Positions 1 through 64,000 of a DNA stretch of 64,000 bases are shown in pieces; position 1 is the stretch's first letter, and the number at the start of each line of letters is the position of its first letter. The stretch spans positions 16,333,859 through 16,397,858 of the forward strand of contig OX328099.1 of the NCBI GenBank assembly GCA_946811185.2, given 5' to 3'. A program made the translations under genes and the position numbers. Source of the stretch: Hippopus hippopus (taxonomy: Eukaryota > Mollusca > Bivalvia > Cardiida > Cardiidae). Under the pieces are notes generated by a model. The model was not told where the DNA came from and searched no databases. It saw only the letters and a program-made list of their open reading frames with translations.

Positions 1-62
1 CTTTGCTGACTGATCGTGATCTACACTGTCCGCAAATAGAGCAGTGAGCCGCGCTGAACAGT
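1..62. repeat. MITE family B, partial at window edge
   Basis: TGATCTACACTGTCCGC and part of the CTGAACAGTGT tract; cut by the window start. Confidence 0.5.
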
Positions 63-200
63 GTAAATGATAAATGGATTAATGTTGTTTTTTTTTAAAC
101 TCCTAAGAGCCATCATAGAGGCATCTTTTTATTTTTACCAGCAAGACAAGCAGTCGGTGCTGCTGTAACGGATCTTTATTCGCAGATCAAATAAATTTTG

Positions 201-630
201 ATAGATGGTTACAGGACAAAACATAATGGCAACAGAAGAAATTGTTTTTTATCTGCAGTTCCTCCTTTCGTTACATCGTCGTTTAAAGGTACATCTTTAC
301 TAGTTTTCGGGGCAGTTTTTAACCCATTTCATCTTTATTTTATGAAACGATAATTATCCTTGTATCTTCATACAAAATGTTGCCCCTGACGGCTGCAAGG
401 TTGCACAGATTACGACGGATAGAAAGTGCATTTCATGCTTTGGAGGCCTTCAAAGCAATCGCTGTTGTCGTTTCCGGTTTTAAATGAGGACAAATTCCTT
501 GTTTTTTTCTATCCCGTAAACGTTATATATTGGTAATTTATCTATGTTTACATAGCTGAGCCATTCTAAGCACTTTCAAGTTTTAACAGAGTTTTTTCTC
601 TCTAGCTGTAAGGATGTATCTTTAATGCAA
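201..630. repeat. Dispersed repeat G
   Basis: Shares AATGTTGCCCCTG, AAGGTTGCACAG, ACGACGGATAGAAA and GTAAGGATGTATCTT, in this order, with 50325-50605 and 49236-49445. No coding sign. Confidence 0.65.
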
Positions 631-998
631 CACGCTAAAACCTGTTCGCTGTATGTAACGATACTATCAAAGGCATTCCAGGACAACGTCAAATGACCTT
701 TCTTCTGGACTTTTTCTATTATTCCTCTGAGGTCAACCATATCATTTCCCGTAATAATATTTGTCTGAGCCAGACTGGGGTTATTTTTTCCGAGATAAAA
801 ATGTAAGACGTTCGTATCATTAATTTCTTGGAAATCTCGTTTTCCCAGAGGAGCTTCCCAATCTCTGTACAACCAAATGGACAGATTATGAACTTTACCG
901 CTGTCTTTGCAAGACCGTCTCTTGGGGGTAACGATATAGATAGTTTCTAGAGGTGTAGATAAGTGAATGAAACAGAATCGTAAAACGTTATTTCTTAA
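576..998 (-). other. Open frame, possible exon of an unknown host gene
   Basis: A 141-codon open stretch on the minus strand with unbiased, protein-like composition (…IWLYRDWEAPLGKRDFQEI…). No ATG near its 5' end, so if real it is an internal exon or a fragment. I recognise no domain. Its last ~50 bp overlap a dispersed repeat (about 201-630) also found at 49236 and 50325, which lowers confidence. Confidence 0.22.
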
Positions 999-1317
999 CT
1001 AAGTGTTGTGGTTACTCAGACTGAAACCCTCTTTTCAGGCAAAATGGACAGGTTCCGGACCGCAAGACTTCTATCTGGGGCAGTAGACTATTTCAGAAAA
1101 TAAAGATAGAGAGTTTGGAGGGGGTGCAACCGAAACTCAAAAAAACATTATCACATCAAATAACTCTTTCAGCGCCGAATGTGTAGATGTTGTATGCATG
1201 GTATTTCACGCTATTTTCAACATAATTTCAGTTCAATTGAGGCAGTCACTGGACCTATCTGTGCTTTCCTGGAGTTTCTTTTTCCAGTACTTCGCACATT
1301 ATTCTATCTAAGCAACT

Positions 1318-1456
1318 GGCTGATTCCCCCCCACATAAACACAGCCGAGACAATGATCAGCGCTGAGAGAGGAGTAACTTCTGTCGCAATGAATATCATC
1401 AATCCTCGGGAAAAAAAAAACGCCGAGCTGGGCATTCGAACCAGCTACTCAATGCT
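1318..1456 (-). repeat. SINE fragment
   Basis: Minus-strand GGTTCGAATGCCC (B box) followed by a body shared with 59711-59839 (GACAATGATCAG...). The overlapping plus frame is not a gene. Confidence 0.6.
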
Positions 1457-2060
1457 CAGGACTGTATTCACCATTTATCCTAAATTATGTTTTAGTCTGA
1501 AAGTGCTTGTTATGGCATCTGATTGGCCGAGACTCTCTGTGTCAGCCAATGAGATGACTAGTTTTAGAATTAAGAAAGTTTAACCTAGATTGATTGTCTT
1601 ATACAGCCCACAGACCGTCAGTCAGCCCATTCTCAAAGTCATATATCTTCACAAACAAAGTATTTGCATGTTTGTAGAGCACACATGTGGTACGAATACC
1701 ACTGTATCAGAAGAGCGTGCAATACGAGCGTTAAGCGTTTGAGATGTGTACACTCCTCTTGTAACATGTATATAGTAACTTTGGCTGAAAATATGCTCTC
1801 TGTAATTTAACTACAGTGATTGAAGGCAACTGCATGGTTTACTAAGAGCTATATAAACTCATCCTCGGAACCTAGGTTTAAGCATTACGTTACTCTCCAT
1901 TCGATTACAGAATGAATCGAAACTGGGTCAACGAGGATGTATAAACTTCGTGTTTTCCATAATGATGTGCTTCTACCTCTGTACAATACGCAAAGTTTTA
2001 GACTTGTCCAAATTCAATAACTGGTAGACGACAAATCAATGTCTCACCTTTGATGGATTG

Positions 2061-2091
2061 TTTTTTTTTTTTGGGGGGGGGGGGGGGGGGA
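2061..2091. repeat. Poly-T/poly-G tract
   Basis: About 15 T followed by 16 G. Similar G or C tracts lie at 11040-11053 and 32965-32978. Confidence 0.85.
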
Positions 2092-2237
2092 ACGATATTA
2101 AACATTGTAGGAACAGGATAAAATGCTGGTTTTCTGTATATACTAGTGACGCAATGACGACGTTTAAGTATATGCGAGAACTTGCAATGTTTCAGTCTTT
2201 ACAACATTGTCAGCTTTGTGTGACTTGACACATTTTA

Positions 2238-2445
2238 ACCCTTAGGTTGCTAAGCGCAACTCAAAGACCATTTGCGGACAGTGTAGATCAAGATCAGACT
2301 GCACAGAACGTGCAGTCTGATCTTAGATCCACATTGTCCCATAAGGAGATATTTTTCCCCAAAAAATACTTATGAAATAGCAAAATTTGGGTTTTTACCA
2401 TTAGCTTGAAAGTTTCATTTCACTTATATAGCAGGATAAGGGTCG
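2238..2445. repeat. MITE family B (TTAA type)
   Basis: TTAACCCTTAGGTTGCTAAG, a GGACAGTGTAGATCAAGATC palindrome, and AGCAGGATAAGGG at the far end. Its TTAA and CCCTT ends are piggyBac-like. Confidence 0.82.
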
Positions 2446-2874
2446 ATGGTAGCGTCAAAATAGGCAAATAATCGCCCTAACGTCTTTTATGCTGTGATAG
2501 ATCTGTTTCAATTTTGGTCGACTAAAAGTTACTAATGAGACAAAATAGCTGAAGTGACTCGTGCTGCCGACTGACAAAATTCAAGTGGAAGGTTTCCATT
2601 ACAGCAAAGTGAACTGCTTGATTTCACTAAAGCGCCTTTATTTCTTGACATATTATTTACGCCGTTCTTGAATAGCGAACGAAACTTCCCTTTTTGACAG
2701 GACGATTTGGTGCATTAGTTGCTGCTTAGAATGTGACCTTGAACCTTGACTGAATGACCTTCATTTATTTTGATGTATTTATGGAAACAGCATTATGTGA
2801 CATGAGTGGTTTTGGTAGAAATGATAGCTAGGAGCTTAATATCAACCGTTTCAGCACCTAGGAGAAAGCGTTTT

Positions 2875-2945
2875 TTTGTGGACGGCATAGATCGAGATCA
2901 GTCTGCTCAGAACGTTCTGTCGAATCTTGGATCTATACCGTCAGC
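2875..2945. repeat. MITE family B, palindrome core
   Basis: GTGGACGGCATAGATCGAGA palindrome only. Confidence 0.65.
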
Positions 2946-3021
2946 TGGATCAGTTAAGTTCAAGCCTCTGTGAGATTCAGTGGATTGTACTGTCAGCCGT
3001 TGAAAGAGGTCGAGTTTGAGA

Positions 3022-3215
3022 GCGACTCACTGACCTTTTGCGGGCAGTGTAGATCAAGATCAGACTGCACAGAACGTGCAGTCTGATCTTGAATCTACAC
3101 TGTCCGATAAGGGGATATGTTTCTCCAAAAAATGAGTTTCTCCAAAATAGAATTATTAAGGTTTTTAATATCGGCTTGAAAGTTTCATTTAACATACGCA
3201 GCAGGTTAAGGATTA
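3022..3215. repeat. MITE family B
   Basis: GCGACTCACTGACCTTTTGC, palindrome, GCAGGTTAAGGA. Frames on both strands here are shadows. Confidence 0.78.
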
Positions 3216-3639
3216 GGATAATAATGCCGGCAGAGGAACATTTTTCGTGTTGCAGCACACAGCCTTCAAAGGGAAATTGCGTTTCTGCCAAAACGAATCA
3301 AACCTTCTTTCTGTTTGCACTATACATTTTATAAATTTAGTCTTAATCAATTTTTAATTTCCATATTTCATAGAAATACTTTCAAAACCGTCTGCAGATT
3401 TGCTCTTGAGGTCATAATTTCACACATGTACATTTTTGCACACGTGATCATACGTTATGCTTCAGCAATGATATTAGTACCAAATTAATACGTTATGAAT
3501 AATTAACAATTAATGTGTTTTACTTTATTAATGAAATGGGAGTTTGACCTTACACGTTTTTCTGGCCACAGTTGAAATGTGCTGGTTTGGATCAATATGG
3601 CTGTATCGTTGTACAGTACAATAAGCATGAGCTTGTATT

Positions 3640-3722
3640 GTGTCCGTGGTTGTGAGGTAGAGCGTCGGCCTCGTAATCATAAGGTCCCGAGTTCGATACC
3701 CGGAAGCGGGTGTCAACTTAAG
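3640..3722 (+). repeat. tRNA-like sequence, SINE head
   Basis: GGTAGAGCGTCGG (A-box-like) and GAGTTCGATACCC (B-box-like) at tRNA spacing. The acceptor ends do not pair well, so I do not call a tRNA gene. Confidence 0.45.
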
Positions 3723-3989
3723 AATAACGACCCCTAACTCATCGGTAAATATTGTGTAACATCGACGTTTTCGTAAAGGCTATTCGGCCAATCTCGGCAG
3801 CTTCCGTCTTTTAATATGAGAGTTAGGGGCCGTAGACCTTAAGGATTGTTCATTGGCCCACACAATCGGCGCGAGTACTGGTGTACTTCCTAGGAAGCGG
3901 AATCGAGAGAGATAAGTATACATGGTAAGAATTTGTTTCTCAATCGATGTAAAATAAATACATGTATGTTTAAACAAAATAAAGATGAC

Positions 3990-4217
3990 CCATACTCTGG
4001 TAAAGGGGGGTTTAATGCGTCTTCGTATCGCATTATAGTAAGCAAGTCGTCGCTGAAAGACCTATTTTGTCTAATGAACGGCTGAACCATGAGGCAGAGT
4101 GATCCTCTGAGATGCAGAAAATTTACCAGTAGCAAAAAGTTTCGTCTCAGATCAGCCTGCGCAGACTGTGCTGGTTTGCAGATGTCTTTAACCAACTTTT
4201 CACAGAGCATAACTAAG
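3990..4217. repeat. MITE family C
   Basis: Terminal CATACTCTGGTAAAGGGGGG, internal CAGATCAGCCTGCGCAG, far end TTTTCACAGAGCATAAC. Confidence 0.75.
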
Positions 4218-4477
4218 GTCATCTAGAATTTCATACAGATAAGTAAACCGTAATAAGAACAGCGAATACAGCTGCCTTTTCAATGGAATAATTAGTCAAG
4301 TCGAAAAAGGGGCATAACTGTTTCAAAAAAATGAGGCTTACAATGCCTTTCTTGTATGGGTTCCTTCTTTGATATTTCTAACCTGAGAATGTTATACGGT
4401 GTAGCTTTCAGACGTCAGCAACAAGTACGTCGGCGCAGACAACGAAAGACCAGTGACAATACCTTGACGTTTCTTTA

Positions 4478-5285
4478 GCTCACCTGAGCACGAAGTGCTC
4501 CAGGTGAGCTTTTGTGATTATTCTGTGTCCGTCGTGCGTCGTCTATCGTCCGTCGTCCGTCATGAAGTCGTCAGAAATTACCCTGTGTGCACTCTAAAGG
4601 CTACATATTCAGTCGAATACTCATGAAATTCGGTCAAAATCTTCGTCTTGATACATGTTCAAAATAAGGTTACGTTAGGTCAAAAAGTAGGTCACTGGGC
4701 AAAATCTTAGAAAAACCTTGTGTGCATTCTAAAGGCCACATTTTCAGCTGGATATTCATGAAAAAATGGTCAGATTGTTTATATTAATAATAATATTAAT
4801 ATCTCGGACAAGATCGAAATTGGGTCATGTCGGGTCAAAAAGTAGGTCACTGGGCCAAATTTGAGAAAAACCTTGTGTGCATTCTAGAGGCCACATTTTC
4901 AGCAGGATACTCATGAGACTGAAAATGTGGCCTCTAACGTTATATTGCTCACAAGATTTTTCTAAGATTTTGCCCAGTGACCTACTTTTTGACCCGACAT
5001 GTCCCAATTTCAAACTTGTCTGATGTTTTCAGAATGTTTGTTTTTGTTAAAACATCAGACAAGTTTGAAATTGGGACACGTCGGGTCAAAAAGTAGGTCA
5101 CTGGGCAAAATCTTAGAAAAATCTTGTGAGCAATATAGAGGCCACATTTTCAGTCTAATACTCCTGATACTCCGTCAGAATGTTTGTTTTGATGATATAT
5201 CAGACAACTTCAAAATTTGGTCATGTCTTTATCAATCCGAGATGACTTTACTCAGGTCAGCGCTTTAGGGCCAATGGCTCTCTTG
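4478..5285. repeat. Long interspersed non-coding repeat with an internal inversion
   Basis: It begins TTAGCTCACCTGAGCACGAA and ends GCCAATGGCTCTCTTG. The internal unit GGGTCAAAAAGTAGGTCACT occurs several times, and 4913-5035 is an inverted copy of 5046-5157. ORFs here are artefacts of the repeats. Confidence 0.75.
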
Positions 5286-5579
5286 TTTCAAAAACAGCCG
5301 AGCGAAAAATGCCAAACAGATGTTTTGTGTCACTATAACACTGTGATTTCGCCGAAAAATAAGGCCTGAAGAAAAAAACATCTTTGAGACATTGTTCATA
5401 CGATGGTGTTTTAAATTACGCGCTATTGCATTCCACATAGCTTTTCTTAACGATGGTAAGAAACACTCGATTATATGGAAAAGGGTTGGTCCCATGGACA
5501 GAAAAAAAATTCTCGGTCGGCGAGTGAGAGATAAAGAGTGATTACCCTGTACCACATAGTCCCGTGGTTAAACGACTCT

Positions 5580-5665
5580 GATGGAAAAGGCTTTTGAAAA
5601 CATCGTGGGAAAAGGAGAAAATACTGGTAACCAGCATTTTCTCCTTTTCCCACAATGTTTTCTAC
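5580..5665. repeat. MITE family D palindrome
   Basis: AAAACATCGTGGGAAAAGG and its complement around ACTGGTAACCAGCA. Confidence 0.78.
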
Positions 5666-7100
5666 CACCCTAAGACAAATACTATTATTTGAGCCACACT
5701 AAGTTTCTTGTCTACAAATACTTTCATTTCTATAGGAACATGTCTTTAATCTTGTCATCTGATAAATAGGACAACCAAAGCAAAACTCCCAACGGTGAAA
5801 GCGCTATAATGGAAAACTCTGATAAATGAGGCATTGTTGTATCGAAAGTGTATGCGAAACAGATGATAGGTTTTGAATGCCTGCCCATTTTCGAAATCTA
5901 CGCGTCTGAAAAACCCATCACATTGAAGTAATTTGGATTTCTGAAAACAAGCACGGCGTCTCGGTTTATTGCACATAAAAACGTAAAATGCATTGCTGTG
6001 TTGAAAGAAAAGGGAGAATATAGGAATTGTTTTGAATCAGAGCCAAAGGCTTTTTCTATTTGAGTATGAAAAGAACGCGAAACTGTTTAACTTGTCAAAG
6101 GAAATATATAATGGTATGGTGAACATGCAGAATTGAAAAGTAAATAGTACATGTACTTAATGCAAAAAAAAAAGAAATAGCAAAGAATTTGCTCGCCTTC
6201 ATCCTTAAAACAGTTTTAGGTGTATACGGAAATCTATCATTTGAGCACTTTGTACATTCTGAAAATGTTTCCTTTGTATTGAAAGTTTAATAAAAGAAGT
6301 TTAGAAGTTTTGCTGAGTGTACTTTCACCACTGAAAATACCCATTTCACTTAGCCACTTATTCAATTATTTAATATATGATTATATATACAGACCTTTTG
6401 GAATTGCAAATAGAGTATTGAAAGAAACCGCGTGACTTAGACATATTTTAGAATATTTATACAACATCTATGACTATAAACTTTGTAAAGTTTTTATCAA
6501 ATAAACGATGTTCTGTTCTGTTCAGTTCAAATGAATCCTCTTTCCAAAGCACGGGATTTCAGACTCGTCCAATTTTAAGTTGTTTGTTAAAGATAAATGT
6601 AGTTCAAATAACCGGGTTTGTCTTTAAAGGGAAGACATCATTGTGGGAAGTAGGAGAACATATTTGTTACTTGCATTTTCTCCTTTTCTCCAAAATGGTT
6701 TCAGATGCCTTCTTTCTGAAAAATGTTTGAAAGTCTGGGTAAAGATCAGTGTCGGGACTCCTGAAAACCTGCTTGGCGAGATTTGTGAAGTGTATTGAAG
6801 GTACTGTGATCTAGAAGAACGATTTCCATCTTCTGTTAATAAAATATCGGAATTTATAAATCATCGCTGAGCTATATAATGTCAACGACCGAATTTTCTG
6901 ATAAACGACCAAGTGGAATCTCGGGTTTCCACATGAAAAGATTGCATTTTCCAGTTTAGTTAATTATAGACTATATTGTCAAGTGATGAACGCAATTTAA
7001 AATGTGTGAAAGAAAAGTCATGTCAAATCTGGTTGATACCATATTGTCAAGGTTTTTGATTTGAAGAATCTCAAACGCCAAAGTTGTGTTCAATATTTTT
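5666..7100. other. No gene recognised
   Basis: AT-rich sequence with one degenerate family D palindrome at about 6640-6706. Short frames only, none with a known motif. Confidence 0.6.
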
Positions 7101-7350
7101 GAGCCATGCTCTGTAAAAAGGAGGTTTCATGCGTCCGCAAAAAGTATCGACTCAGGTCAGCCTGCGCACTTTGCGCAGGCTGACCTGGGCCGAAACTTTT
7201 TGCTATTGGTCAATTTTCTGCATGTTAGGACCAGTCTATCTTAAGATTCATCCCGTTGTTAGACAAGTTGGATTTTATGCATCCGTAGCTATGTGATCAC
7301 GTGCTTTGAATCATGCATTATACAGAGATGCATTAAACCCCCTTTGCCTG
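7101..7350. repeat. MITE family C
   Basis: GAGCCATGCTCTGTAAAAAG to GATGCATTAAACCCCCTTTG, with the CAGCCTGCGCACTTTGCGCAG palindrome in the middle part. Confidence 0.82.
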
Positions 7351-7817
7351 AGGATGACTTATTTTTTATCTAGGGTCCAAAAGGTATCGATTTGATCCAC
7401 TTTATTTATGAACGATGATTCGTATATTCTTTGTGTTGGTCGTCACAGATTCAAGTCACGTTTCATTTTATGTTTTGTCAAGATCCCGAACCATAAAGTG
7501 CCCGTCACATATTAACTGTTTTCTATGTCAACTTCAACAAATTGGGGATGACAAGTATCACTACGGGAAATGGGTTTTCTCTTTTCCGACAATTGAGAAA
7601 TCAATTTTGATAATTCCTAGTCCCCGGTGAATTTTGCGATACGCTTTGAAGTGTTTGTTATCTGTCAAATCATTTGGCTAAGTGAGATATGGTGACCAAA
7701 GCTTCTAGAATTCGCTAAACTGAGTTTGTCATTTTTTTGGTCAAGTTTCATAATTACATCAATGCATCAAAGAGTTAGAAAATCAGGCTGAATACTTCGG
7801 TCAAATAAGTATATAAT

Positions 7818-8092
7818 CCATGCTCTGGCTAAAAGGGGTTTAATGCAATTCAAAGCAAGTAAGTAATCAAGCAAGTAATCACATAATCATAAATCTGTAA
7901 AGTCTGTTTTGTTTAGCAACTGGCTGAATACTGAAGTAGAATGATCCTTGGAAAAGCATAAAATTTACCAAAATCCAAAAGTTTCGACCCGGGTCAGCCT
8001 GCGCGGACTGCGCAGACTGACCTGAGTCGATACTTTTTGCAAATGCATTGAACCTCCTTTTCACAGACTTATTTCACAGAGCATGGCTTATA
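7818..8092. repeat. MITE family C, reverse orientation
   Basis: CCATGCTCTGGCTAAAAGGG to TTCACAGAGCATGGC, with a CAGCCTGCGCGGACTGCGCAG palindrome. Confidence 0.82.
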
Positions 8093-8216
8093 TAGAAATG
8101 AATAAAATCCCCTTTCAGGAGGTGTGGTGTACTTTGAAACTTATGATCAGCTGATTTGAGTAAGTTATTGGCTTTACAGACATCCGCTTTTTATGCTTCT
8201 TGATGAAGGAGTATAT

Positions 8217-8483
8217 ATGAGCCATGCTCTGTGAAAGAGGGGCTTAATGCATCTGCAAAAGTATCGACCCTGGTCGGCCTGCGCAGTTCGCGCAGGCTGA
8301 CCTAGGTCAAAACGTTTTGCTTTTGTTTAATTTTCTACTTGTCCAAGGACCATTCTTCCAAGGATTCAGTCATTTATTAGAGAGAATGGATGTAATGGAT
8401 CTATAATTATGTGAAGACGTGCATGGTACAATGCATCACGGAGATGTATTTTAGCCGCTTTTTCACAGAGCATGGCTCATATA
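8217..8483. repeat. MITE family C
   Basis: GAGCCATGCTCTGTGAAAGA to TTTTTCACAGAGCATGGCTC; both tips are intact inverted repeats. Confidence 0.85.
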
Positions 8484-9147
8484 GTTTTTCTGTTTACTTT
8501 CCGAAGCAATAAGATGTTTGATTCTGGGTATACGAAAGAGTCAAAAAATAGAATCATTTCCTCCTCTTCAGTCAGGACTTGGGTCTGATCAATGGGGGGT
8601 TCGTAACGAGGAAGCACAACCAAACGTTCTATAGACAATAGACACCAATGGCTAAAGGACATTATACAAGTATCCGACCTGAATCCATTGCGTACTTGCG
8701 GGAAAATACAGATTAGATATGGGCAAAAGAAACACCATACAGTTCATAAAATGTCTAATTTCTTAAAAGAATGCACTTTGTTTGGACCGAAGGACATTCG
8801 AGTAAGTAAAAGTAAAAGATAGGTCTAGACCATGTCTTGAAACGCTAATCGAAAGCGACAGCAATATAACAGCTCTTCCAATCAGTATAAACAATGCTGC
8901 TGAGCGAAATCACTGTTCAGCCTCTGCAACGCCAAAAGCGACACCAGGTGCTTTTACAGACGCCAACGATCAAGATCGGACTGCAAGAAACGTGCAATCA
9001 GACCTTGGATCAATGCCTACTGCTTAATTTGTATAATTATAAGATTAAAAAAAAATACGTGTAAGTTTCAGTGGAATGTATTTTCAGCCGTCGAAAGAGA
9101 TCGAGTTTATGTACTTGATACAATTAACGCTTAGATCCACAAGTAAA

Positions 9148-9410
9148 TGAGCCATGCTCTGACAAAAGGGGGCTTAATGCATCTCCGTAATGCATCAAAA
9201 CAAGCAAGCCATCAAATACTTATGGACCCATAACAGCCATTTTTTTTTAACAACCGACTTAATAATGAGATAGACTGGTCCTTAGACATACAGAAAATTC
9301 AATAATAGCGAAAAGTTTCGGCCCAGTCAGCCTGCGCGGACTGCGCAAGCTGACCTGGGTCGATACTTTTCGCAGATGCATTATGCCTCCTTTTCACAGA
9401 GCACGGCTCA
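9148..9410. repeat. MITE family C, reverse orientation
   Basis: GAGCCATGCTCTGACAAAAG to TTCACAGAGCACGGCTC. A good model of the site the large element entered: TGGTCCTTAGACATACAG. Confidence 0.85.
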
Positions 9411-10440
9411 AATGTAATGGACCCAGTCCACAGTTTGGAGAAAAGCAAAAAGTTTGCGAAGTCAATACTGCCTTGATTAGAATAGCTCCCAAGTATCGGA
9501 CAGAATATTCTATGCAATCTGATCTTGGATCTACATTGTTTTTCACAAATTCTTCTGCCGTGGTAAGGGTAACAGTAAGCGACTGCGACATAATTCGGAG
9601 TCTATGGCTGTTGTATCGACATTCCTCAGAGAGATTCCCAAAGGAAAAGGCGTTAAGTTTATGAAATCCAAAGGTTGACATGTCAACGACAGCCACTTCG
9701 TAACCCAGGTGTGAAACATCAGTTTTCATTCATCACCGCTGGGATAATTTTTCTTGCGAATCTTTTTTTTTAATGAAAATTCATAACGCTAGGAAATTAC
9801 TCAATACGTTATCAAAATGCCAATACATGTAACATAGCGATATTGCCTTGTTCTAAGGATTAATTTATCTGGCGGAGTGATTCCAAGCTTGACTCGCAAC
9901 GTTATGATTGGACACCGGCAATGTTAAAATAGAACCATTATACTATTTTTTTCCGTATGCGCGATAAAAATAAACAAACGATTTCTCATGACAATACTGA
10001 GATGACCAACGTGCCCCTATCATAATTCATGATCGAGATGTAGGAGGAATGATACGCTGTGCTCCTGAGATGACGAAATGTAGTCATTGAAGGTAATGCT
10101 GCAAAAAGGAATTGTCTAAAAATACTTTTACGACAATTACCTCGAAAACTGTCAGCATCAGGATCACTATTGTGAGTATTAAAATAATAGAAAGTGTTCT
10201 GTGAGAAAGTAGTTAATTATTAATGCATTTGCAAAAAGTATCGACTCGTGTCAGCCTGCTCAGTCTTCGTGACGTAAAAGGACGATTCTTTGCCATGAAT
10301 TGGTCGATTTTGAAAAAAAAAAACCGGATTTTTTTTTTTGGCGGGGACTTGTTTGGTATAATGCATAAAATATTAGACTCGAATTTAAAAGCATTTGCCT
10401 ACGAAAAACTAACTGTAACTCAAATAAAGCGAATTGTTTT
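9411..10440. other. No gene recognised
   Basis: Contains a partial family C start at about 10222-10265. The 111-codon minus frame at 9394-9729 overlaps a MITE tip and lacks any recognisable domain. Confidence 0.55.
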
Positions 10441-10446
10441 TTGACA

Positions 10447-10518
10447 TAGTTGAAAACATTGTAGGAAAGAAGAAAATGCTGGTCACTAGCATTTTCTTCT
10501 TTTCCCACTTTGTTTATA
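10447..10518. repeat. MITE family D palindrome
   Basis: GTTGAAAACATTGTAGGAAA ... CCCACTTTGTTTAT. Confidence 0.72.
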
Positions 10519-11145
10519 AAAGCCCTCTACTTCAGGATCGTTAAACCACGGGACTGTGTTGCAAAGGATTAAGGGGCAGGTTTTAAAGGTAGTACCTGCT
10601 AAACCATGTTTTTACCCCAAATTGCGGAGAGCTTAGATAATAACTTACACAATTTACGATCAATTCCTGAATTCATTACGTCTAAAGTTCCAGGAAATTA
10701 CTTAATTGGTTTCTTTGTTGCCTGTTTATTTAGGAAATAACGATCAGTGCAAGTGCCAATAAAGCTTAATTACTGCACTAAGCATAAATAGTGTCACTTC
10801 TATCATCAAGTGCTTTAACCATCGATATATGGGTAGTTCAGCCGACATTTTCTCTCTAAAAATCTCAATTATGATATGAGAAGTGACCTTAGTTTAAACT
10901 TACAGCTCGTTTCTTTGCAGCACGAAATGATCTGAGAAGTCACTTTGGTTTGAACTTAGTTTGTTTCTTTGCAGCACAGTTCGTTGCGGGGGAGGGGCGA
11001 TTTCGCATCGTGTAATGGCGCAGCAGAAAAAATCTGAGATGGGGGGGGGGGGGTTGGAGTTTGTGACTAAAAAAGCCCGATTGGGATAGAAACCAGACAT
11101 TTCTAGTAAACTATTCTTGAGAGCTTCATAGTCTTCATATTAAAT

Positions 11146-11405
11146 GGCCTGCAACACGCGAAAAGGGACATTCGGACATTTGCGTAGAGTGTCGTCTCGG
11201 ATCAGCCTGCGCAGTCCGCGCAGTCTGATCCGAGACTACACTTTCCGATCGTGTTTGATTTTCTGTTTCACGCAAGTGTACTGTTGGATAAAATCTAATG
11301 TAGTCGTAAAGTGCCGTCTCGGATTAGCCTGCGCGGACTGCGCAGGCTGATCCGAGACGACACTTTACGCAAATGTCCGAATGCCCTTTTTCGCGTGTTG
11401 CAGGC
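11146..11405. repeat. MITE family F
   Basis: Ends GGCCTGCAACACGCGAAAAG / CTTTTTCGCGTGTTGCAGGCC, with two internal palindromes (CGGATCAGCCTGCGC...). A second copy is at 34159-34425. Confidence 0.82.
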
Positions 11406-11702
11406 CATTTAATCTCAAATTGATAGTTACCACTTTGGCCTTTGTGACGGAAAAAATACAAATTAAATCCGATGTCCATGAACTGAAACCATTTCCTGTC
11501 TAAGTGAATACGTATTTTGACTGATACACTGTTTGTTCCACAGAATATTGGACAATCTAGGTTCAAGATCAGACTGCACGTTTCATATGGTCCTATCTTT
11601 ATCGACACTGTTCGTATAAGAACCTCTTGTTACCCGTAGCTTTCTACGATTTAATTTTTGACTCGTGAGTAGTGAAAAATGATTAAAAAGAAAACAGAAA
11701 AA

Positions 11703-11848
11703 AATGAGTCGTACTATGGCAAAAGGGTGTTTAATGCATCTTCCGTAATGTATTGTACGAAGAAGGTAATCAGGTAGTTATAGATCAATAAAATCGATTT
11801 TGTTAAACGACCGGCTGAATAATGAGATAAGACTGGTCCTTCGACATG
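11703..11848 (+). repeat. Host MITE (family C), left half, interrupted by the element
   Basis: It begins near the outer arm (ATGGCAAAAGGGTGTTTAATGC) and runs to TGGTCCTTCGACATG. The missing half is at 26777-26884. Joining the two at one GACATG gives the normal family C order seen at 9148-9410. Confidence 0.9.
11843..11848. repeat. Target site duplication, left copy
   Basis: GACATG directly precedes the AGTAGTAAAGG terminus. The same six bases follow the right terminus. Other copies of the host MITE have a single GACATG (for example near 33319), so this is a true duplication. Confidence 0.93.
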
Positions 11849-11857
11849 AGTAGTAAA

Positions 11858-11910
11858 GGACGGTAGCATGGGATCTACCCAGGCCGGGGGTAGATCCCAT
11901 GCTACCGTCC
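11858..11910. repeat. Terminal hairpin, left end
   Basis: A perfect 23-bp inverted repeat (11858-11880 with 11888-11910) around a 7-nt loop AGGCCGG, starting 9 bp from the element end. It contains GGACGGTAGCATGGG and its complement. It could be a terminal replication structure or an integrase/terminal-protein site. Confidence 0.88.
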
Positions 11911-12124
11911 CTGAGTGCCCTATATCACCGTCCCTGACAAAAATGTGTCCCTAGTTTGCCATCCCGAAGGAATTTATCCCTTGCAAAAGGTCCGAAAAGT
12001 TGCGAGTAAGCGATAAAGTCCGAGATTCCGCATGAAAATGTTACTATAAATAGAATCATAGCATTCAAAATGGCGGCCTTGTGGAGGACATTCTGGGGAT
12101 GTGTCCCTAGGCTCCCGTCCCTGA
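11905..12124. repeat. CCGTCCCTGA iterations near the left end
   Basis: CCGTCCCTGA occurs at 11905-11914, 11928-11937 and 12115-12124, with shorter GTCCCTAG versions between. The right arm mirrors these. They may be protein-binding iterons, but no function is shown. Confidence 0.55.
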
Positions 12125-12236
12125 GCGGAATTTTTTGCAAAAGGGGGGGAGGGGAGTTTTTCCTATGCTCACAACCCTGAGAGGGATTTAGCATTCAAAG
12201 TGCAGGCCTTATGACTGTCAGGTTGGGTAAAAATGG

Positions 12237-12655
12237 TCAGATCACTGAGTTGGACTTAGTTTTTTCACCCTATGGATGATTTTCTTTCTAATTGCCTGAC
12301 CATTGAGTTGGACTTAGACTTTTTTCTGCATCTCTATGAATGATTTTCTTTCTAAAAGCCTGACCATTGAGTTGGACTTAGTTTTTTCTACACCTATGTA
12401 TGATTTTTTTCTCTCTAAAAGCCTGACCATTGAGTTGGACTTAGTTTTTTTCACCCTACGAATGAATTTTCTTTCTAAATGTCTGGACCTTGAGTTGGAC
12501 TTAGTCTTTTTTCTGCATCTATGAATGATTTTTTCTCTAAAAGACTGATCACTGAGTTGGACTTAGACTTTTTTATTCTGTGAATGAATTTTCTTTTCTA
12601 AATGTCAGAACATTGAGTTGAACTTAGTCTTTTTTCTGCATCTATGAATGATTCT
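12237..12655. repeat. About 60-bp tandem repeat array, left arm
   Basis: Seven imperfect units of roughly 58-62 bp, each with a TGAGTTGGACTTAG core and ATGAATGATTTTCTTTC. Spacing and sequence drift argue against a CRISPR or a coding repeat. Confidence 0.88.
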
Positions 12656-12742
12656 TACTCTTTGGAGTGTAACTCTTTGGAGTGTGAGTCTTTGGAACGC
12701 GTCTCTTCTAAAAGAAAGATAGAACTTTCGTGGTAGATGGTT

Positions 12743-13277
12743 AGCCCTGAAAAGAACTGATGGGTTAACTCTGAAAAGAGCTGTGACAATTTGAAGAAAT
12801 GACAACTTAAAGATAGAACTTTCGTCTGACAGCTTGAAGATAGAACTTTCGTCTGACATCTTGAAGATAGAACTTTCGTGGTAGATGGTTAGTCCTGAAA
12901 AGGACTGTTGGGTTAGCTCTGAAAAGAGCTGTGACAATTTGAAGAAATGACAACTTGAAGATAGAACTTTCGTCTGGCAGCTTGAAGATAGAACTTTCGT
13001 CTGACATCTTGAAGATAGAACTTTCGTGGTAGATGGTTAGTCCTGAAAAGGACTGTTGGGTTAGCTCTGAAAAGAGCTGTGACAATTTGAAGAAATGACA
13101 ACTTGAAGATAGAACTTTCGTCTAACAGCTTGAAGGTAGAACTTTCGTCTGACAATTTGAAGAAATGACAATTTGAAGAAAAGATAGAACTTACGTCTGA
13201 CAATTTGAAGAAAGGTAGATCTTCCGTGGTAGATGGTTAGCCCTGAAAAGGGCTGTTGGGGTGTCCCTAAAAGGGAC
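12743..13277 (-). promoter_or_regulatory. Array of eight histone-type 3' hairpins, left arm
   Basis: On the minus strand, downstream of the 70-aa gene, hairpins lie at 13263-13277, 13239-13254, 13063-13078, 13039-13054, 12915-12930, 12891-12906, 12767-12782 and 12743-12758. Except for the first, which has a 3-nt loop, all have a 6-bp stem and UUUC loop. Stems are AGCCCT/AGGGCT, AGCTCT/AGAGCT and AGTCCT/AGGACT. Each TCC- or CCC-type hairpin is followed by AACCATCTACCACG and a GAAAG or GGAAG stretch. This resembles the SLBP site, cleavage site and downstream element of histone genes. Confidence 0.8.
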
Positions 13278-13298
13278 CTGGTTTTGGAGGTTGTGTTT

Positions 13299-13511
13299 TT
13301 AAGCACAACCTCCAACCTTTCCGCAGGCTGGGCAGCTACTCGCTGCCCGCCTCTTTAACCTTTTCAGCTCCTGAGCACTCAGGTTGAACTTCAGCGAGAA
13401 CGGTGCCTCGTTGTCATCATCCCAACTTTCTGTTTTTGGTACAACGACCTTCTTCTTCTCCGACAGTTGAGCAAGCTCCCAAAAATCCATATCCCTAAGT
13501 GCAGTCTCCAT
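13299..13511 (-). CDS. Small CPxC-tail protein, 70 aa, left-arm copy
   Basis: Unrecognised protein. The C-terminus ends CPACGKVGGCA, a likely zinc-binding tail. The middle has an aromatic DFWELAQL segment and a basic LKRLKRR stretch before the cysteines. It is a diverged paralogue of the 119-aa right-arm protein; the DNA becomes identical only from the last ~11 codons outward. It lacks the N-terminal heptad repeats of that copy. The ATG at 13511 lies about 50 bp downstream of a TATA box. The promoter has CCAAT, E2F-type and CRE motifs, and a histone-like hairpin starts 21 nt after the stop (the canonical UUUC one after 44 nt). It is probably a nuclear accessory gene expressed in S phase, but its function is unknown. 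Confidence 0.75.
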   Translation of the reverse strand: METALRDMDFWELAQLSEKKKVVVPKTESWDDDNEAPFSLKFNLSAQELKRLKRRAASSCPACGKVGGCA

Positions 13512-13542
13512 CTTATCTGCGACTCGAAGAAATGAACAACGT

Positions 13543-13673
13543 GCGGGAAATAACGCTGGGTTTTATAGCTTTACAGGAGGATTGAACTAGCTGACCCATG
13601 ACGTCATTTTCTCCTATGTTTTTCCCGCGTCGGCGTTTCATGCTGTTTTGACTCCAAATTAATGTTATCCAAT
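13543..13673 (-). promoter_or_regulatory. S-phase-type promoter of the 70-aa gene
   Basis: On the minus strand, in order: CCAAT (13669-13673), GCGGGAAA (13621-13628, E2F consensus), TGACGTCA (13599-13606, CRE), TATAAAA (13561-13567) and a second GCGGGAAA/TTTCCCGC near the start site (13543-13550). The same block precedes three other small genes. Confidence 0.8.
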
Positions 13674-13702
13674 CAGATTCAGCGTTGTATTTCTAATACT
13701 AA

Positions 13703-13868
13703 ATGTTTTATTGTTGACCAACCCATGGGTTTGTTACATTTTCTTGTTCGGGGATTTTATTGTTGACCAACCCGTGGGTTTGTTACATTTTCTTGTTCGG
13801 GGGATTTTATTGTTACCCAATCCATAGGTTTGTTACATTTTCTTTTTCGGGTAAGAAAAAACTAGAGT
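13703..13868. repeat. 57-bp repeats upstream of the cassette, left arm (3 copies)
   Basis: Three tandem units containing TTTATTGTTGACCAACCC and GGGTTTGTTACATTTTCTTG. The unit recurs in three, two and one copies in front of the right-arm cassettes. Confidence 0.85.
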
Positions 13869-13962
13869 TTAACTAACAGTTATGAGACGTTGTATGGGAA
13901 AAATGTAACCAGAACAAGTCTTTTGGGGAAAACAGAATGAAAAGCTCTATTGTTTTTGAACT

Positions 13963-13983
13963 TTTATTTACTGAACTTTTATT
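13963..13983 (-). terminator. Paired AATAAA poly(A) signals for the 217-aa gene
   Basis: Minus-strand AATAAA at 13963-13968 and 13978-13983, about 530 nt beyond the 217-aa stop, past an AT-rich array. The mirrored pair at 22233-22253 would serve the polymerase-side genes. Confidence 0.45.
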
Positions 13984-13995
13984 TACTGAACAGAA

Positions 13996-14450
13996 CTAAA
14001 CATTGAAACATTTTTTTGCAATGCATCATAAAAAAATTTCTTGGCAATGAAAAAAATTTCTTGACAATGAAAAAAATCACAATGAAACATTTTTTTTGCA
14101 ATGCATCATAAAAAAATTTCTTGACAATGAAAAAACATTTTCTTAACAATGAAAAAAATCACAATGAAACATTTTTTTTGCAATGCATCATAAAAAAATT
14201 TCTTGACAATGAAAAAACATTTTCTTAACAATGAAAAAAAATCACAAGCAAACATTTTTTTTGCAATACATCATAAAAAAATTTCTTGACAATGAAAAAA
14301 CATTTTCTTAACAATGAAAAAAATCGCACTGAAATATTTTTTTCACAATGAATTATTCACAACGAATTAATCGCAATGAATTAATCACAATGAATTATTT
14401 TTTCGCAACGAATTATTTTACAATGAATTAATCGCAAAAACAGTATATAA
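13996..14450. repeat. AT-rich 75-80-bp tandem array, left arm
   Basis: About four units with GCAATGCATCATAAAAAAA and TTTCTTGACAATG, then shorter AATGAATTA units. It is inverted at 21768-22220. Non-coding; it may be an unwinding or spacer region. Confidence 0.85.
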
Positions 14451-14509
14451 CAAATTTTATGCAATGTAAATTCGCAAACACCACGAGTTTCATATTTGTT
14501 TTCATATTC

Positions 14510-15163
14510 CTACCGTTTTGTTGTTTTTCTTGGTTGTTTTCGTTCTGTCTTTGGTTTTTTCGGGATCTTGAAATCAACGTGATTGTCAATGTTTTTCCCG
14601 TATTTGCCCTGCCCTGTCAATATTGGTATAGTTGGTTTTTGATCAACTCGCTGCTTCTTGTGGAGATGGTTACCATCTTCCTCAGATTTCCGTTTTGTTG
14701 TTTTTCTTGGTTGTTTTTCCTTTGGTTGATTTTTCTTTGGTTGATTTTTCTTCACAACACTTACGATAGAGTCCACTAAGTTGTGAAGATTGGATTTATC
14801 AAACTCGAACTCCACAGGAATCTTCACAGGAGGGGTTGAAATGAGCTGATCCTGTTGACGTAGAACCTCGATATTTCTACTGAGCTGATCAGTACTTGCG
14901 GTTAAAGTTTTAATTTCCTCCAAATGTCTGTTTAAAGTCTCCAACTGATCTATGATTCGGATCATCATGCTATCTTGTTTCAAATTTAGCTGCTTTACCT
15001 CTTCATAAATGTTGTCAAACACTGTCGCTGGAATGATGGTTGTCGAATTTAACTCCGGTGGTGGATTGATAATTGTCGAATTCATAACTGATGAAAGAAC
15101 GTCTCCATTGTTTTCCACTGATGGAAAATCGCTCAAGTTGATTTCATCTAAGTTGTGCTTCAT
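14510..15163 (-). CDS. Coiled-coil protein with a basic Lys/Pro-rich tail, 217 aa
   Basis: No family recognised. The N-terminal 50 residues are acidic and Ser/Asn-rich. Residues about 50-108 form a predicted coiled coil (EEVKQLNLKQ, DQLETLNRHLEEI). Residues 138-160 are strongly basic (KKNQPKKNQPKEKQPRK), and the tail repeats KQPRKTTKR at the very end, so it is probably nuclear and DNA-binding. I chose the ATG at 15163 because its leader aligns with that of the 88-aa gene, and nothing upstream in frame is an ATG. The TAG stop sits exactly at the left arm's inner boundary, so the C-terminus may have been set by arm formation. It could be the unknown terminal protein expected for a protein-primed polymerase, but nothing proves that. 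Confidence 0.75.
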   Translation of the reverse strand: MKHNLDEINLSDFPSVENNGDVLSSVMNSTIINPPPELNSTTIIPATVFDNIYEEVKQLNLKQDSMMIRIIDQLETLNRHLEEIKTLTASTDQLSRNIEVLRQQDQLISTPPVKIPVEFEFDKSNLHNLVDSIVSVVKKNQPKKNQPKEKQPRKTTKRKSEEDGNHLHKKQRVDQKPTIPILTGQGKYGKNIDNHVDFKIPKKPKTERKQPRKTTKR

Positions 15164-15255
15164 ATTGTAACTGCCTCTGAATATTGATACTGCTTCCGAA
15201 GTGATCGTTAGCTGAGAATCAAAGAAATGGTGAATGTATGAAAATAACACCGAGC

Positions 15256-15261
15256 TTTATA
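15256..15261 (-). promoter_or_regulatory. TATA box of the 217-aa gene
   Basis: CGTATAAAGC on the minus strand, about 95 nt before the ATG. Leader and TATA match those of the 88-aa gene (CCTCTGTAAACGTATAAA). No CRE is present; a GGCGGAAA lies just upstream. Confidence 0.65.
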
Positions 15262-15403
15262 CGTTTACAGAGGATTGAAATTTTTAAAGAGGGCGGACCT
15301 GGCGGAAAGCACCGGTATTGTACTGTGTGACACCGAATTAGGAGTGGTAAAAAACACCAATATAACCGTCGATTTGATTGCACAATGTTAATGAAACGCC
15401 GAC

Positions 15404-15471
15404 GCGGGAAAAAACATAGGAGAAAATGACGTCATAGGTCAGTTAGTTCAATCCTCCTGTAAAGCTATAAA
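15404..15471 (+). promoter_or_regulatory. E2F/CRE/TATA promoter of the 68-aa gene
   Basis: GCGGGAAA at 15404-15411, TGACGTCA at 15427-15434 and TATAAA at 15466-15471, with the same spacing as the arm-gene promoters. The upstream CCAAT and 57-bp repeats are absent. Confidence 0.78.
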
Positions 15472-15510
15472 GCCCAGTGATATTTTACATAAAATCATAT
15501 TTGTTCCAGA

Positions 15511-15717
15511 ATGGTTCGAATTCTTGTATGTCCTCACTGTGCAAACAGATGTCTGATAGAGTGTGGGAAATGTTTTTCCATACTCGAGTATCTTGGGCAG
15601 AAGCATAACTGTCCAGATACAGATGAAGGATTTTATGATGACGATGAAGGTTCGACGATTTGCTGCGAACACTGTGGATGTGAAATCATCCCAGTGGGTC
15701 GGGCGGAAGAATCGTAG
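15511..15717 (+). CDS. Cysteine-rich zinc-ribbon-like protein, 68 aa
   Basis: Unrecognised small protein with ten cysteines. CPHC (7-10) and CGKC (18-21) could make one zinc ribbon. A second cluster, CCEHCGC (51-57), follows an acidic DTDEGFYDDDEG linker. It starts about 40 nt after its TATA box. Divergent from the 217-aa gene, sharing the 15164-15510 intergenic region. A histone-like hairpin begins 31 nt after the stop. It could be a transcription cofactor or adaptor, but I cannot assign a function. Confidence 0.75.
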   Translation: MVRILVCPHCANRCLIECGKCFSILEYLGQKHNCPDTDEGFYDDDEGSTICCEHCGCEIIPVGRAEES

Positions 15718-15748
15718 AGCTGGATGTCAATGTGAGATCCTTCAAAAA

Positions 15749-15764
15749 AGCCCTTTTCAGGGCT
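15749..15764 (+). terminator. Histone-type 3' hairpin of the 68-aa gene
   Basis: AGCCCTTTTCAGGGCT: 6-bp stem, UUUC loop, then AACCA and, about 11 nt later, CACGAAAGATC. Position and order match a histone mRNA 3' end. Confidence 0.82.
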
Positions 15765-15882
15765 AACCATTTAGCACGAAAGATCTTTCTTCTCAAATTG
15801 TCAAAAGTAAAAAAAGACTTACAGTCATAACTAGAAAAAAGTCAAAAGTAAGAAGTAATTATTTTTATATTTTTTATTTCAA

Positions 15883-15888
15883 AAAGAA
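15883..15888 (-). terminator. Poly(A) signal for the zinc-knuckle gene
   Basis: AATAAA on the minus strand, about 135 nt beyond the 283-aa stop. No UUUC hairpin is seen on this strand here, in contrast to the small genes. Confidence 0.5.
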
Positions 15889-16022
15889 CTTATGTACAAT
15901 GAAAAAATCAAAATCATGAACTGTAAAGACAAAAATGAATGAACTGTAAAAGACAAAAAATGAATGAAAAAATCAAGTCAGTCTTTTTTTGTTTATAATC
16001 AATATTGTATTGAAATCTTTTT

Positions 16023-16874
16023 TCACTCAGTATGTTTTTTCTTTTTCTTTGAGATGTCAGATTCACATTTGTTTTTACGTTTTCTTTTCCTATCGTTGGT
16101 TTTTAATTCCACATCTGGACAGATTTTGTCCTCATGTTTTGTTGATTTGTAAAAGAAATAGTTCTTTGTTACTCGTTTTTTCTTCTTTTCGATGTTTTGC
16201 TGTTTTTCCTTTCCGTACGAACAACCCGGCTCTGCAGAAAATTCGTTTTTTAGATCCAAAGTTTGTTGTTTTCTTAGATTATCGTTTGTAGATATTTTTT
16301 TCTCTGTCTGTTCTGTTATTTTGCAGATTTCTGAATCGCTGTTAGCCGCTGTATCGCTCTGCATGTCTACGATCTGAGTTTCATCCGATGAGGATGTAGC
16401 TTGTGGTGAACTTTTTTTCCATGTATTTTCACTACAGAATGAATTTAGTGTGCCGACGAATTTTATATCTTTGAGGCCATCAACGTTGTAAAACGATGGT
16501 AAAATCTCAATGTCGTGACTGTGTGGATTCACGTAGACAAAAACAATTGTTCCTAGCTGATTTTCTTTTTCTGCACATTCTTTGGCCCAATGTCCTGCTT
16601 CGTTGCATGTGAAACAAATATTTGTTCTCATACCATTCGCACCATATCGTTTGTCAATCGTCGCTTGATCCAAAACTCTGTAGCTGGTAGTACGGTAAAC
16701 ATCTTTTTCTTCTAAATGTTGCTGGGATAAAAATGATCCCACATAGTTTCCGATATGTTTAACATTATACTTTGATGGTATATTGCTGATCTCATAATCG
16801 TGGCTGTATGGATTAACATACAGATACACCCTCTTACTAAGTGGTGATGTATTTTGCAGCTTTAACTCACTCAT
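16023..16874 (-). CDS. CCHC zinc-knuckle protein with a duplicated domain, 283 aa
   Basis: One CCHC zinc knuckle (C87-x2-C90-x4-H95-x4-C100) is flanked by two copies of a ~42-residue motif. Copy one is at about 16-60 (VYLYVNPYSHDYEI) and copy two at about 111-152 (VFVYVNPHSHDIEI); each is followed by YNV and VG. The C-terminal half is Ser/Asp then Lys-rich (KKKKRVTK, RKRKRKNK, KKKKKH), giving several nuclear localisation signals. Such knuckles bind single-stranded nucleic acid, so a role beside the divergently transcribed polymerase is plausible but inferred. It is not a Gag: there is no reverse transcriptase, protease or capsid. The start is the ATG at 16874; the frame extends upstream only through non-ATG codons. 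Confidence 0.8.
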   Translation of the reverse strand: MSELKLQNTSPLSKRVYLYVNPYSHDYEISNIPSKYNVKHIGNYVGSFLSQQHLEEKDVYRTTSYRVLDQATIDKRYGANGMRTNICFTCNEAGHWAKECAEKENQLGTIVFVYVNPHSHDIEILPSFYNVDGLKDIKFVGTLNSFCSENTWKKSSPQATSSSDETQIVDMQSDTAANSDSEICKITEQTEKKISTNDNLRKQQTLDLKNEFSAEPGCSYGKEKQQNIEKKKKRVTKNYFFYKSTKHEDKICPDVELKTNDRKRKRKNKCESDISKKKKKHTE

Positions 16875-16941
16875 ATTTTTATCAGCTGTACTGACTGAGA
16901 TCGAGTAGGAGAATGAATAGATTTTCACAACTAACGGCTTA

Positions 16942-16975
16942 TTTATACACTGTTACAACGGAGAGGGTATATAAA
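16942..16975. promoter_or_regulatory. Divergent TATA boxes, zinc-knuckle gene and polymerase
   Basis: Minus-strand TATAAA at 16942-16947 serves the zinc-knuckle gene. Plus-strand TATATAAA at 16968-16975 serves the polymerase. No E2F or CRE motif lies between the two ATGs, unlike the small-gene promoters. Confidence 0.7.
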
Positions 16976-17029
16976 TTGCTAGTTTTTTCTCACTTTGGCA
17001 TTATTGTCTTTGCACTCAGAGCTAAAACG

Positions 17030-20000
17030 ATGGGTAAAAGAAAAAGAATAATAACCTTTTCAGACAGCGAAAGTGACGATGAGGTGTTTCCACCAACAAA
17101 AAAGAAAAAAACTAGACCTTTGAAAGAAGAAAGTGACGATGAGGTGTTTCCACCAATAAAAAAGAAAAAAACTAAACCGTTGAAAGAAGAAAATGATAGC
17201 GACGATGAAAGTACCAACTCTAACTTAGACATGAAAAGTCTATATGATTTAACAGAAAAGGGTAATAAGAAGTCAAGAAAATTTAAAACAGAATCACATG
17301 TGCTGATGCTGAGTTTTAAGAAATTTGAAGAATTAACACCTCAGAGACTCCTTGGATTATTTGACGATGTTACCTGTGAAATCATTCGAAAGTTAAATGC
17401 CAACCCGACGGACATGATTAGAATTACCATCAATCATCCTTCGTTGGAAATGGGAATCCATATTCCTTTTTTAGCTGCAGACCAGTTACAAGGTGAAACT
17501 ATGCTGAATGAAATTGAACGAGTTTTACAATCGAATACAGATTTCGTCTTGAACGATGGATTCATGACATTTGACATTACACATACAACACCACCAAGTG
17601 GTAGCGGAAAACAAAAAAATAGATCGTCAGAATTAGATTCAAAGTTTTTTGCCCAGAAGAAGCGATCTATTATTCAAATTGACAATCATGACCAACTATG
17701 TTTCGCGAGAGCCGTTGTTGTGGGAATTTGCTACAGTGAACGTGAAAACACCGAGGCATGGAATAGAAAATGGGATCGTATTCGTCATTCAAAATGTCCT
17801 CTTCAAAAGACTGAAGCTGAGAAATTGTTACATGAAGCTGGAGTTTCACCAACACAGTCTGTAGGAATTGATAAATACAAAAAAATTCAAACATTCTTGT
17901 ATGAAAAAGGCTATGTCATTAAAGTTCACCAACAGCATTCAAAAGTGGAAAAAATATTTAAACATCCAGAAGTGAAAGCCAATAGTAAGATCATACATTT
18001 GTACTTTCATCAAAACCATTATGACTACATCAAATCTATCAAAGGTTTTCTTAGTTGTGGATATTATTGTGAGTTCTGTGATGTGGGTTACACTCACCGG
18101 GAAAGTCATGCTTGTTCAAATATCTGTAAAGGTTGTTATCGCGAAGGAAAATGTCCATCAGAATCAAAAGAATATGTTTGCAGTGTTTGCAGTAGACGAT
18201 TTTTTAGTGCTGAATGCTTTGAAAATCACAGAACTGTAAATGGTAAAGAAAAGAAATCCATTTGTGAATTAGTGAAACTCTGCTCGAAATGCGGTGCACA
18301 ATATCATGTCAGAAAGAAAAATCATGTTTGCAATGGAAAGAAAAGGTGTCATATCTGTAAGAGAATTGTTAACTTTTCTCATCAATGCTATATTCAGCCT
18401 TACCAAAGTAAGTTGAACCATGACAGCGATGACGAGACGAGTTCTTCTGTAGTCAAAAAACCACAGTTTATTTTCTTTGATTTTGAATGCAAACAAGACA
18501 CAGGTGTACACATCCCGAATTATTGTATTGCACACAGAGCGTGTGATGAATGTATCGATAAATCACTTGATTTTCATTGTTCTACATGCAGTGAATTTGA
18601 AGAGGGTAGGGAAGTTATTTTTCAAGGTGAAGAAACTTTGAGTCAATTTTGCAACTGGCTCTTTTCAAAACATCATAAAGGGGTTACGGCTATTGCCCAT
18701 AATTTCAAAGGCTATGACGGCCAGTTCATTCTTGACTATATTGTCAAAGTTGGGTTAAAACTTCCAAAATTGATCATGAATGGAAACAATATTATGAAGT
18801 TAGAACTGAACGGTGTACGTCTGATCGATTCTTTCAATTTCATGAGTTTTGGTTTGGCAAAATTTCCACCCACCTTTGGTCTTCAAGAAATGAAAAAAGG
18901 TTACTTTCCTCACTGGGCGAATACAGATGAATTTTGGAGTTACATCGGACCCTACTTGGATATGTCTTATTACAAGCCCGACTCAATGTCTGAAGAGGCT
19001 AGGTCGAAATTTATAGTTTGGTATAATGACAAAGTTCAAAATGGTGAGGAATTCAATTTTCAGAAGGAGATGGAAATGTACTGTAGGTCAGACGTTGATA
19101 TCCTCAGACGAGGATGTGCTGAATTCAGAAAGCTGTTTATCGAACAGGGCGGTATTTGTCCATTTTTAGAGGCGATTACCATCGCAGATGCCTGTAACAA
19201 GGTGTGGCGAAGCAAATATTTACCAGAAAATCAAATAGCTATCATTTCAAGTAAAGACTCATCCAGACGACGCTTTTCTATGAAAGCGATACGATGGGTT
19301 CAAAGCGTTGCTCAGGAAAAAGGTATTAATATTCAGCATGCAAAAAATGGTGGTGAAGTTCAAATCGGGAAATATAGTGTAGATGGTTTTCACCGTCAAT
19401 CAAACACTGTTTATGAATTTCTTGGGGATTTGTATCATGGTTGTCCTGTATGCTATACAGATCGAAATCAGATCAATCCTATTAATGGAAAACCCATGTC
19501 TGAATTGTACGAACGTACTTTTGAACGTATAGCAGATATCGAAGACATGGGATATAATGTAGTGTACATTTGGGAACACGAATTTGATGCTAAGATGAAG
19601 GATAAAGAGTACAAAAAACACATTGAAAAGTTATATCCACATTTGGACCCTATCGATCCGAGGGATGGTTTGTCCGGGGGAAGATGTAATGCAATAAAAA
19701 TTGGATATGATGTTGATGAAAAAACCAAAAAGGAAATCAAGTACATCGATATCTGTTCTCTATACCCTTATGTTTGTAAACACAAATCCTATCCTGTAGG
19801 TCAGCCAAAAATTTTGTCTGCTGAGAATATTGATATGAACAATATTCGCCAATATGAGGGATTAATCAAATGCAAAGTTTTGCCTCCAACTGATTTGTTT
19901 CACCCCGTTCTTCCAGTTCACTGTAACAACAAAATGATGTTTCCACTCTGTATGAAATGTGCAGAAGAAAGCTCAAACATTTGTAGTCATGGTAAAGAAG

Positions 20001-21019
20001 AGAGGGCTTTGGTCGGAACATGGGTTACTTTTGAATTATTCAAGGCTCTTGACTGCGGCTATCGATTATTGCAAGTGTATGAAATTTGGCATTTCAATTC
20101 TGTGTCAGATCAGTTCTTTAAACATTATGTGGACAATTTCTTGAAAATTAAGCAAGAAGCCAGTGGTTATCCAGATTGCTGTCAATCAGACTCAGAAAAA
20201 GATCAGTTCGTTTGTGAATATGAGAAGGCAGAAGGTGTTCGTCTTGATCCAAGTTGTATTCAAAGAAATCCTGGGAGAAGATCATTTGCTAAGATTATGT
20301 TGAACTGCCTTTGGGGAAAATTAGCTCAGCGTGAAAAAATGACCCAGACGGAATACATCAGCGATCCGTCTAAATATTTTGAATTAGTCACCAATCCCAA
20401 TTTCATTGTAAAGCATGTAGAAATCTTTGACGAGGACTGTTCATTCATCTTGGTTAACTATGAATCAAAGTTGGAACATATTGACACCCATGCTACAGCC
20501 AATGTGGTAGTAGGTTCTTACGTAACAGCTTATGCAAGATTGGAATTGTACAGCGTTCTTGAAAAGTTAAAAGATAGAGTTCTGTATTTCGATACAGATA
20601 GTTGTATGTACATTCACGACCCTGAATTATGGAATCCCCCTATTATTAACAGCCGGTTAGGAAAATGGACTGATGAAGAGCCTGCTTGTAAAATTACTCA
20701 ATTCAGAGGACTTGGACCTAAGAATTATGCTTACAAAATGAAAACAAAAGATGGAAAAGAGATAAGCAAATGTAAAGTAAAGGGGATTACTCTGGATTAC
20801 AATACAAAACAGGTGGTAAATTTCGATACATATTCGAAATGTGCTTTTGATCGTACAGTAGAAATCAAAATTCACTATGATTGTAAAATTAAAAGACACA
20901 AAGATAGAACGGTTACCAGTGAACCACAAACAAAAACGTTTCGTTCTGTATACACCAAGAGAGTCATTGTAAATGGTACTGATACTGTACCCTATGGTTA
21001 TAAAAGCTTGAGAAAATAA
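17030..21019 (+). CDS. PolB: Protein-primed-type family B DNA polymerase, 1,329 aa
   Basis: Replicative polymerase of the Polinton/adintovirus/bidnavirus type. The N-terminus has two tandem acidic-basic repeats (ESDDEVFPP, then KKKKT), which act as nuclear localisation signals. A domain typical of animal Polinton polymerases follows (VLQSNTDFVLNDGF, then NHDQLCFARAVV). A cysteine-rich zinc-finger stretch covers about 342-458. Exonuclease: FFDFE (D484, E486), NFKGYD (D563), YCRSD (Y684, D688). Polymerase: motif A DICSLYP (D907), motif B KIMLNCLWG (K1088), motif C YFDTDS (D1188, D1190). All catalytic residues are present. Between exonuclease and motif A is an NGGE...YSVDG...YEFLG segment, resembling a nuclease-like insertion found in this group. 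The ATG at 17030 is the first after the TATA box; the frame upstream lies in the promoter. No frameshift or stop is seen. Confidence 0.97.
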   Translation: MGKRKRIITFSDSESDDEVFPPTKKKKTRPLKEESDDEVFPPIKKKKTKPLKEENDSDDESTNSNLDMKSLYDLTEKGNKKSRKFKTESHVLMLSFKKFEELTPQRLLGLFDDVTCEIIRKLNANPTDMIRITINHPSLEMGIHIPFLAADQLQGETMLNEIERVLQSNTDFVLNDGFMTFDITHTTPPSGSGKQKNRSSELDSKFFAQKKRSIIQIDNHDQLCFARAVVVGICYSERENTEAWNRKWDRIRHSKCPLQKTEAEKLLHEAGVSPTQSVGIDKYKKIQTFLYEKGYVIKVHQQHSKVEKIFKHPEVKANSKIIHLYFHQNHYDYIKSIKGFLSCGYYCEFCDVGYTHRESHACSNICKGCYREGKCPSESKEYVCSVCSRRFFSAECFENHRTVNGKEKKSICELVKLCSKCGAQYHVRKKNHVCNGKKRCHICKRIVNFSHQCYIQPYQSKLNHDSDDETSSSVVKKPQFIFFDFECKQDTGVHIPNYCIAHRACDECIDKSLDFHCSTCSEFEEGREVIFQGEETLSQFCNWLFSKHHKGVTAIAHNFKGYDGQFILDYIVKVGLKLPKLIMNGNNIMKLELNGVRLIDSFNFMSFGLAKFPPTFGLQEMKKGYFPHWANTDEFWSYIGPYLDMSYYKPDSMSEEARSKFIVWYNDKVQNGEEFNFQKEMEMYCRSDVDILRRGCAEFRKLFIEQGGICPFLEAITIADACNKVWRSKYLPENQIAIISSKDSSRRRFSMKAIRWVQSVAQEKGINIQHAKNGGEVQIGKYSVDGFHRQSNTVYEFLGDLYHGCPVCYTDRNQINPINGKPMSELYERTFERIADIEDMGYNVVYIWEHEFDAKMKDKEYKKHIEKLYPHLDPIDPRDGLSGGRCNAIKIGYDVDEKTKKEIKYIDICSLYPYVCKHKSYPVGQPKILSAENIDMNNIRQYEGLIKCKVLPPTDLFHPVLPVHCNNKMMFPLCMKCAEESSNICSHGKEERALVGTWVTFELFKALDCGYRLLQVYEIWHFNSVSDQFFKHYVDNFLKIKQEASGYPDCCQSDSEKDQFVCEYEKAEGVRLDPSCIQRNPGRRSFAKIMLNCLWGKLAQREKMTQTEYISDPSKYFELVTNPNFIVKHVEIFDEDCSFILVNYESKLEHIDTHATANVVVGSYVTAYARLELYSVLEKLKDRVLYFDTDSCMYIHDPELWNPPIINSRLGKWTDEEPACKITQFRGLGPKNYAYKMKTKDGKEISKCKVKGITLDYNTKQVVNFDTYSKCAFDRTVEIKIHYDCKIKRHKDRTVTSEPQTKTFRSVYTKRVIVNGTDTVPYGYKSLRK

Positions 21020-21100
21020 TTTCATATCACATTGTTGTGTACCAATCACTCAAAGTAAGTCGGGGAAAAAAATATTAGCAACTGTTCAAAAATAACAATC

Positions 21101-21757
21101 ATGTTACCGCTACCAATAGAACTACGTGAAAAAATTTATGGAGAATTTGTTCGACAGCATACGCTTGATGAACAAACACAGCTTAACATTAAATTTTTCT
21201 GTGTGAAAATGTGGATCAAAAAAATGTTTAAATGGGTTGCAAAAGGAGAAAAGTCCTACAAAGTGTATGCTATATTCAACTTTATTGCGATGATGGTGGA
21301 CGATTCAGGGCTGGATCTCGTTCTCAAGACTTATTTAGCAGATAGCTGTATGAAAGACAATGTTATTAGTAAACTGTTTCGATCCACAAGACGATGGACA
21401 TTTTTTATCATAGGAACAACAGAAGAAAGTTTTCTTAACGTTGTGAAAATGAAATCAGTTCTATTTAACTTTTACTTACGCTACAAAAAAGGACCTGTTC
21501 ATGATTCCTACGGAGAAACAATGGAAACAATGTCAGGGTATATTCTATTTGATAGAGATGTTACAGAAGAAGTAGTAAATTCAGCTCTTTCAACAAAAGA
21601 CGCTTATAGACATGTTGCTCCATTCATAGGACTACGAGATTTCGACGATATGGACAGTGAGTATACAATGTTTTTTGGGTATGACCAATTGCATAAAGAC
21701 ATTACGGAATATGAAACCAAACGTGAAACTCGTGGTGTTTGCGAATTTGCATTATAA
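21101..21757 (+). CDS. Unknown protein, 218 aa, downstream of the polymerase
   Basis: Not recognised. It starts LPLPIELREKIYGEF, faintly like an F-box N-terminus, and is rich in aromatic residues and lysine; no transmembrane segment is evident. It lies 81 nt after the polymerase stop with no clear TATA box between, so it may be read from the polymerase transcript or from an internal promoter. Its last ~17 codons (from 21706) are part of the inverted arm, and a diverged remnant of those codons lies at 14462-14510 on the minus strand, behind the 217-aa stop. It could be a replication accessory factor; this is a guess from position only. Confidence 0.75.
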   Translation: MLPLPIELREKIYGEFVRQHTLDEQTQLNIKFFCVKMWIKKMFKWVAKGEKSYKVYAIFNFIAMMVDDSGLDLVLKTYLADSCMKDNVISKLFRSTRRWTFFIIGTTEESFLNVVKMKSVLFNFYLRYKKGPVHDSYGETMETMSGYILFDRDVTEEVVNSALSTKDAYRHVAPFIGLRDFDDMDSEYTMFFGYDQLHKDITEYETKRETRGVCEFAL

Positions 21758-21767
21758 AAATTTGTTA

Positions 21768-22220
21768 TATACTGTTTTTGCGATTAATTCATTGTAAAAT
21801 AATTCGTTGCGAAAAAAATAATTCATTGTGATTAATTCATTGCGATTAATTCGTTGTGAATAATTCATTGTGAAAAAAATATTTCAGTGCGATTTTTTCA
21901 TTGTTAAGAAAATGTTTTTTCATTGTCAAGAAATTTTTTATGATGCATTGCAAAAAAAAATGTTTGCTTGTGATTTTTTTTCATTGTTAAGAAAATGTTT
22001 TTTCATTGTCAAGAAATTTTTTTATGATGCATTGCAAAAAAAATGTTTCATTGTGATTTTTTTCATTGTTAAGAAAATGTTTTTTCATTGTCAAGAAATT
22101 TTTTTATGATGCATTGCAAAAAAAATGTTTCATTGTGATTTTTTTCATTGTCAAGAAATTTTTTTCATTGCCAAGAAATTTTTTTATGATGCATTGCAAA
22201 AAAAATGTTTCAATGTTTAG
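21768..22220. repeat. AT-rich 75-80-bp tandem array, right arm
   Basis: Inverted counterpart of 13996-14450, with TTTCATTGTTAAGAAAATG units. The frame open through it (21870-22109) is repetitive and not a gene. Confidence 0.85.
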
Positions 22221-22232
22221 TTCTGTTCAGTA

Positions 22233-22253
22233 AATAAAAGTTCAGTAAATAAA
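22233..22253 (+). terminator. Paired AATAAA poly(A) signals after the polymerase operon-like pair
   Basis: AATAAA at 22233-22238 and 22248-22253. They are the first AATAAA seen after the polymerase and 218-aa genes, about 480 nt past the latter. Confidence 0.45.
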
Positions 22254-22360
22254 AGTTCAAAAACAATAGAGCTTTTCATTCTGTTTTTCCCCAAAAGACT
22301 TGTTCTGGTTACATTTTTCCCATACAACGTCTCATAACTGTTAGTTAAACTCTAGTTTTT

Positions 22361-22512
22361 TCTTACCCGAAAAAGAAAATGTAACAAACCTATGGATTGG
22401 GTAACAATAAAATCCCCCGAACAAGAAAATGTAACAAACCCACGGGTTGGTCAACAATAAAATCCCCGAACAAGAAAATGTAACAAACCCATGGGTTGGT
22501 CAACAATAAAAC
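22361..22512. repeat. 57-bp repeats, first right-arm cassette (3 copies)
   Basis: Units with AAGAAAATGTAACAAACC and GGTTGGTCAACAATAAAA, inverted relative to 13703-13868. Confidence 0.85.
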
Positions 22513-22654
22513 ATTTAGTATTAGAAATACAACGCTGAATCTGATTGGATAACATTAATTTGGAGCCAAAACAGCATGAAACGTGGCATGGAAAAAATGT
22601 ATGTGCTTTCTGCCAGGTCCGAGCTCTTTAAAAAATTTCAATCCTCTGTAAACG

Positions 22655-22660
22655 TATAAA
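22655..22660 (+). promoter_or_regulatory. TATA box of the 88-aa gene
   Basis: CGTATAAAGC. Upstream, the shared AACAGCATGAAACG switches to a different sequence without E2F or CRE motifs. This TATA and leader resemble those of the 217-aa gene, suggesting a promoter swap. Confidence 0.65.
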
Positions 22661-22752
22661 GCCTGCGTTATTTTTCACACATTCACCATTTCTTTGAATC
22701 TCAGTTAACGATCACTTCGAAAGCAGTGCCAATATTCGGAAGCAATATCAAT

Positions 22753-23019
22753 ATGGAAGAGGTAAATCATCAACTACGTGAGGCTCTCCAAGAGTATCTA
22801 AATGCCGGACAGCAGTTATTGCAACTAACCACTCGTCTCGTAGGAGAGGAGGAACAAAACCAGCTGCGACGTATAACACAACCATACAAAGATCTCGGCG
22901 AAAGATTAGTTCAGCTATTATTAAAGACAACACCGGATATCATCTTGGTTGATATCGAGTTCGGGAGGAAGATTACAGCATGCCCCATTTGCCAAGCGAA
23001 TTTTGGGTGTTGCCATTAG
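22753..23019 (+). CDS. Coiled-coil CPxC-tail protein, 88 aa
   Basis: A Glu/Gln/Leu-rich helical protein (residues 1-60) ending CPICQANFGCCH, a cysteine/histidine tail like that of the 70- and 119-aa proteins, so probably zinc-binding. I prefer the ATG at 22753 over the one at 22726 because it aligns with the start of the 217-aa gene after a homologous leader; the earlier ATG would add nine residues. A histone-like hairpin starts 29 nt past the stop. No function known. Confidence 0.72.
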   Translation: MEEVNHQLREALQEYLNAGQQLLQLTTRLVGEEEQNQLRRITQPYKDLGERLVQLLLKTTPDIILVDIEFGRKITACPICQANFGCCH

Positions 23020-23048
23020 AACTGGAAAAAACACAGCCTCCAAAAAAC

Positions 23049-23064
23049 AGCCCTTTTCAGGGCT
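23049..23064 (+). terminator. Histone-type 3' hairpin of the 88-aa gene
   Basis: AGCCCTTTTCAGGGCT followed directly by ACCCA, which is the canonical histone flank, then CACGAAAGTTC about 12 nt on. The closest match to the metazoan consensus in the element; only the first base pair (A-U for G-C) differs in type. Confidence 0.85.
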
Positions 23065-23200
23065 ACCCATCTACCACGAAAGTTCTATCATTCTTCAAAT
23101 TGTCATTTCTTCAAATTGTCAAACTTCTTTCTTTTAGAAGAGTTACACTGCAAAGATTTACAATCAAAAAAAGTCATAGATTAGCCAAACTCTAGTTTTT

Positions 23201-23302
23201 CTAACCCGAATAAGAAAATGTAACAAACCCACGGATTGGGCAAAAATAAAATCCCCCGAACAAGAAAATGTAACAAACCCACGGGTTGGTCAACAATAAA
23301 AC
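23201..23302. repeat. 57-bp repeats, second cassette (2 copies)
   Basis: Two units with AAGAAAATGTAACAAACCC, preceding the promoter of the 104-aa gene. Confidence 0.82.
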
Positions 23303-23333
23303 ATTTAGTATTAGAAAAACAACGCTGAATCTG

Positions 23334-23448
23334 ATTGGATAACATTAATTTTTGGAGCCAAAACAGCATGAAACGCCGACGCGGGAAAAAACATAGGAGA
23401 AAATGACGTCATGGGTCAACTAGTTCAATCCGTCTGAAAAGCTATAAA
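23334..23448 (+). promoter_or_regulatory. CCAAT/E2F/CRE/TATA promoter of the 104-aa gene
   Basis: ATTGG (CCAAT inverted) 23334-23338, GCGGGAAA 23381-23388, TGACGTCA 23404-23411, TATAAA 23443-23448. Confidence 0.8.
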
Positions 23449-23487
23449 TCTCGGCGATTTATTTTCCAAGCATTTCATTTTTTCACA

Positions 23488-23802
23488 ATGGCTTCAAGAC
23501 AATCACCAGTCGTCACTTGGATGGATACTGAGCGAAAGTTAATAAGAGCAAGGAGACAAATCGTCTTACTTAAACAACGCCTAGCTGCAGTGAGAAGACG
23601 ATACGAGAGGGCTGAGCTTGCTAATAACAGGCTGTTCTGTTATAACCTTCGGATGAAGGAACTCATTATTGAGGGCATGCTTGAGATGTATTTTCAGTAT
23701 GTTATTTTAAAAACTGAGCAGGTGACCCGTCTTTTCCGTGCGCAAATCGCCACTGAAAGGAGTGAGTCAGACAGTGAATCGACTGATGCTGATACTGAAT
23801 AA
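23488..23802 (+). CDS. Basic coiled-coil protein with an acidic tail, 104 aa
   Basis: Unrecognised. Residues ~15-60 are a basic, Arg-rich predicted coiled coil (LIRARRQIVLLKQRLAAVRRR). The last 15 residues are Ser/Asp/Glu-rich (SESDSESTDADTE), a possible kinase target or interaction tail. It has one cysteine and none of the CPxC tail. It follows its TATA box by about 40 nt, and a histone-like hairpin starts 31 nt after the stop. An AATAAA overlaps the stop codon but is an unlikely poly(A) signal, since the hairpin follows immediately. Confidence 0.75.
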   Translation: MASRQSPVVTWMDTERKLIRARRQIVLLKQRLAAVRRRYERAELANNRLFCYNLRMKELIIEGMLEMYFQYVILKTEQVTRLFRAQIATERSESDSESTDADTE

Positions 23803-23833
23803 ACATTTTCATAAAATCAGCTCTTCTCAAAAC

Positions 23834-23849
23834 AGCCCTTTTCAGGGCT
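23834..23849 (+). terminator. Histone-type 3' hairpin of the 104-aa gene
   Basis: AGCCCTTTTCAGGGCT then AACCA, and CACGAAAGTTC about 9 nt further on. Confidence 0.82.
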
Positions 23850-23974
23850 AACCATTACCACGAAAGTTCTATCTTTCTTCAAATTGTCATTTCTTCAAAT
23901 TGTCAAACTTCTTTCTTTTAGAAGAGTTACACTCCAAAGACTCACACTCCAGAGAGTTACACTCCAAAGAGTAA

Positions 23975-24358
23975 AAAAATCATTCATAGATGCAGAAAAA
24001 GACTAAGCCCAACTCAATGTCCAGACATTTAGAAAAGAAAATTCATTCATAGAATAAAAAAAGCTAAGTCCAACCCAGTGTTCAGTCTTTTAGAGAGAAA
24101 AAATCATACATAGGTGAAGAAAAAACTAAGTCCAACTCAATGATCAGACATTTAGAAAGAGAAAAAAATCATTCATAGATGTAAAAAAGACTAAGTCCAA
24201 CTCAATGGTCAGACATTTAGAAAGAAAAAAGTCTAAGCTCAACTCAGTGCTCAGACATTTAGAAATCATTTATAGTGTAAAAATCTAAGTTCAACTCAGC
24301 GATATAGGGACAAATTCCATTTAGAGAGAAAAAATCATTCATAGGATGAAAAAACTAA
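23975..24358. repeat. Third copy of the 60-bp array, internal
   Basis: Units with the CTAAGTCCAACTCA core, in the same orientation as the right-arm array but between the 104-aa and 46-aa genes. The preceding CACTCCAAAGA repeats (about 23925-23970) also match those of the right arm at 25925-25965. This looks like a former outer arm now buried inside the element. Confidence 0.82.
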
Positions 24359-24376
24359 AAAGTGATCCATTACACA

Positions 24377-24382
24377 TATAAA
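24377..24382 (+). promoter_or_regulatory. TATA box of the 46-aa gene
   Basis: CATATAAAAC, about 70 nt before the ATG. No E2F or CRE motif was found upstream; the internal 60-bp array is there instead. Confidence 0.6.
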
Positions 24383-24452
24383 ACACTAAACTCTTGATTA
24401 TTTTTTCTCATTCACCATTAACTTTTTGTAAAACCTGAGCCAGTATCGTACA

Positions 24453-24593
24453 ATGTTTGGATTAACATTTTTTCTCTTATTGCTCTTCTGGTTAGAAGAA
24501 AGAGAACGTTTCAGATATATCAGACATGAAATTGAACATCTGATGCAAATGCTAGATAAAATGGAATCAATCAAAAGAAAGAGAGGGGTATAA
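24453..24593 (+). CDS. 46-aa membrane-anchored microprotein
   Basis: Too short for a standard ORF cut-off. It has a hydrophobic N-terminal segment (LTFFLLLLFWL, residues 4-14) and then a charged helix with heptad-like leucines and methionines, ending in a basic tail (KRKRGV). It is supported by its position: TATA box upstream and a histone-like hairpin 25 nt after the stop, the same layout as the other small genes. It may be a single-pass membrane peptide; function unknown. Confidence 0.6.
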   Translation: MFGLTFFLLLLFWLEERERFRYIRHEIEHLMQMLDKMESIKRKRGV

Positions 24594-24618
24594 AAAAGTG
24601 CATTCTGTACAAAAAAGC

Positions 24619-24634
24619 AACTCTTTTCAGGGTT
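24619..24634 (+). terminator. Histone-type 3' hairpin of the 46-aa gene (variant)
   Basis: AACTCTTTTCAGGGTT: all six pairs kept through A-U changes and one G-U wobble, UUUC loop unchanged, followed by AGCTATC. The most diverged stem, yet still paired. Confidence 0.7.
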
Positions 24635-24720
24635 AGCTATCTTAAATAATCATCTTTCTTTTCATTTTATCAGAAGACTCATAATCAAAAAAGTCATAGG
24701 TTAGTTAAACTCTAGTTTTT

Positions 24721-24772
24721 TTCTAACCCGAACAAGAAAATGTAACAAACCCACGGATTGGTCAACAATAAA
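24721..24772. repeat. 57-bp repeat, fourth cassette (1 copy)
   Basis: A single unit, AACAAGAAAATGTAACAAAC then ATTGGTCAACAATAAAAC. Confidence 0.78.
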
Positions 24773-24805
24773 ACATTTAGTATTAGAAATAAAACGCTGA
24801 TTCTG

Positions 24806-24936
24806 ATTGGATAACATTAATTTGGAGCCAAAACAGCATGAAACGCCGAAGCGGGAAAAACATAGGAGAAAATGACGTCATAGGTCAATTAGTTCAATCC
24901 GTCTGAAAAGCTATAAAACCCAGCGACATTTCCCGC
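24806..24936 (+). promoter_or_regulatory. CCAAT/E2F/CRE/TATA promoter of the 119-aa gene
   Basis: ATTGG 24806-24810, GCGGGAAA 24851-24858, TGACGTCA 24873-24880, TATAAA 24912-24917, plus TTTCCCGC 24929-24936 near the start site, as in the left-arm gene. Confidence 0.8.
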
Positions 24937-24960
24937 ACATTGTTCATTTTCATTTTCACG

Positions 24961-25320
24961 ATGGAAGAGCTAAGAAAGACGGTGGAAGAGCTAAGAAAGA
25001 CGGTGGAAGAGCTAAGAAAGACTGTGGGAGAGGCAGATCGGCAGCTAGAAAAGTTTGAAGCTGAGGCAGCGAGGAGACAGAGATATGTCTTCGAAGAGAA
25101 ACTGCTATTTACCGGGTGGGACTTTTGGGACTTTGCCCAATTACCACAAAACAAGAAGGAGAAAAAGGCGTTCGTAGTGCCTTCTACCGAAGATTGGAGC
25201 AGCGATAACGAACCACCATTTTCGCTGAAGTACAACCTGAGTGCCCAGCAGTTAAAAAGGCTAAAGAGACGGGTGGATAGTAGCTGTCCAGCCTGCGGAA
25301 AGGTTGGAGGTTGTGCTTAA
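24961..25320 (+). CDS. Coiled-coil CPxC-tail protein, 119 aa, right-arm copy
   Basis: Paralogue of the 70-aa left-arm protein. It adds an N-terminal coiled coil built of three exact EELRKTV heptads (21-bp DNA repeats). Then come WDFWDFAQL, an acidic EDWSSDNEPPF stretch, a basic LKRLKRR and the tail CPACGKVGGCA (C109, C112, C118), a probable zinc site. The ATG at 24961 is the first in frame. It is followed by the right-arm hairpin array: a 3-nt-loop form 21 nt after the stop and a canonical form 44 nt after. Function unknown; a small multimeric nuclear regulator is my best guess. Confidence 0.77.
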   Translation: MEELRKTVEELRKTVEELRKTVGEADRQLEKFEAEAARRQRYVFEEKLLFTGWDFWDFAQLPQNKKEKKAFVVPSTEDWSSDNEPPFSLKYNLSAQQLKRLKRRVDSSCPACGKVGGCA

Positions 25321-25341
25321 AAACACAACCTCCAAAACCAG

Positions 25342-25876
25342 GTCCCTTTTAGGGACACCCCAACAGCCCTTTTCAGGGCTAACCATCTACCACGGAAGAT
25401 CTACCTTTCTTCAAATTGTCAGACGTAAGTTCTATCTTTTCTTCAAATTGTCATTTCTTCAAATTGTCAGACGAAAGTTCTACCTTCAAGCTGTTAGACG
25501 AAAGTTCTATCTTCAAGTTGTCATTTCTTCAAATTGTCACAGCTCTTTTCAGAGCTAACCCAACAGTCCTTTTCAGGACTAACCATCTACCACGAAAGTT
25601 CTATCTTCAAGATGTCAGACGAAAGTTCTATCTTCAAGCTGCCAGACGAAAGTTCTATCTTCAAGTTGTCATTTCTTCAAATTGTCACAGCTCTTTTCAG
25701 AGCTAACCCAACAGTCCTTTTCAGGACTAACCATCTACCACGAAAGTTCTATCTTCAAGATGTCAGACGAAAGTTCTATCTTCAAGCTGTCAGACGAAAG
25801 TTCTATCTTTAAGTTGTCATTTCTTCAAATTGTCACAGCTCTTTTCAGAGTTAACCCATCAGTCCTTTTCAGGGCT
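25342..25876 (+). promoter_or_regulatory. Array of eight histone-type 3' hairpins, right arm
   Basis: Hairpins at 25342-25356 (GTCCCT/AGGGAC, 3-nt loop), 25365-25380, 25541-25556, 25565-25580, 25689-25704, 25713-25728, 25837-25852 and 25861-25876. The AGCTCT form is paired with the AGTCCT form as a ~148-bp repeating unit; the last pair contains G-U wobbles (AGAGTT, AGGGCT). ATTGTC and ACGAAAGTTCTATC stretches fill the spaces. Frames open through this array are repetitive and are not genes. Confidence 0.82.
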
Positions 25877-25963
25877 AACCATCTACCACGAAAGTTCTAT
25901 CTTTCTTTTAGAAGAGACGCGTTCCAAAGACTCACACTCCAAAGAGTTACACTCCAAAGAGTA

Positions 25964-26382
25964 AGAATCATTCATAGATGCAGAAAAAAGACTAAGTTCA
26001 ACTCAATGTTCTGACATTTAGAAAAGAAAATTCATTCACAGAATAAAAAAGTCTAAGTCCAACTCAGTGATCAGTCTTTTAGAGAAAAAATCATTCATAG
26101 ATGCAGAAAAAAGACTAAGTCCAACTCAAGGTCCAGACATTTAGAAAGAAAATTCATTCGTAGGGTGAAAAAAACTAAGTCCAACTCAATGGTCAGGCTT
26201 TTAGAGAGAAAAAAATCATACATAGGTGTAGAAAAAACTAAGTCCAACTCAATGGTCAGGCTTTTAGAAAGAAAATCATTCATAGAGATGCAGAAAAAAG
26301 TCTAAGTCCAACTCAATGGTCAGGCAATTAGAAAGAAAATCATCCATAGGGTGAAAAAACTAAGTCCAACTCAGTGATCTGA
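25964..26382. repeat. About 60-bp tandem repeat array, right arm
   Basis: Inverted copy of the left array, with core CTAAGTCCAACTCA. It lies outside the hairpin array and inside the CCGTCCCTGA repeats. Confidence 0.88.
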
Positions 26383-26708
26383 CCATTTTTACCCAACCTG
26401 ACAGTCATAAGGCCTGCACTTTGAATGCTAAATCCCTCTCAGGGTTGTGAGCATAGGAAAAACTCCCCTCCCCCCCTTTTGCAAAAAATTCCGCTCAGGG
26501 ACGGGAGCCTAGGGACACATCCCCAGAATGTCCTCCACAAGGCCGCCATTTTGAATGCTATGATTCTATTTATAGTAACATTTTCATGCGGAATCTCGGA
26601 CTTTATCGCTTACTCGCAACTTTTCGGACCTTTTGCAAGGGATAAATTCCTTCGGGATGGCAAACTAGGGACACATTTTTGTCAGGGACGGTGATATAGG
26701 GCACTCAG

Positions 26709-26761
26709 GGACGGTAGCATGGGATCTACCCCCGGCCTGGGTAGATCCCATGCTACCGTCC
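26709..26761. repeat. Terminal hairpin, right end
   Basis: Mirror image of the left hairpin: stems 26709-26731 and 26739-26761, loop CCGGCCT, 9 bp from the right terminus. Confidence 0.88.
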
Positions 26762-26770
26762 TTTACTACT

Positions 26771-26776
26771 GACATG
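26771..26776. repeat. Target site duplication, right copy
   Basis: GACATG follows the CTTTACTACT terminus and is then continuous with the rest of the interrupted MITE (TAGAAAAATTCC...). Confidence 0.93.
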
Positions 26777-26884
26777 TAGAAAAATTCCGGAAAGTTCCGA
26801 CCCTTGTCAGCTTCCGCGGACTACGCAGGCTGACATCGATTGAAACTTTTTGCATATGTACTTGTTTGGCAAAGCATGGCTCAC
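26777..26884 (+). repeat. Host MITE (family C), right half
   Basis: It holds the central palindrome (TCAGCTTCCGCGGACTACGC...) and the terminal GCATGGCTCA of family C. It is the continuation of 11703-11848. Confidence 0.9.
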
Positions 26885-27966
26885 ATATATGATACGTGTA
26901 TTTGTTCAATGAAACAAGTTATGACCGGCCAGTATGATCATTTGACGTTTTGATTCTAGAGTCAGCTCAATCCGTTTTAAGGGCACAAAACAACATTAAG
27001 TGGCTGCTTCCTGTTAAAATACGTAGCCAAAATTCAGTTAACATACATATGATAATGAGATATTAAAAAAGAAATACTCGAATATACACATAACGCACAG
27101 AAAAGCTGACCGAAAGAAACAGAGATCTATTTAGCCTATGAAATTCTCTTTCCCCCCCCCCTTTCTTATATTGTCGTTGGCAAGACGTTTTGTAGAAGTC
27201 GGATATAAACTCCGAAAAGCTGCCGAACTTGAGGTGTTAGTTTGTCTGCAAACTGCGAAATGAAAAATGCCTTAATTCAATATTGCAACGAGCAACAACA
27301 TTAATATCCATCCAGTCCATCTGCAAAGATATACGACCTGTCAGTGCACTTGTTTGTTATTGTCCGCCGCCGGAAATTATTAACACATTGGGTATTGTGG
27401 GGTCCCTTTGAGGTCATTTCCGATGTCCGTTTGAAATGAAACGAGTGGCCACGTGCCCGTTTGTCTGGTTATTTGTCATTGTCCGAGTCTACAGTGGTTT
27501 CTGTTGACGAGAATGAGTCACAGTCTGTGGTTACATGTGCGGGTCACGACGCTCGTTCTAAACAAATTGTAATATAATATATTGCAATTATAACTTGCCC
27601 TCAGTGCATATATTCTTTAACCGTTCTGTGCAGCCTGTGTTTGATCTACATTATCCAGCGAAGCAGCTTTAGATGTCAAGCGGGTTTAGGGCGCCGCTTA
27701 AGGCTTCGCAAACAAAAGACATTGCGACCTATACAGACGGCGGTGTCACTTATATAATGTTGAAAGCGACATAACCACCATTCACTTAATCAATCTAAAA
27801 TTTTCTTATCATTTATCATAGCTCTTTTTTTTTTTTTCTTTAAAAAAAAAAAAAGAAATAAATCAAACTGATAACAAATAACTCAAAATGGAAAACTGAA
27901 TTATTCACGAAATCTGTTCCACTATGATGAAACAATTTGTGATCAAAAGCCTCTATGCAAACATTT
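26885..27966. other. No gene recognised
   Basis: Immediately right of the interrupted MITE. Only a poly-C tract (27153-27162) and a short A/T tract stand out. Confidence 0.6.
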
Positions 27967-28176
27967 AACCCTTTCCTTACTTTAGACGACAAAAGAAGAT
28001 TTTGTTGACAGTGCAGATCAAGATCAGACTGCACAGAACGTGCAATCTGATCTCTGATCTACAGTACCCACTGCTTTGTTTTAGATTATGATCAAACAGT
28101 GTCTTCATCTTACAATAGAATTATATTTGTAGCCATTGAAAAAGTAAAATATTTTTTTGGTAGTGAAAGAGTTAAC
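27967..28176. repeat. MITE family B variant
   Basis: TTAACCCTTTCCTTAC ... GTGAAAGAGTTAA, with the AGATCAAGATCAGACTGCAC palindrome in the middle. Confidence 0.75.
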
Positions 28177-28906
28177 CTTTACGCCGACATTGACAATTCA
28201 AGTTGCTTAAAGGTGCCCGTCTACAGCCGGTGAGCAAAAACGCTGTTAAATTTCAAGCAATTTAGAATGGTACAGAGATCAGTCCTTTGTGTAAACATGG
28301 ATAAATTACTGACATATATGGTGTAATTGAAAAAAAGAAACACGGAGATTTGTATTAGAAACCGAACATTGGTCAGAAGAAAACTGGCTGACGATCGAAG
28401 CTGTAAACAATGGCGGTGCGTCACGGAAATTTATCGTTGGTTTCCGCGTAGAGTCGGATACGGTGTAATTTGCATATAGGCCGCGATCTCCGTCTGAAAA
28501 TGGAGGCTGCAACAGAGAAGCCTTTATTTTCCGTTGTTTACCTCATTAGACGCAGGGCGAAGGTCAAATATAGTCATGTGACAGAATGCATGATCACCAT
28601 ACGAATCTACCCGAGTGTATAACGGATATATCGAAAATCTTCGATTCAAAATCCGGAAACGACGAGTCTGTTTACATGGAAGGCCGCAACTCAGCGAAAT
28701 ACATTTTCTATCGACCTTAATCTAAGCAACCTGGCAACCGTCAGGCGCAATATTTGGCATGAAGATATTAGAATGACTATAGTTTGATAAAATAAAGACA
28801 AAATGAGTTAAAACTGGCGGAAAATGAGTATAAAGGCCTTTTTAAGTTGGCTGCTGTATAGATCAAAATTAGAACAAACAGAACATGAAGTCTGTGTCCG
28901 TCTTCT

Positions 28907-29330
28907 GTAACCATTCTTAGTCTTATTCTACATTGAGAAAGTAACAGATCTTTTGATTGGCTAAACCCAAAGAGCCGCGCTCTGGCAAAAGAGGGCTTAA
29001 TGCATCTCCGTGAATCATTATACCAAGCAAGCGATCACATACTTGTTGACCCATAATAGCCACCTTTTTAACAACTGACCTAAGCATGAGGTAGACTGAT
29101 CTATGGACATACAGAAAATTAAACATTATCGAAACGTTTTGGCCCAGGTCAGCCTGCGCGGTTTGTGCAGGCTCACCTGGCATGATACCTTTCGCAGATG
29201 CATTAAGCCCCCTTTTCACAGACCGCGGTTCAAATGGTTTAGCTAATCAGAAGTCGTGACATTACTTTCAAATTTAGAAAATTCTTGAGAGTAAAAATTT
29301 TGTTAAAAATGGTTGATGAATACGGACCCT
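28907..29330. repeat. MITE family E interrupted by MITE family C
   Basis: The two halves of family E (28907-28965 and 29237-29330) are split at the centre by a full family C copy at about 28971-29234 (GAGCCGCGCTCTGG ... CAGACCGCGGTTC). Confidence 0.75.
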
Positions 29331-30239
29331 GGACTGTTCTACACGTATGGTGAGATGTGGAAGAATTTGATCAAATAGAGAATTTAGCGAGTTACATCCC
29401 ACCACCCCCACTCCCCCTGTCTTGAAAGATATGTGCAGCAGATGACTGGCATACGTCTTTGCAAAGTAGGGAAAATAAACACGAATGAAGATTAAGTACA
29501 TAAATATCGTGAAAATACTGTGACAAAAAGAGTAATTTCTCCTTTAGACACACACTTATCCAAAAGTAGCCTAGTTCAAGACTAAAAGAGTCGTCTGATA
29601 GTGGTACAGCAAAGTCTTCAGCCTTATATGGTCTGAATACAAACGTCCAGATGCACTGGGCAAAAGCCTGTGCTTCATCATGAATTTTCGCAAGTACCAT
29701 TCTTTTTCAAGGGAAAATAGCGTATAAAAGGACCAACATGCGAGCGATACGAGGAAGCTCGAATCTGGCTTTTGGCATGGACCTCGCCTTTGCTACCTTC
29801 CTTGTAACGCCATTTACGTTTATCTTATTTGGTGCTTTAGGATAAGAGTTTCGTTTGGTATTTCGACATGGGACAAATTTGTTTTACAACGCTGCGTTCT
29901 CCACTGTTTATATTCCTTTTGATAAATGGAATATATTCATTAGTTCACTCCAAACGAGTGGTTTTTATGAGTATTGTTTTAATAACTCGAGCCTGGCGGG
30001 ACTTTTATATATGAAGTATCTCTTTTCTTCCTAAGTGCAACTCAATTCGCTTTTGCGGTCTAAGATAAGACTGCTGTGTACTATTTTCACAAAAGTCCTT
30101 AACATTCATCGGACTGCCAGGAAACATTATTGTGCGATGGAATACTTCCACCAGCCTTATCCGAAGGAAATGGTAAACAAGAAATAACATTTAAAAAAGA
30201 TAGTCGGCGTAAATATGTTAGCAAATAGGCAGGGGGCCT
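29331..30239. other. No gene recognised
   Basis: A minus frame at 29392-29700 has ordinary composition but no motif or clear splice context. Confidence 0.5.
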
Positions 30240-30534
30240 TAACCCTTTACCAAACGACAAATTTTAGACTCTTCCAAATTGAAAGCACTTGCAGACGACA
30301 AAATAAACGTAACTCAAAACATTGAAATTTGTCTCCCATAGGGTAGAAAACATTGTTGGAAAAGGAGAAAATGCTGGTTGTTCAATAATAGATTTTCATT
30401 TATTCATTTCTTATCAATACCAAAAATTAGGTCAAAAGCCAGCCCATTCAGCTACGCCGAAAAATACGATAGATACTCTTATTTGGAAAACGAAACTACC
30501 TATCGTTACGTCAACACTTGTTATGGTCAGTAGA

Positions 30535-30608
30535 TATCGGACAGTGTAGATCCAAGATCAGACTGCACGATCTGTGCAGTCTGATCTTGGATCTACACTG
30601 TCCGCAGA
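30535..30608. repeat. MITE family B, palindrome core
   Basis: CGGACAGTGTAGATCCAAGA and its complement; nearly perfect palindrome with no flanking tips. Confidence 0.75.
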
Positions 30609-30959
30609 AGCAACTTAAATTTGTCTGGCACGATTGGTTGAAATCTGATCACTCACCATTCGTCCTGTCGCTCCGTAAAACCGTTTCGGTTTAGGTTTCC
30701 TTCCCTGAGTTGTCTCCATTGGGAATATCACTCATCGTGTTGGAGATTGCTTCATTTATTTTTAAACACTTTTTTTCGTACAAACTATAATTAGAAACTC
30801 ACAGGCCCTCCTCTGGGATTAACAGATATCGAAATTAAGTGTTATTTGTCGGCCGCCCTCATAAAGATTCATCAAAAACTGAAGCATTCGATTGCATGTA
30901 ACGTATTATTTTATGAATCAAGATAATTACATTTTGCTTTGGTCTAGAGTTACGTCTAT

Positions 30960-31200
30960 TATCATTATTATTATTATTGAATGGTGTTTTACGCCGCTTT
31001 CAACATTAGTTCAGTCATATCACGGCGACAGCTCACATATTCATGTTTCCTGGGGTTTACCAGTACTAGGTTAGGGCTCTGAGATGTCTTGCTCAAGGAC
31101 ACTCCCACGAAAACCCAGTGGATCCAGTGCGGCTCGAACCCTGGGTCTCCAGGTTACATGTCCGACACTTTACGACTGAGTCACACAGGATCGCTAGGGT
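30960..31200 (-). repeat. tRNA-derived SINE with (AAT)n tail
   Basis: Minus strand: GACTCAGTCGTAAAG (A box), GGGTTCGAGCC (B box), a body with GTGAGCTGTCGCCGTGATAT, and GGCGTAAAACACCATTCAAT ending in ATT/AAT repeats. Confidence 0.75.
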
Positions 31201-31325
31201 TACGTCTAAAATCTAAAATCCTGGGCTCGCAGTCACCAGTAATTCTAGATCGCTTTCTGAATCTTATTCAAGATTTGGAAAGTAAGAGAATTGTTGATTG
31301 GCTGAACCATTTGAGAATGACTATG

Positions 31326-31385
31326 ACTCTCTCTCTCTCTCCCTCTCTGTCTCTGTCTCTCTGTCTCGCTGTCTCTCTCTCCCCC
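31326..31385. repeat. (CT)n microsatellite
   Basis: Imperfect CTCTCTCT/CTGTCTCT tract; frames through it are low-complexity. Confidence 0.85.
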
Positions 31386-31469
31386 CTTAAACAAACTGAT
31401 ATGATAAAAGAAAAAAAAAGTTTGTGTTTCAGTTCGTTGTATTTTCCGCCCTCAAAAGAAGTCTTGTTT

Positions 31470-31895
31470 ATAAGAGCTATATTCTGTGAAAAGGGGGTCT
31501 TATGCATATGTACACTTCGATTCAGATCAGTGTGTGCATTTCGCGCAGGCTGACCTGAACCGAAACTTTTTGTTTTCAGTAAATTTTATGAATGTCCAAG
31601 TACCCTCCTACTTAACCCTTAGGCTGCTAAGCGCGACTCACTGACCTTTTGCGGACAGTGTAGATCAAGATCAGACTGCACAGAACGTGCAGTCTGATCT
31701 TGGATCTACACTGTCCGATAAAGAGATACTTTTCTCGAAAAAGTAAGTTTGAGAAAGCATTATTTGGATTTTTTCTATCGGCTTGAAAGTTTCATTTAAT
31801 TTATATAGCAGGATAAGGGTTAATTTTATGATGACTTGCAAGGTACAATGCATCACGAAGAAGCATTTTACCCCCTTTTTAGCAGAGCTTGGGCC
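31470..31895. repeat. MITE family C interrupted by MITE family B
   Basis: Family C halves at 31470-31612 and about 31823-31895 flank a complete family B copy (31613-31822) that has TTAA at both ends. Confidence 0.8.
31613..31822. mobile_element. MITE family B, complete, nested in family C
   Basis: TTAACCCTTAGGCTGCTAAG to GCAGGATAAGGGTTAA, 210 bp with TTAA at each end. The best-defined copy of the family. Confidence 0.85.
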
Positions 31896-32215
31896 TGTTG
31901 TTTTATTTTAGTCCTGATGAAAAGCTCTGACATAAGCTCTTTTCAGGCTGAATGTCTCAAAAAAAAACCTCACGAAATCGAATTAGTTAAAAATGAATTC
32001 TTAAAGAACAGAAAAGTGTCTCCAAGCCTGTTTTATAGTATGTCATTAGACCCACTGAACTACCAATTTAGAAAACTGTAGCTGTTTAGTAGGCTTTTAA
32101 TATCGATGCATGTTCTCAAAGATCTGAAACAAACTTTCTGTTGTTTTGCACTTTTATAGTTAGTTTCTGTTTGAATTCTTGCTCTGTAAGTTTAGTCTTC
32201 TTCAAGTTACCATAG

Positions 32216-32520
32216 CCGGGTCCCGGTAGCTCATTCGGTAGCGTACAGGACTTGAGAACAAGGGATCGCTGGTTCGATCCCCGACTCTGCCAATTTCTTT
32301 CCAAAGATTGATGCTAGTCATTGCCACAGGATTCATTCCTCTATCACCGCTGACTATTGTTTCGACGATGGTTACGCGGGAAAGCAGTCAGTGGCTTGGA
32401 AAGAATGTTGTGCGGAGTACTGGTAAAACAAACTCCAGGAAAGCATGGATAGGTGCACTGGCTAACTGAAATAATGTTGAAAATGGCATTAAACACCATA
32501 CAATCAAGCAATCAAGTTAC
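32216..32520 (+). repeat. tRNA-derived SINE, full length
   Basis: TAGCTCATTCGGTAGCGTAC (A box), GGTTCGATCCCC (B box), a body with CAGGAAAGCATGGATAGGTG and a TTAAACACCATACAATCAAG tail. Confidence 0.8.
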
Positions 32521-32720
32521 TACATATTTCAGGAATGCAAAGTTATACTACTAAAAATAATCAGCAACATCAGCATCAGTATCACAATGTTACACATGCC
32601 GGGAGGGGGATAATTTTCTAAGGGGAAAGTTTTCCTTTAGCAGCTTTCCACTGGGCAGCTTTCCGGGGGGACATTTTTCCAGGAATCAGTTTTCCTGATA
32701 CCATACTAGACTAATTGTGG

Positions 32721-32914
32721 GGTCGTATTCACCAAACATTCTTAACGTTCTTACTCTCATTCTCCAAAATTTTCCAAATTTGAACGTAACACAACTTCTG
32801 ATTGGCTAAACCATTTGGTTTAGCCAATTAGAATTTGTGTTACTTTCAAATTACGAAAATTCTGGAGAATAAGACTAAGAACTTTCTTAAGAATGATTGG
32901 TGAATACGGGCACT
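32721..32914. repeat. MITE family E
   Basis: TCGTATTCACCAAACATTC ... GATTGGTGAATACGGGC; near-palindrome centred on AACCATTTGGTTTAGCC. Confidence 0.82.
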
Positions 32915-33182
32915 AAACATTGCAAACAGTGAGCCTACAACCTTTGTCAAAGAAAGAACAGACCCCCCCCCCCCCCCCAGCATAGTTCCTCTTCCAAAAC
33001 GACCCTTTTCGTTTGAAAATTGGCTTGGATAAATTGTTTGAAAAGTGCTTATCTTGCATTTTTTCCTTACCTTTGCGGACCGATTATTTTGAACTCTGAA
33101 GCCTTATGCGCCAGCCAATCTAAACAGCATTTCCAGTCTAGATTTATATAGTGGTGGAATTCCTGTTTAGCTAAAACATTTT

Positions 33183-33445
33183 AGCCGTGCTCTGGCGAAT
33201 TGGAGTTTGATGCATCTCTGTGATGAATTTTATCAAAGTGAGTTATCACATAGTGATAAATCCGTTAAAACTATTTAGTTTTACAATAAACTGGGTTTGG
33301 AGGTATCGTTGTCGTTTGACATGCAGAAAATTTACGACTAGTAAAAAGGTTCGACCCATGTCGGCCTACGCGGATTGCGCAGGCTGACACGAATCCGATA
33401 TTTTTTGCAGACGCATTAAGCCCCCTTTTCACAGAGCATGGTTCA
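33183..33445. repeat. MITE family C
   Basis: GCCGTGCTCTGGCGAATTGG to TTTTCACAGAGCATGGTTC. It contains an uninterrupted GACATGCAGAAAATTTAC, the empty-site form of the element's target. A half family E copy (to about 33545) follows. Confidence 0.8.
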
Positions 33446-33567
33446 ATTGATTTACCCAATCAAAACGTTACTTTCAAATTTAAGAATTTCTTCAGAATCA
33501 GATTAAGTATGTTACTAATAATGATTGGTGAATACAGGCCCACGTGGGAGAAAACTTTGTAGCTTCG

Positions 33568-33778
33568 TTTAACCAGGGCTGCTAAGTGCGACTCAAGGAC
33601 CTTTTGCGGACAGTGTAGATCAAGATCAGACTGCACATAACGTGCAGTCTGATCTTGGATCTACACTGTCCGATAAGGAGATACCTTTCTCCCAAAAATT
33701 AACTTTGAAATAGCAAAATCTGGGTTTTTTCTAACGGCTTGAAAGTTTCATTTCACTTATTTAGCAGGATAGGGGTTG
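33568..33778. repeat. MITE family B
   Basis: GGGCTGCTAAGTGCGACTC, palindrome, GCAGGATAGGGGTTG. Confidence 0.8.
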
Positions 33779-34158
33779 TCTTTACAATTTTTCAAGTAAC
33801 AGGTGGTAGGGGGTATACTCGTGCAAACAGTGTTAAACAATAATATTCAAAGCGGCGCACAGCATCATTCAAACATACAAAACAGATTCGACTTTGCAAT
33901 ATTTCGATAATCCCTGGTCTTTTGTTTGGTATCTTCAATGTTAAGACAACAGACCAAAGAAAAAAAAATGAAAAAGTGAATTTTTTGAGATTTTACATAA
34001 ACAACAACATTTGAGATAAATCGTATTTTCAGTAACCTATGAAGAGTTGAGCGAAATAAGCAACAGTTATCAATGAATGTAAGTGCAATTTATGCTTCTC
34101 CGACAGTAGTCGTCAGGGGCAGCATTTGGCATGAAGATACAAGAATGGTTATTATTTT

Positions 34159-34425
34159 TGGCCTTCAACACGCGAAAAGGGACATTCGGACATTTGCGTA
34201 AAGTGTCGTATCGGATCAGCCTGCGCAGCCCGCGCAGGCTAATCCGAAACGACACTTTCCGTTTTTATGTAATTTTCTGTTTTGCACAAGTCTACTGTAT
34301 CACAAAATCTAATGTAGTCGTAAAGTGCCATCTCGGATTAGCCTACGCGGAATGCGCAGGCTGATCCGAGACGACACTTAACGCAAATGTCCGAATCCCC
34401 CTTTCCGCGTGTTGCAAGTCATTTC
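34159..34425. repeat. MITE family F
   Basis: Starts CCTTCAACACGCGAAAAGGG and ends CCGCGTGTTGCAAG, with the same two internal palindromes as 11146. Confidence 0.82.
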
Positions 34426-34874
34426 ATAAAATAAGGATGAAATGGATTAAAAACTGGCTGAAAATGCCTAAAACGAGTATAGATGTATCTTTAAATACTG
34501 CATTGAAACGCCTTAACTGCATTTATTCCATGGCATAAAAGATGTCAGTCTTAGTTTATTACATTGATTTAGCAATCAAGTTGACAATTATTTGCAATCA
34601 CTTGCGTGTGTGGGATTGAGTACGGACGGTGATAAAAAGTCTAATCTCAACTGAATGGAATCATTCTTGACGTTTACGGCTTATTTTAAGTCGATTTGAA
34701 TGGGTGTAAATTACCGCATTGATTTATCACACACCAAAGGAGAAATATACCGACTTTTTACGTCTCTGAGGAATATAGGTTGAAACAAAAAATGCTCAGT
34801 AACTATATAGAAAGAAGATCGGAGCAGAGTGTAACATTGATTTAACCTGTACAGGATATAATCATAAAATAAAT

Positions 34875-35135
34875 GATCCATTCTCTGTGAAAAGGGGGTA
34901 AATGCATCTGCAAAAAGTATCGACCAAGGTCAGCCTGTGCAGTCCGCGCAGGCTGACCTGAATCGAAACATTTTGCTATTGGTAAATTTTCTGCACGTGA
35001 AAGGACCAGTCTACCTCATGATTCAATCGTTTGTGAGAGATAATAGATTTTATTGATCCATAATCATTTGATGATTTGCATGGTATAACGCATCATGGAA
35101 ATACATTAATCCCCTTTTTGCCAGAGTGTCGCTCA
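34875..35135. repeat. MITE family C
   Basis: CCATTCTCTGTGAAAAGGGG to CCCCTTTTTGCCAGAG, with CAGCCTGTGCAGTCCGCGCAG in the palindrome. Confidence 0.8.
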
Positions 35136-35235
35136 AATCATTTAACGTCAGACAAGAACTTGATTGCCCTTTGTCCCACAATGTATTCCATACAATCCAC
35201 AAAACCATTTCTTCGTTCTGTCACTCCAAGTCCAG

Positions 35236-35370
35236 GAAAGGTTTTATCCTTAGCTTGGAAAGAAGGTTGTGTCAGTACTGGTGTGAGAACGGCAGGAAAC
35301 ACATGCATAGGTGCACTGACTGCCTTGATACGACCTAAGCTCTGAAAACAGCGTTAACTCTAATACAAAC
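35236..35370 (+). repeat. SINE 3' fragment
   Basis: Contains TTGTGTCAGTACTGGTGTGA and ATAGGTGCACTGACTGCC, as at 37960-38020, but no tRNA-like head. Confidence 0.6.
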
Positions 35371-35989
35371 CAACAAACAATCCTTAGGCTTGTTAAAATT
35401 CAGGGTTGTTGGAAATGGCTTAATACTTTTTAGCTGAATACATAGTTATATAGTTGTATATTTGTGCTGAATTAAAGACTCTTTTTATTATTATTATTAT
35501 TTCGCCCAGAACAAGCTTCAATTTGCAATAGATTCTGAAAACTACAGAAAAATTATTGAAACTGCTGAGTCAGCAAAAACTGTTACTTTCATTACCTCGC
35601 TAAATCTAGGCTTCGCTTCCAGACATATTGGCGTGTATGGCGTCAGTGTTTGTGTAATTTTCGAGAAAAAGATTTAAAGCTTCATAGAAGAGAGTCAAAT
35701 AACACTTTGACAAAAACAGACACAAAACAAACAAAGGGCTTTTGAGTTTAATGAAATGTAATCAGAAAAAAAAGTCAAATGTCACTCAAACGCTCTAGAA
35801 CAATATGCCAAATTCCGCTTTGATCTTTGATTTGGGGACAAACTCCACCGAGAGTTAAATTATTCCATTGGAACATAGCCTGTCTCCTGCTGACTTGAAT
35901 TACTCAACGGAACCATCCACTTTTTGATGCGGCGCACTGGTATCGTCACCGTGATACATTATTCCAAGCAAGTCGTCATATAATTATGG

Positions 35990-36252
35990 CAAAAAGGGGC
36001 TAATTGCTTCTCTGTGATGTTTTATACCAAGCAAGTCATTATATTATTATGCGGAAGGGAGTTTAAAGCACCTCTATGATGCATTTTACCAAGCAAGTTA
36101 TCACATAAATATGGATCCATAAAAGCCATATAGCCTCATAATCGACTGAATCGTGAGATAGAATGGTCCTTGGACGCGGACTGTGCATGCTGACTTTGAT
36201 CGATACTTTTTGGAGGTGCATTAAACCCCCTTTTCACAGAGCATGGCTCAAT
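35990..36252. repeat. MITE family C, degenerate
   Basis: Tandem partial starts (GGCAAAAAGGGGCTAATTGC, then GCGGAAGGGAGTTTAAAGC) and a full right end, TTTTCACAGAGCATGGCTC. Confidence 0.6.
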
Positions 36253-36332
36253 TTAGGACTGAGACACTTTGAGAATATTTTCAGACAACAAAGTAAATGC
36301 TTCTCAAGTAATAAGTTTTGCCTCTGAAGGGG

Positions 36333-36400
36333 TATCAACACTGTGGGAAAAGTAGAAAATGCTGGTTTCCAGCATTTTCTCCTTTTCCCACCATGTTTTC
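36333..36400. repeat. MITE family D palindrome
   Basis: ACACTGTGGGAAAAGTAGAA ... CCCACCATGTTTTC. Confidence 0.75.
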
Positions 36401-37805
36401 AAAACATCCTTTTCTCTTGGTCGGTCAGACAGGAGACTGTTTGTTAATGCGTTAAATGGTTTTAGTAAAGGTTAAGACTGCGTTCCTACACGTGCGGTTA
36501 AGGATTTGGATTTAAACCTGGCAATTATTGTTCAATCACAGCTGAAAGTTATTTTTGAATGAGAGTGTCCTTGGACAAAGCACGGCAGAGTCTCAGCTCA
36601 GTACTTGTGAAACCCGTTAAAACAATGATTGATTAATTAAGTTGTTGCAGGCAAAACGAGTTAAAATTCTCATCAAAATTCTATGTTAAACCATTATACA
36701 TGAACACACCTAATATAGGCGCTGGCTTACATGTTCAATTGCAAACGTGCAAGTTGTCCGACCGGAATTTAAACAGTACTTTCATTTATTTCACAGCGAT
36801 TTCTAACCTAAATGTGTCTTAAATTGGTTTCACAAGAACTAGGCTGGAGCTCTGCATTGCTTTGCGCAAGGTCATGTGACCTCGCATGGGAATACGATTT
36901 ACAACGGCTTACAACACAACTTTGAGATAACTGGCGCTGTATAACTGTTCGTTGATTCGAAACTATTTCCGTTACTAAATCAGTATGCTACAGTAATATT
37001 GTGATCAAGGAGTGCCAGCTTCCGGTTACAAGAAACATTTCAGTGCACTGTTTGAATGCACCAGGTAAAACCTTTTTGTGAATTCTTCCATTTAAATAAC
37101 CAAACGGATTTAACATTGATCAATAAAAATGGTTAGATTTAATGCAGAACCATTTTCCCGTGTTAAATGTCATGCTAAAAAACCATGGCTGAGGGACGAG
37201 ACCATTGAATAGCATTACAGGGTATTGCATTTGTTTCCGTGAATGAGTAAAGTCCCACGTAATTCCTTCAGTTCTATTCTGTGCACTGTCGGCTTATTTA
37301 CTCTTTCGTGTATTGATGCCATAAAAGGGCCCGCAAATAAGCCCACAGAGGCCCGATGAAAAGACATGTTTACATTTTTTACTAATCGTAAATTACTATT
37401 AATTCATTCCAGACTTATACCAATAAGAAGTTCAAAAGCCAGATTTTACAGCTAAGGAAAAAAAAACGGTCTACAAAATCGACTTTGAGTTCGAGGTCCG
37501 GTTTTACGATAAAAATGAAGTCTCTTATTTTGCTCAAATTCACTACTAGACTCATTTACCGACTTAAGTTGAGTTCGTTATTTGAGACTTGTTTTACTAA
37601 CATTAACAGACTTTAGTAACGCTCTCAAATCCTGAGTCAGCACGGCGTCTCAGAGTAAACTCGGCAAAAAATAGGGACTTCATTCAATTATTTTACTGAC
37701 TTACGTCCAAAACATTATGTCAACTCAGAATTTGCGAACTTTACTAAAGTCGGAAAATGAGTCTGTTAGCAGGTATTAGAAAAACAATTCTTTTTTCTTT
37801 TTGTA
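36401..37805. other. No gene recognised
   Basis: No long frame and no clear repeat apart from a stretch alternating GACTT/AGTC motifs near 37490-37760. Confidence 0.6.
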
Positions 37806-38055
37806 AAAGCCCGCCTGGGCGGCTCAGTGGTTAGAACATCGTACTCGTGACCTAGTTGTTGTGAGTTCGATACCTGGTTGAGGCAAACTTTCTTTTCGGC
37901 AATTTTTCGCCTCTCACCTCTGATGCATGTGAGAAAGTAGTCAGTGACTTGGAAAAAAAGTTGAGTCAGTACTGGTGTGAGAAAGCCAGGAAGCACGTGC
38001 GTAGGTGCACTGACCGCCATGATATTACCTTAGCTGATAAAACGGCGTTAAAGCT
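37806..38055 (+). repeat. tRNA-derived SINE
   Basis: GGCTCAGTGGTTAGAACATC (A box), GAGTTCGATACCTGG (B box), then GAGGCAAACTTTCTTTT and the shared GGTGCACTGACCGCC body. Confidence 0.78.
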
Positions 38056-38383
38056 CCACTTCAACCAAAATCTTATCGTAAAACCGGAATCGGGGTTCTA
38101 AAGCCTTGCTACGCGCCTGCACGGGGAAAGATCCTGAGAAATGGGAAAAAAAAGTGAAACTTTGATACCGCTGTGACTTTGATTCCATCTAATCAACAAA
38201 AAAGTTTCAGTTTTAATGACAGGAAAGACCTTGAAGTGTTACCCAAACAATTTAAATGCAAATACCATCTAAGTTATTTTTAATGGTGAGAAAATTAAAG
38301 TGTTGGGAGAATGATACCGTTTTCGACGAAATCAAATGTCAATTACGTTTTAACATGCTTAAGAAAACATTATTATGCTTTTG

Positions 38384-38455
38384 CGGACAATGTAGATCAA
38401 GATCAGACTGCACAGAACGTGCAGTCTGATCTTTGGTCTACACCGTCCGATATTC
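38384..38455. repeat. MITE family B, palindrome core
   Basis: GCGGACAATGTAGATCAAGA to TGGTCTACACCGTCCGA. Confidence 0.72.
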
Positions 38456-38591
38456 TGAGATATTTCGGTCGAAACACCCAAGAAATTGTTACAAATACAG
38501 TCCAGTCTGCATCAAACAAGAACTAAAGGGACACCCAAAAGTGCTTGAGCAAGACAAGTCCTTGCTTTTATACGGGCATATTTCAATATGT

Positions 38592-38823
38592 TCCATGCTC
38601 AGTGAAAAGGTGGCTTAATATATCTGCAAAAATTATCGACCCAGTCCTCAGTCCGTGCAGGCTGACCTGAGTAGAAACTTTTACTATTGGTCAATTATTG
38701 ACATGTCAAAGCACCGATGTATCTCATGATTCTTAGACATAGTGGATCTTATTACGTGATATCTTGCATGGTAAAATGCATGACGAAGATGCGTTAAGCC
38801 CCCTTTTGACATAGCATGGCTCT
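38592..38823. repeat. MITE family C
   Basis: TTCCATGCTCAGTGAAAAGG to CCCCCTTTTGACATAGCATG; the central palindrome has decayed. Confidence 0.72.
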
Positions 38824-41800
38824 TATATTTGTCTCTTCTTGGAACTAAATGATATATTCTTAATTCATGCTGCTCGCCGAAAAGAGGTGTTAACAGAGAT
38901 ATGTTTTAATAATGATTATTTGTTTCGTGACTTTGAATATTGGTTTCATTCATAAAACAGTCTTGGAGGTGAAAACGTCTGAGGATATCACAGACAAGAA
39001 TACATGCATTTGGTCTTTTTGTTGTGGCGCTGCATGAGCGGCGGCACTGTATTTTTATTAATTCGCTGTTGAAAAGTGCCTGTGGAGGTAGCCATATTGT
39101 TTACTATATGGACTGGTTCAGTGTTTTTAACATACATGTAAAAATACGATACTTTCATTACCAGATCGAGCCCGTACCAACTTTGTTTTTCTATTTGGAC
39201 TGATTTTTTTGTTTTTTTTTTTAAATGTAAAATACCGTTCTTTCATTGTCAGATCGATAAAAACCAGATCGTATCCCAGATGGCCCAGTTCAAATATTTG
39301 TCATGTAGTATCACCACGTGGACCTCTACGAAGTTTGTTCAAGTGATGCCCTTGGCGTAAAAAATTAACCCGCTGTAATGCGCCCTAATTCAGAAACAAC
39401 TGATTTTAGGCGCCACTGAGGTTATGCATCAATATTTTCTTGTTTTGTAGTTTTGAAATACAGCAAAACTCTGGCTGCTAGAATATTAAAATAATTAGAA
39501 TGAGACGTTCATTTGAAGAGTTGATAGAATAAGAAAAAATCGCATTTGGACATACATGTATAAGTGAAGAAGCAATTTTGATTGCGCACCCCAGTGATCA
39601 GAATTGTTACCGCTTATTTTTGAAAAAAGAGATTAGTTGTATGTGTCAGGATATCATACTGCCATTTTTTGTCCGTTGTGCGTGCACGTATCAAGTCTTC
39701 AAAAAATCATAGAATATCATTCATTCCAGTTTATTTTTTTTACTCATTGGCTTATTAGAGTTATCGAGTATGAACTGTGGTTATGAGAGGAAAGTTTTAT
39801 GTGATACAGACTGTTACTTGTATGCAAAGAAACTGTTCCTTTGTTACTGTTTAAGTGTCAGTAAAGCTTACGAGTGACTACAAATTCTAAACACTCTAGA
39901 ATCTTCTCCACAAATTCTCAGTTTCATTTGTCTTATTTGCACGAATCATCGTACTATCAACATGCTGACATTGCAGAAATACAACATTGTAAACTAATTA
40001 ATCATCTTCTCCGTATCATTAACCTATTTCTGTGCAGGTACATTTCTTCAGGCATTCTGAAAAGGAATACAAATGTACAGGCGAGGTATTTGAAGGAAAT
40101 TTGAATCCTGATTTAACAAGCAATTTCTCCTTTTCCCACAATGTTTTCTGACAGTAATATATAGCTGGAGCTTTATATAGCTGGAGCTTGAAAAGTCGTA
40201 TCTGTAAAGTAAAAGGTTATGCAGCGTGACAAGAGTCAAAATGCGTGATCTAGGTTACTTTGAGGAACAAAATAAAAAGGAAGGTTAATGGGACAAAAAC
40301 ATGCACGGAAACTTGCTCAGCCTCTTTTTAGATTTCACCCTGGTATTACAAAATGTCTTATATTGTATCTCTTTCCTGTAGTATAAGTGCATCAGCTACT
40401 TAAAGGCCCAATAGCGACCGAAGGAAAGCATCTCCGCGGTCAAATGGGGGGGGTATTCTTCAGTTATTTCCCTTGATTACTCTCCAGTACTGTATTAGTC
40501 CTGATGAGGGTTTTATTTGGTTTTTATCCTGGATTTTCCTGCACAACACAAATATGTTCTTTAGATGATATCTCAACTAAATCCGATTAGATTGTTTCAC
40601 AAATTGATACATACACATTTCTCTGATGATTGAGAACAGAATTTGCTTTAAAATTAAATTCCTATCATCTATGAGTTTAAATATTATTATGGGTCTGACA
40701 ATATATTGCAGTATGGTCTGTCAAAGTTTATTGGCTGGCAGAAAAATGAATCGTAAAACTAGGCTTAAAGTTGGCAACTTCTAATTTTAGTAATACAACG
40801 CAGCATTTTCTCCTTTTCTCCACATTGTTTTCAAAACCATTTTTTTCTCTTGGTTGTTAAAATAGGGGAATGTTTCGTAAAGGATTGATTAGTGTCATAA
40901 TCTAAAAATAGTCCTCGTAGTAATATGTTGATTTCAGGGAAATTTAGCCTGGAAATGAACAGTTCCATTTCTATTTTCATGAAATATCGGTCAAGTATTT
41001 TTTTGCGGAGTTCTTAATATTGGTTTTTAGCAGAGCTTTTAATCAATCAGTGTTTTCAAGGAAGTCTTCGATAGAAATTTACAAAAAAAGAGAATGACGA
41101 CCGGCTTAATCTAGAATAACTGTAACTCTGGACTCAACCACAAGATATTGTGAGTGTACCAAGGTTTTCAGTCTTTTATTACCAAACAGTGTTCACCTAT
41201 TTACAAATTTATTGGAATAGTCATATTTATAAATACTGCCGCTCCAAGATAAAACCTTCCTAAATATATAGTCTGTTGTCCGTATTACGCTTTCACAAAA
41301 TATTTGCATGACCGGGTTTTGTTATGGTGTCAAACTGTTTTGTTTTTCTATCAGTCCGTTTTCATATGAACGAGATAGATTCCTCAATTTTCCTGAATAA
41401 CGTTTTCATCTGAGCACCAATCTCTCACTTTACATAATGAACATTCTTTGTAAAAAAAAAAAACAGTCAATACATCTGGGCATAAACCGCTATCATATAT
41501 CTGGCCAGCAACACATACCAGATAAATGAATATACTCGTCCTCTCAGACAGTTATATGTCTATAGGGGGATATAAAATAGCCAGTTTTATCTTCTCTTCA
41601 TTATGAAATGGACACCAAACATATCTCTAGCTGCTTCATCACAAATTTAATATACGTGTGGAATGTTAGAAGTGTCCAGCGTGAGTCTATGAGCACAAAA
41701 TATTAAGTTTAAATTTGGTTTCAAATTTATTATTCAAAATTGAGAAATAGTCCGCTTTGCCTTTAGGCAATTGTGATGAATTGCAGAATAAAAAAAAATA

Positions 41801-41930
41801 CGGCCACGGACAACTACAAATGCAAACCTCATGAAAGCAAATAACTATCCAATACCATAACATTACATTACATAGAACACTGAAATTGTTTTGTTTATCG
41901 TCACCACCAGATGCGCCTATGGGCGAAGCT
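38824..41930. other. Long gene-free stretch
   Basis: Only partial family D tips (about 40108-40150 and 40800-40842) and a dispersed repeat starting AAAGGCCCAATAGCG at 40402, similar to 49443. Nothing coding is supported. Confidence 0.6.
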
Positions 41931-42129
41931 TCAGAAGCCTGTTAGTCATGTTTCAGGCGAAACCTAAGGTACGCCTTGGTTCTTTAACGTGCTTGGTGTA
42001 TAATAGTGTCACACGGGGCCTCTGTTTATCGTCTCATCCAAAAGCCTATTAGTGTTTCTTTCAGTTGGCCAGCCGTGGGGCTCTAACAAACACCCGTAAG
42101 CGTCCCTGGATTTGCCGCTTACAAGTCTC

Positions 42130-42295
42130 ACGGCCTACCACTTTAACTATTTGGCCTACGATTTGTGCTATTTGGCCTGCCACTGAAGCTGTTCGGCCTA
42201 CCATTTGCACTTTTCAGCTTGCCACTTAAGCTTTTCGGCCTACTATTTGCGCTATTCAGTCTACCACTTGGGCTATTTGGCCTACCACCTATACG
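42130..42295. repeat. About 42-bp (2 x 21) tandem repeat
   Basis: Seven or so units of GGCCTACCA-x-TTTGNGCTATT. The minus frame reads as RPNS/SGRPNSxN repeats; I regard this as a minisatellite, not a gene. Confidence 0.65.
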
Positions 42296-42939
42296 TGCTG
42301 ACCATTGTTTGTAGGGTGGCCGAATACCAAAATAAATACATGTATGTACATTAATCGTGTAGCATAAGGTGAAAACCTTTCCGCTTATCATTTTAGGAGA
42401 ATACACGAAATGTACACATAAACGTGGCTTTAACCGAGGAAAGAAGGTCAATTAAGATAAAGAGGTTTCATTAATGAGACGTGATGTATTACATGTGACA
42501 TAAATATGCTGTGACTTTATTATGTGCCGGCATCCATCACCAATCATTGAAATTAGATCTTTTTGAACGATTCCCTGAGAGCAGGCTTCACAATAGGCTG
42601 TATTATTAGAGATATTCTCTTTTATTGGGGGCGCGTGTACACATGCCATAAAATATTTATCAATTCCAGTAATTGTATATAATGTCTTTTGTGAATCTTT
42701 CGCTTTTTTGATTCGTGTGTGAATGGTTGGGATGTTACAGTTAATATATCCTGAATTTTGGCTTTAACAAAGTGCCCTCTATTGCTCATTGCTTAACTCC
42801 TTAACACACGGCAAAATCATAGGTTTGTCGAAATTTAAACCACTTGCAGATGACAACTCAAAGATGGCTCCAATGATGAAACTTGCCTCTAATTGAGTAG
42901 AAAATATGATGGAAAAAGGAGAAAAATGCTGGTAACCAA

Positions 42940-43110
42940 AAATCCATTTTGTTTAACAACCGATTGAATCTTGAGGTAGAATTGTCCTTGGACATGCAGA
43001 AAATGGACTGGCTCTAAAAATAGCAGAAACTACTTACGCAGGTCAGTCTGTCCAAAATGCGCAGGCAGACCTGAGTCGAAACTTTTTGCAAATGCATTAA
43101 ACGTCCTTTT
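42940..43110. repeat. MITE family C, partial
   Basis: Right part only: TCCTTGGACATGCAGAAAAT, a degenerate palindrome, and TTTTCACAGAGCAC. Confidence 0.68.
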
Positions 43111-43287
43111 CACAGAGCACATATTTGAATGCATGTGAAAAACTTGTGACAAAAGGAGAGATATCCAAGTAAAATTGATGTCTGATCTTGAAACGAGTTA
43201 AGATTTAAAAGAAAAAAATGTTCAGATTGGTTGGCGCCTTCGGTCCCAGAAATCAGTACCCGTCGTCAACAACCATAAAACTGTATT

Positions 43288-43405
43288 GTTAGTATAATTC
43301 TCAAGATTATTTCTCTCTTTAATTTGAAAGTAACGCGATTTCTGATTGGCTAAACCATTTGGTTTAGCTAATCAGACATTACGTTACTTTCTCAACCTAA
43401 AATAA
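43288..43405. repeat. MITE family E, truncated
   Basis: Only the inner palindrome (GATTGGCTAAACCATTTGG) and part of the arms remain. Confidence 0.65.
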
Positions 43406-43769
43406 AAATATAAATGCAATTCCGAATGATCGGCAACTACAGCCCCAGAAATCCAGACTTTACGAGAAAAAAGTGGAATAAATCCCCGTCTAATGTAAAA
43501 CATATCTTCGAATTCGTGCAGAAGATTTAATTGGACGTTTCCGTCTTTACGAGGCCTAAGCAATCAATCAAGCGCACATCTACGTTCTCAAGACGCTTAT
43601 CCGACTGGACGCCCACATTTTCCAATCTCAGAAAATTTCAGCTTGCTGAATGTTGTACAAACTCTATTAGAGAGGCTTGGTCTTAAGTAATTCGATAAAT
43701 TCACCCTTAAACCTTTGATCAAGTAATTTTGTGTTTAAAACGATACTGAGAAAAAAAAAAAAAAGGCAA

Positions 43770-43835
43770 TTGAAAACATCGTGGGATAAGGAGAACGTGC
43801 GATTAAACACCATTTTTTCCTTTGCACACAACGTT
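43770..43835. repeat. MITE family D, degenerate
   Basis: TTGAAAACATCGTGGGATAA with a decayed second arm (CACACAACGTTTGC). Confidence 0.6.
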
Positions 43836-44033
43836 TGCTACCGTACCAAAGTCAAATGCCATTATTTGAGCAACAATGAATTTGTCGCAGACCTATAAAT
43901 GCATTCAATGTTGTCAAGTCTATAATAGTTTCGTCAAGTAGAGGAGTTTGGAACTGAGCACTACTGAAATTGCTGTTGCACAGGCATTTGTGTTCATGCT
44001 CAATTAGTTGACTTTATGCTTGGCCCTGAACTT

Positions 44034-44092
44034 TCGTAATTTAAGCTTCGAATATGTGAAAACCGTAATTTAAGCTTCGAATATGTGAAAAC
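44034..44092. repeat. Direct duplication, about 29 bp x 2
   Basis: CGTAATTTAAGCTTCGAATA occurs twice in tandem. Confidence 0.75.
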
Positions 44093-44170
44093 TTTAGATG
44101 AGGAATAACTAATGTCGGGAAAAATAAAGTCAAGTTCTAAATTTAATTCAAAAAGGCTCCTGTATAAGGT

Positions 44171-44385
44171 TTAACTCTTTGGGCTGCCAAGCGCGACTCA
44201 CTGACCTTTTGCGGACAGTGTAGATCAAGATCAGACTGCACAGAACGTGCAGTCTGATCTTTGATCTACACTGTCCGATAAGGACATAATTTCCCCAAAA
44301 AACCACCTTTGAAATAGCAAAAAATGGGCTTTTACTATCGGCTTAAAAGTTTCATTTCACTTATTTAGCAGGATAAGGGTTAATA
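44171..44385. repeat. MITE family B, complete
   Basis: TTAACTCTTTGGGCTGCC to GCAGGATAAGGGTTAA; TTAA at both ends. Confidence 0.83.
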
Positions 44386-44689
44386 GATTGACATGACTTT
44401 CAAATTTCATACTCGACTGAGTTGAGCGCGTAAAGAATACTAAAAGCGCTGGCACAGAACTTCTGAATTTTTTATGTGGAATATTGCGGGCCGAGCATAA
44501 AGTCAACTTGTCGAGCATGAACACAAATGGCAAAAAAAAATTACAAAGATTTGGTTTTTCCTATTGGCGGAAATTAAAATCAATTTAAACCTTAAACTGG
44601 TAAAAAATAAGCAGACATTTCCACCAAAGAGTAAATTGGGATTTCAAAGTTGTTTTCGATAGAAAATGTCTTAGTCTATCAGAGTATAT

Positions 44690-44950
44690 AGATCCAAAGA
44701 TCAGCCTGCACTTCTAACTGTACAGGACAGTGTAGATCGAAGGTCACACTGAACCTGAAGTGCAGTCTGATCTTCGATTTACACTGTCCGAAACAGCGAG
44801 ATATTTTCCAACGAAAAAGCATGGAATGCCCGTTAAGTGCAGTCTGATCTTGAATCTACACAGTCCGATATAGTGAGATAGTTTCCATTGAAAAGACATG
44901 GTATACACGTCTAGTGCAGTCTGTTCTTGGACCCACACTTTCCTCAAAAG
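44690..44950. repeat. MITE family B, tandem fragments
   Basis: Three degenerate half-palindromes (GTGCAGTCTGATCTT, GTGCAGTCTGTTCTTGG) in a row. Confidence 0.55.
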
Positions 44951-45229
44951 TGTATTGAGAAGGGACCAGCAGCTCAATTAAAGGTTAAAGTGTTTGGCAC
45001 TGTCACTGTGAAAGAAGCAGCGCAGTCGTAAGCATTATAATGTGTGTAAGACCTTTCCGTGATCAATAACACGACAACTGAAGCGGGTAAGAGCGACAAG
45101 GGTTGACGCTGACAACAGAAAAATAACGGGAGAATTTGATACTTTTCTCTTTCGCATGGACCGTCGATGCAGATCTATGTATGACCGTCCAATACGTCTT
45201 TAGAAACCTGAGGAAAATTTAAAAGAAGT

Positions 45230-45492
45230 GAGCCATGCTCTGTGAAAAGGAGGCTTAATACACCTGCAAAAAAATTCGACGTAGGTCAGCCTGCGCAGTC
45301 TGCGCAGGCTGACCTGTGTCGAAACGTTTTGCTATTGGTAAATTTTCTGTATGTCGAAGGACCTGTATATTTTATGATTCAATTGGTTGTTAGACAAAAT
45401 GAATTTTATGGATCTACAATTATATAATGACTTGCATGGTGTAGTGCATCACGGGGATGCACTAAGCACCTTTTGCCAGAACATGGCTCAAG
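45230..45492. repeat. MITE family C
   Basis: GAGCCATGCTCTGTGAAAAG to TTTTGCCAGAACATGGCTC. The overlapping 158-codon frame is mostly this repeat. Confidence 0.85.
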
Positions 45493-46540
45493 TATTTATG
45501 CGTGCAATTGTCTTTCATTTTACTTGTACTTCATCGTGCAAAAGTGTCTGTCGTAATGGGCAAAAATTGGATGGATGCTTTGGTCCCCGTTTGGCGCGAT
45601 TGTTAAGGCCTTGGACTTGTAAACTTGGTTTCTGGTGGCGCAAGTCACGTGGAAGTGTCCAACTCTATCAAATCTTGATACTGGCCATTTCCAGGAAAGG
45701 TATATACAATGGAGTGGCAGATATACGACTAAAATACTATAAAAAGCGACGCAAAACTTTTTTCAAAGCAAAGAAATTAACTAAAATTGAGAAACATTTA
45801 AGGAATTGGTCTAAATTTTTCGACGAAGCACATATTGAGCTCAAAACAAATGTTGTCTGGTGACAAGAGACATTAGATTGGCAGACAAATCCATCATTAA
45901 TAGCCTTATTAATTATTCATAACTTTCAAAACAATTGCATAAACAAATTCACACAACTGTCTGGCTCTTTCACTGTGTAACAACGAAAAGGAATATTTGA
46001 TTTCATCAGTCTCCAGTCCCAAAAAGGAAAGTATCATGACGGAACCTCGTCAGCATACATCCCTGAGGTAACGTCAGCCGTTGTTGTCGCCTGCAATGGG
46101 TCCCTGCTGAATTCTCGAAACAGCTGTCGCCGGGAACCATCAGTAAACGCTGAAGACAATTTGATTGGATAAATCGAATTAGATATTCTGATTGATAACT
46201 TCGGGAGCTATTATATTTTGTTGTGTCCTCATGCCTTGTCGACCACTTGAAATATCAGAATGTGTAGTTACTAACCATTCTAACGTTAGTTGCAATTCTT
46301 ATTCGAATTTTATAGACTAAAGATCTGATTGGCAAAGACATTCTGTCTCAGCCAATAAAATAAAGCAACTAATCGTATTATTTTAGAGTCTCTCAGGATC
46401 TTCTTCCTATCAATGACGATTCCTTGACATCTCAAAAAGGAGTGTAATTGTTGTTAGATTTACGTAAAAATATGACTCCTTCGACAGTCTGTTAAAAATG
46501 TTTACCACGCATTTCCGAATTTTATCATTTCTGAGGGAGA
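45493..46540. other. No gene recognised
   Basis: The open frame reaching 45863 has a lysine-rich end but no motif, and its first half is MITE sequence. Confidence 0.5.
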
Positions 46541-46548
46541 AGACTAAA

Positions 46549-46720
46549 AAACATTGTGGGAAAAGGAGAAAATGCTGGTAACCAGCATTTTCTCCTTTCT
46601 AACAATGTTTTCTATCATTTCAAAACGAAATTCCATCGTTTGAGTCACATTTTTTCAGTCATTTGCAAATGCTTTCAATTTGGATAACTACAAATTTTTG
46701 TCGTTTGGTAAAGAGTTAAC
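46549..46720. repeat. MITE family D
   Basis: AACATTGTGGGAAAAGGAG palindrome followed by the family's tail ending GTTTGGTAAAGAGTTAA. Confidence 0.78.
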
Positions 46721-47261
46721 TCCTAACCTCATGAAACAATTTGCAGCAGATGTCTTCGAAATTATTTTTATGAAATATTCATAACAATCAATAAGAGTCA
46801 AGTTTTGGTACGGCAATGTCTCATTTTGCCACACTGTTTTTAAAAGTTGTATATCGCAAGGGACGCAATCAAATGTCATCTACCGACGGTTATGAGTGAA
46901 AGCAACCGTTGGCATTCTTTGAGTCCCACTGGAATTTTCTTCCGATTCAATAATGGCTTCGTTAATATCTTTTATAGAGAAATACGACTGGACGTGGGAC
47001 GACTTTTTCTGTTTTGGTGGTTTACGCTTTTTTCAAGGGAGTTGGAGGAGGGATGAAGTCTTTTGTTGCTGAAGTCAATAGCTATTCTGAAGCACTTGAT
47101 TTTGCGAACTGCTTTTAGTGTTGCCATTTGTCGTTAACATACGCCTGTCACTACAGAGTTTTTTCTACGTCAATTGTTTGTTATTGGTTCCGTAAGTAGC
47201 CGACTCATACCTCTACCTTCTGTTGGGCACCATTTAATACTTTCACTGCCAATATCACCTT

Positions 47262-47455
47262 GGATAGTTTTTGCGGACGAAGGAGATCAAGATCAGACTG
47301 CACAAAACGCGCAGTCTGACCTTGGTCTACACCGTCCGCTACTTGATGCTTAATTTTGGCCGGAATTGTCTTCAGTCTCAATGAAAAAAAAGAGGTTTTA
47401 GACCTCTCATAAATGTCGAATCTGTTTATTTGTCAGTGAAAAAGTTAAGCTGTTT
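47262..47455. repeat. MITE family B, degenerate
   Basis: Palindrome core at 47274-47342 with a decayed tail ending GTGAAAAAGTTAA. Confidence 0.65.
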
Positions 47456-47480
47456 TTCAGGTGGCTCTTACTGATGGTCT

Positions 47481-47665
47481 CAACTCTTAAGCTGCTAAGC
47501 GCGACTCGCTGACCTTTTGCGGACAGTGTAGATCAAGATCAGACTGCACGGAACGTGCAGTCTGATCTTGGATCTACACTGTCCGGCAAGAAGATATTTT
47601 TCTCCCCCAAATAAGTTAAATATAGCATTATTTGGGGTTTTACTGTCGGCTTGAAAGGATTAACT
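47481..47665. repeat. MITE family B
   Basis: AACTCTTAAGCTGCTAAGCG, palindrome, CGGCTTGAAAGGATTAA. Confidence 0.78.
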
Positions 47666-47676
47666 TTGCACGATCA

Positions 47677-47826
47677 GGGCCTGTATTCACCAACACTTCA
47701 ATATTGCATTCTTAGTCTAATTCTACGTTTAGAGAGTAACGACATTTCTAATTGGCATAATCAAATGGTTTAACTCATAAGAAATAAACTAAAAATGGTA
47801 TGAAAAATGAGTTGTGAATACGGGCC
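47677..47826. repeat. MITE family E
   Basis: GGGCCTGTATTCACCAACAC ... TGTGAATACGGGCC; middle shortened. Confidence 0.72.
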
Positions 47827-47829
47827 AAG

Positions 47830-48810
47830 ATATCGCTAGTTCTAGTTTCGTTTGATCGACGCAGCTTTTCTTTTGGTCATGTTTGCAGACTATGTGAATT
47901 AAGTATTGGACCAAATGACTGTTGTTCTTGTCTCTGTGGCAAGCCTACTACATAAACCGCATTCTTTATTGGATTCGTCCGTCATTCATGTCGTATTAAA
48001 TATACCTATACTTATCTAATATCTTTGCTGGAAGCGTTGTGTTACATCATGGCAAATTTCCTTTAAATGGATATAAGGCCCAAGACTTTACTTTCAATTA
48101 TTAGTGTTTTATCGGCACGATAGTCACAATTTTAATTCATATGCTTTAGAATGGTGCAATTACGACCATCAGAACATTATTTGTCATACATGCACAAACA
48201 CTTGATTAAATTTTATGTGGAAGGCTTGAAGCTAATTCTTTTCATAGTCTTTCAATGGTCTAATTTCTGAACGCAAAACTTGAAACATCTTTTTTTTTCC
48301 ATTTTATTAGCAGATAAAATCTTACAGACTTTTGTGAGATATTTTATCCTAAATCCATCAAGAAAGACAAATTCATTCTTTATCAGAAATTTACCCGAAT
48401 AAATGTTTCAAAGTCACATGCAAGATAATATGATCCCAAATTCATCAAAACAAGAAAGCCATTCTACATCAAAAATAAAGGGACGAAATCCGAAATACGG
48501 CATCCAAATCTAGATATCATTACCGCAAAGAAACGAGCTGTGAGAAAGAATTGATATTAACATGTCATGTCAATTTCGCTATCCCATGATGCCCTATGAC
48601 TCTTTGACACCTAGTTAGAGGAAAAGTTGATTTATCATTTCATTACCAGGGAGCCATGAATCAGCTTTGGGGCGATTGTTCTATCGTCCATTCTTGGGCC
48701 AAAATCAATCAAAATGTGTAGACCTTTTATGCATGACCCCCCCTTCCGATATGAATCATGAATTTTAACATTTTCCAAGCGATTCCAGGTTTGAACTGCC
48801 AAGGGGAAAT
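47830..48810. other. No gene recognised
   Basis: AT-rich, short frames only, no clear repeat family. Confidence 0.6.
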
Positions 48811-48816
48811 ATTTTT

Positions 48817-48988
48817 GAAACATTGCGGGAAAAGGAGAAAATGCTGGTAACCAGCATTTCCTCCTTTTCCCACAATGTTTTCTACCTTTTTAAAGGAAAA
48901 TCTCATCATTTAAGCCACAATTTATTTGTTGTCTGCAAATGCTTTCAAAATGGACTAAACAAAAAATCGTTTGTTAACGAGTTAAATA
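48817..48988. repeat. MITE family D
   Basis: GAAACATTGCGGGAAAAGGA palindrome and a tail ending TTGTTAACGAGTTAA. Confidence 0.75.
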
Positions 48989-49235
48989 AACTAGAAATTC
49001 CAGATTTTTTTTCTCCAGCTAGGTCATAATCAGAAAATCCTGATTAGATCCCAACTTTCCACGATTGTCAAATAGGGTGTTCTTGAGCAAGGAAAAACAG
49101 AGCGTAAGCCTAGTACCGGTATATCCAGATGTCAAATTAATTCTTAGCAAATTATCCACGTGATATATGGCTTATTAGACTATATCTCTAACTCTTTAGA
49201 AGACGACAATTTCTTATTAAAACATAATCCTCCTT

Positions 49236-49445
49236 AAATCTTCATGCCAAATATTGCCCCTTGCAGTTGCAAGGTTGCATAGACCACGACCGATAGAAAA
49301 TCCATTGCATTTTCACAGGATCATCAAAGAATTCAGTGTTGTGACGTTTACACAGTTGACTAAATTTTAAACCATTTCACTGTCTATCAATTTTTACAGA
49401 CTTTTTTCTCTCCGGTTGTAAGGATGTATCTTTAAAGTTATTTAA
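49236..49445. repeat. Dispersed repeat G
   Basis: Copy with internal deletion: TTCATGCCAAATATTGCCCC... to GTTGTAAGGATGTATCTTTA. Confidence 0.65.
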
Positions 49446-49916
49446 AGGCCCAGTAAAGGCCAAAATATCAAAGGTGTCATTATACATTTAAATTTAAATC
49501 ATACCATTTAAAAGTACGAAAAATATTGTGGTGATGACAGTCTATTATCGTGTGGTCGGGCCATCTGTTATTCGCTGGCAGAAAAAAGCATTTTAAAATC
49601 AGGCAAAAAGTAAACAGAAGACACAGCTACCTGGCAGGTTTTAACCTAGTTTTGAAATTAATTTCTGTGTCAGCAACTAACACTTGGACCGACCGTACAA
49701 TGACAGATTGTCATCTTCACAATAATTTCCATACTTTTAAATGTTATGATATAAATTCAAATGCATTTAAACACCCGCTTTGTTTACTTTTGGGCTTTAT
49801 TGTTACTTTAATCTAAAACAAACCATCTGTCTATTCTGTCTCAGCCAATCAGGTGGCTAGTCTTAGAAACATAGGAATTGTTACAATATTAAGACTTGAT
49901 TGGTGAAACCAACCCC

Positions 49917-50118
49917 AGGGTCCGTTTTAACCAACCATTCTTAGGAATATTTTTAGTCTTTTGTCGGAGAAATTTTCTAAATTTGAAAGTAACACAACTT
50001 CTGATTGGCTAAACCAAATGGTTTAGCCAATCAGAAGTTGTGTTACTTTCAAATGTAGAAAATTCTTGAGAATTAGACTTTAGAATGTTCTTAAGGATGG
50101 TTGGTGAATATTGACCCA
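49917..50118. repeat. MITE family E
   Basis: The palindrome is near perfect across GATTGGCTAAACCAAATGG; ends GGTTGGTGAATATTGACCC. Confidence 0.83.
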
Positions 50119-50324
50119 GGTGTTTTATAGATCAATAAATCTCTAGAACCCAGAGCGAAGAAAAAATGAAAGTCGTCCTTATCTAATTTACCTGCCTGAC
50201 ATCTGATAAAGCAGGGCGTTCACTTCAACTTCGGATAAGAAAGCTGTAAAACCTTAAAGATAGATCTTTACTCGTTTTCATCCATTTCTTTTACCAATTT
50301 CAGCTTTACTTGATAAAACTATAA

Positions 50325-50605
50325 TCATTCTTGTATCCTCATGCCAAATGTTGCCCCTGCCGCAGGCTGGCGGTTGAAAGGTTGCACAGTTTACGACGGA
50401 TAGAAAATGTATTTCATTCTCTGGAGGCTATCCAAAGACATCACAACCACAGTTTCCAGTTTTAAATCGAAGACAGATCCCTTGAATTTATTTATCCCAT
50501 ACACCATATATCGATTTTCTATGTATGTTTTACACAGCTGACTTGATTCTAAACACTATCAAATTTTAACAGCGTGTGTTTACTCTGTGGCTGTAAAGAT
50601 GTATC
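50325..50605. repeat. Dispersed repeat G
   Basis: Copy with AATGTTGCCCCTGCCG and CTGTAAAGATGTATCTTC at its ends. Confidence 0.65.
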
Positions 50606-51177
50606 TTCAAATGAACAATTCCCTTGTTTGAGTACAGGTATACAGAGAAATCCCTTTCGAAAACATTGTGGAAAAAAGGAGGAATAGCTTGTCACAAGGA
50701 AATATGAAAGTAGTCCTTATTAATTTAGCTCAGTGCTTGACATCTGATAAAGGAGGGCGTTCACTTCAACTTTGGATGAAAATGCTGTGAAACCTTCAAT
50801 AAACAATCTCTTGTTTGAGCGCAGGTATACAGAGAAATTCCTGTTGAAAACATTGTGGGAAAAGGAGAAACTGCTCGTCACAGGAGAAAAAAATTGATAG
50901 TCGTCGTTATCTAATTTATCTGTCTGGCATCTGATAAAGCAGGGCGTTCACTTCAGCTTCGGATAAGAATGATGTGAAACCTTTCAGTAAACAATCCCAT
51001 GTTTGAGCGCCGGCCTTGAGAAAAGTCCCTTTTGAAATCATTGTGGAAAAATGATTTCCCACAATGTTTTCTACTTTATCAGAGCCAAGAAAATCATAGG
51101 TTGTGCAATCGGTATTGGTGATTTATCGGCCATTATACAATCTTCTTGCAAGTGAAAAAGAGTGGAAAAGTTGGAAA

Positions 51178-51320
51178 ATCCCGGTCGGGTAGCTCTGTGG
51201 TTAGGGTATCTGACTTGTGACCTGGTGGTTGCGGGTTCCATACCCGGTTGAGGCAAACTTTCTTTTTGGCGAGTTTTTGCCTGTCACCTCTGATGCAATT
51301 GAAAGAAGTAGTAAGTGGCA
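51178..51320 (+). repeat. SINE, 3'-truncated
   Basis: TAGCTCTGTGGTTAGGG (A box), GCGGGTTCCATACCCGG (B box) and GAGGCAAACTTTC, then cut off by a family E MITE at about 51318. Confidence 0.72.
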
Positions 51321-51450
51321 AGTAACACACCTTCTGATTGGCTAAACCATTTGGTTTAGCCAATCAGAAGTTGTGTTACTTTCAAATTTGAAAAATCGTG
51401 AAGAATAAGACAAAGAGCGTTCTTGAGAATGGTTGGTGAATTTGGATCCA
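51318..51450. repeat. MITE family E, truncated
   Basis: Starts within the arm at AAGTAACACACCTTCTG, joined directly to a SINE, and ends GGTTGGTGAATTTGGATCC. Confidence 0.7.
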
Positions 51451-52018
51451 GTTATATCACAGAAGTCAAATTATCCGCGGTAGAAAAACGAATCAACAAT
51501 GGATGGGGGAAAAAATGAAACGTATGACTGCAGCTTTATCTTCCATATTTCTAGGGGAGAGAGGAAACCATTTCTGGGAACTAATTGAATTGTATTTACA
51601 CAACATGGGTCTTTCTCCTATAAATAATGGGTTTGGGCCAACTGCTCGAGACCTATTGGGTTTTCTATTTTGACAGTAGTAATATATCATGCAACATGAA
51701 ACGTATTGTCAACAATGCTTACCATCTTTTTCGTTCGGCTGTCGTCTTATTATAGTAGAATTTTTGTAACCACAAAAAGAAAGTAGAATACCGCACCGCA
51801 GCACGAAGTATTTCATTATTTATCAACAATGTTTCCAAAAGTATTGAAAATATTTGTCGTATCATATCCTTTAAGTGCTTTCCTTTTGTAAAAAGTGAGT
51901 GTTTTCAAATGGTCTAAAATTCAAAATGCAACCTCTGCGTTACATTTACCCAATGTATGAGTATTTTACTGTTTACCACGCAGTCCCGAATTTTAACGAC
52001 CCGTAAACAAAGAGGGCG

Positions 52019-52090
52019 TTTGAAAACAAAGTGGGAAAAGGAGAAAATGCTGGTAACCAGCATTTTCTCCTTTTCCCACTTTGTTTTCAA
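52019..52090. repeat. MITE family D palindrome
   Basis: TTTGAAAACAAAGTGGGAAA and a fully matching complement. Confidence 0.78.
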
Positions 52091-52309
52091 CCCTTTCAGA
52101 GATTTATTTAACCATTAAAGCCAGACTTGATTTAGTCGTCTACGACGGCTCTGAATTTGAATGAGTCTGTTCTTGTCGTTTGTTAAAGCCCCTGTTATCG
52201 AAAGCTTTGGGAAGCATAGTTAGGAAACAAGGGAATTGCTTGTAAAATTCAGGGGCTCCTTTTCTCAAGATGCATGTCTGAAATGATTTTTTATCTTTTT
52301 TTTTTAACT

Positions 52310-52521
52310 CTCTGCCACACAACTCCGATTTTTAACGACCCTGAAAGAGAGGTTTTGAAGAAAAGGAGAAAATACTTGTAACCAGCATTTTCTACTTTTC
52401 CAACAATGTCTTCCAATCTATTACAGACAAAAATAATCATTTTAGCAGCATTTAAGTTGTCGTCTGCAAATGCTTTCAATTTCGTCCAGTCCAAAACTTT
52501 GTCATTTGGTAAAGGGTTAAT
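52310..52521. repeat. MITE family D
   Basis: A shortened palindrome (52354-52412) with a tail ending CATTTGGTAAAGGGTTAA. Confidence 0.68.
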
Positions 52522-52852
52522 TTTTTGGCTTTCGTGCCATTTATTACAGGTTTCGTCTGAAAGAGTCTGTACGCTAATGGGATACGATAGAAATAATGTC
52601 ATTAAAAGACTTCCAGAAGCAGACTCTAAAATTATGATTAATATCCTAGAAAATATTTTTGACACCACAAACTTCATATATTTTTCAAAGGCACTTAATC
52701 TCACCTACTTAGGCCCTATTTTTCCAATTTTCTTGTCAAACGAGAGAGAAAACAACTGCATGTTCTTCACGATATCAGCAATGATCAATGGGCAAATAGC
52801 GTTTCTGCGTTGGCACGAAATCTTGAAAATCCCTCGAATCTTCCTCTGTTAG

Positions 52853-53032
52853 ACCAAGATCCGTATTCAGCAACCATTTTTAAAAACATTCTTTGTCTTA
52901 TTCTTCGAGATTTTGAACATTTCAAAGTAACACAACCTCTGATTGGCAAAACCATTTGGTTTAGCCAATCAGAACTTGAGTTACTTTATAAAACCAGAAT
53001 AGGGCTAAGAATATGGTTGTTGAATACGGGCC
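52853..53032. repeat. MITE family E
   Basis: GATCCGTATTCAGCAACC ... GTTGAATACGGGCCC. Confidence 0.78.
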
Positions 53033-53061
53033 CAAGACTCGTACACACCAATCGATCTAAA

Positions 53062-53200
53062 TAGCATTCTTAGTGTTATTCTATATTTAGTAAGTTTGCT
53101 ATTTCTGACTGGCTTAACCAAATTCTGATTGATTCAACCATTTGGTTTTAGCCAATCGGAAATTCCGTTACTTTAAAATTTGGAAATAAATATGGAATAA
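53062..53200. repeat. MITE family E, degenerate
   Basis: GCATTCTTAGTGTTATTC and a duplicated centre (GGCTTAACCAAATTCTG, then ACCATTTGGTTTTAGCC). Confidence 0.6.
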
Positions 53201-53344
53201 GATAGTTTGCAATAAATATTCGAAAAATTGTTACCACAGGCAAAAATAAAAGTTTGAAAATATGAAAGCTACAATTTTCACGTCTTGCGCTGGTTTAATC
53301 CTTTACATCACAACCCTGACTTTTGATGACCGTAAAGGTAGAAG

Positions 53345-53512
53345 ACTTTTGAAAATATTGTGGGAAAAGGAAAAAAAATTCTCTTTTCCTACCATATTTT
53401 CTACCCTTCGCAAAACAAATTTCAAATTTCTAGTCGAATTTATTTTGTCGACTGCCAAAGCTTTTAATCAATTTGGGCATCTCTTGAATTTTGTCGTTTG
53501 GCAAAGGGTCAA
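53345..53512. repeat. MITE family D, degenerate
   Basis: TTGAAAATATTGTGGGAAAA and CTACCATATTTTCTACC, tail CGTTTGGCAAAGGGTCAA. Confidence 0.65.
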
Positions 53513-53736
53513 CGTTACCAGGCAGTGCATTGCAGTGCCATGGCTAAAGTCACTTTTGAGATATGTTCAAATAGGAAATTATCATATGTACATTCTTGAT
53601 TAAGCGTTTCAGTAAAAGAACCAAGTTCTTCTAAGAAGTATTTGTTCTTTTCATCCAAAGTTTTTCATTTATTTGTATATGTTTGATTTATTTGCTATTT
53701 CTTTCTTTATTATTTTCTTGTATCTATCGTCGACAC

Positions 53737-54050
53737 CGGTCGCCCATATAGGAGACGCCCCTGGAAGACTTTCAGTTTTGGGGATCGAGCCTCAACCCTC
53801 AAGTGACCAGAGATTTGACGTTCACAAAATTTATCTAATGGTCTACCATCTGAGCTATATGGGCTGGTTTATTTGTACATCAGAGGTAGGATAGCAGCCA
53901 GTGGCTTGGAAAGAATATTGTGCGGAGTTCTGGTAATAGAAACTCAAGAAAAGCAATGATAGGTGAGGTGGTCTGACCGCCGCGGTATAACTGAAATAAT
54001 GTTGAAAACGGCGTTAAACACCATACAATCAATCAATCAATCAATCAACA
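53737..54050. repeat. Chimeric SINE: minus head, plus body
   Basis: The first ~140 bp read as a tRNA-like head on the minus strand (TAGCTCAGATGG, GGCTCGATCCCC). The rest is a plus-strand SINE body ending AACACCATACAATCAATC and an (AATC)n tail. Confidence 0.6.
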
Positions 54051-54364
54051 TCAGGGGCATACATAGTAGTAGTATTTGCATGAAAATGGAATGCTTTATG
54101 CATACAAGCTGAAGCTATCATTTGAGACGATCGCCTCTGAAAATGTCGCCTTCAGATGAATTATGAGTGATGCAAATTAAAGTGATACAGTTAAAAAAAA
54201 AACTGAAGCCCAACAAGTTATTCATCATACAAAAAGCTCATGCCATGACTGATTATCATATTTATTAAAATTCCTTTGTTGTTTCATCTCCTCGCAGTCT
54301 GTGTTTCTGGTGTTTGTATGGAAATGAACCCTTTACTTTAATTGTCAGAAGGAGATCATTGATG

Positions 54365-54445
54365 TATTTTGCGGAGAGTGTGAGACCAAGATCAGACTGC
54401 ACATACGTGCAGTCTGATCTTGATCTGCACTCTCCGCTTCTATAG
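54365..54445. repeat. MITE family B, palindrome core
   Basis: TTTGCGGAGAGTGTGAGACC to TGATCTGCACTCTCCGC. Confidence 0.68.
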
Positions 54446-55027
54446 AAATGGTTTCAGTCCAAATACAGTCTCTGTAAAGTGGCACCAAACCATACGAGAT
54501 AATACCTTTGTACGTCAAAGATAGACATTTGGTCGGAAAAGGGATAAATGATAGTGCAGAAATGCTGGAGCGGAAATGCACGAGTACCCCTAACCTGATT
54601 TCCCCGGAGAATGCCCCTTGCGAGGTCATTCTCGCTCTACGCCCTTTTTTATGCTATTTTATTCTTTTTGAACTCTTTTTTCCGCGAAAAATTCAGATTG
54701 CAGTCAAAGTTTTAATGGTTATTTAATGCGCCGATATCAAATAGTTCTCTCCGCGCGTAGTGATACGAAAGTTTGCAATGATTGTTGAACTATTTATAAT
54801 TCACTTTGAAATTTCCCATTGGATATGATTTGTGATAATGGATTCTATTGTAAATAGATTCGTAATTTTTTTTTTGGACTATATTGGAAAATTTTTGACA
54901 GCACGAATCTTTGTGGTGTTTTTAAACTCACATTGCTGAATACAAAACAGAACGGGACATTATTTTGTCCAAACTCAATATTGTACATCGTCTTAACACA
55001 ATACTTGTTTCATCCAGAAAATTTTTG

Positions 55028-55137
55028 AACATGTGAGCTGTCGCCGTGATACGACTGAAATAATGTTGAAAGCGGCGTAAAACACAGTTCAATCAATCAA
55101 TCAATCAATCAACCAATCTGTCAGTCAGTCAGTCAAG
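55028..55137 (+). repeat. SINE 3' end with (AATC)n tail
   Basis: GTGAGCTGTCGCCGTGATAC and GGCGTAAAACACAGTTCAAT followed by AATC and CAGT repeats. Confidence 0.7.
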
Positions 55138-55388
55138 AAACCATGCTCTGGCAAAAGGGGGATTTAATTCATATTTATGATGCGATATATCTAGCAAGTC
55201 AACGCATAATTATGGATCCATAAAATCAAATTTGTCTAACAACCAACTGAATTGGGCCTATGAGGTAGAATAGTCCTTGGACAAACAGAAAATTTACCAC
55301 AAGCAAAAAGTTTCGACACAAGTCAGCCTATACACGTACTGCAAAGGCTGACCTAGGTCGATACGTTTTGCAGATGCATTAAACCCAA
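55138..55388. repeat. MITE family C, reverse orientation
   Basis: AACCATGCTCTGGCAAAAGG to TGCAGATGCATTAAACCC; the last tip is replaced by AACAACAAC repeats. Confidence 0.72.
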
Positions 55389-55837
55389 CAACAACAACAC
55401 AAAGTGATGAACTGATGATATTCACACAGATATACATATTCACCGGGATAGGCGTTCCTTTGGACGAACCGACTGATCTACAACGGTTATTGATTTGTGG
55501 GATATTTTTGCGGTATACCTAGATCAGAATGCATCGAACTGTCGACTGATTTTTGTACACTGTAATAGCAAAGAGCGCAACGACACAACAGAAATATTAG
55601 ATTTATGTCAACTGAGTATTTGTTTGTCTTCTTCCAATCTCTCTCTCTCTCTTTCTGTTATTATACATGTATACACACTAAATTCACCTAATTTATTCAA
55701 TATAAAAGTGTAACGAAATTATTCTAAAATCACTTCTTGCGTGAAAACTTTGGAAATTTATCGTTGCACGTTAGAAGCTATTCTTAAAGTTGATAACTAT
55801 CTTGCACGGCATGAAATAATGGATGCTTGACGGTTTA

Positions 55838-56061
55838 ACCCTTTACAAACAATCCCGGGTTTTTACGACCCTGGGAAGAAAGCCTTTTGAAAACATTGTG
55901 TGAAAAAGAGAAAATGCTGGTAACCAGCATTTTCTCTTTTTCCCACAATGTTTTCTAACCTTTCACAGTCAAATCCCAGTATTTCTGCCACATTTAATTT
56001 GTCATCTGAAAATGCTTTCAGTTTGGACCAGTCTAAAATTTTGTCGTTTGGTAAAGAGTTA
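55838..56061. repeat. MITE family D, complete (TTAA type)
   Basis: TTAACCCTTTACAAACAATC to CGTTTGGTAAAGAGTTAA, with the TGGTAACCA-centred palindrome inside. TTAA at both ends marks it as a piggyBac-type MITE. Confidence 0.83.
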
Positions 56062-56129
56062 AACCTTTTACGCTTTATCAAACAATACCTTGATTTTTAC
56101 GACTCGGAGATATAATAAACTACCTTTAA

Positions 56130-56200
56130 AAACATAGTGGGAAAAGGAGAAAATGCAGCATACTCTCCTTTATCCCACAATGTTTTTTATCCTTTCACAG
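56130..56200. repeat. MITE family D, degenerate
   Basis: AACATAGTGGGAAAAGGAG ... TATCCCACAATG; the centre is shortened. Confidence 0.62.
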
Positions 56201-56389
56201 ACAAATCCCTTCATATGAGCCACATTTAATTTGTGCGTTTTGCGAGCACTCTCAATTTGGACTGGTTTTAACTTTTATGGTCTGGTAAATCCGAAACTTA
56301 TAGTTTATTTAACGAGGCATATTTCGTAAAAGTGGGTTTCCGGTGCTATCTAAGAAAACTTTGGTCATACTCCTAGATTAGTATCAGGT

Positions 56390-56465
56390 TGCGGACTTTA
56401 TAGATCAAAGATCAGACTGCACGTTCTGTGCAGTCTGAGCTTTGATCTACACTGTCGGTAAAAGC
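56390..56465. repeat. MITE family B, palindrome core
   Basis: TGCGGACTTTATAGATCAAA to TTGATCTACACTGTCGG. Confidence 0.68.
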
Positions 56466-56813
56466 TGCTTCAATTGTCGTGTGCTAGTAAAGAGTTAGAT
56501 TTTAACACGTGAAATATATCATACGCCCCTAAAACTTGATAGTTTTATTACTATGGGTTTCTTCTGCAATACAGCGCTTCCCATCCAGGTCTAATAGTAT
56601 AATTGAAATTTTCAACACTTTACAAACAAAATTTTAAATTTGTCCATATCCAATGCATCTGTAGACGACAAAGATAAATGTGGTTTAGATGGTGTGATAT
56701 GTTTCTAAAACGATAGAAAGAATTATGGGAAAATGTGAAAATGTGTATTAACAGCGGTATTTTTCTTTTCCAACAAAAATATCGAAAGGCCTCTAATGGC
56801 CATGAATCAGGAG

Positions 56814-57006
56814 CCATGTTCACCAACTATTCTTAAGAACGTTCTTAGTCTTTGAATCTGAGATTTTCTAAATTTGAAAGTAACACAACTTCTGATTGGC
56901 TAAGCCAAGTTGTTTAGCCAATCAGAAGTTGTGTTACTTTCAAATTCAGAAAATTCTGGAGAATAATACTAAGAATGTTTTTAAGAATGGTTGGTGAATA
57001 CGGCCG
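56814..57006. repeat. MITE family E
   Basis: GTTCACCAACTATTCTTAAG ... GGTTGGTGAATACGGCC, with a perfect AAGTTGTGTTACTTTC arm. Confidence 0.83.
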
Positions 57007-57149
57007 ATGGGCTTGTTAAAGGATTAATCATCTTTCAGTTTAAAAAAAAAAACTCTTGAAACGTAAATAAAATGAAAATATTCTTTCTTCACTAAAATCG
57101 AGCCACCAATGTTTTTCAAACGCCTCTTTCCTCAGGGTTTTTAGAACAC

Positions 57150-57256
57150 TGAAAGATAGTTTTCCAAAAAAAAAAAACCTTTGAAATAGCAAAATTTGGG
57201 TTTTTGCTATCGGCTTGAAATTTTCATTTCACTTCTATAGCAGGTTAGGGGTTAAA
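57150..57256. repeat. MITE family B, one half
   Basis: ATAGCAAAATTTGGGTTTTT and AGCAGGTTAGGGGTTAA; the palindrome half is missing. Confidence 0.65.
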
Positions 57257-57544
57257 ACAAACAGGTTCATTGGCGAAAAAAGGATTTGTCAAATATTCCA
57301 TGTTATCTGTCATGTAATAAGTGTTGTTCTTTATGGCGATTGCTAGGCAGATCACGACCTTTCCGGCTGATTCTAGATTTGCTTTAATACTTTACATCTA
57401 CGTGAGAGTATTGTGGAACTGTTTTCTTTTGTGGATGGGGGTTATATGTTTCCGTCCACGAAAATTCTTTAACTATTCTTAATTCAATTCTATTTCTGAA
57501 TTCCAGACCAAGCCATTTGGTTTAGGTGGAAAATCATACACAAT

Positions 57545-57722
57545 CGGAGATCCGTATTTACCAACCATTCTGAAGAATATTCTTCGTCTAATTATACATT
57601 TAGAAAGTAAAACGATTTCTGTTTGGTTTAGCCAATCAGAAGTTGTGTTATTTTCACATTTAGAACATTCTTTAGAATAAGACTAAGAATGTTCTTAGGA
57701 ATGATTGGTGAATACGGGCCCA
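57545..57722. repeat. MITE family E
   Basis: GATCCGTATTTACCAACC ... GATTGGTGAATACGGGCCC; one arm shortened at the centre. Confidence 0.75.
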
Positions 57723-57924
57723 GCTGAGATGGATAGTGTACGAAACTAGAATTGGAACACTATGTAGAGAAGTTGGTGGTTACGGCAGCACACTGGTTCC
57801 CATTTATGACATCCTGATAACATTACCTTTCGTGAAGTGGTCTTCTATATTTCGGATGCCTCCTGCACAGTTTGCATAGTCAGATCGATCAGTCAATAAA
57901 CAGTTAGATCTATATAGATAAGTC

Positions 57925-58010
57925 TAGACAGACGGAAGGACGGACGGACGGACGGGCCAACAGACGGATGGACAAGGCGACAGACGGACAGATTGACAGA
58001 CGGTTAGTCC
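57925..58010. repeat. (GGAC)n/(GACA)n microsatellite
   Basis: GGACGGACGGACGGACGGG and degraded GACAGACGG units. Confidence 0.8.
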
Positions 58011-58489
58011 TTTCAAAGACATTATCGTTATCATAATCATCATTATTCAACCCTTTGACAGTCACATATGTCAAGAGTAAAAATTCAGTCGATCGATCCC
58101 AATTCTTTTTTTTTTTGTAAAACAAAACATGTCACAAAATGTTGTATGCGTAGATCTGAGATCAACATTGTCCTCAAAACAACTGAAACTGCCTTTTTCG
58201 GCGAAAGTGCCGACGTGAAACAAAACACCATGGAACAACACGAAATTGTAGTAACACCCAATCGATCTTTGCTTTAGTCTAGACTGTGGGTCAGCGATCG
58301 GTTATTTTTTTGACAAGAAATGACTGTTTGATGACAAGATAATTACCTACCTCCTGGAGAAATAATAAAATAATTTGAATGTAATCACATTTTGTGGCAG
58401 TAAAGTTTTGTTGGAGAATCGAACGCTGCGACTCCTGAGTTTAGTGTCCCATTAATAAACGATTGCGCCATAGGCTTCTTTCTTCCATC

Positions 58490-58690
58490 CTCATTCTGTA
58501 CTTCTTGTCTGTCTGTCTATCTTTCTGTCTGTCTGTCGGTGTGTCGGTCGGTCTGTCTGTCTGTCTGTCTGTCTGTCTGTTTCTTTCTTTCTTTCTATCT
58601 TTCCTTCCTTCCTTCCTTCCTTTCTCTCCTCTCCTCCCCTCACCTCTCCTTCTTTATGCCTTCTTTCCTTTCTCTTCGCTCTCTATGCTT
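58490..58690. repeat. (CTGT)n, (CTTT)n and (CCTT)n microsatellite
   Basis: CTGTCTGTCTGTCTGTCTGT followed by TTTCTTTCTTTC and TTCCTTCCTTCC. The 130-codon frame over it is an artefact. Confidence 0.88.
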
Positions 58691-59158
58691 TGTTTACTGA
58701 TTTCCAGTTTCATTTCTATTCTTACTTTCCTTTCTTCTTCTTTTTTTTATATTCCTTTCTTGTGTTCCTTCTACCTATTTCTGCCGTTTACTTACTCGTA
58801 TTTTGTCCAGACAATTCAAATCCCTCCATTTTTTTTTTCAGTTTCTTTTACTTAAACCTCCAGTTTTTTTTTCAAATGTTGTCATTCTTGATCGCATTAT
58901 TTGCACAATGTCATTTCCTTAGATCATCAATAAAGAACTCTTGAATTCAATTTATCGTAATAACGAGGTTTTAGAGGAAAAATCGAAGGCATTGTCAATT
59001 CTATCGCGGGTTTTCATCGCATCAGGTTTTCTTCGCCTCTGTTATTCAAACAAATTCAATTGGTTTTGAGGATAATTTCATTGTGGTTGCTTTCAAGCAT
59101 GCTTGTATTAGGGCTTCATCTCTGTTTTTTTTTCCCTCCATAACGTGGTTTCACTCTT

Positions 59159-59562
59159 AACCCTTTATCACAAAGTCCCTGACGGAGAAAGCATTTGAAA
59201 ACATTGTGGGGTATAGGAGAAAATGCTGGTAACCAGCATTTTCTCCTTTTCCCACAATGTTTTCTACACAATCCCTGATGGAGAAAGCATTTAAAACATA
59301 GAGGGTACAGGAGAAAATGCTGGTAACCAGCATTTTCTCCTTTTCCCACAATGTTTTCTACACAATTCTTGCTGGGGAAAGCATTAGAAAACATTGAGGG
59401 TACAGGAGAAAATGCTGGTAACCAGCATTTTCTCCTTTCCCCACAATGTTTTCTACTATATCAAAGAAAAAAAATCATCATTTTAGCAACATATAATTTA
59501 TCGCATGCAAATGCTTTCAGTATGGTCTAGTCCAAAATTTTATCATGTGGTAAAGAGTTAAT
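59159..59562. repeat. MITE family D with triplicated palindrome
   Basis: TTAACCCTTTATCACAAAG to GTGGTAAAGAGTTAA. The palindrome GGAGAAAATGCTGGTAACCA occurs three times in a row (about 59196, 59290, 59388), with AATCCCTGATGGAGAAAGC-type spacers. Confidence 0.8.
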
Positions 59563-59710
59563 CCTAAACTCGATAAATAAGTGAAAAGAATGTTTCAAGC
59601 CTACAGTAAAAACCCAAATTTTGCTATTTCAAAGGTATTTTTTGAGTGAAGAAAAATCTCCTAATCGGACAGTGTATATCCAAGGTCAGACTGCACTTTC
59701 TGTGGTTGTT

Positions 59711-60225
59711 GCTTTGCCACATAACCATCGTCGAAACAATGATCAGAGTTGAGAGAGAGAGATGAGTCCTGCGCACTGACTATCATCAATTCCCGGGAAG
59801 ACATTGCCCGAGCAGGGTAATCGAACAAGTGCACCCCAAGGGCCCCATTTTACTAAGGTAGTTACGAACAAAATTTGCGTAAGTTTTACGTAACTATAGT
59901 ATGGTAGCGTTTTCCGCCACGAGATACGAGATAACTATCGTGATCACATTAGAAAACTCTTGCGATAAATCAAAGTTCCCTGGAAATTTTATCTTTTCAT
60001 TTTAACTAGATAAAATTTCCATGAAATTTTGATTTATCGCAAGAGTTTTCTAAAATAATCATGATAGTTATCTAGTATCTCGTGGCAGAAATATACCACC
60101 ATACTATAGTTAACGTAAAACTTAGGCAAATTTTGTTCGTAACTACCTTAGTAAAACAGGGCCCTGTGGTCTCTAGTCCTGTTCGCTACCGACTAGGCAA
60201 CCGGGACGCGGCATGAATCCTGGAA
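59711..60225 (-). repeat. tRNA-derived SINE, interrupted
   Basis: On the minus strand: GCCTAGTCGGTAGCGAACAG (A-box region), then the palindrome at 59840-60163, then TTGTTCGATTACCCTGC (B-box region) and a body resembling 1318-1456. Confidence 0.7.
59840..60163. mobile_element. 324-bp palindromic (foldback) element
   Basis: Arms of about 150 bp around a ~13-nt centre at about 59995-60008, bounded by GGGCCC on each side. It contains no ORF. It splits a tRNA-derived SINE between its A and B boxes. Confidence 0.85.
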
Positions 60226-60298
60226 CTAAAGCCAAGCAAAAAATAAACATATTTGTAAAGGGTTTTCATCACTGTTTAAAATTTGTCGTTTCTATATG

Positions 60299-60505
60299 AG
60301 GATCCCGCGTGGCTCGGTGATAAAGTGTATGACTTGTAACCTGATGAACTCGGGCTCAATCCTCTCTAGAAACACTTCGTGGGAGTGTCATTTGGCAAGA
60401 CAGTCCAGACAATGGTAAAACCCAGGACATACATGAATATGTGAGCTGTCTCAGCGATATAACTGGAATAACGTTGAAAGTGGCGTAAAACACCATTTTA
60501 TCCGT
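60299..60505 (+). repeat. tRNA-derived SINE
   Basis: GTGGCTCGGTGATAAAG (A box), CGGGCTCAATCCTC (degenerate B box), GTGAGCTGTCTCAGCGATAT, AACACCATTTTATCC. Same subfamily as the one at 30960. Confidence 0.72.
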
Positions 60506-60631
60506 GTTTTTTGTTTCTTTACTTTTGAAATCAATGGTGCATAATTATATCAAGTTGCCTAGAAAGACTATTCAAAATACAGAGGAACAACCTTTTAGAA
60601 AATGAACTTGTCGCGATGATTTGCGAAACCT

Positions 60632-60810
60632 TGGTCCGTACTCACCAACGATTCTTAAGAATAATCTTTGTCTAATTCGAGATTTAGAAAGTAACACAGC
60701 TTCAGATTGGCTTAGTTTAGCCAGTCAGAAGCTGTGTTACTTTCAAATTTAGAAAATTCTTGCGAATTAGAAAAATAATATCCTTAAGAATCTTTGGTGA
60801 ATACGGACCA
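60632..60810. repeat. MITE family E
   Basis: TGGTCCGTACTCACCAACG ... GGTGAATACGGACCA. Confidence 0.82.
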
Positions 60811-60848
60811 AGAAAAATGTTATCTTGTGGGCTTCACTAAACAAGTGG

Positions 60849-61138
60849 GCCGAGCCCCGGTGGCACAGTCGGTAGCGTACAGGACTTGAGAACAGAGGGT
60901 CGCTGGTTCGAGCTCGGCGATTTTCTTTCCAATGATTGATAATTTAGTCATAGTGGCAGGATTTTTTTTCACCGCTGATCATTGTTTCAGCGATGTTTAT
61001 GTGGGAAGTGGCTTTGGAAGAATATAAAGTACTGGTAACAGAAACTCCAGGAAAGCATGGATAGGTGCACTGACCGCCGTGATATAACTGAAATAATCTT
61101 GAAAACGGCGTTTAACACCATACCATCAATCAATGGAC
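60849..61138 (+). repeat. tRNA-derived SINE, near full length
   Basis: GGCACAGTCGGTAGCGTAC (A box), CTGGTTCGAGCTC (B box), CATGGATAGGTGCACTGACC and ACCATACCATCAATCAATGG. Sister copy of 32216-32520. Confidence 0.78.
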
Positions 61139-61154
61139 TTAAAAAAAATGGACG

Positions 61155-61220
61155 ATGTACGATATCGAAGATCAGACCGTACGGACTGTACAGTCTGATC
61201 TCGATCTATGCAGTCCACAA
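61155..61220. repeat. MITE family B, palindrome core
   Basis: GATCAGACCGTACGGACTGT palindrome ending TGCAGTCCACA. Confidence 0.6.
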
Positions 61221-61850
61221 AAGCTTCTGTTTTAGCCTCTGTGGCTGAAACACTTAATTATCGTAAAACCCATTTTTCATTGCCTCGGTCCAACTGCCGA
61301 CATGTTATAATATCAAGGAAAGACCGCAAATTTTATTGTTCTTTCACAGTTTGCCTGGTGAACCCCTAAATCATTAATAACAGTACCCTTTCGGTCTGTG
61401 TTTGTTCATGCAGTCTGTGTAGATCAAGATCAGACTGTGGAGACAATACTGTCTGCTCTTCGATTCGGACCACGCGACATTTTTGCTTGATATACATGCA
61501 CTTGCCAAAATAAGATTTGATATTGCGTCATTCTGTAGGTGATATTATGACGTGGGACGGACTGAAAATATACATTTCATGTATTTATCGCACCCTAAAG
61601 GGTTAGGGATTTATCGATATTCCAGGCCAAATATAAACAAAGCGGATCGCCGACCGAAAAGCCAATGTTTAATTGAAGAAGACAAATCTCATTATTACAT
61701 TTTGATCCACGCGGTTTCGGGAGATCAGAGCAATCGATCCCTCGGACAAAGTAACTATAATGCTTTGAACTTACTGAGATGATGTGGATTCACTTCGCAT
61801 AGCCGAGTGAAGCCCTTCGAGTGTCAAGCGGGACGTAAAGTTGTTATTAC

Positions 61851-61921
61851 GGACAGTGTACACCCAAGATCAGACTGCACTTAACGTGCAGTCTGATCTT
61901 GGGTCTACACTGTCCGATATC
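61851..61921. repeat. MITE family B, palindrome core
   Basis: CGGACAGTGTACACCCAAGA to TGGGTCTACACTGTCCGA; nearly perfect. Confidence 0.75.
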
Positions 61922-62173
61922 TTGTGAGAAATTTTTACCAATACAGCCTTGACTCTATGAATACATGTATAATTACATGTATAATGCATTTTTCGTGTGT
62001 TCAAGACCGGGTTCTTAGTGAACATGATATGGAAAAGAGACCATTATTTTTTGTAGAAGAACTTGCTCTTTTTGCCGTAGCTAGCATTTTCAAAAGATGT
62101 CAATCCCGGGGGTTAAGTATGTGTTTCTTATAGGGAAAGATAATAATTTATATCGATGATATTTAGAAATATA

Positions 62174-63166
62174 CTAAGTTCCATAAATAAGTGTGCACTT
62201 CATTTTCTTTTATTTCTCGTCGCATGTTTTACTGAAGACCAACAAATTTGGTATCATACTTTAGTTCAGAGTCTGTAGAAAATGCCAGGCTAATCAGATT
62301 TTGACTAACAGAAAGTTTAAGTTAGGTTTTTGCAGTTTAAATGAAGGTGGTACTAAAATCAAAGTTGCAAAAGTACTCAAAGACTAAGGTAACATTAAAG
62401 TTAGGTTTTTAGGTTTTTCTTAAAGTTCTTGTAATTTTTCAATCAATATCTTGTATGGCCACCTCTGCTGTCGATACAGGCAATTCTTCGACGTCGCACA
62501 GACCTTACATAACGTAAAATCATTGCATCAGGAATGTTATTCCATTCCTGAACGAGAGCGGTGGCCAAGTCCAAGAGATTGTTGATGTTTCGCCGTGATC
62601 GAACCTTTCTTCCTAAGTAATCCCAGACATGTTCTATTGGATTCATATCCGGCGATAAAGCTGGCCAACATTGTTTCTGTTCAGAAACTGCTGACTGATT
62701 CGTGCCACATGAGGACGTGCGTTGTCGTGCATAAGTATAGCAAGCCCATGTCGTTGCAAAAATGGAACGTGCTCAGTGCATGGCCACCGCTCTCGTTCAG
62801 GAATGGAATAACATTCATGATGCAATGATTTTACGTTATGTAAGGTCTATGCGACGTCGAATAATTGCCTGTTTCGACAGCAGAGGTGGCCATACAAGAT
62901 ATTGATTGAAAAATTACAAGAACTTTAAGAAAAACCTAACTTTAATGTTACCTTAGTCTTTGAGTACTTTTGCAACTTTGATTTTAGTACCACCTTCATT
63001 TAAACTGCAAAAACCTAACTTAAACTTTCTTTTAGTCAAAATCTGATTAGCCTGGCATTTTCTACAGACTCTGAACTACAGTATGATACCAAATTTGTTG
63101 GTCTTCAGTAAAACATGCGACGAGAAATAAAAGAAAATGAAGTGCACACTTATTTATGGAACTGAG
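62174..63166. mobile_element. Snap-back Tc1-like element
   Basis: Inverted arms of about 390 bp (62174-62567 and 62781-63166) around a 213-bp spacer. The tips share AGTTCCATAAATAAGTG and TA lies just outside. Minus-strand coding remnants are of a Tc1 transposase. The arms include the transposase C-terminus, so part of the gene is present twice in opposite directions. Non-autonomous. Confidence 0.85.
62443..62825 (-). pseudogene. Tc1-like transposase, C-terminal remnant, frameshifted
   Basis: The first part contains HDNARPHVARISQQFLN, with the second catalytic aspartate. A frameshift near 62668 moves the frame to WPALSPDMNPIEHVWDYLG, which carries the final glutamate of a DD34E triad, and on to RGGHTRY, the usual C-terminus of the family. 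The N-terminal DNA-binding domains and first aspartate are missing. It is therefore inactive. Confidence 0.88.
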
Positions 63167-63323
63167 AATACATTCAAGAGATGTAAATAGAAACTGATGT
63201 ATGTTTCATCTGACGTGCATAGGACAGTAGGGGTCGCAAAACCAGAGGAAGCTATATTCCATTAAAACGCTTTATGATTTTACAAAGGGCCATACTTGAA
63301 GAACAAAATAGCGATACAGAACT

Positions 63324-63512
63324 GGGCCTGTATTAACCAACCATTCATAAGTACATCCTTTGTCCAAGTTTTTTTTCTAAATTTGGATGTGACATAACTT
63401 CTGACTGGCTAAACAGGATGGTATAGCCAATACGAAGTTGCGTTACTTTCAAATTGAAAAAAATCAGGAAAATAAGACTGATAACGTTCTTAAGAATGGT
63501 TGGTGAAGGTGC
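63324..63512. repeat. MITE family E
   Basis: GGGCCTGTATTAACCAACC ... GAATGGTTGGTGAAGG. Confidence 0.78.
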
Positions 63513-63764
63513 CCGTACCTCTACCAAAGAAGGGTGTTCGATAAATTCATGCTATCGCTCGCAGCATTTCTTCCTGATCGTAGGAGTAGGCTAGGTTAAA
63601 AGGCTGTTTCCATGTACCATCACGAGGTCGCTTGACCGTGCGTTTCGCCGATTCTGACTAATGGTTCATGTACTTCACGAAAATATCTTTATTTAGAAAA
63701 ACCTCTCATACCATACGGCACAAGTTCCAGTGGTCTACTAGACTGTCCATGCATGTATATATTA

Positions 63765-63990
63765 ATCCTACTCTGTGTAAAGGGAGCTAAATGCTTCTGC
63801 AAAAAGTATCGACCGATGTCAGCCTGCGCAGTCCGACATCGGTCAAAACTGTCTGTTGTTGGTAAATTTTCTACCTGTCACAGGACGGCTCTACCTCATG
63901 ATTCTCTCGGTTTTATGGAAAAATGGATCTTTAATGTGTGCATTACGAAAACGCATTAAAACCCCTTTTCCCAGAGCACGATCATATCTA
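63765..63990. repeat. MITE family C
   Basis: CTACTCTGTGTAAAGGGAGC to CCCTTTTCCCAGAGCACG, with a shortened central palindrome. Confidence 0.72.
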
Positions 63991-64000
63991 TGTGTATATG

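Follow-up and report, generated by a model that had tools for sequence, protein, structure and literature searches.

The window analysed here, a continuous stretch of 64 kb, carries a mobile element at positions 11849-26770; the extent originally assigned to it (15749..25876) was too small. The left terminal inverted repeat (11849..13461, plus strand) starts with AGTAGTAAAGGACGG, includes a palindrome close to its extreme end, and is 98% complementary to the right repeat (25158..26770, minus strand), which terminates in CCTTTACTACT; each arm comprises 1,613 nt (approximately 1.6 kb). The termini, AGTAGT//ACTACT, are of the (AGT)2//(ACT)2 type with AG...CT ends, and the element is bordered by the target site duplication GACATG on the left (11843..11848) and on the right (26771..26776). 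A 6-bp target duplication is also found in a second copy of the element, with CTTATG on either side. The family B DNA polymerase gene (polB; 17030..21019, plus strand) encodes 1329 aa counted from this ATG and matches PF03175 (E 4e-45), and it is also a DNA polymerase in the PHROG search. A search of IMG/VR with polB gave no match, and five weak matches to phage records were uninformative. The inverted repeats, the AGTAGT//ACTACT ends, the 6-bp duplication, and the family B DNA polymerase together make the element, on sequence grounds, Maverick/Polinton-derived. Genes for a retroviral-type integrase, packaging ATPase, protease, or capsid were not recognised in Pfam among 10 element ORFs; for the same virion and integration genes, the PHROGs yielded only a stray terminase match (E 0.09) to the 68-aa protein among the 10 ORFs, and none was recognisable in five ORFs of a diverged second family (family 2) compared with Pfam. 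Strongly altered versions of these genes may have escaped recognition.

Further genes surround polB. The 217-aa gene (14510..15163, minus strand) has an AATAAA 526 nt past its stop, and the 283-aa gene (16023..16874, minus strand) encodes a CCHC zinc knuckle (PF00098, E 5e-6) and has an AATAAA 144 nt past its stop. The 218-aa gene (21101..21757, plus strand) has no assigned function and an AATAAA 475 nt past its stop; its product is 67% identical to a family 2 counterpart. A structure prediction of the 218-aa protein, made with no relatives in the input, was discarded (pLDDT 37.5). Sequence comparison with the PDB gave no match. Six small genes complete the set: the 70-aa gene (13299..13511, minus strand), with a Cys-rich C-terminus, is kin of the 119-aa gene in the opposite arm (24961..25320, plus strand), which has a coiled-coil-like start and likewise a Cys-rich C-terminus; the 68-aa gene (15511..15717, plus strand) encodes a Cys-rich, zinc-ribbon-like protein (PF08274, E 2.5e-4, under the curated cut-off); and ORFs of 88 aa (22753..23019), 104 aa (23488..23802), and 46 aa (24453..24593) lie on the plus strand. 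None of the 10 element ORFs scanned with Pfam matched a histone family.

Hairpins behind the small genes

Hairpins were defined as a perfect 6-bp stem with a TTTC loop and were sought on both strands of the window. There are 24, namely the 18 first noted, one at 19382 inside polB, and five beyond the element. The 18 comprise 11 on the plus strand (15749 to 25861) and seven on the minus strand (12743 to 13239), and in every one of them, minus strand included, the loop reads TTTC (UUUC in RNA) on the sense strand of the adjacent gene, as the initial annotation had claimed. The hairpin at 19382 was rejected as a part of the system; it lies within the polB coding sequence, has no adjacent ACCA or GAAAG, and is chance-like. 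The element holds 19 hairpins against a mean of 1.21 and a maximum of 5 in 200 dinucleotide shuffles, and nine full motifs (hairpin, ACC, and GAAAG) against none in the 200 shuffles. The window outside the element holds five hairpins (shuffle mean 2.98, maximum 6, 50 shuffles) and no full motif.

A covariance model was built from six host histone 3′ ends alone (hereafter, the host model) and run on the 64-kb window. A hairpin follows the stop codon of all six small genes at a distance of 25-44 nt, at 15749..15764 (plus strand; 40.8 bits in the host model, E 4e-8; AACCA and GAAAG downstream) for the 68-aa gene, 23049..23064 (plus strand; 35.8 bits; ACCCA and GAAAG) for the 88-aa gene, 23834..23849 (plus strand; 40.5 bits) for the 104-aa gene, 25365..25380 (plus strand; 32.5 bits; GGAAG) for the 119-aa gene, and 13239..13254 (minus strand; 32.5 bits, E 8.6e-6; GGAAG) for the 70-aa gene. 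The hairpin of the 46-aa gene (24619..24634, plus strand; 17.4 bits, E 0.13) is degenerate, with AGCTA behind it, no GAAAG, and A-U as its second pair. The earlier description of AACCA or ACCCA behind each hairpin holds for five of the six genes, failing at the 46-aa gene, and that of a downstream GAAAG holds exactly for three (68, 88, and 104 aa). Counting both GAAAG (three genes) and GGAAG (two genes), an ACCA-type cleavage region with a purine-rich downstream element is present in five of the six genes; exact GAAAG occurs in only two of the host's own six histone ends. The first stem pair is A-U in the element hairpins, as first reported, and G-C in all six host ends modelled. AATAAA also occurs 173-250 nt past the stop of three small genes (88, 104, and 46 aa), so that poly(A) ends are possible there. 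The other hairpins form two terminal arrays (12743..13078, minus strand, on the left; 25541..25876, plus strand, on the right), each comprising six histone-type hairpins, arranged on the right as three pairs, and additional CGAAAG-containing repeats; neither array has a recognised gene, and the host model matches three of the six hairpins in each.

The initial annotation had proposed a check against the histone genes of the host, and this check was positive: the 12 best matches of the host model in the window are 12 of the 18 element hairpins, all in the gene sense, at 40.8 to 17.4 bits (11 at E 0.033 or less and one at 0.13), and the next match scores 14.6 bits (E 0.8). The remaining six hairpins, of the AGCTCT type, which lie in the terminal arrays and have no downstream element directly behind, gave no host-model match at E up to 10. 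A typical host end reads GGCCCTTTTMAGGGCC, ACCA, and a CGARAG-like stretch approximately 12 nt on; an element end reads AGCCCTTTTCAGGGCT, AACCA, and CGAAAG at a roughly host-like distance. The proteins of the host histone unit are presumably H1, H2A, H2B, H3, and H4. Rfam family RF00032 (Histone3) gave no match in the window at its gathering score of 34 bits, the best score below the cut-off being 28.5 bits; this cut-off was dropped as unfair because some matches in the host histone cluster also fall under it (e.g., 33.5 bits). An SLBP gene is present in the host (60.7 bits). Together with the histone unit it marks the host as an animal, and the character of the repeats flanking the element hints at a bivalve. 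Host U7 RNA was not found by Rfam, which gave no match in control genomes either, and 20 inspected candidates among 53 obtained by pattern included none that was convincing.

Promoters and conservation among copies

The motif TCAATCC-N9..13-TATAWA occurs six times in the window, always inside the element, and also at H2B and H2A of the host histone unit. This H2B/H2A promoter motif is common to five of the six hairpin genes, the 46-aa gene having a hairpin without the motif. The promoters of the 217-aa gene (15256..15313, minus strand) and the 88-aa gene (22603..22660, plus strand) each combine an H1-promoter-like block, TCAATCC, and TATAAA, with 24/27 and 23/26 bases, respectively, as in the host H1 promoter; between them they score 37 and 39 against this promoter, and 300 control segments reach 25 at best. 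Scores of the element promoters against host H2A, H3, and H4 all stayed within the control maximum; against H2B, the promoter of the 70-aa gene alone rose above it (28 versus 25). The 217-aa gene has this histone-like promoter and no hairpin was found for it.

Across the genome, the histone-end motif has 7,173 matches, among which host histone genes may be included, and the reversed control has none. Of the 35 polB copies scored, 33 have an open reading frame, and identity is 97-100%. The hairpin is intact in all copies examined of the 68-aa (21/21, with identical stem-loops), 88-aa (22/22), and 104-aa (22/22) genes. Among up to 22 copies, variable sites number 3/143 in the signals, 79/789 in coding DNA, and 43/455 downstream, although these sites are not independent because the copies share ancestry. 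In the 104-aa gene, the 26 nt from stop to hairpin are likewise invariant; for the 68-aa gene, variability is not clearly lower in the signal than in the DNA downstream of it. Between the two diverged families, 15-16 of 16 stem-loop bases and 35-40 of 44-45 bases of the signal stretch agree, while coding DNA is 57-74% identical, although alignable DNA past the signal is also 67-83% identical, if gappy. Pieces of family 2 contain 11 histone-end matches at 33.8-45.5 bits, some of which represent one position in two copies. Double changes occur at four of the six stem pairs in 16 distinct rows; pairing is inflated in this set by the selection of hairpins for full stems. One isolated motif match (C8:42665067) has a hairpin and no ORF of at least 60 aa in the 1 kb covered, and nine IMG/VR contigs contain the histone-end pattern, none with a full 6-bp stem.

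Interpretation and alternatives

The anatomy of the element, the likeness of its signals to host histone ends, their lower variation, the copy number, the promoter resemblance, and the host SLBP gene are direct observations, and they very probably reflect a young, high-copy Maverick/Polinton-derived element in which a block of small non-histone genes poses to the host as replication-dependent histone genes. The initial interpretation, histone-type RNA 3′ ends on the genes of a mobile element, is supported in this predicted form. Briefly, the small genes would be transcribed by host factors from histone-like promoters, the 6-bp UUUC hairpin would be bound by host SLBP, and the CGAAAG stretch (element sequence CGAAAGTTCT) would be paired by the host U7 snRNP; cleavage right behind ACCA would then produce short mRNAs of S phase that lack a poly(A) tail. 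Ordinary poly(A) sites are probably used by the hairpin-less central genes (polymerase, CCHC protein, and 217- and 218-aa proteins), and the outward-facing arrays of both terminal repeats probably give the outermost gene fail-safe 3′ ends. Since the RNA end signal is combined with a partly histone promoter, expression of the small genes would be tied to host DNA copying.

The high similarity to host ends and the evident duplication of the signals within the element would also be expected if a host histone gene end, perhaps with its promoter, had once been captured, multiplied, and left as a functionless passenger, and in copies as young as these (polB 97-100% identical) functionless sequence would look conserved too. 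The lower variation of the signals than of coding and downstream DNA, the near-identity of the stem-loop between families with far more diverged coding DNA, and the similar spacing behind the small genes in both families render this origin highly improbable. The arrays without a recognised gene, and the half of their hairpins without a downstream element directly behind, could instead suggest that the hairpins work at the DNA level, or that they stabilise or terminate RNA in a generic way, without SLBP and U7; this has the slimmest likelihood, for the sequence is nearly fixed rather than the pairing alone, the orientation matches the gene in every case, and the loop, A-rich flank, ACCA, and CGAAAG spacing agree with the host histone model. 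Finally, the six additional hairpins per array and the 7,173 motif copies are compatible with a decoy that titrates SLBP or U7 and upsets histone supply, besides or instead of forming mRNA ends. Such a role is unlikely, given that the gene-proximal signals are positioned as normal mRNA ends and accompanied by promoters, and array transcription is only putative.

The reading as histone-type mRNA ends can be taken further, with a moderate degree of confidence, to a capsid-less Maverick-derived lineage that has put a full histone-gene disguise, promoter and 3′ end, on a small non-histone module. Its mRNAs would be made and kept only during host DNA replication, in step with its own polymerase. 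They would also be the first non-histone protein-coding mRNAs of animals to end in the stem-loop. Because its signals number in the thousands per genome, such a lineage may in addition place a real load on the host SLBP/U7 machinery.

Relation to known systems

In literature searches covering titles and abstract openings, no described element ending its own mRNAs in the histone manner was found, and histone mRNAs are named the only such animal mRNAs in passages of two papers, one of which is PMC12819152. If the interpretation is true, mobile-element genes with a histone-type end would break this histone-only rule, and selfish DNA would have a new route by which to sense the host cell cycle. 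A single genome with natural copies in the thousands would provide a test bed for the requirements of SLBP, U7, and histone promoters, and the question is raised of whether the host histone pathway is a target in conflict with such elements.

The element resembles Maverick/Polinton elements in its family B DNA polymerase gene, the product of which is putatively protein-primed, and in the long inverted repeats, (AGT)2//(ACT)2 ends, and 6-bp target duplication described for vertebrate Mavericks (PMC8097293). It differs from them in that the 10 ORFs scanned include none recognisable as an integrase, packaging ATPase, protease, or capsid gene; what it carries instead is a group of small genes that bear histone-type signals. 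A virus tied to the host histone pathway through a variant histone protein, as outlined in PMC12819152, shares the link to that pathway; there, however, the link is a histone protein, whereas in the element it consists of RNA and promoter signals, with none of the 10 ORFs scanned matching a histone family. The closest likeness is to the metazoan replication-dependent histone mRNA 3′ end (RF00032), compared directly with the host genes: the 6-bp stem, the 4-nt UUUC loop, the A-rich 5′ flank, ACCA, and the purine-rich CGAAAG approximately 12 nt downstream are common to both, although the element has an A-U rather than a G-C first pair, often one additional A ahead of ACCA, and scores under the Rfam gathering score, and its signals sit on non-histone genes of mobile DNA.

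Histone-type 3′ end signals in the element and in the host

The element spans 14,922 bp (11849–26770), enclosing the interval named in the initial annotation, and all 18 of the UUUC-loop hairpins claimed there were found. A hairpin was likewise confirmed behind each of the six small genes (70, 68, 88, 104, 46, and 119 aa; 6/6, 25–44 nt past the stop), and each terminal repeat carries six additional hairpins in an outward-facing array with no recognised gene. The accompanying signals were borne out in part: an ACCA-type cleavage sequence follows five of the six small-gene hairpins but not the other one, and the downstream purine stretch reads GAAAG in three genes but GGAAG in two, with none in the 46-aa gene. 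In 200 dinucleotide shuffles of the element, hairpins numbered 1.21 on average and 5 at most, versus 19 observed, and the full motif was obtained in none, versus 9 observed. The four central genes, i.e., polB and the genes for the CCHC protein and for the 217- and 218-aa proteins, have no hairpins; AATAAA lies within 600 nt downstream of three of them, the exception being polB, which may have its end in common with the 218-aa gene. AATAAA also lies 173–250 nt past the stop in 3/6 small genes, which counts against exclusive use of histone-type ends.

The host genome (1.07 Gb) contains a histone cluster on contig C15, in which one fully read unit comprises H4, H2B, H2A, H1, and H3 ORFs with a hairpin at each, and a separate lone H2A-type gene is located elsewhere on this contig; these histone identities are presumed. 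A covariance model built from only these six host ends was used to score the window without filters, and the histone-type character of the signals was upheld by comparison with the host's own genes, as element hairpins in gene orientation make up the best 12 matches. Eleven of these score 40.8–19.6 bits (E 4e-8 to 0.033) and the twelfth, the 46-aa gene hairpin, scores 17.4 bits (E 0.13), followed by 14.6 bits (E 0.8) for the next match anywhere in the window; the remaining six hairpins, which come first in each array pair, gave no match up to E 10. Furthermore, an SLBP gene was identified in the host genome from two PF15247 matches (60.7 and 33.1 bits) that lie 1 kb from each other, and host U7 was not found there by Rfam and pattern searches.

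Promoters of the element genes

All six instances of the motif TCAATCC-N9..13-TATAWA in the 64-kb window belong to the element and precede the 70-, 217-, 68-, 88-, 104-, and 119-aa genes, and TCAATCC accompanies none of the 99 TATAWA sites outside the element; in the host histone unit, the motif occurs twice, before H2B and H2A. Against the host H1 promoter, the 217-aa promoter scores 39 (24 of 27 contiguous bases shared) and the 88-aa promoter 37 (23 of 26), versus a best score of 25 among 300 random window segments; both are also identical to the lone H2A-type gene over 16 promoter bases (32 versus 25). For host H2B, a score above these controls was reached by the 70-aa promoter alone (28 versus 25), and for host H2A, H3, or H4, by no element promoter. 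The H1-type block is present 242 times in the host genome (reversed control, 0); the matches listed cover C1–C8 in the element form, the C15 histone cluster being outside them. Both TGACGTCA and an E2F-like GCGGGAAA additionally accompany the 70-, 68-, 104-, and 119-aa genes. The four TGACGTCA sites in the window (13599, 15427, 23404, and 24873) are all in element promoters, and GCGGGAAA occurs six times inside the element and three times outside; TGACGTCA is absent from the 140 nt upstream of seven genes checked in a diverged second family of elements (family 2). The resemblance to histone genes thus spans both gene ends, with exceptions: the TCAATCC-TATA arrangement is missing from host H1 and H4 and from the 46-aa gene, and its spacing is wider in host H3 and the lone H2A-type gene.

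Variation among copies and the second family

polB was scored in at least 35 copies, 97–100% identical, of which 33 are free of stops. Among pieces of copies, the window included, the hairpin is intact in 21/21 copies for the 68-aa gene and in 22/22 each for the 88- and 104-aa genes. The signals vary at 3/143 sites, versus 79/789 in coding parts (Fisher p 0.001) and 43/455 in downstream DNA (p 0.003), with sites that are not fully independent because the copies have common ancestry. For the 68-aa gene alone (signal 1/56, downstream 10/223), the difference in conservation is not clear; in the 104-aa gene, the 26 nt from stop to hairpin are also without a variable site.

The motif CTTTTCAGRRY-ACCA-GAAAG was found 7,173 times in the host genome (reversed control, 0), part of these being host histone genes, since the end of the lone H2A-type gene fits it. 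All matches listed come from the first 16 Mb of C1; among them are the window family, a ~6.8-kb class, and family 2. The middle of the ~6.8-kb class, seen at C1:5162460–5167400, has rearranged polymerase pieces and retains the hairpins; the class is likely a non-autonomous derivative of the element.

Family 2, known from pieces of three copies, has the same gene set as the window family, including the CCHC protein and a polymerase that is interrupted in the copy seen. Its 217-aa protein is 67% identical to the window 218-aa protein, and its relatives of the 68-, 104-, and 119-aa proteins are 34–75% identical. Promoter motif and hairpin are present in 7/7 small genes compared, with a stem mismatch in one (97-aa gene). 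Between families, stem-loops are identical at 15–16 of 16 positions and the stretch to +42 at 35–40 of 44–45, coding DNA is 57–74% identical, and the alignable DNA beyond the signal is 67–83% identical over 12–34 bases only. The host model gave eleven matches in family 2 pieces (33.8–45.5 bits), some being one position in two copies, and 4/6 stem pairs are changed on both sides among 16 distinct element and host hairpins selected for full stems. One family 2 piece (L106) contains duplicated, diverged small genes of 79 aa (602–841 and 3111–3350), 97 aa (1445–1738), and 95 aa (2483–2770), as if the histone-type small-gene module evolves fast.

Proposed reading and relation to known systems

The simplest account is that the host histone machinery reads the small genes as replication-dependent histone genes, and its observed basis comprises the signals, their placement, the match to host genes, the lower variation, the copy number, and the SLBP gene. 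With the SLBP and U7 processing outlined in PMC7026596 and PMC9756948 as the yardstick, host SLBP would bind the element hairpin RNA, U7 would pair with the downstream stretch, transcripts would be cleaved after ACCA, and the resulting mRNAs, predicted to lack poly(A), would be expressed in S phase.

The family B DNA polymerase of the element was recognised by PF03175 (E 4e-45); the element's other products are a CCHC protein, 217- and 218-aa proteins without family, and the six small proteins. No convincing match to an integrase, ATPase, protease, or capsid was obtained among 10 element ORFs scanned, and the element is therefore called Maverick-derived rather than a Maverick. Near each extreme end, within the inverted repeats (11858–11910 and 26709–26761), lies a palindrome whose ~23-nt arms are GGACGGTAGCATGGGATCTACCC and its complement. 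An AT-rich tandem repeat of ~4 copies at 80–83-nt spacing (13988–14356 and 21871–22197) is mirrored about the central genes and, together with further inverted segments (13530–14403 versus 21813–22583 and 24727–24949), makes the element a nested palindrome. On either side of the element (8257–8301, 9310–9354, 11185–11229, 29132–29176, and others) are short dispersed repeats that have GCGCAGGCTGAC-type ends and look like host miniature elements.

Among the matches listed from open-licence PubMed Central (titles and abstract openings), none described histone-type mRNA ends in a virus or transposon; the abstract of PMC6303110 and a passage of PMC12819152 treat histone mRNAs as the sole protein-coding mRNAs of animals to end in this way. 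For molluscs, Mavericks are mentioned in passages of PMC10294476 and PMC8905726 by presence or amount only. Vertebrate Mavericks have (AGT)2//(ACT)2-type ends and 6-bp duplications, according to part of PMC8097293; the element, with inverted-repeat arms of 1,613 nt (98% complementary), starts with AGTAGT, finishes with ACTACT, and has the 6-bp duplication GACATG on both flanks, and resembles them in terminal motif and duplication length.
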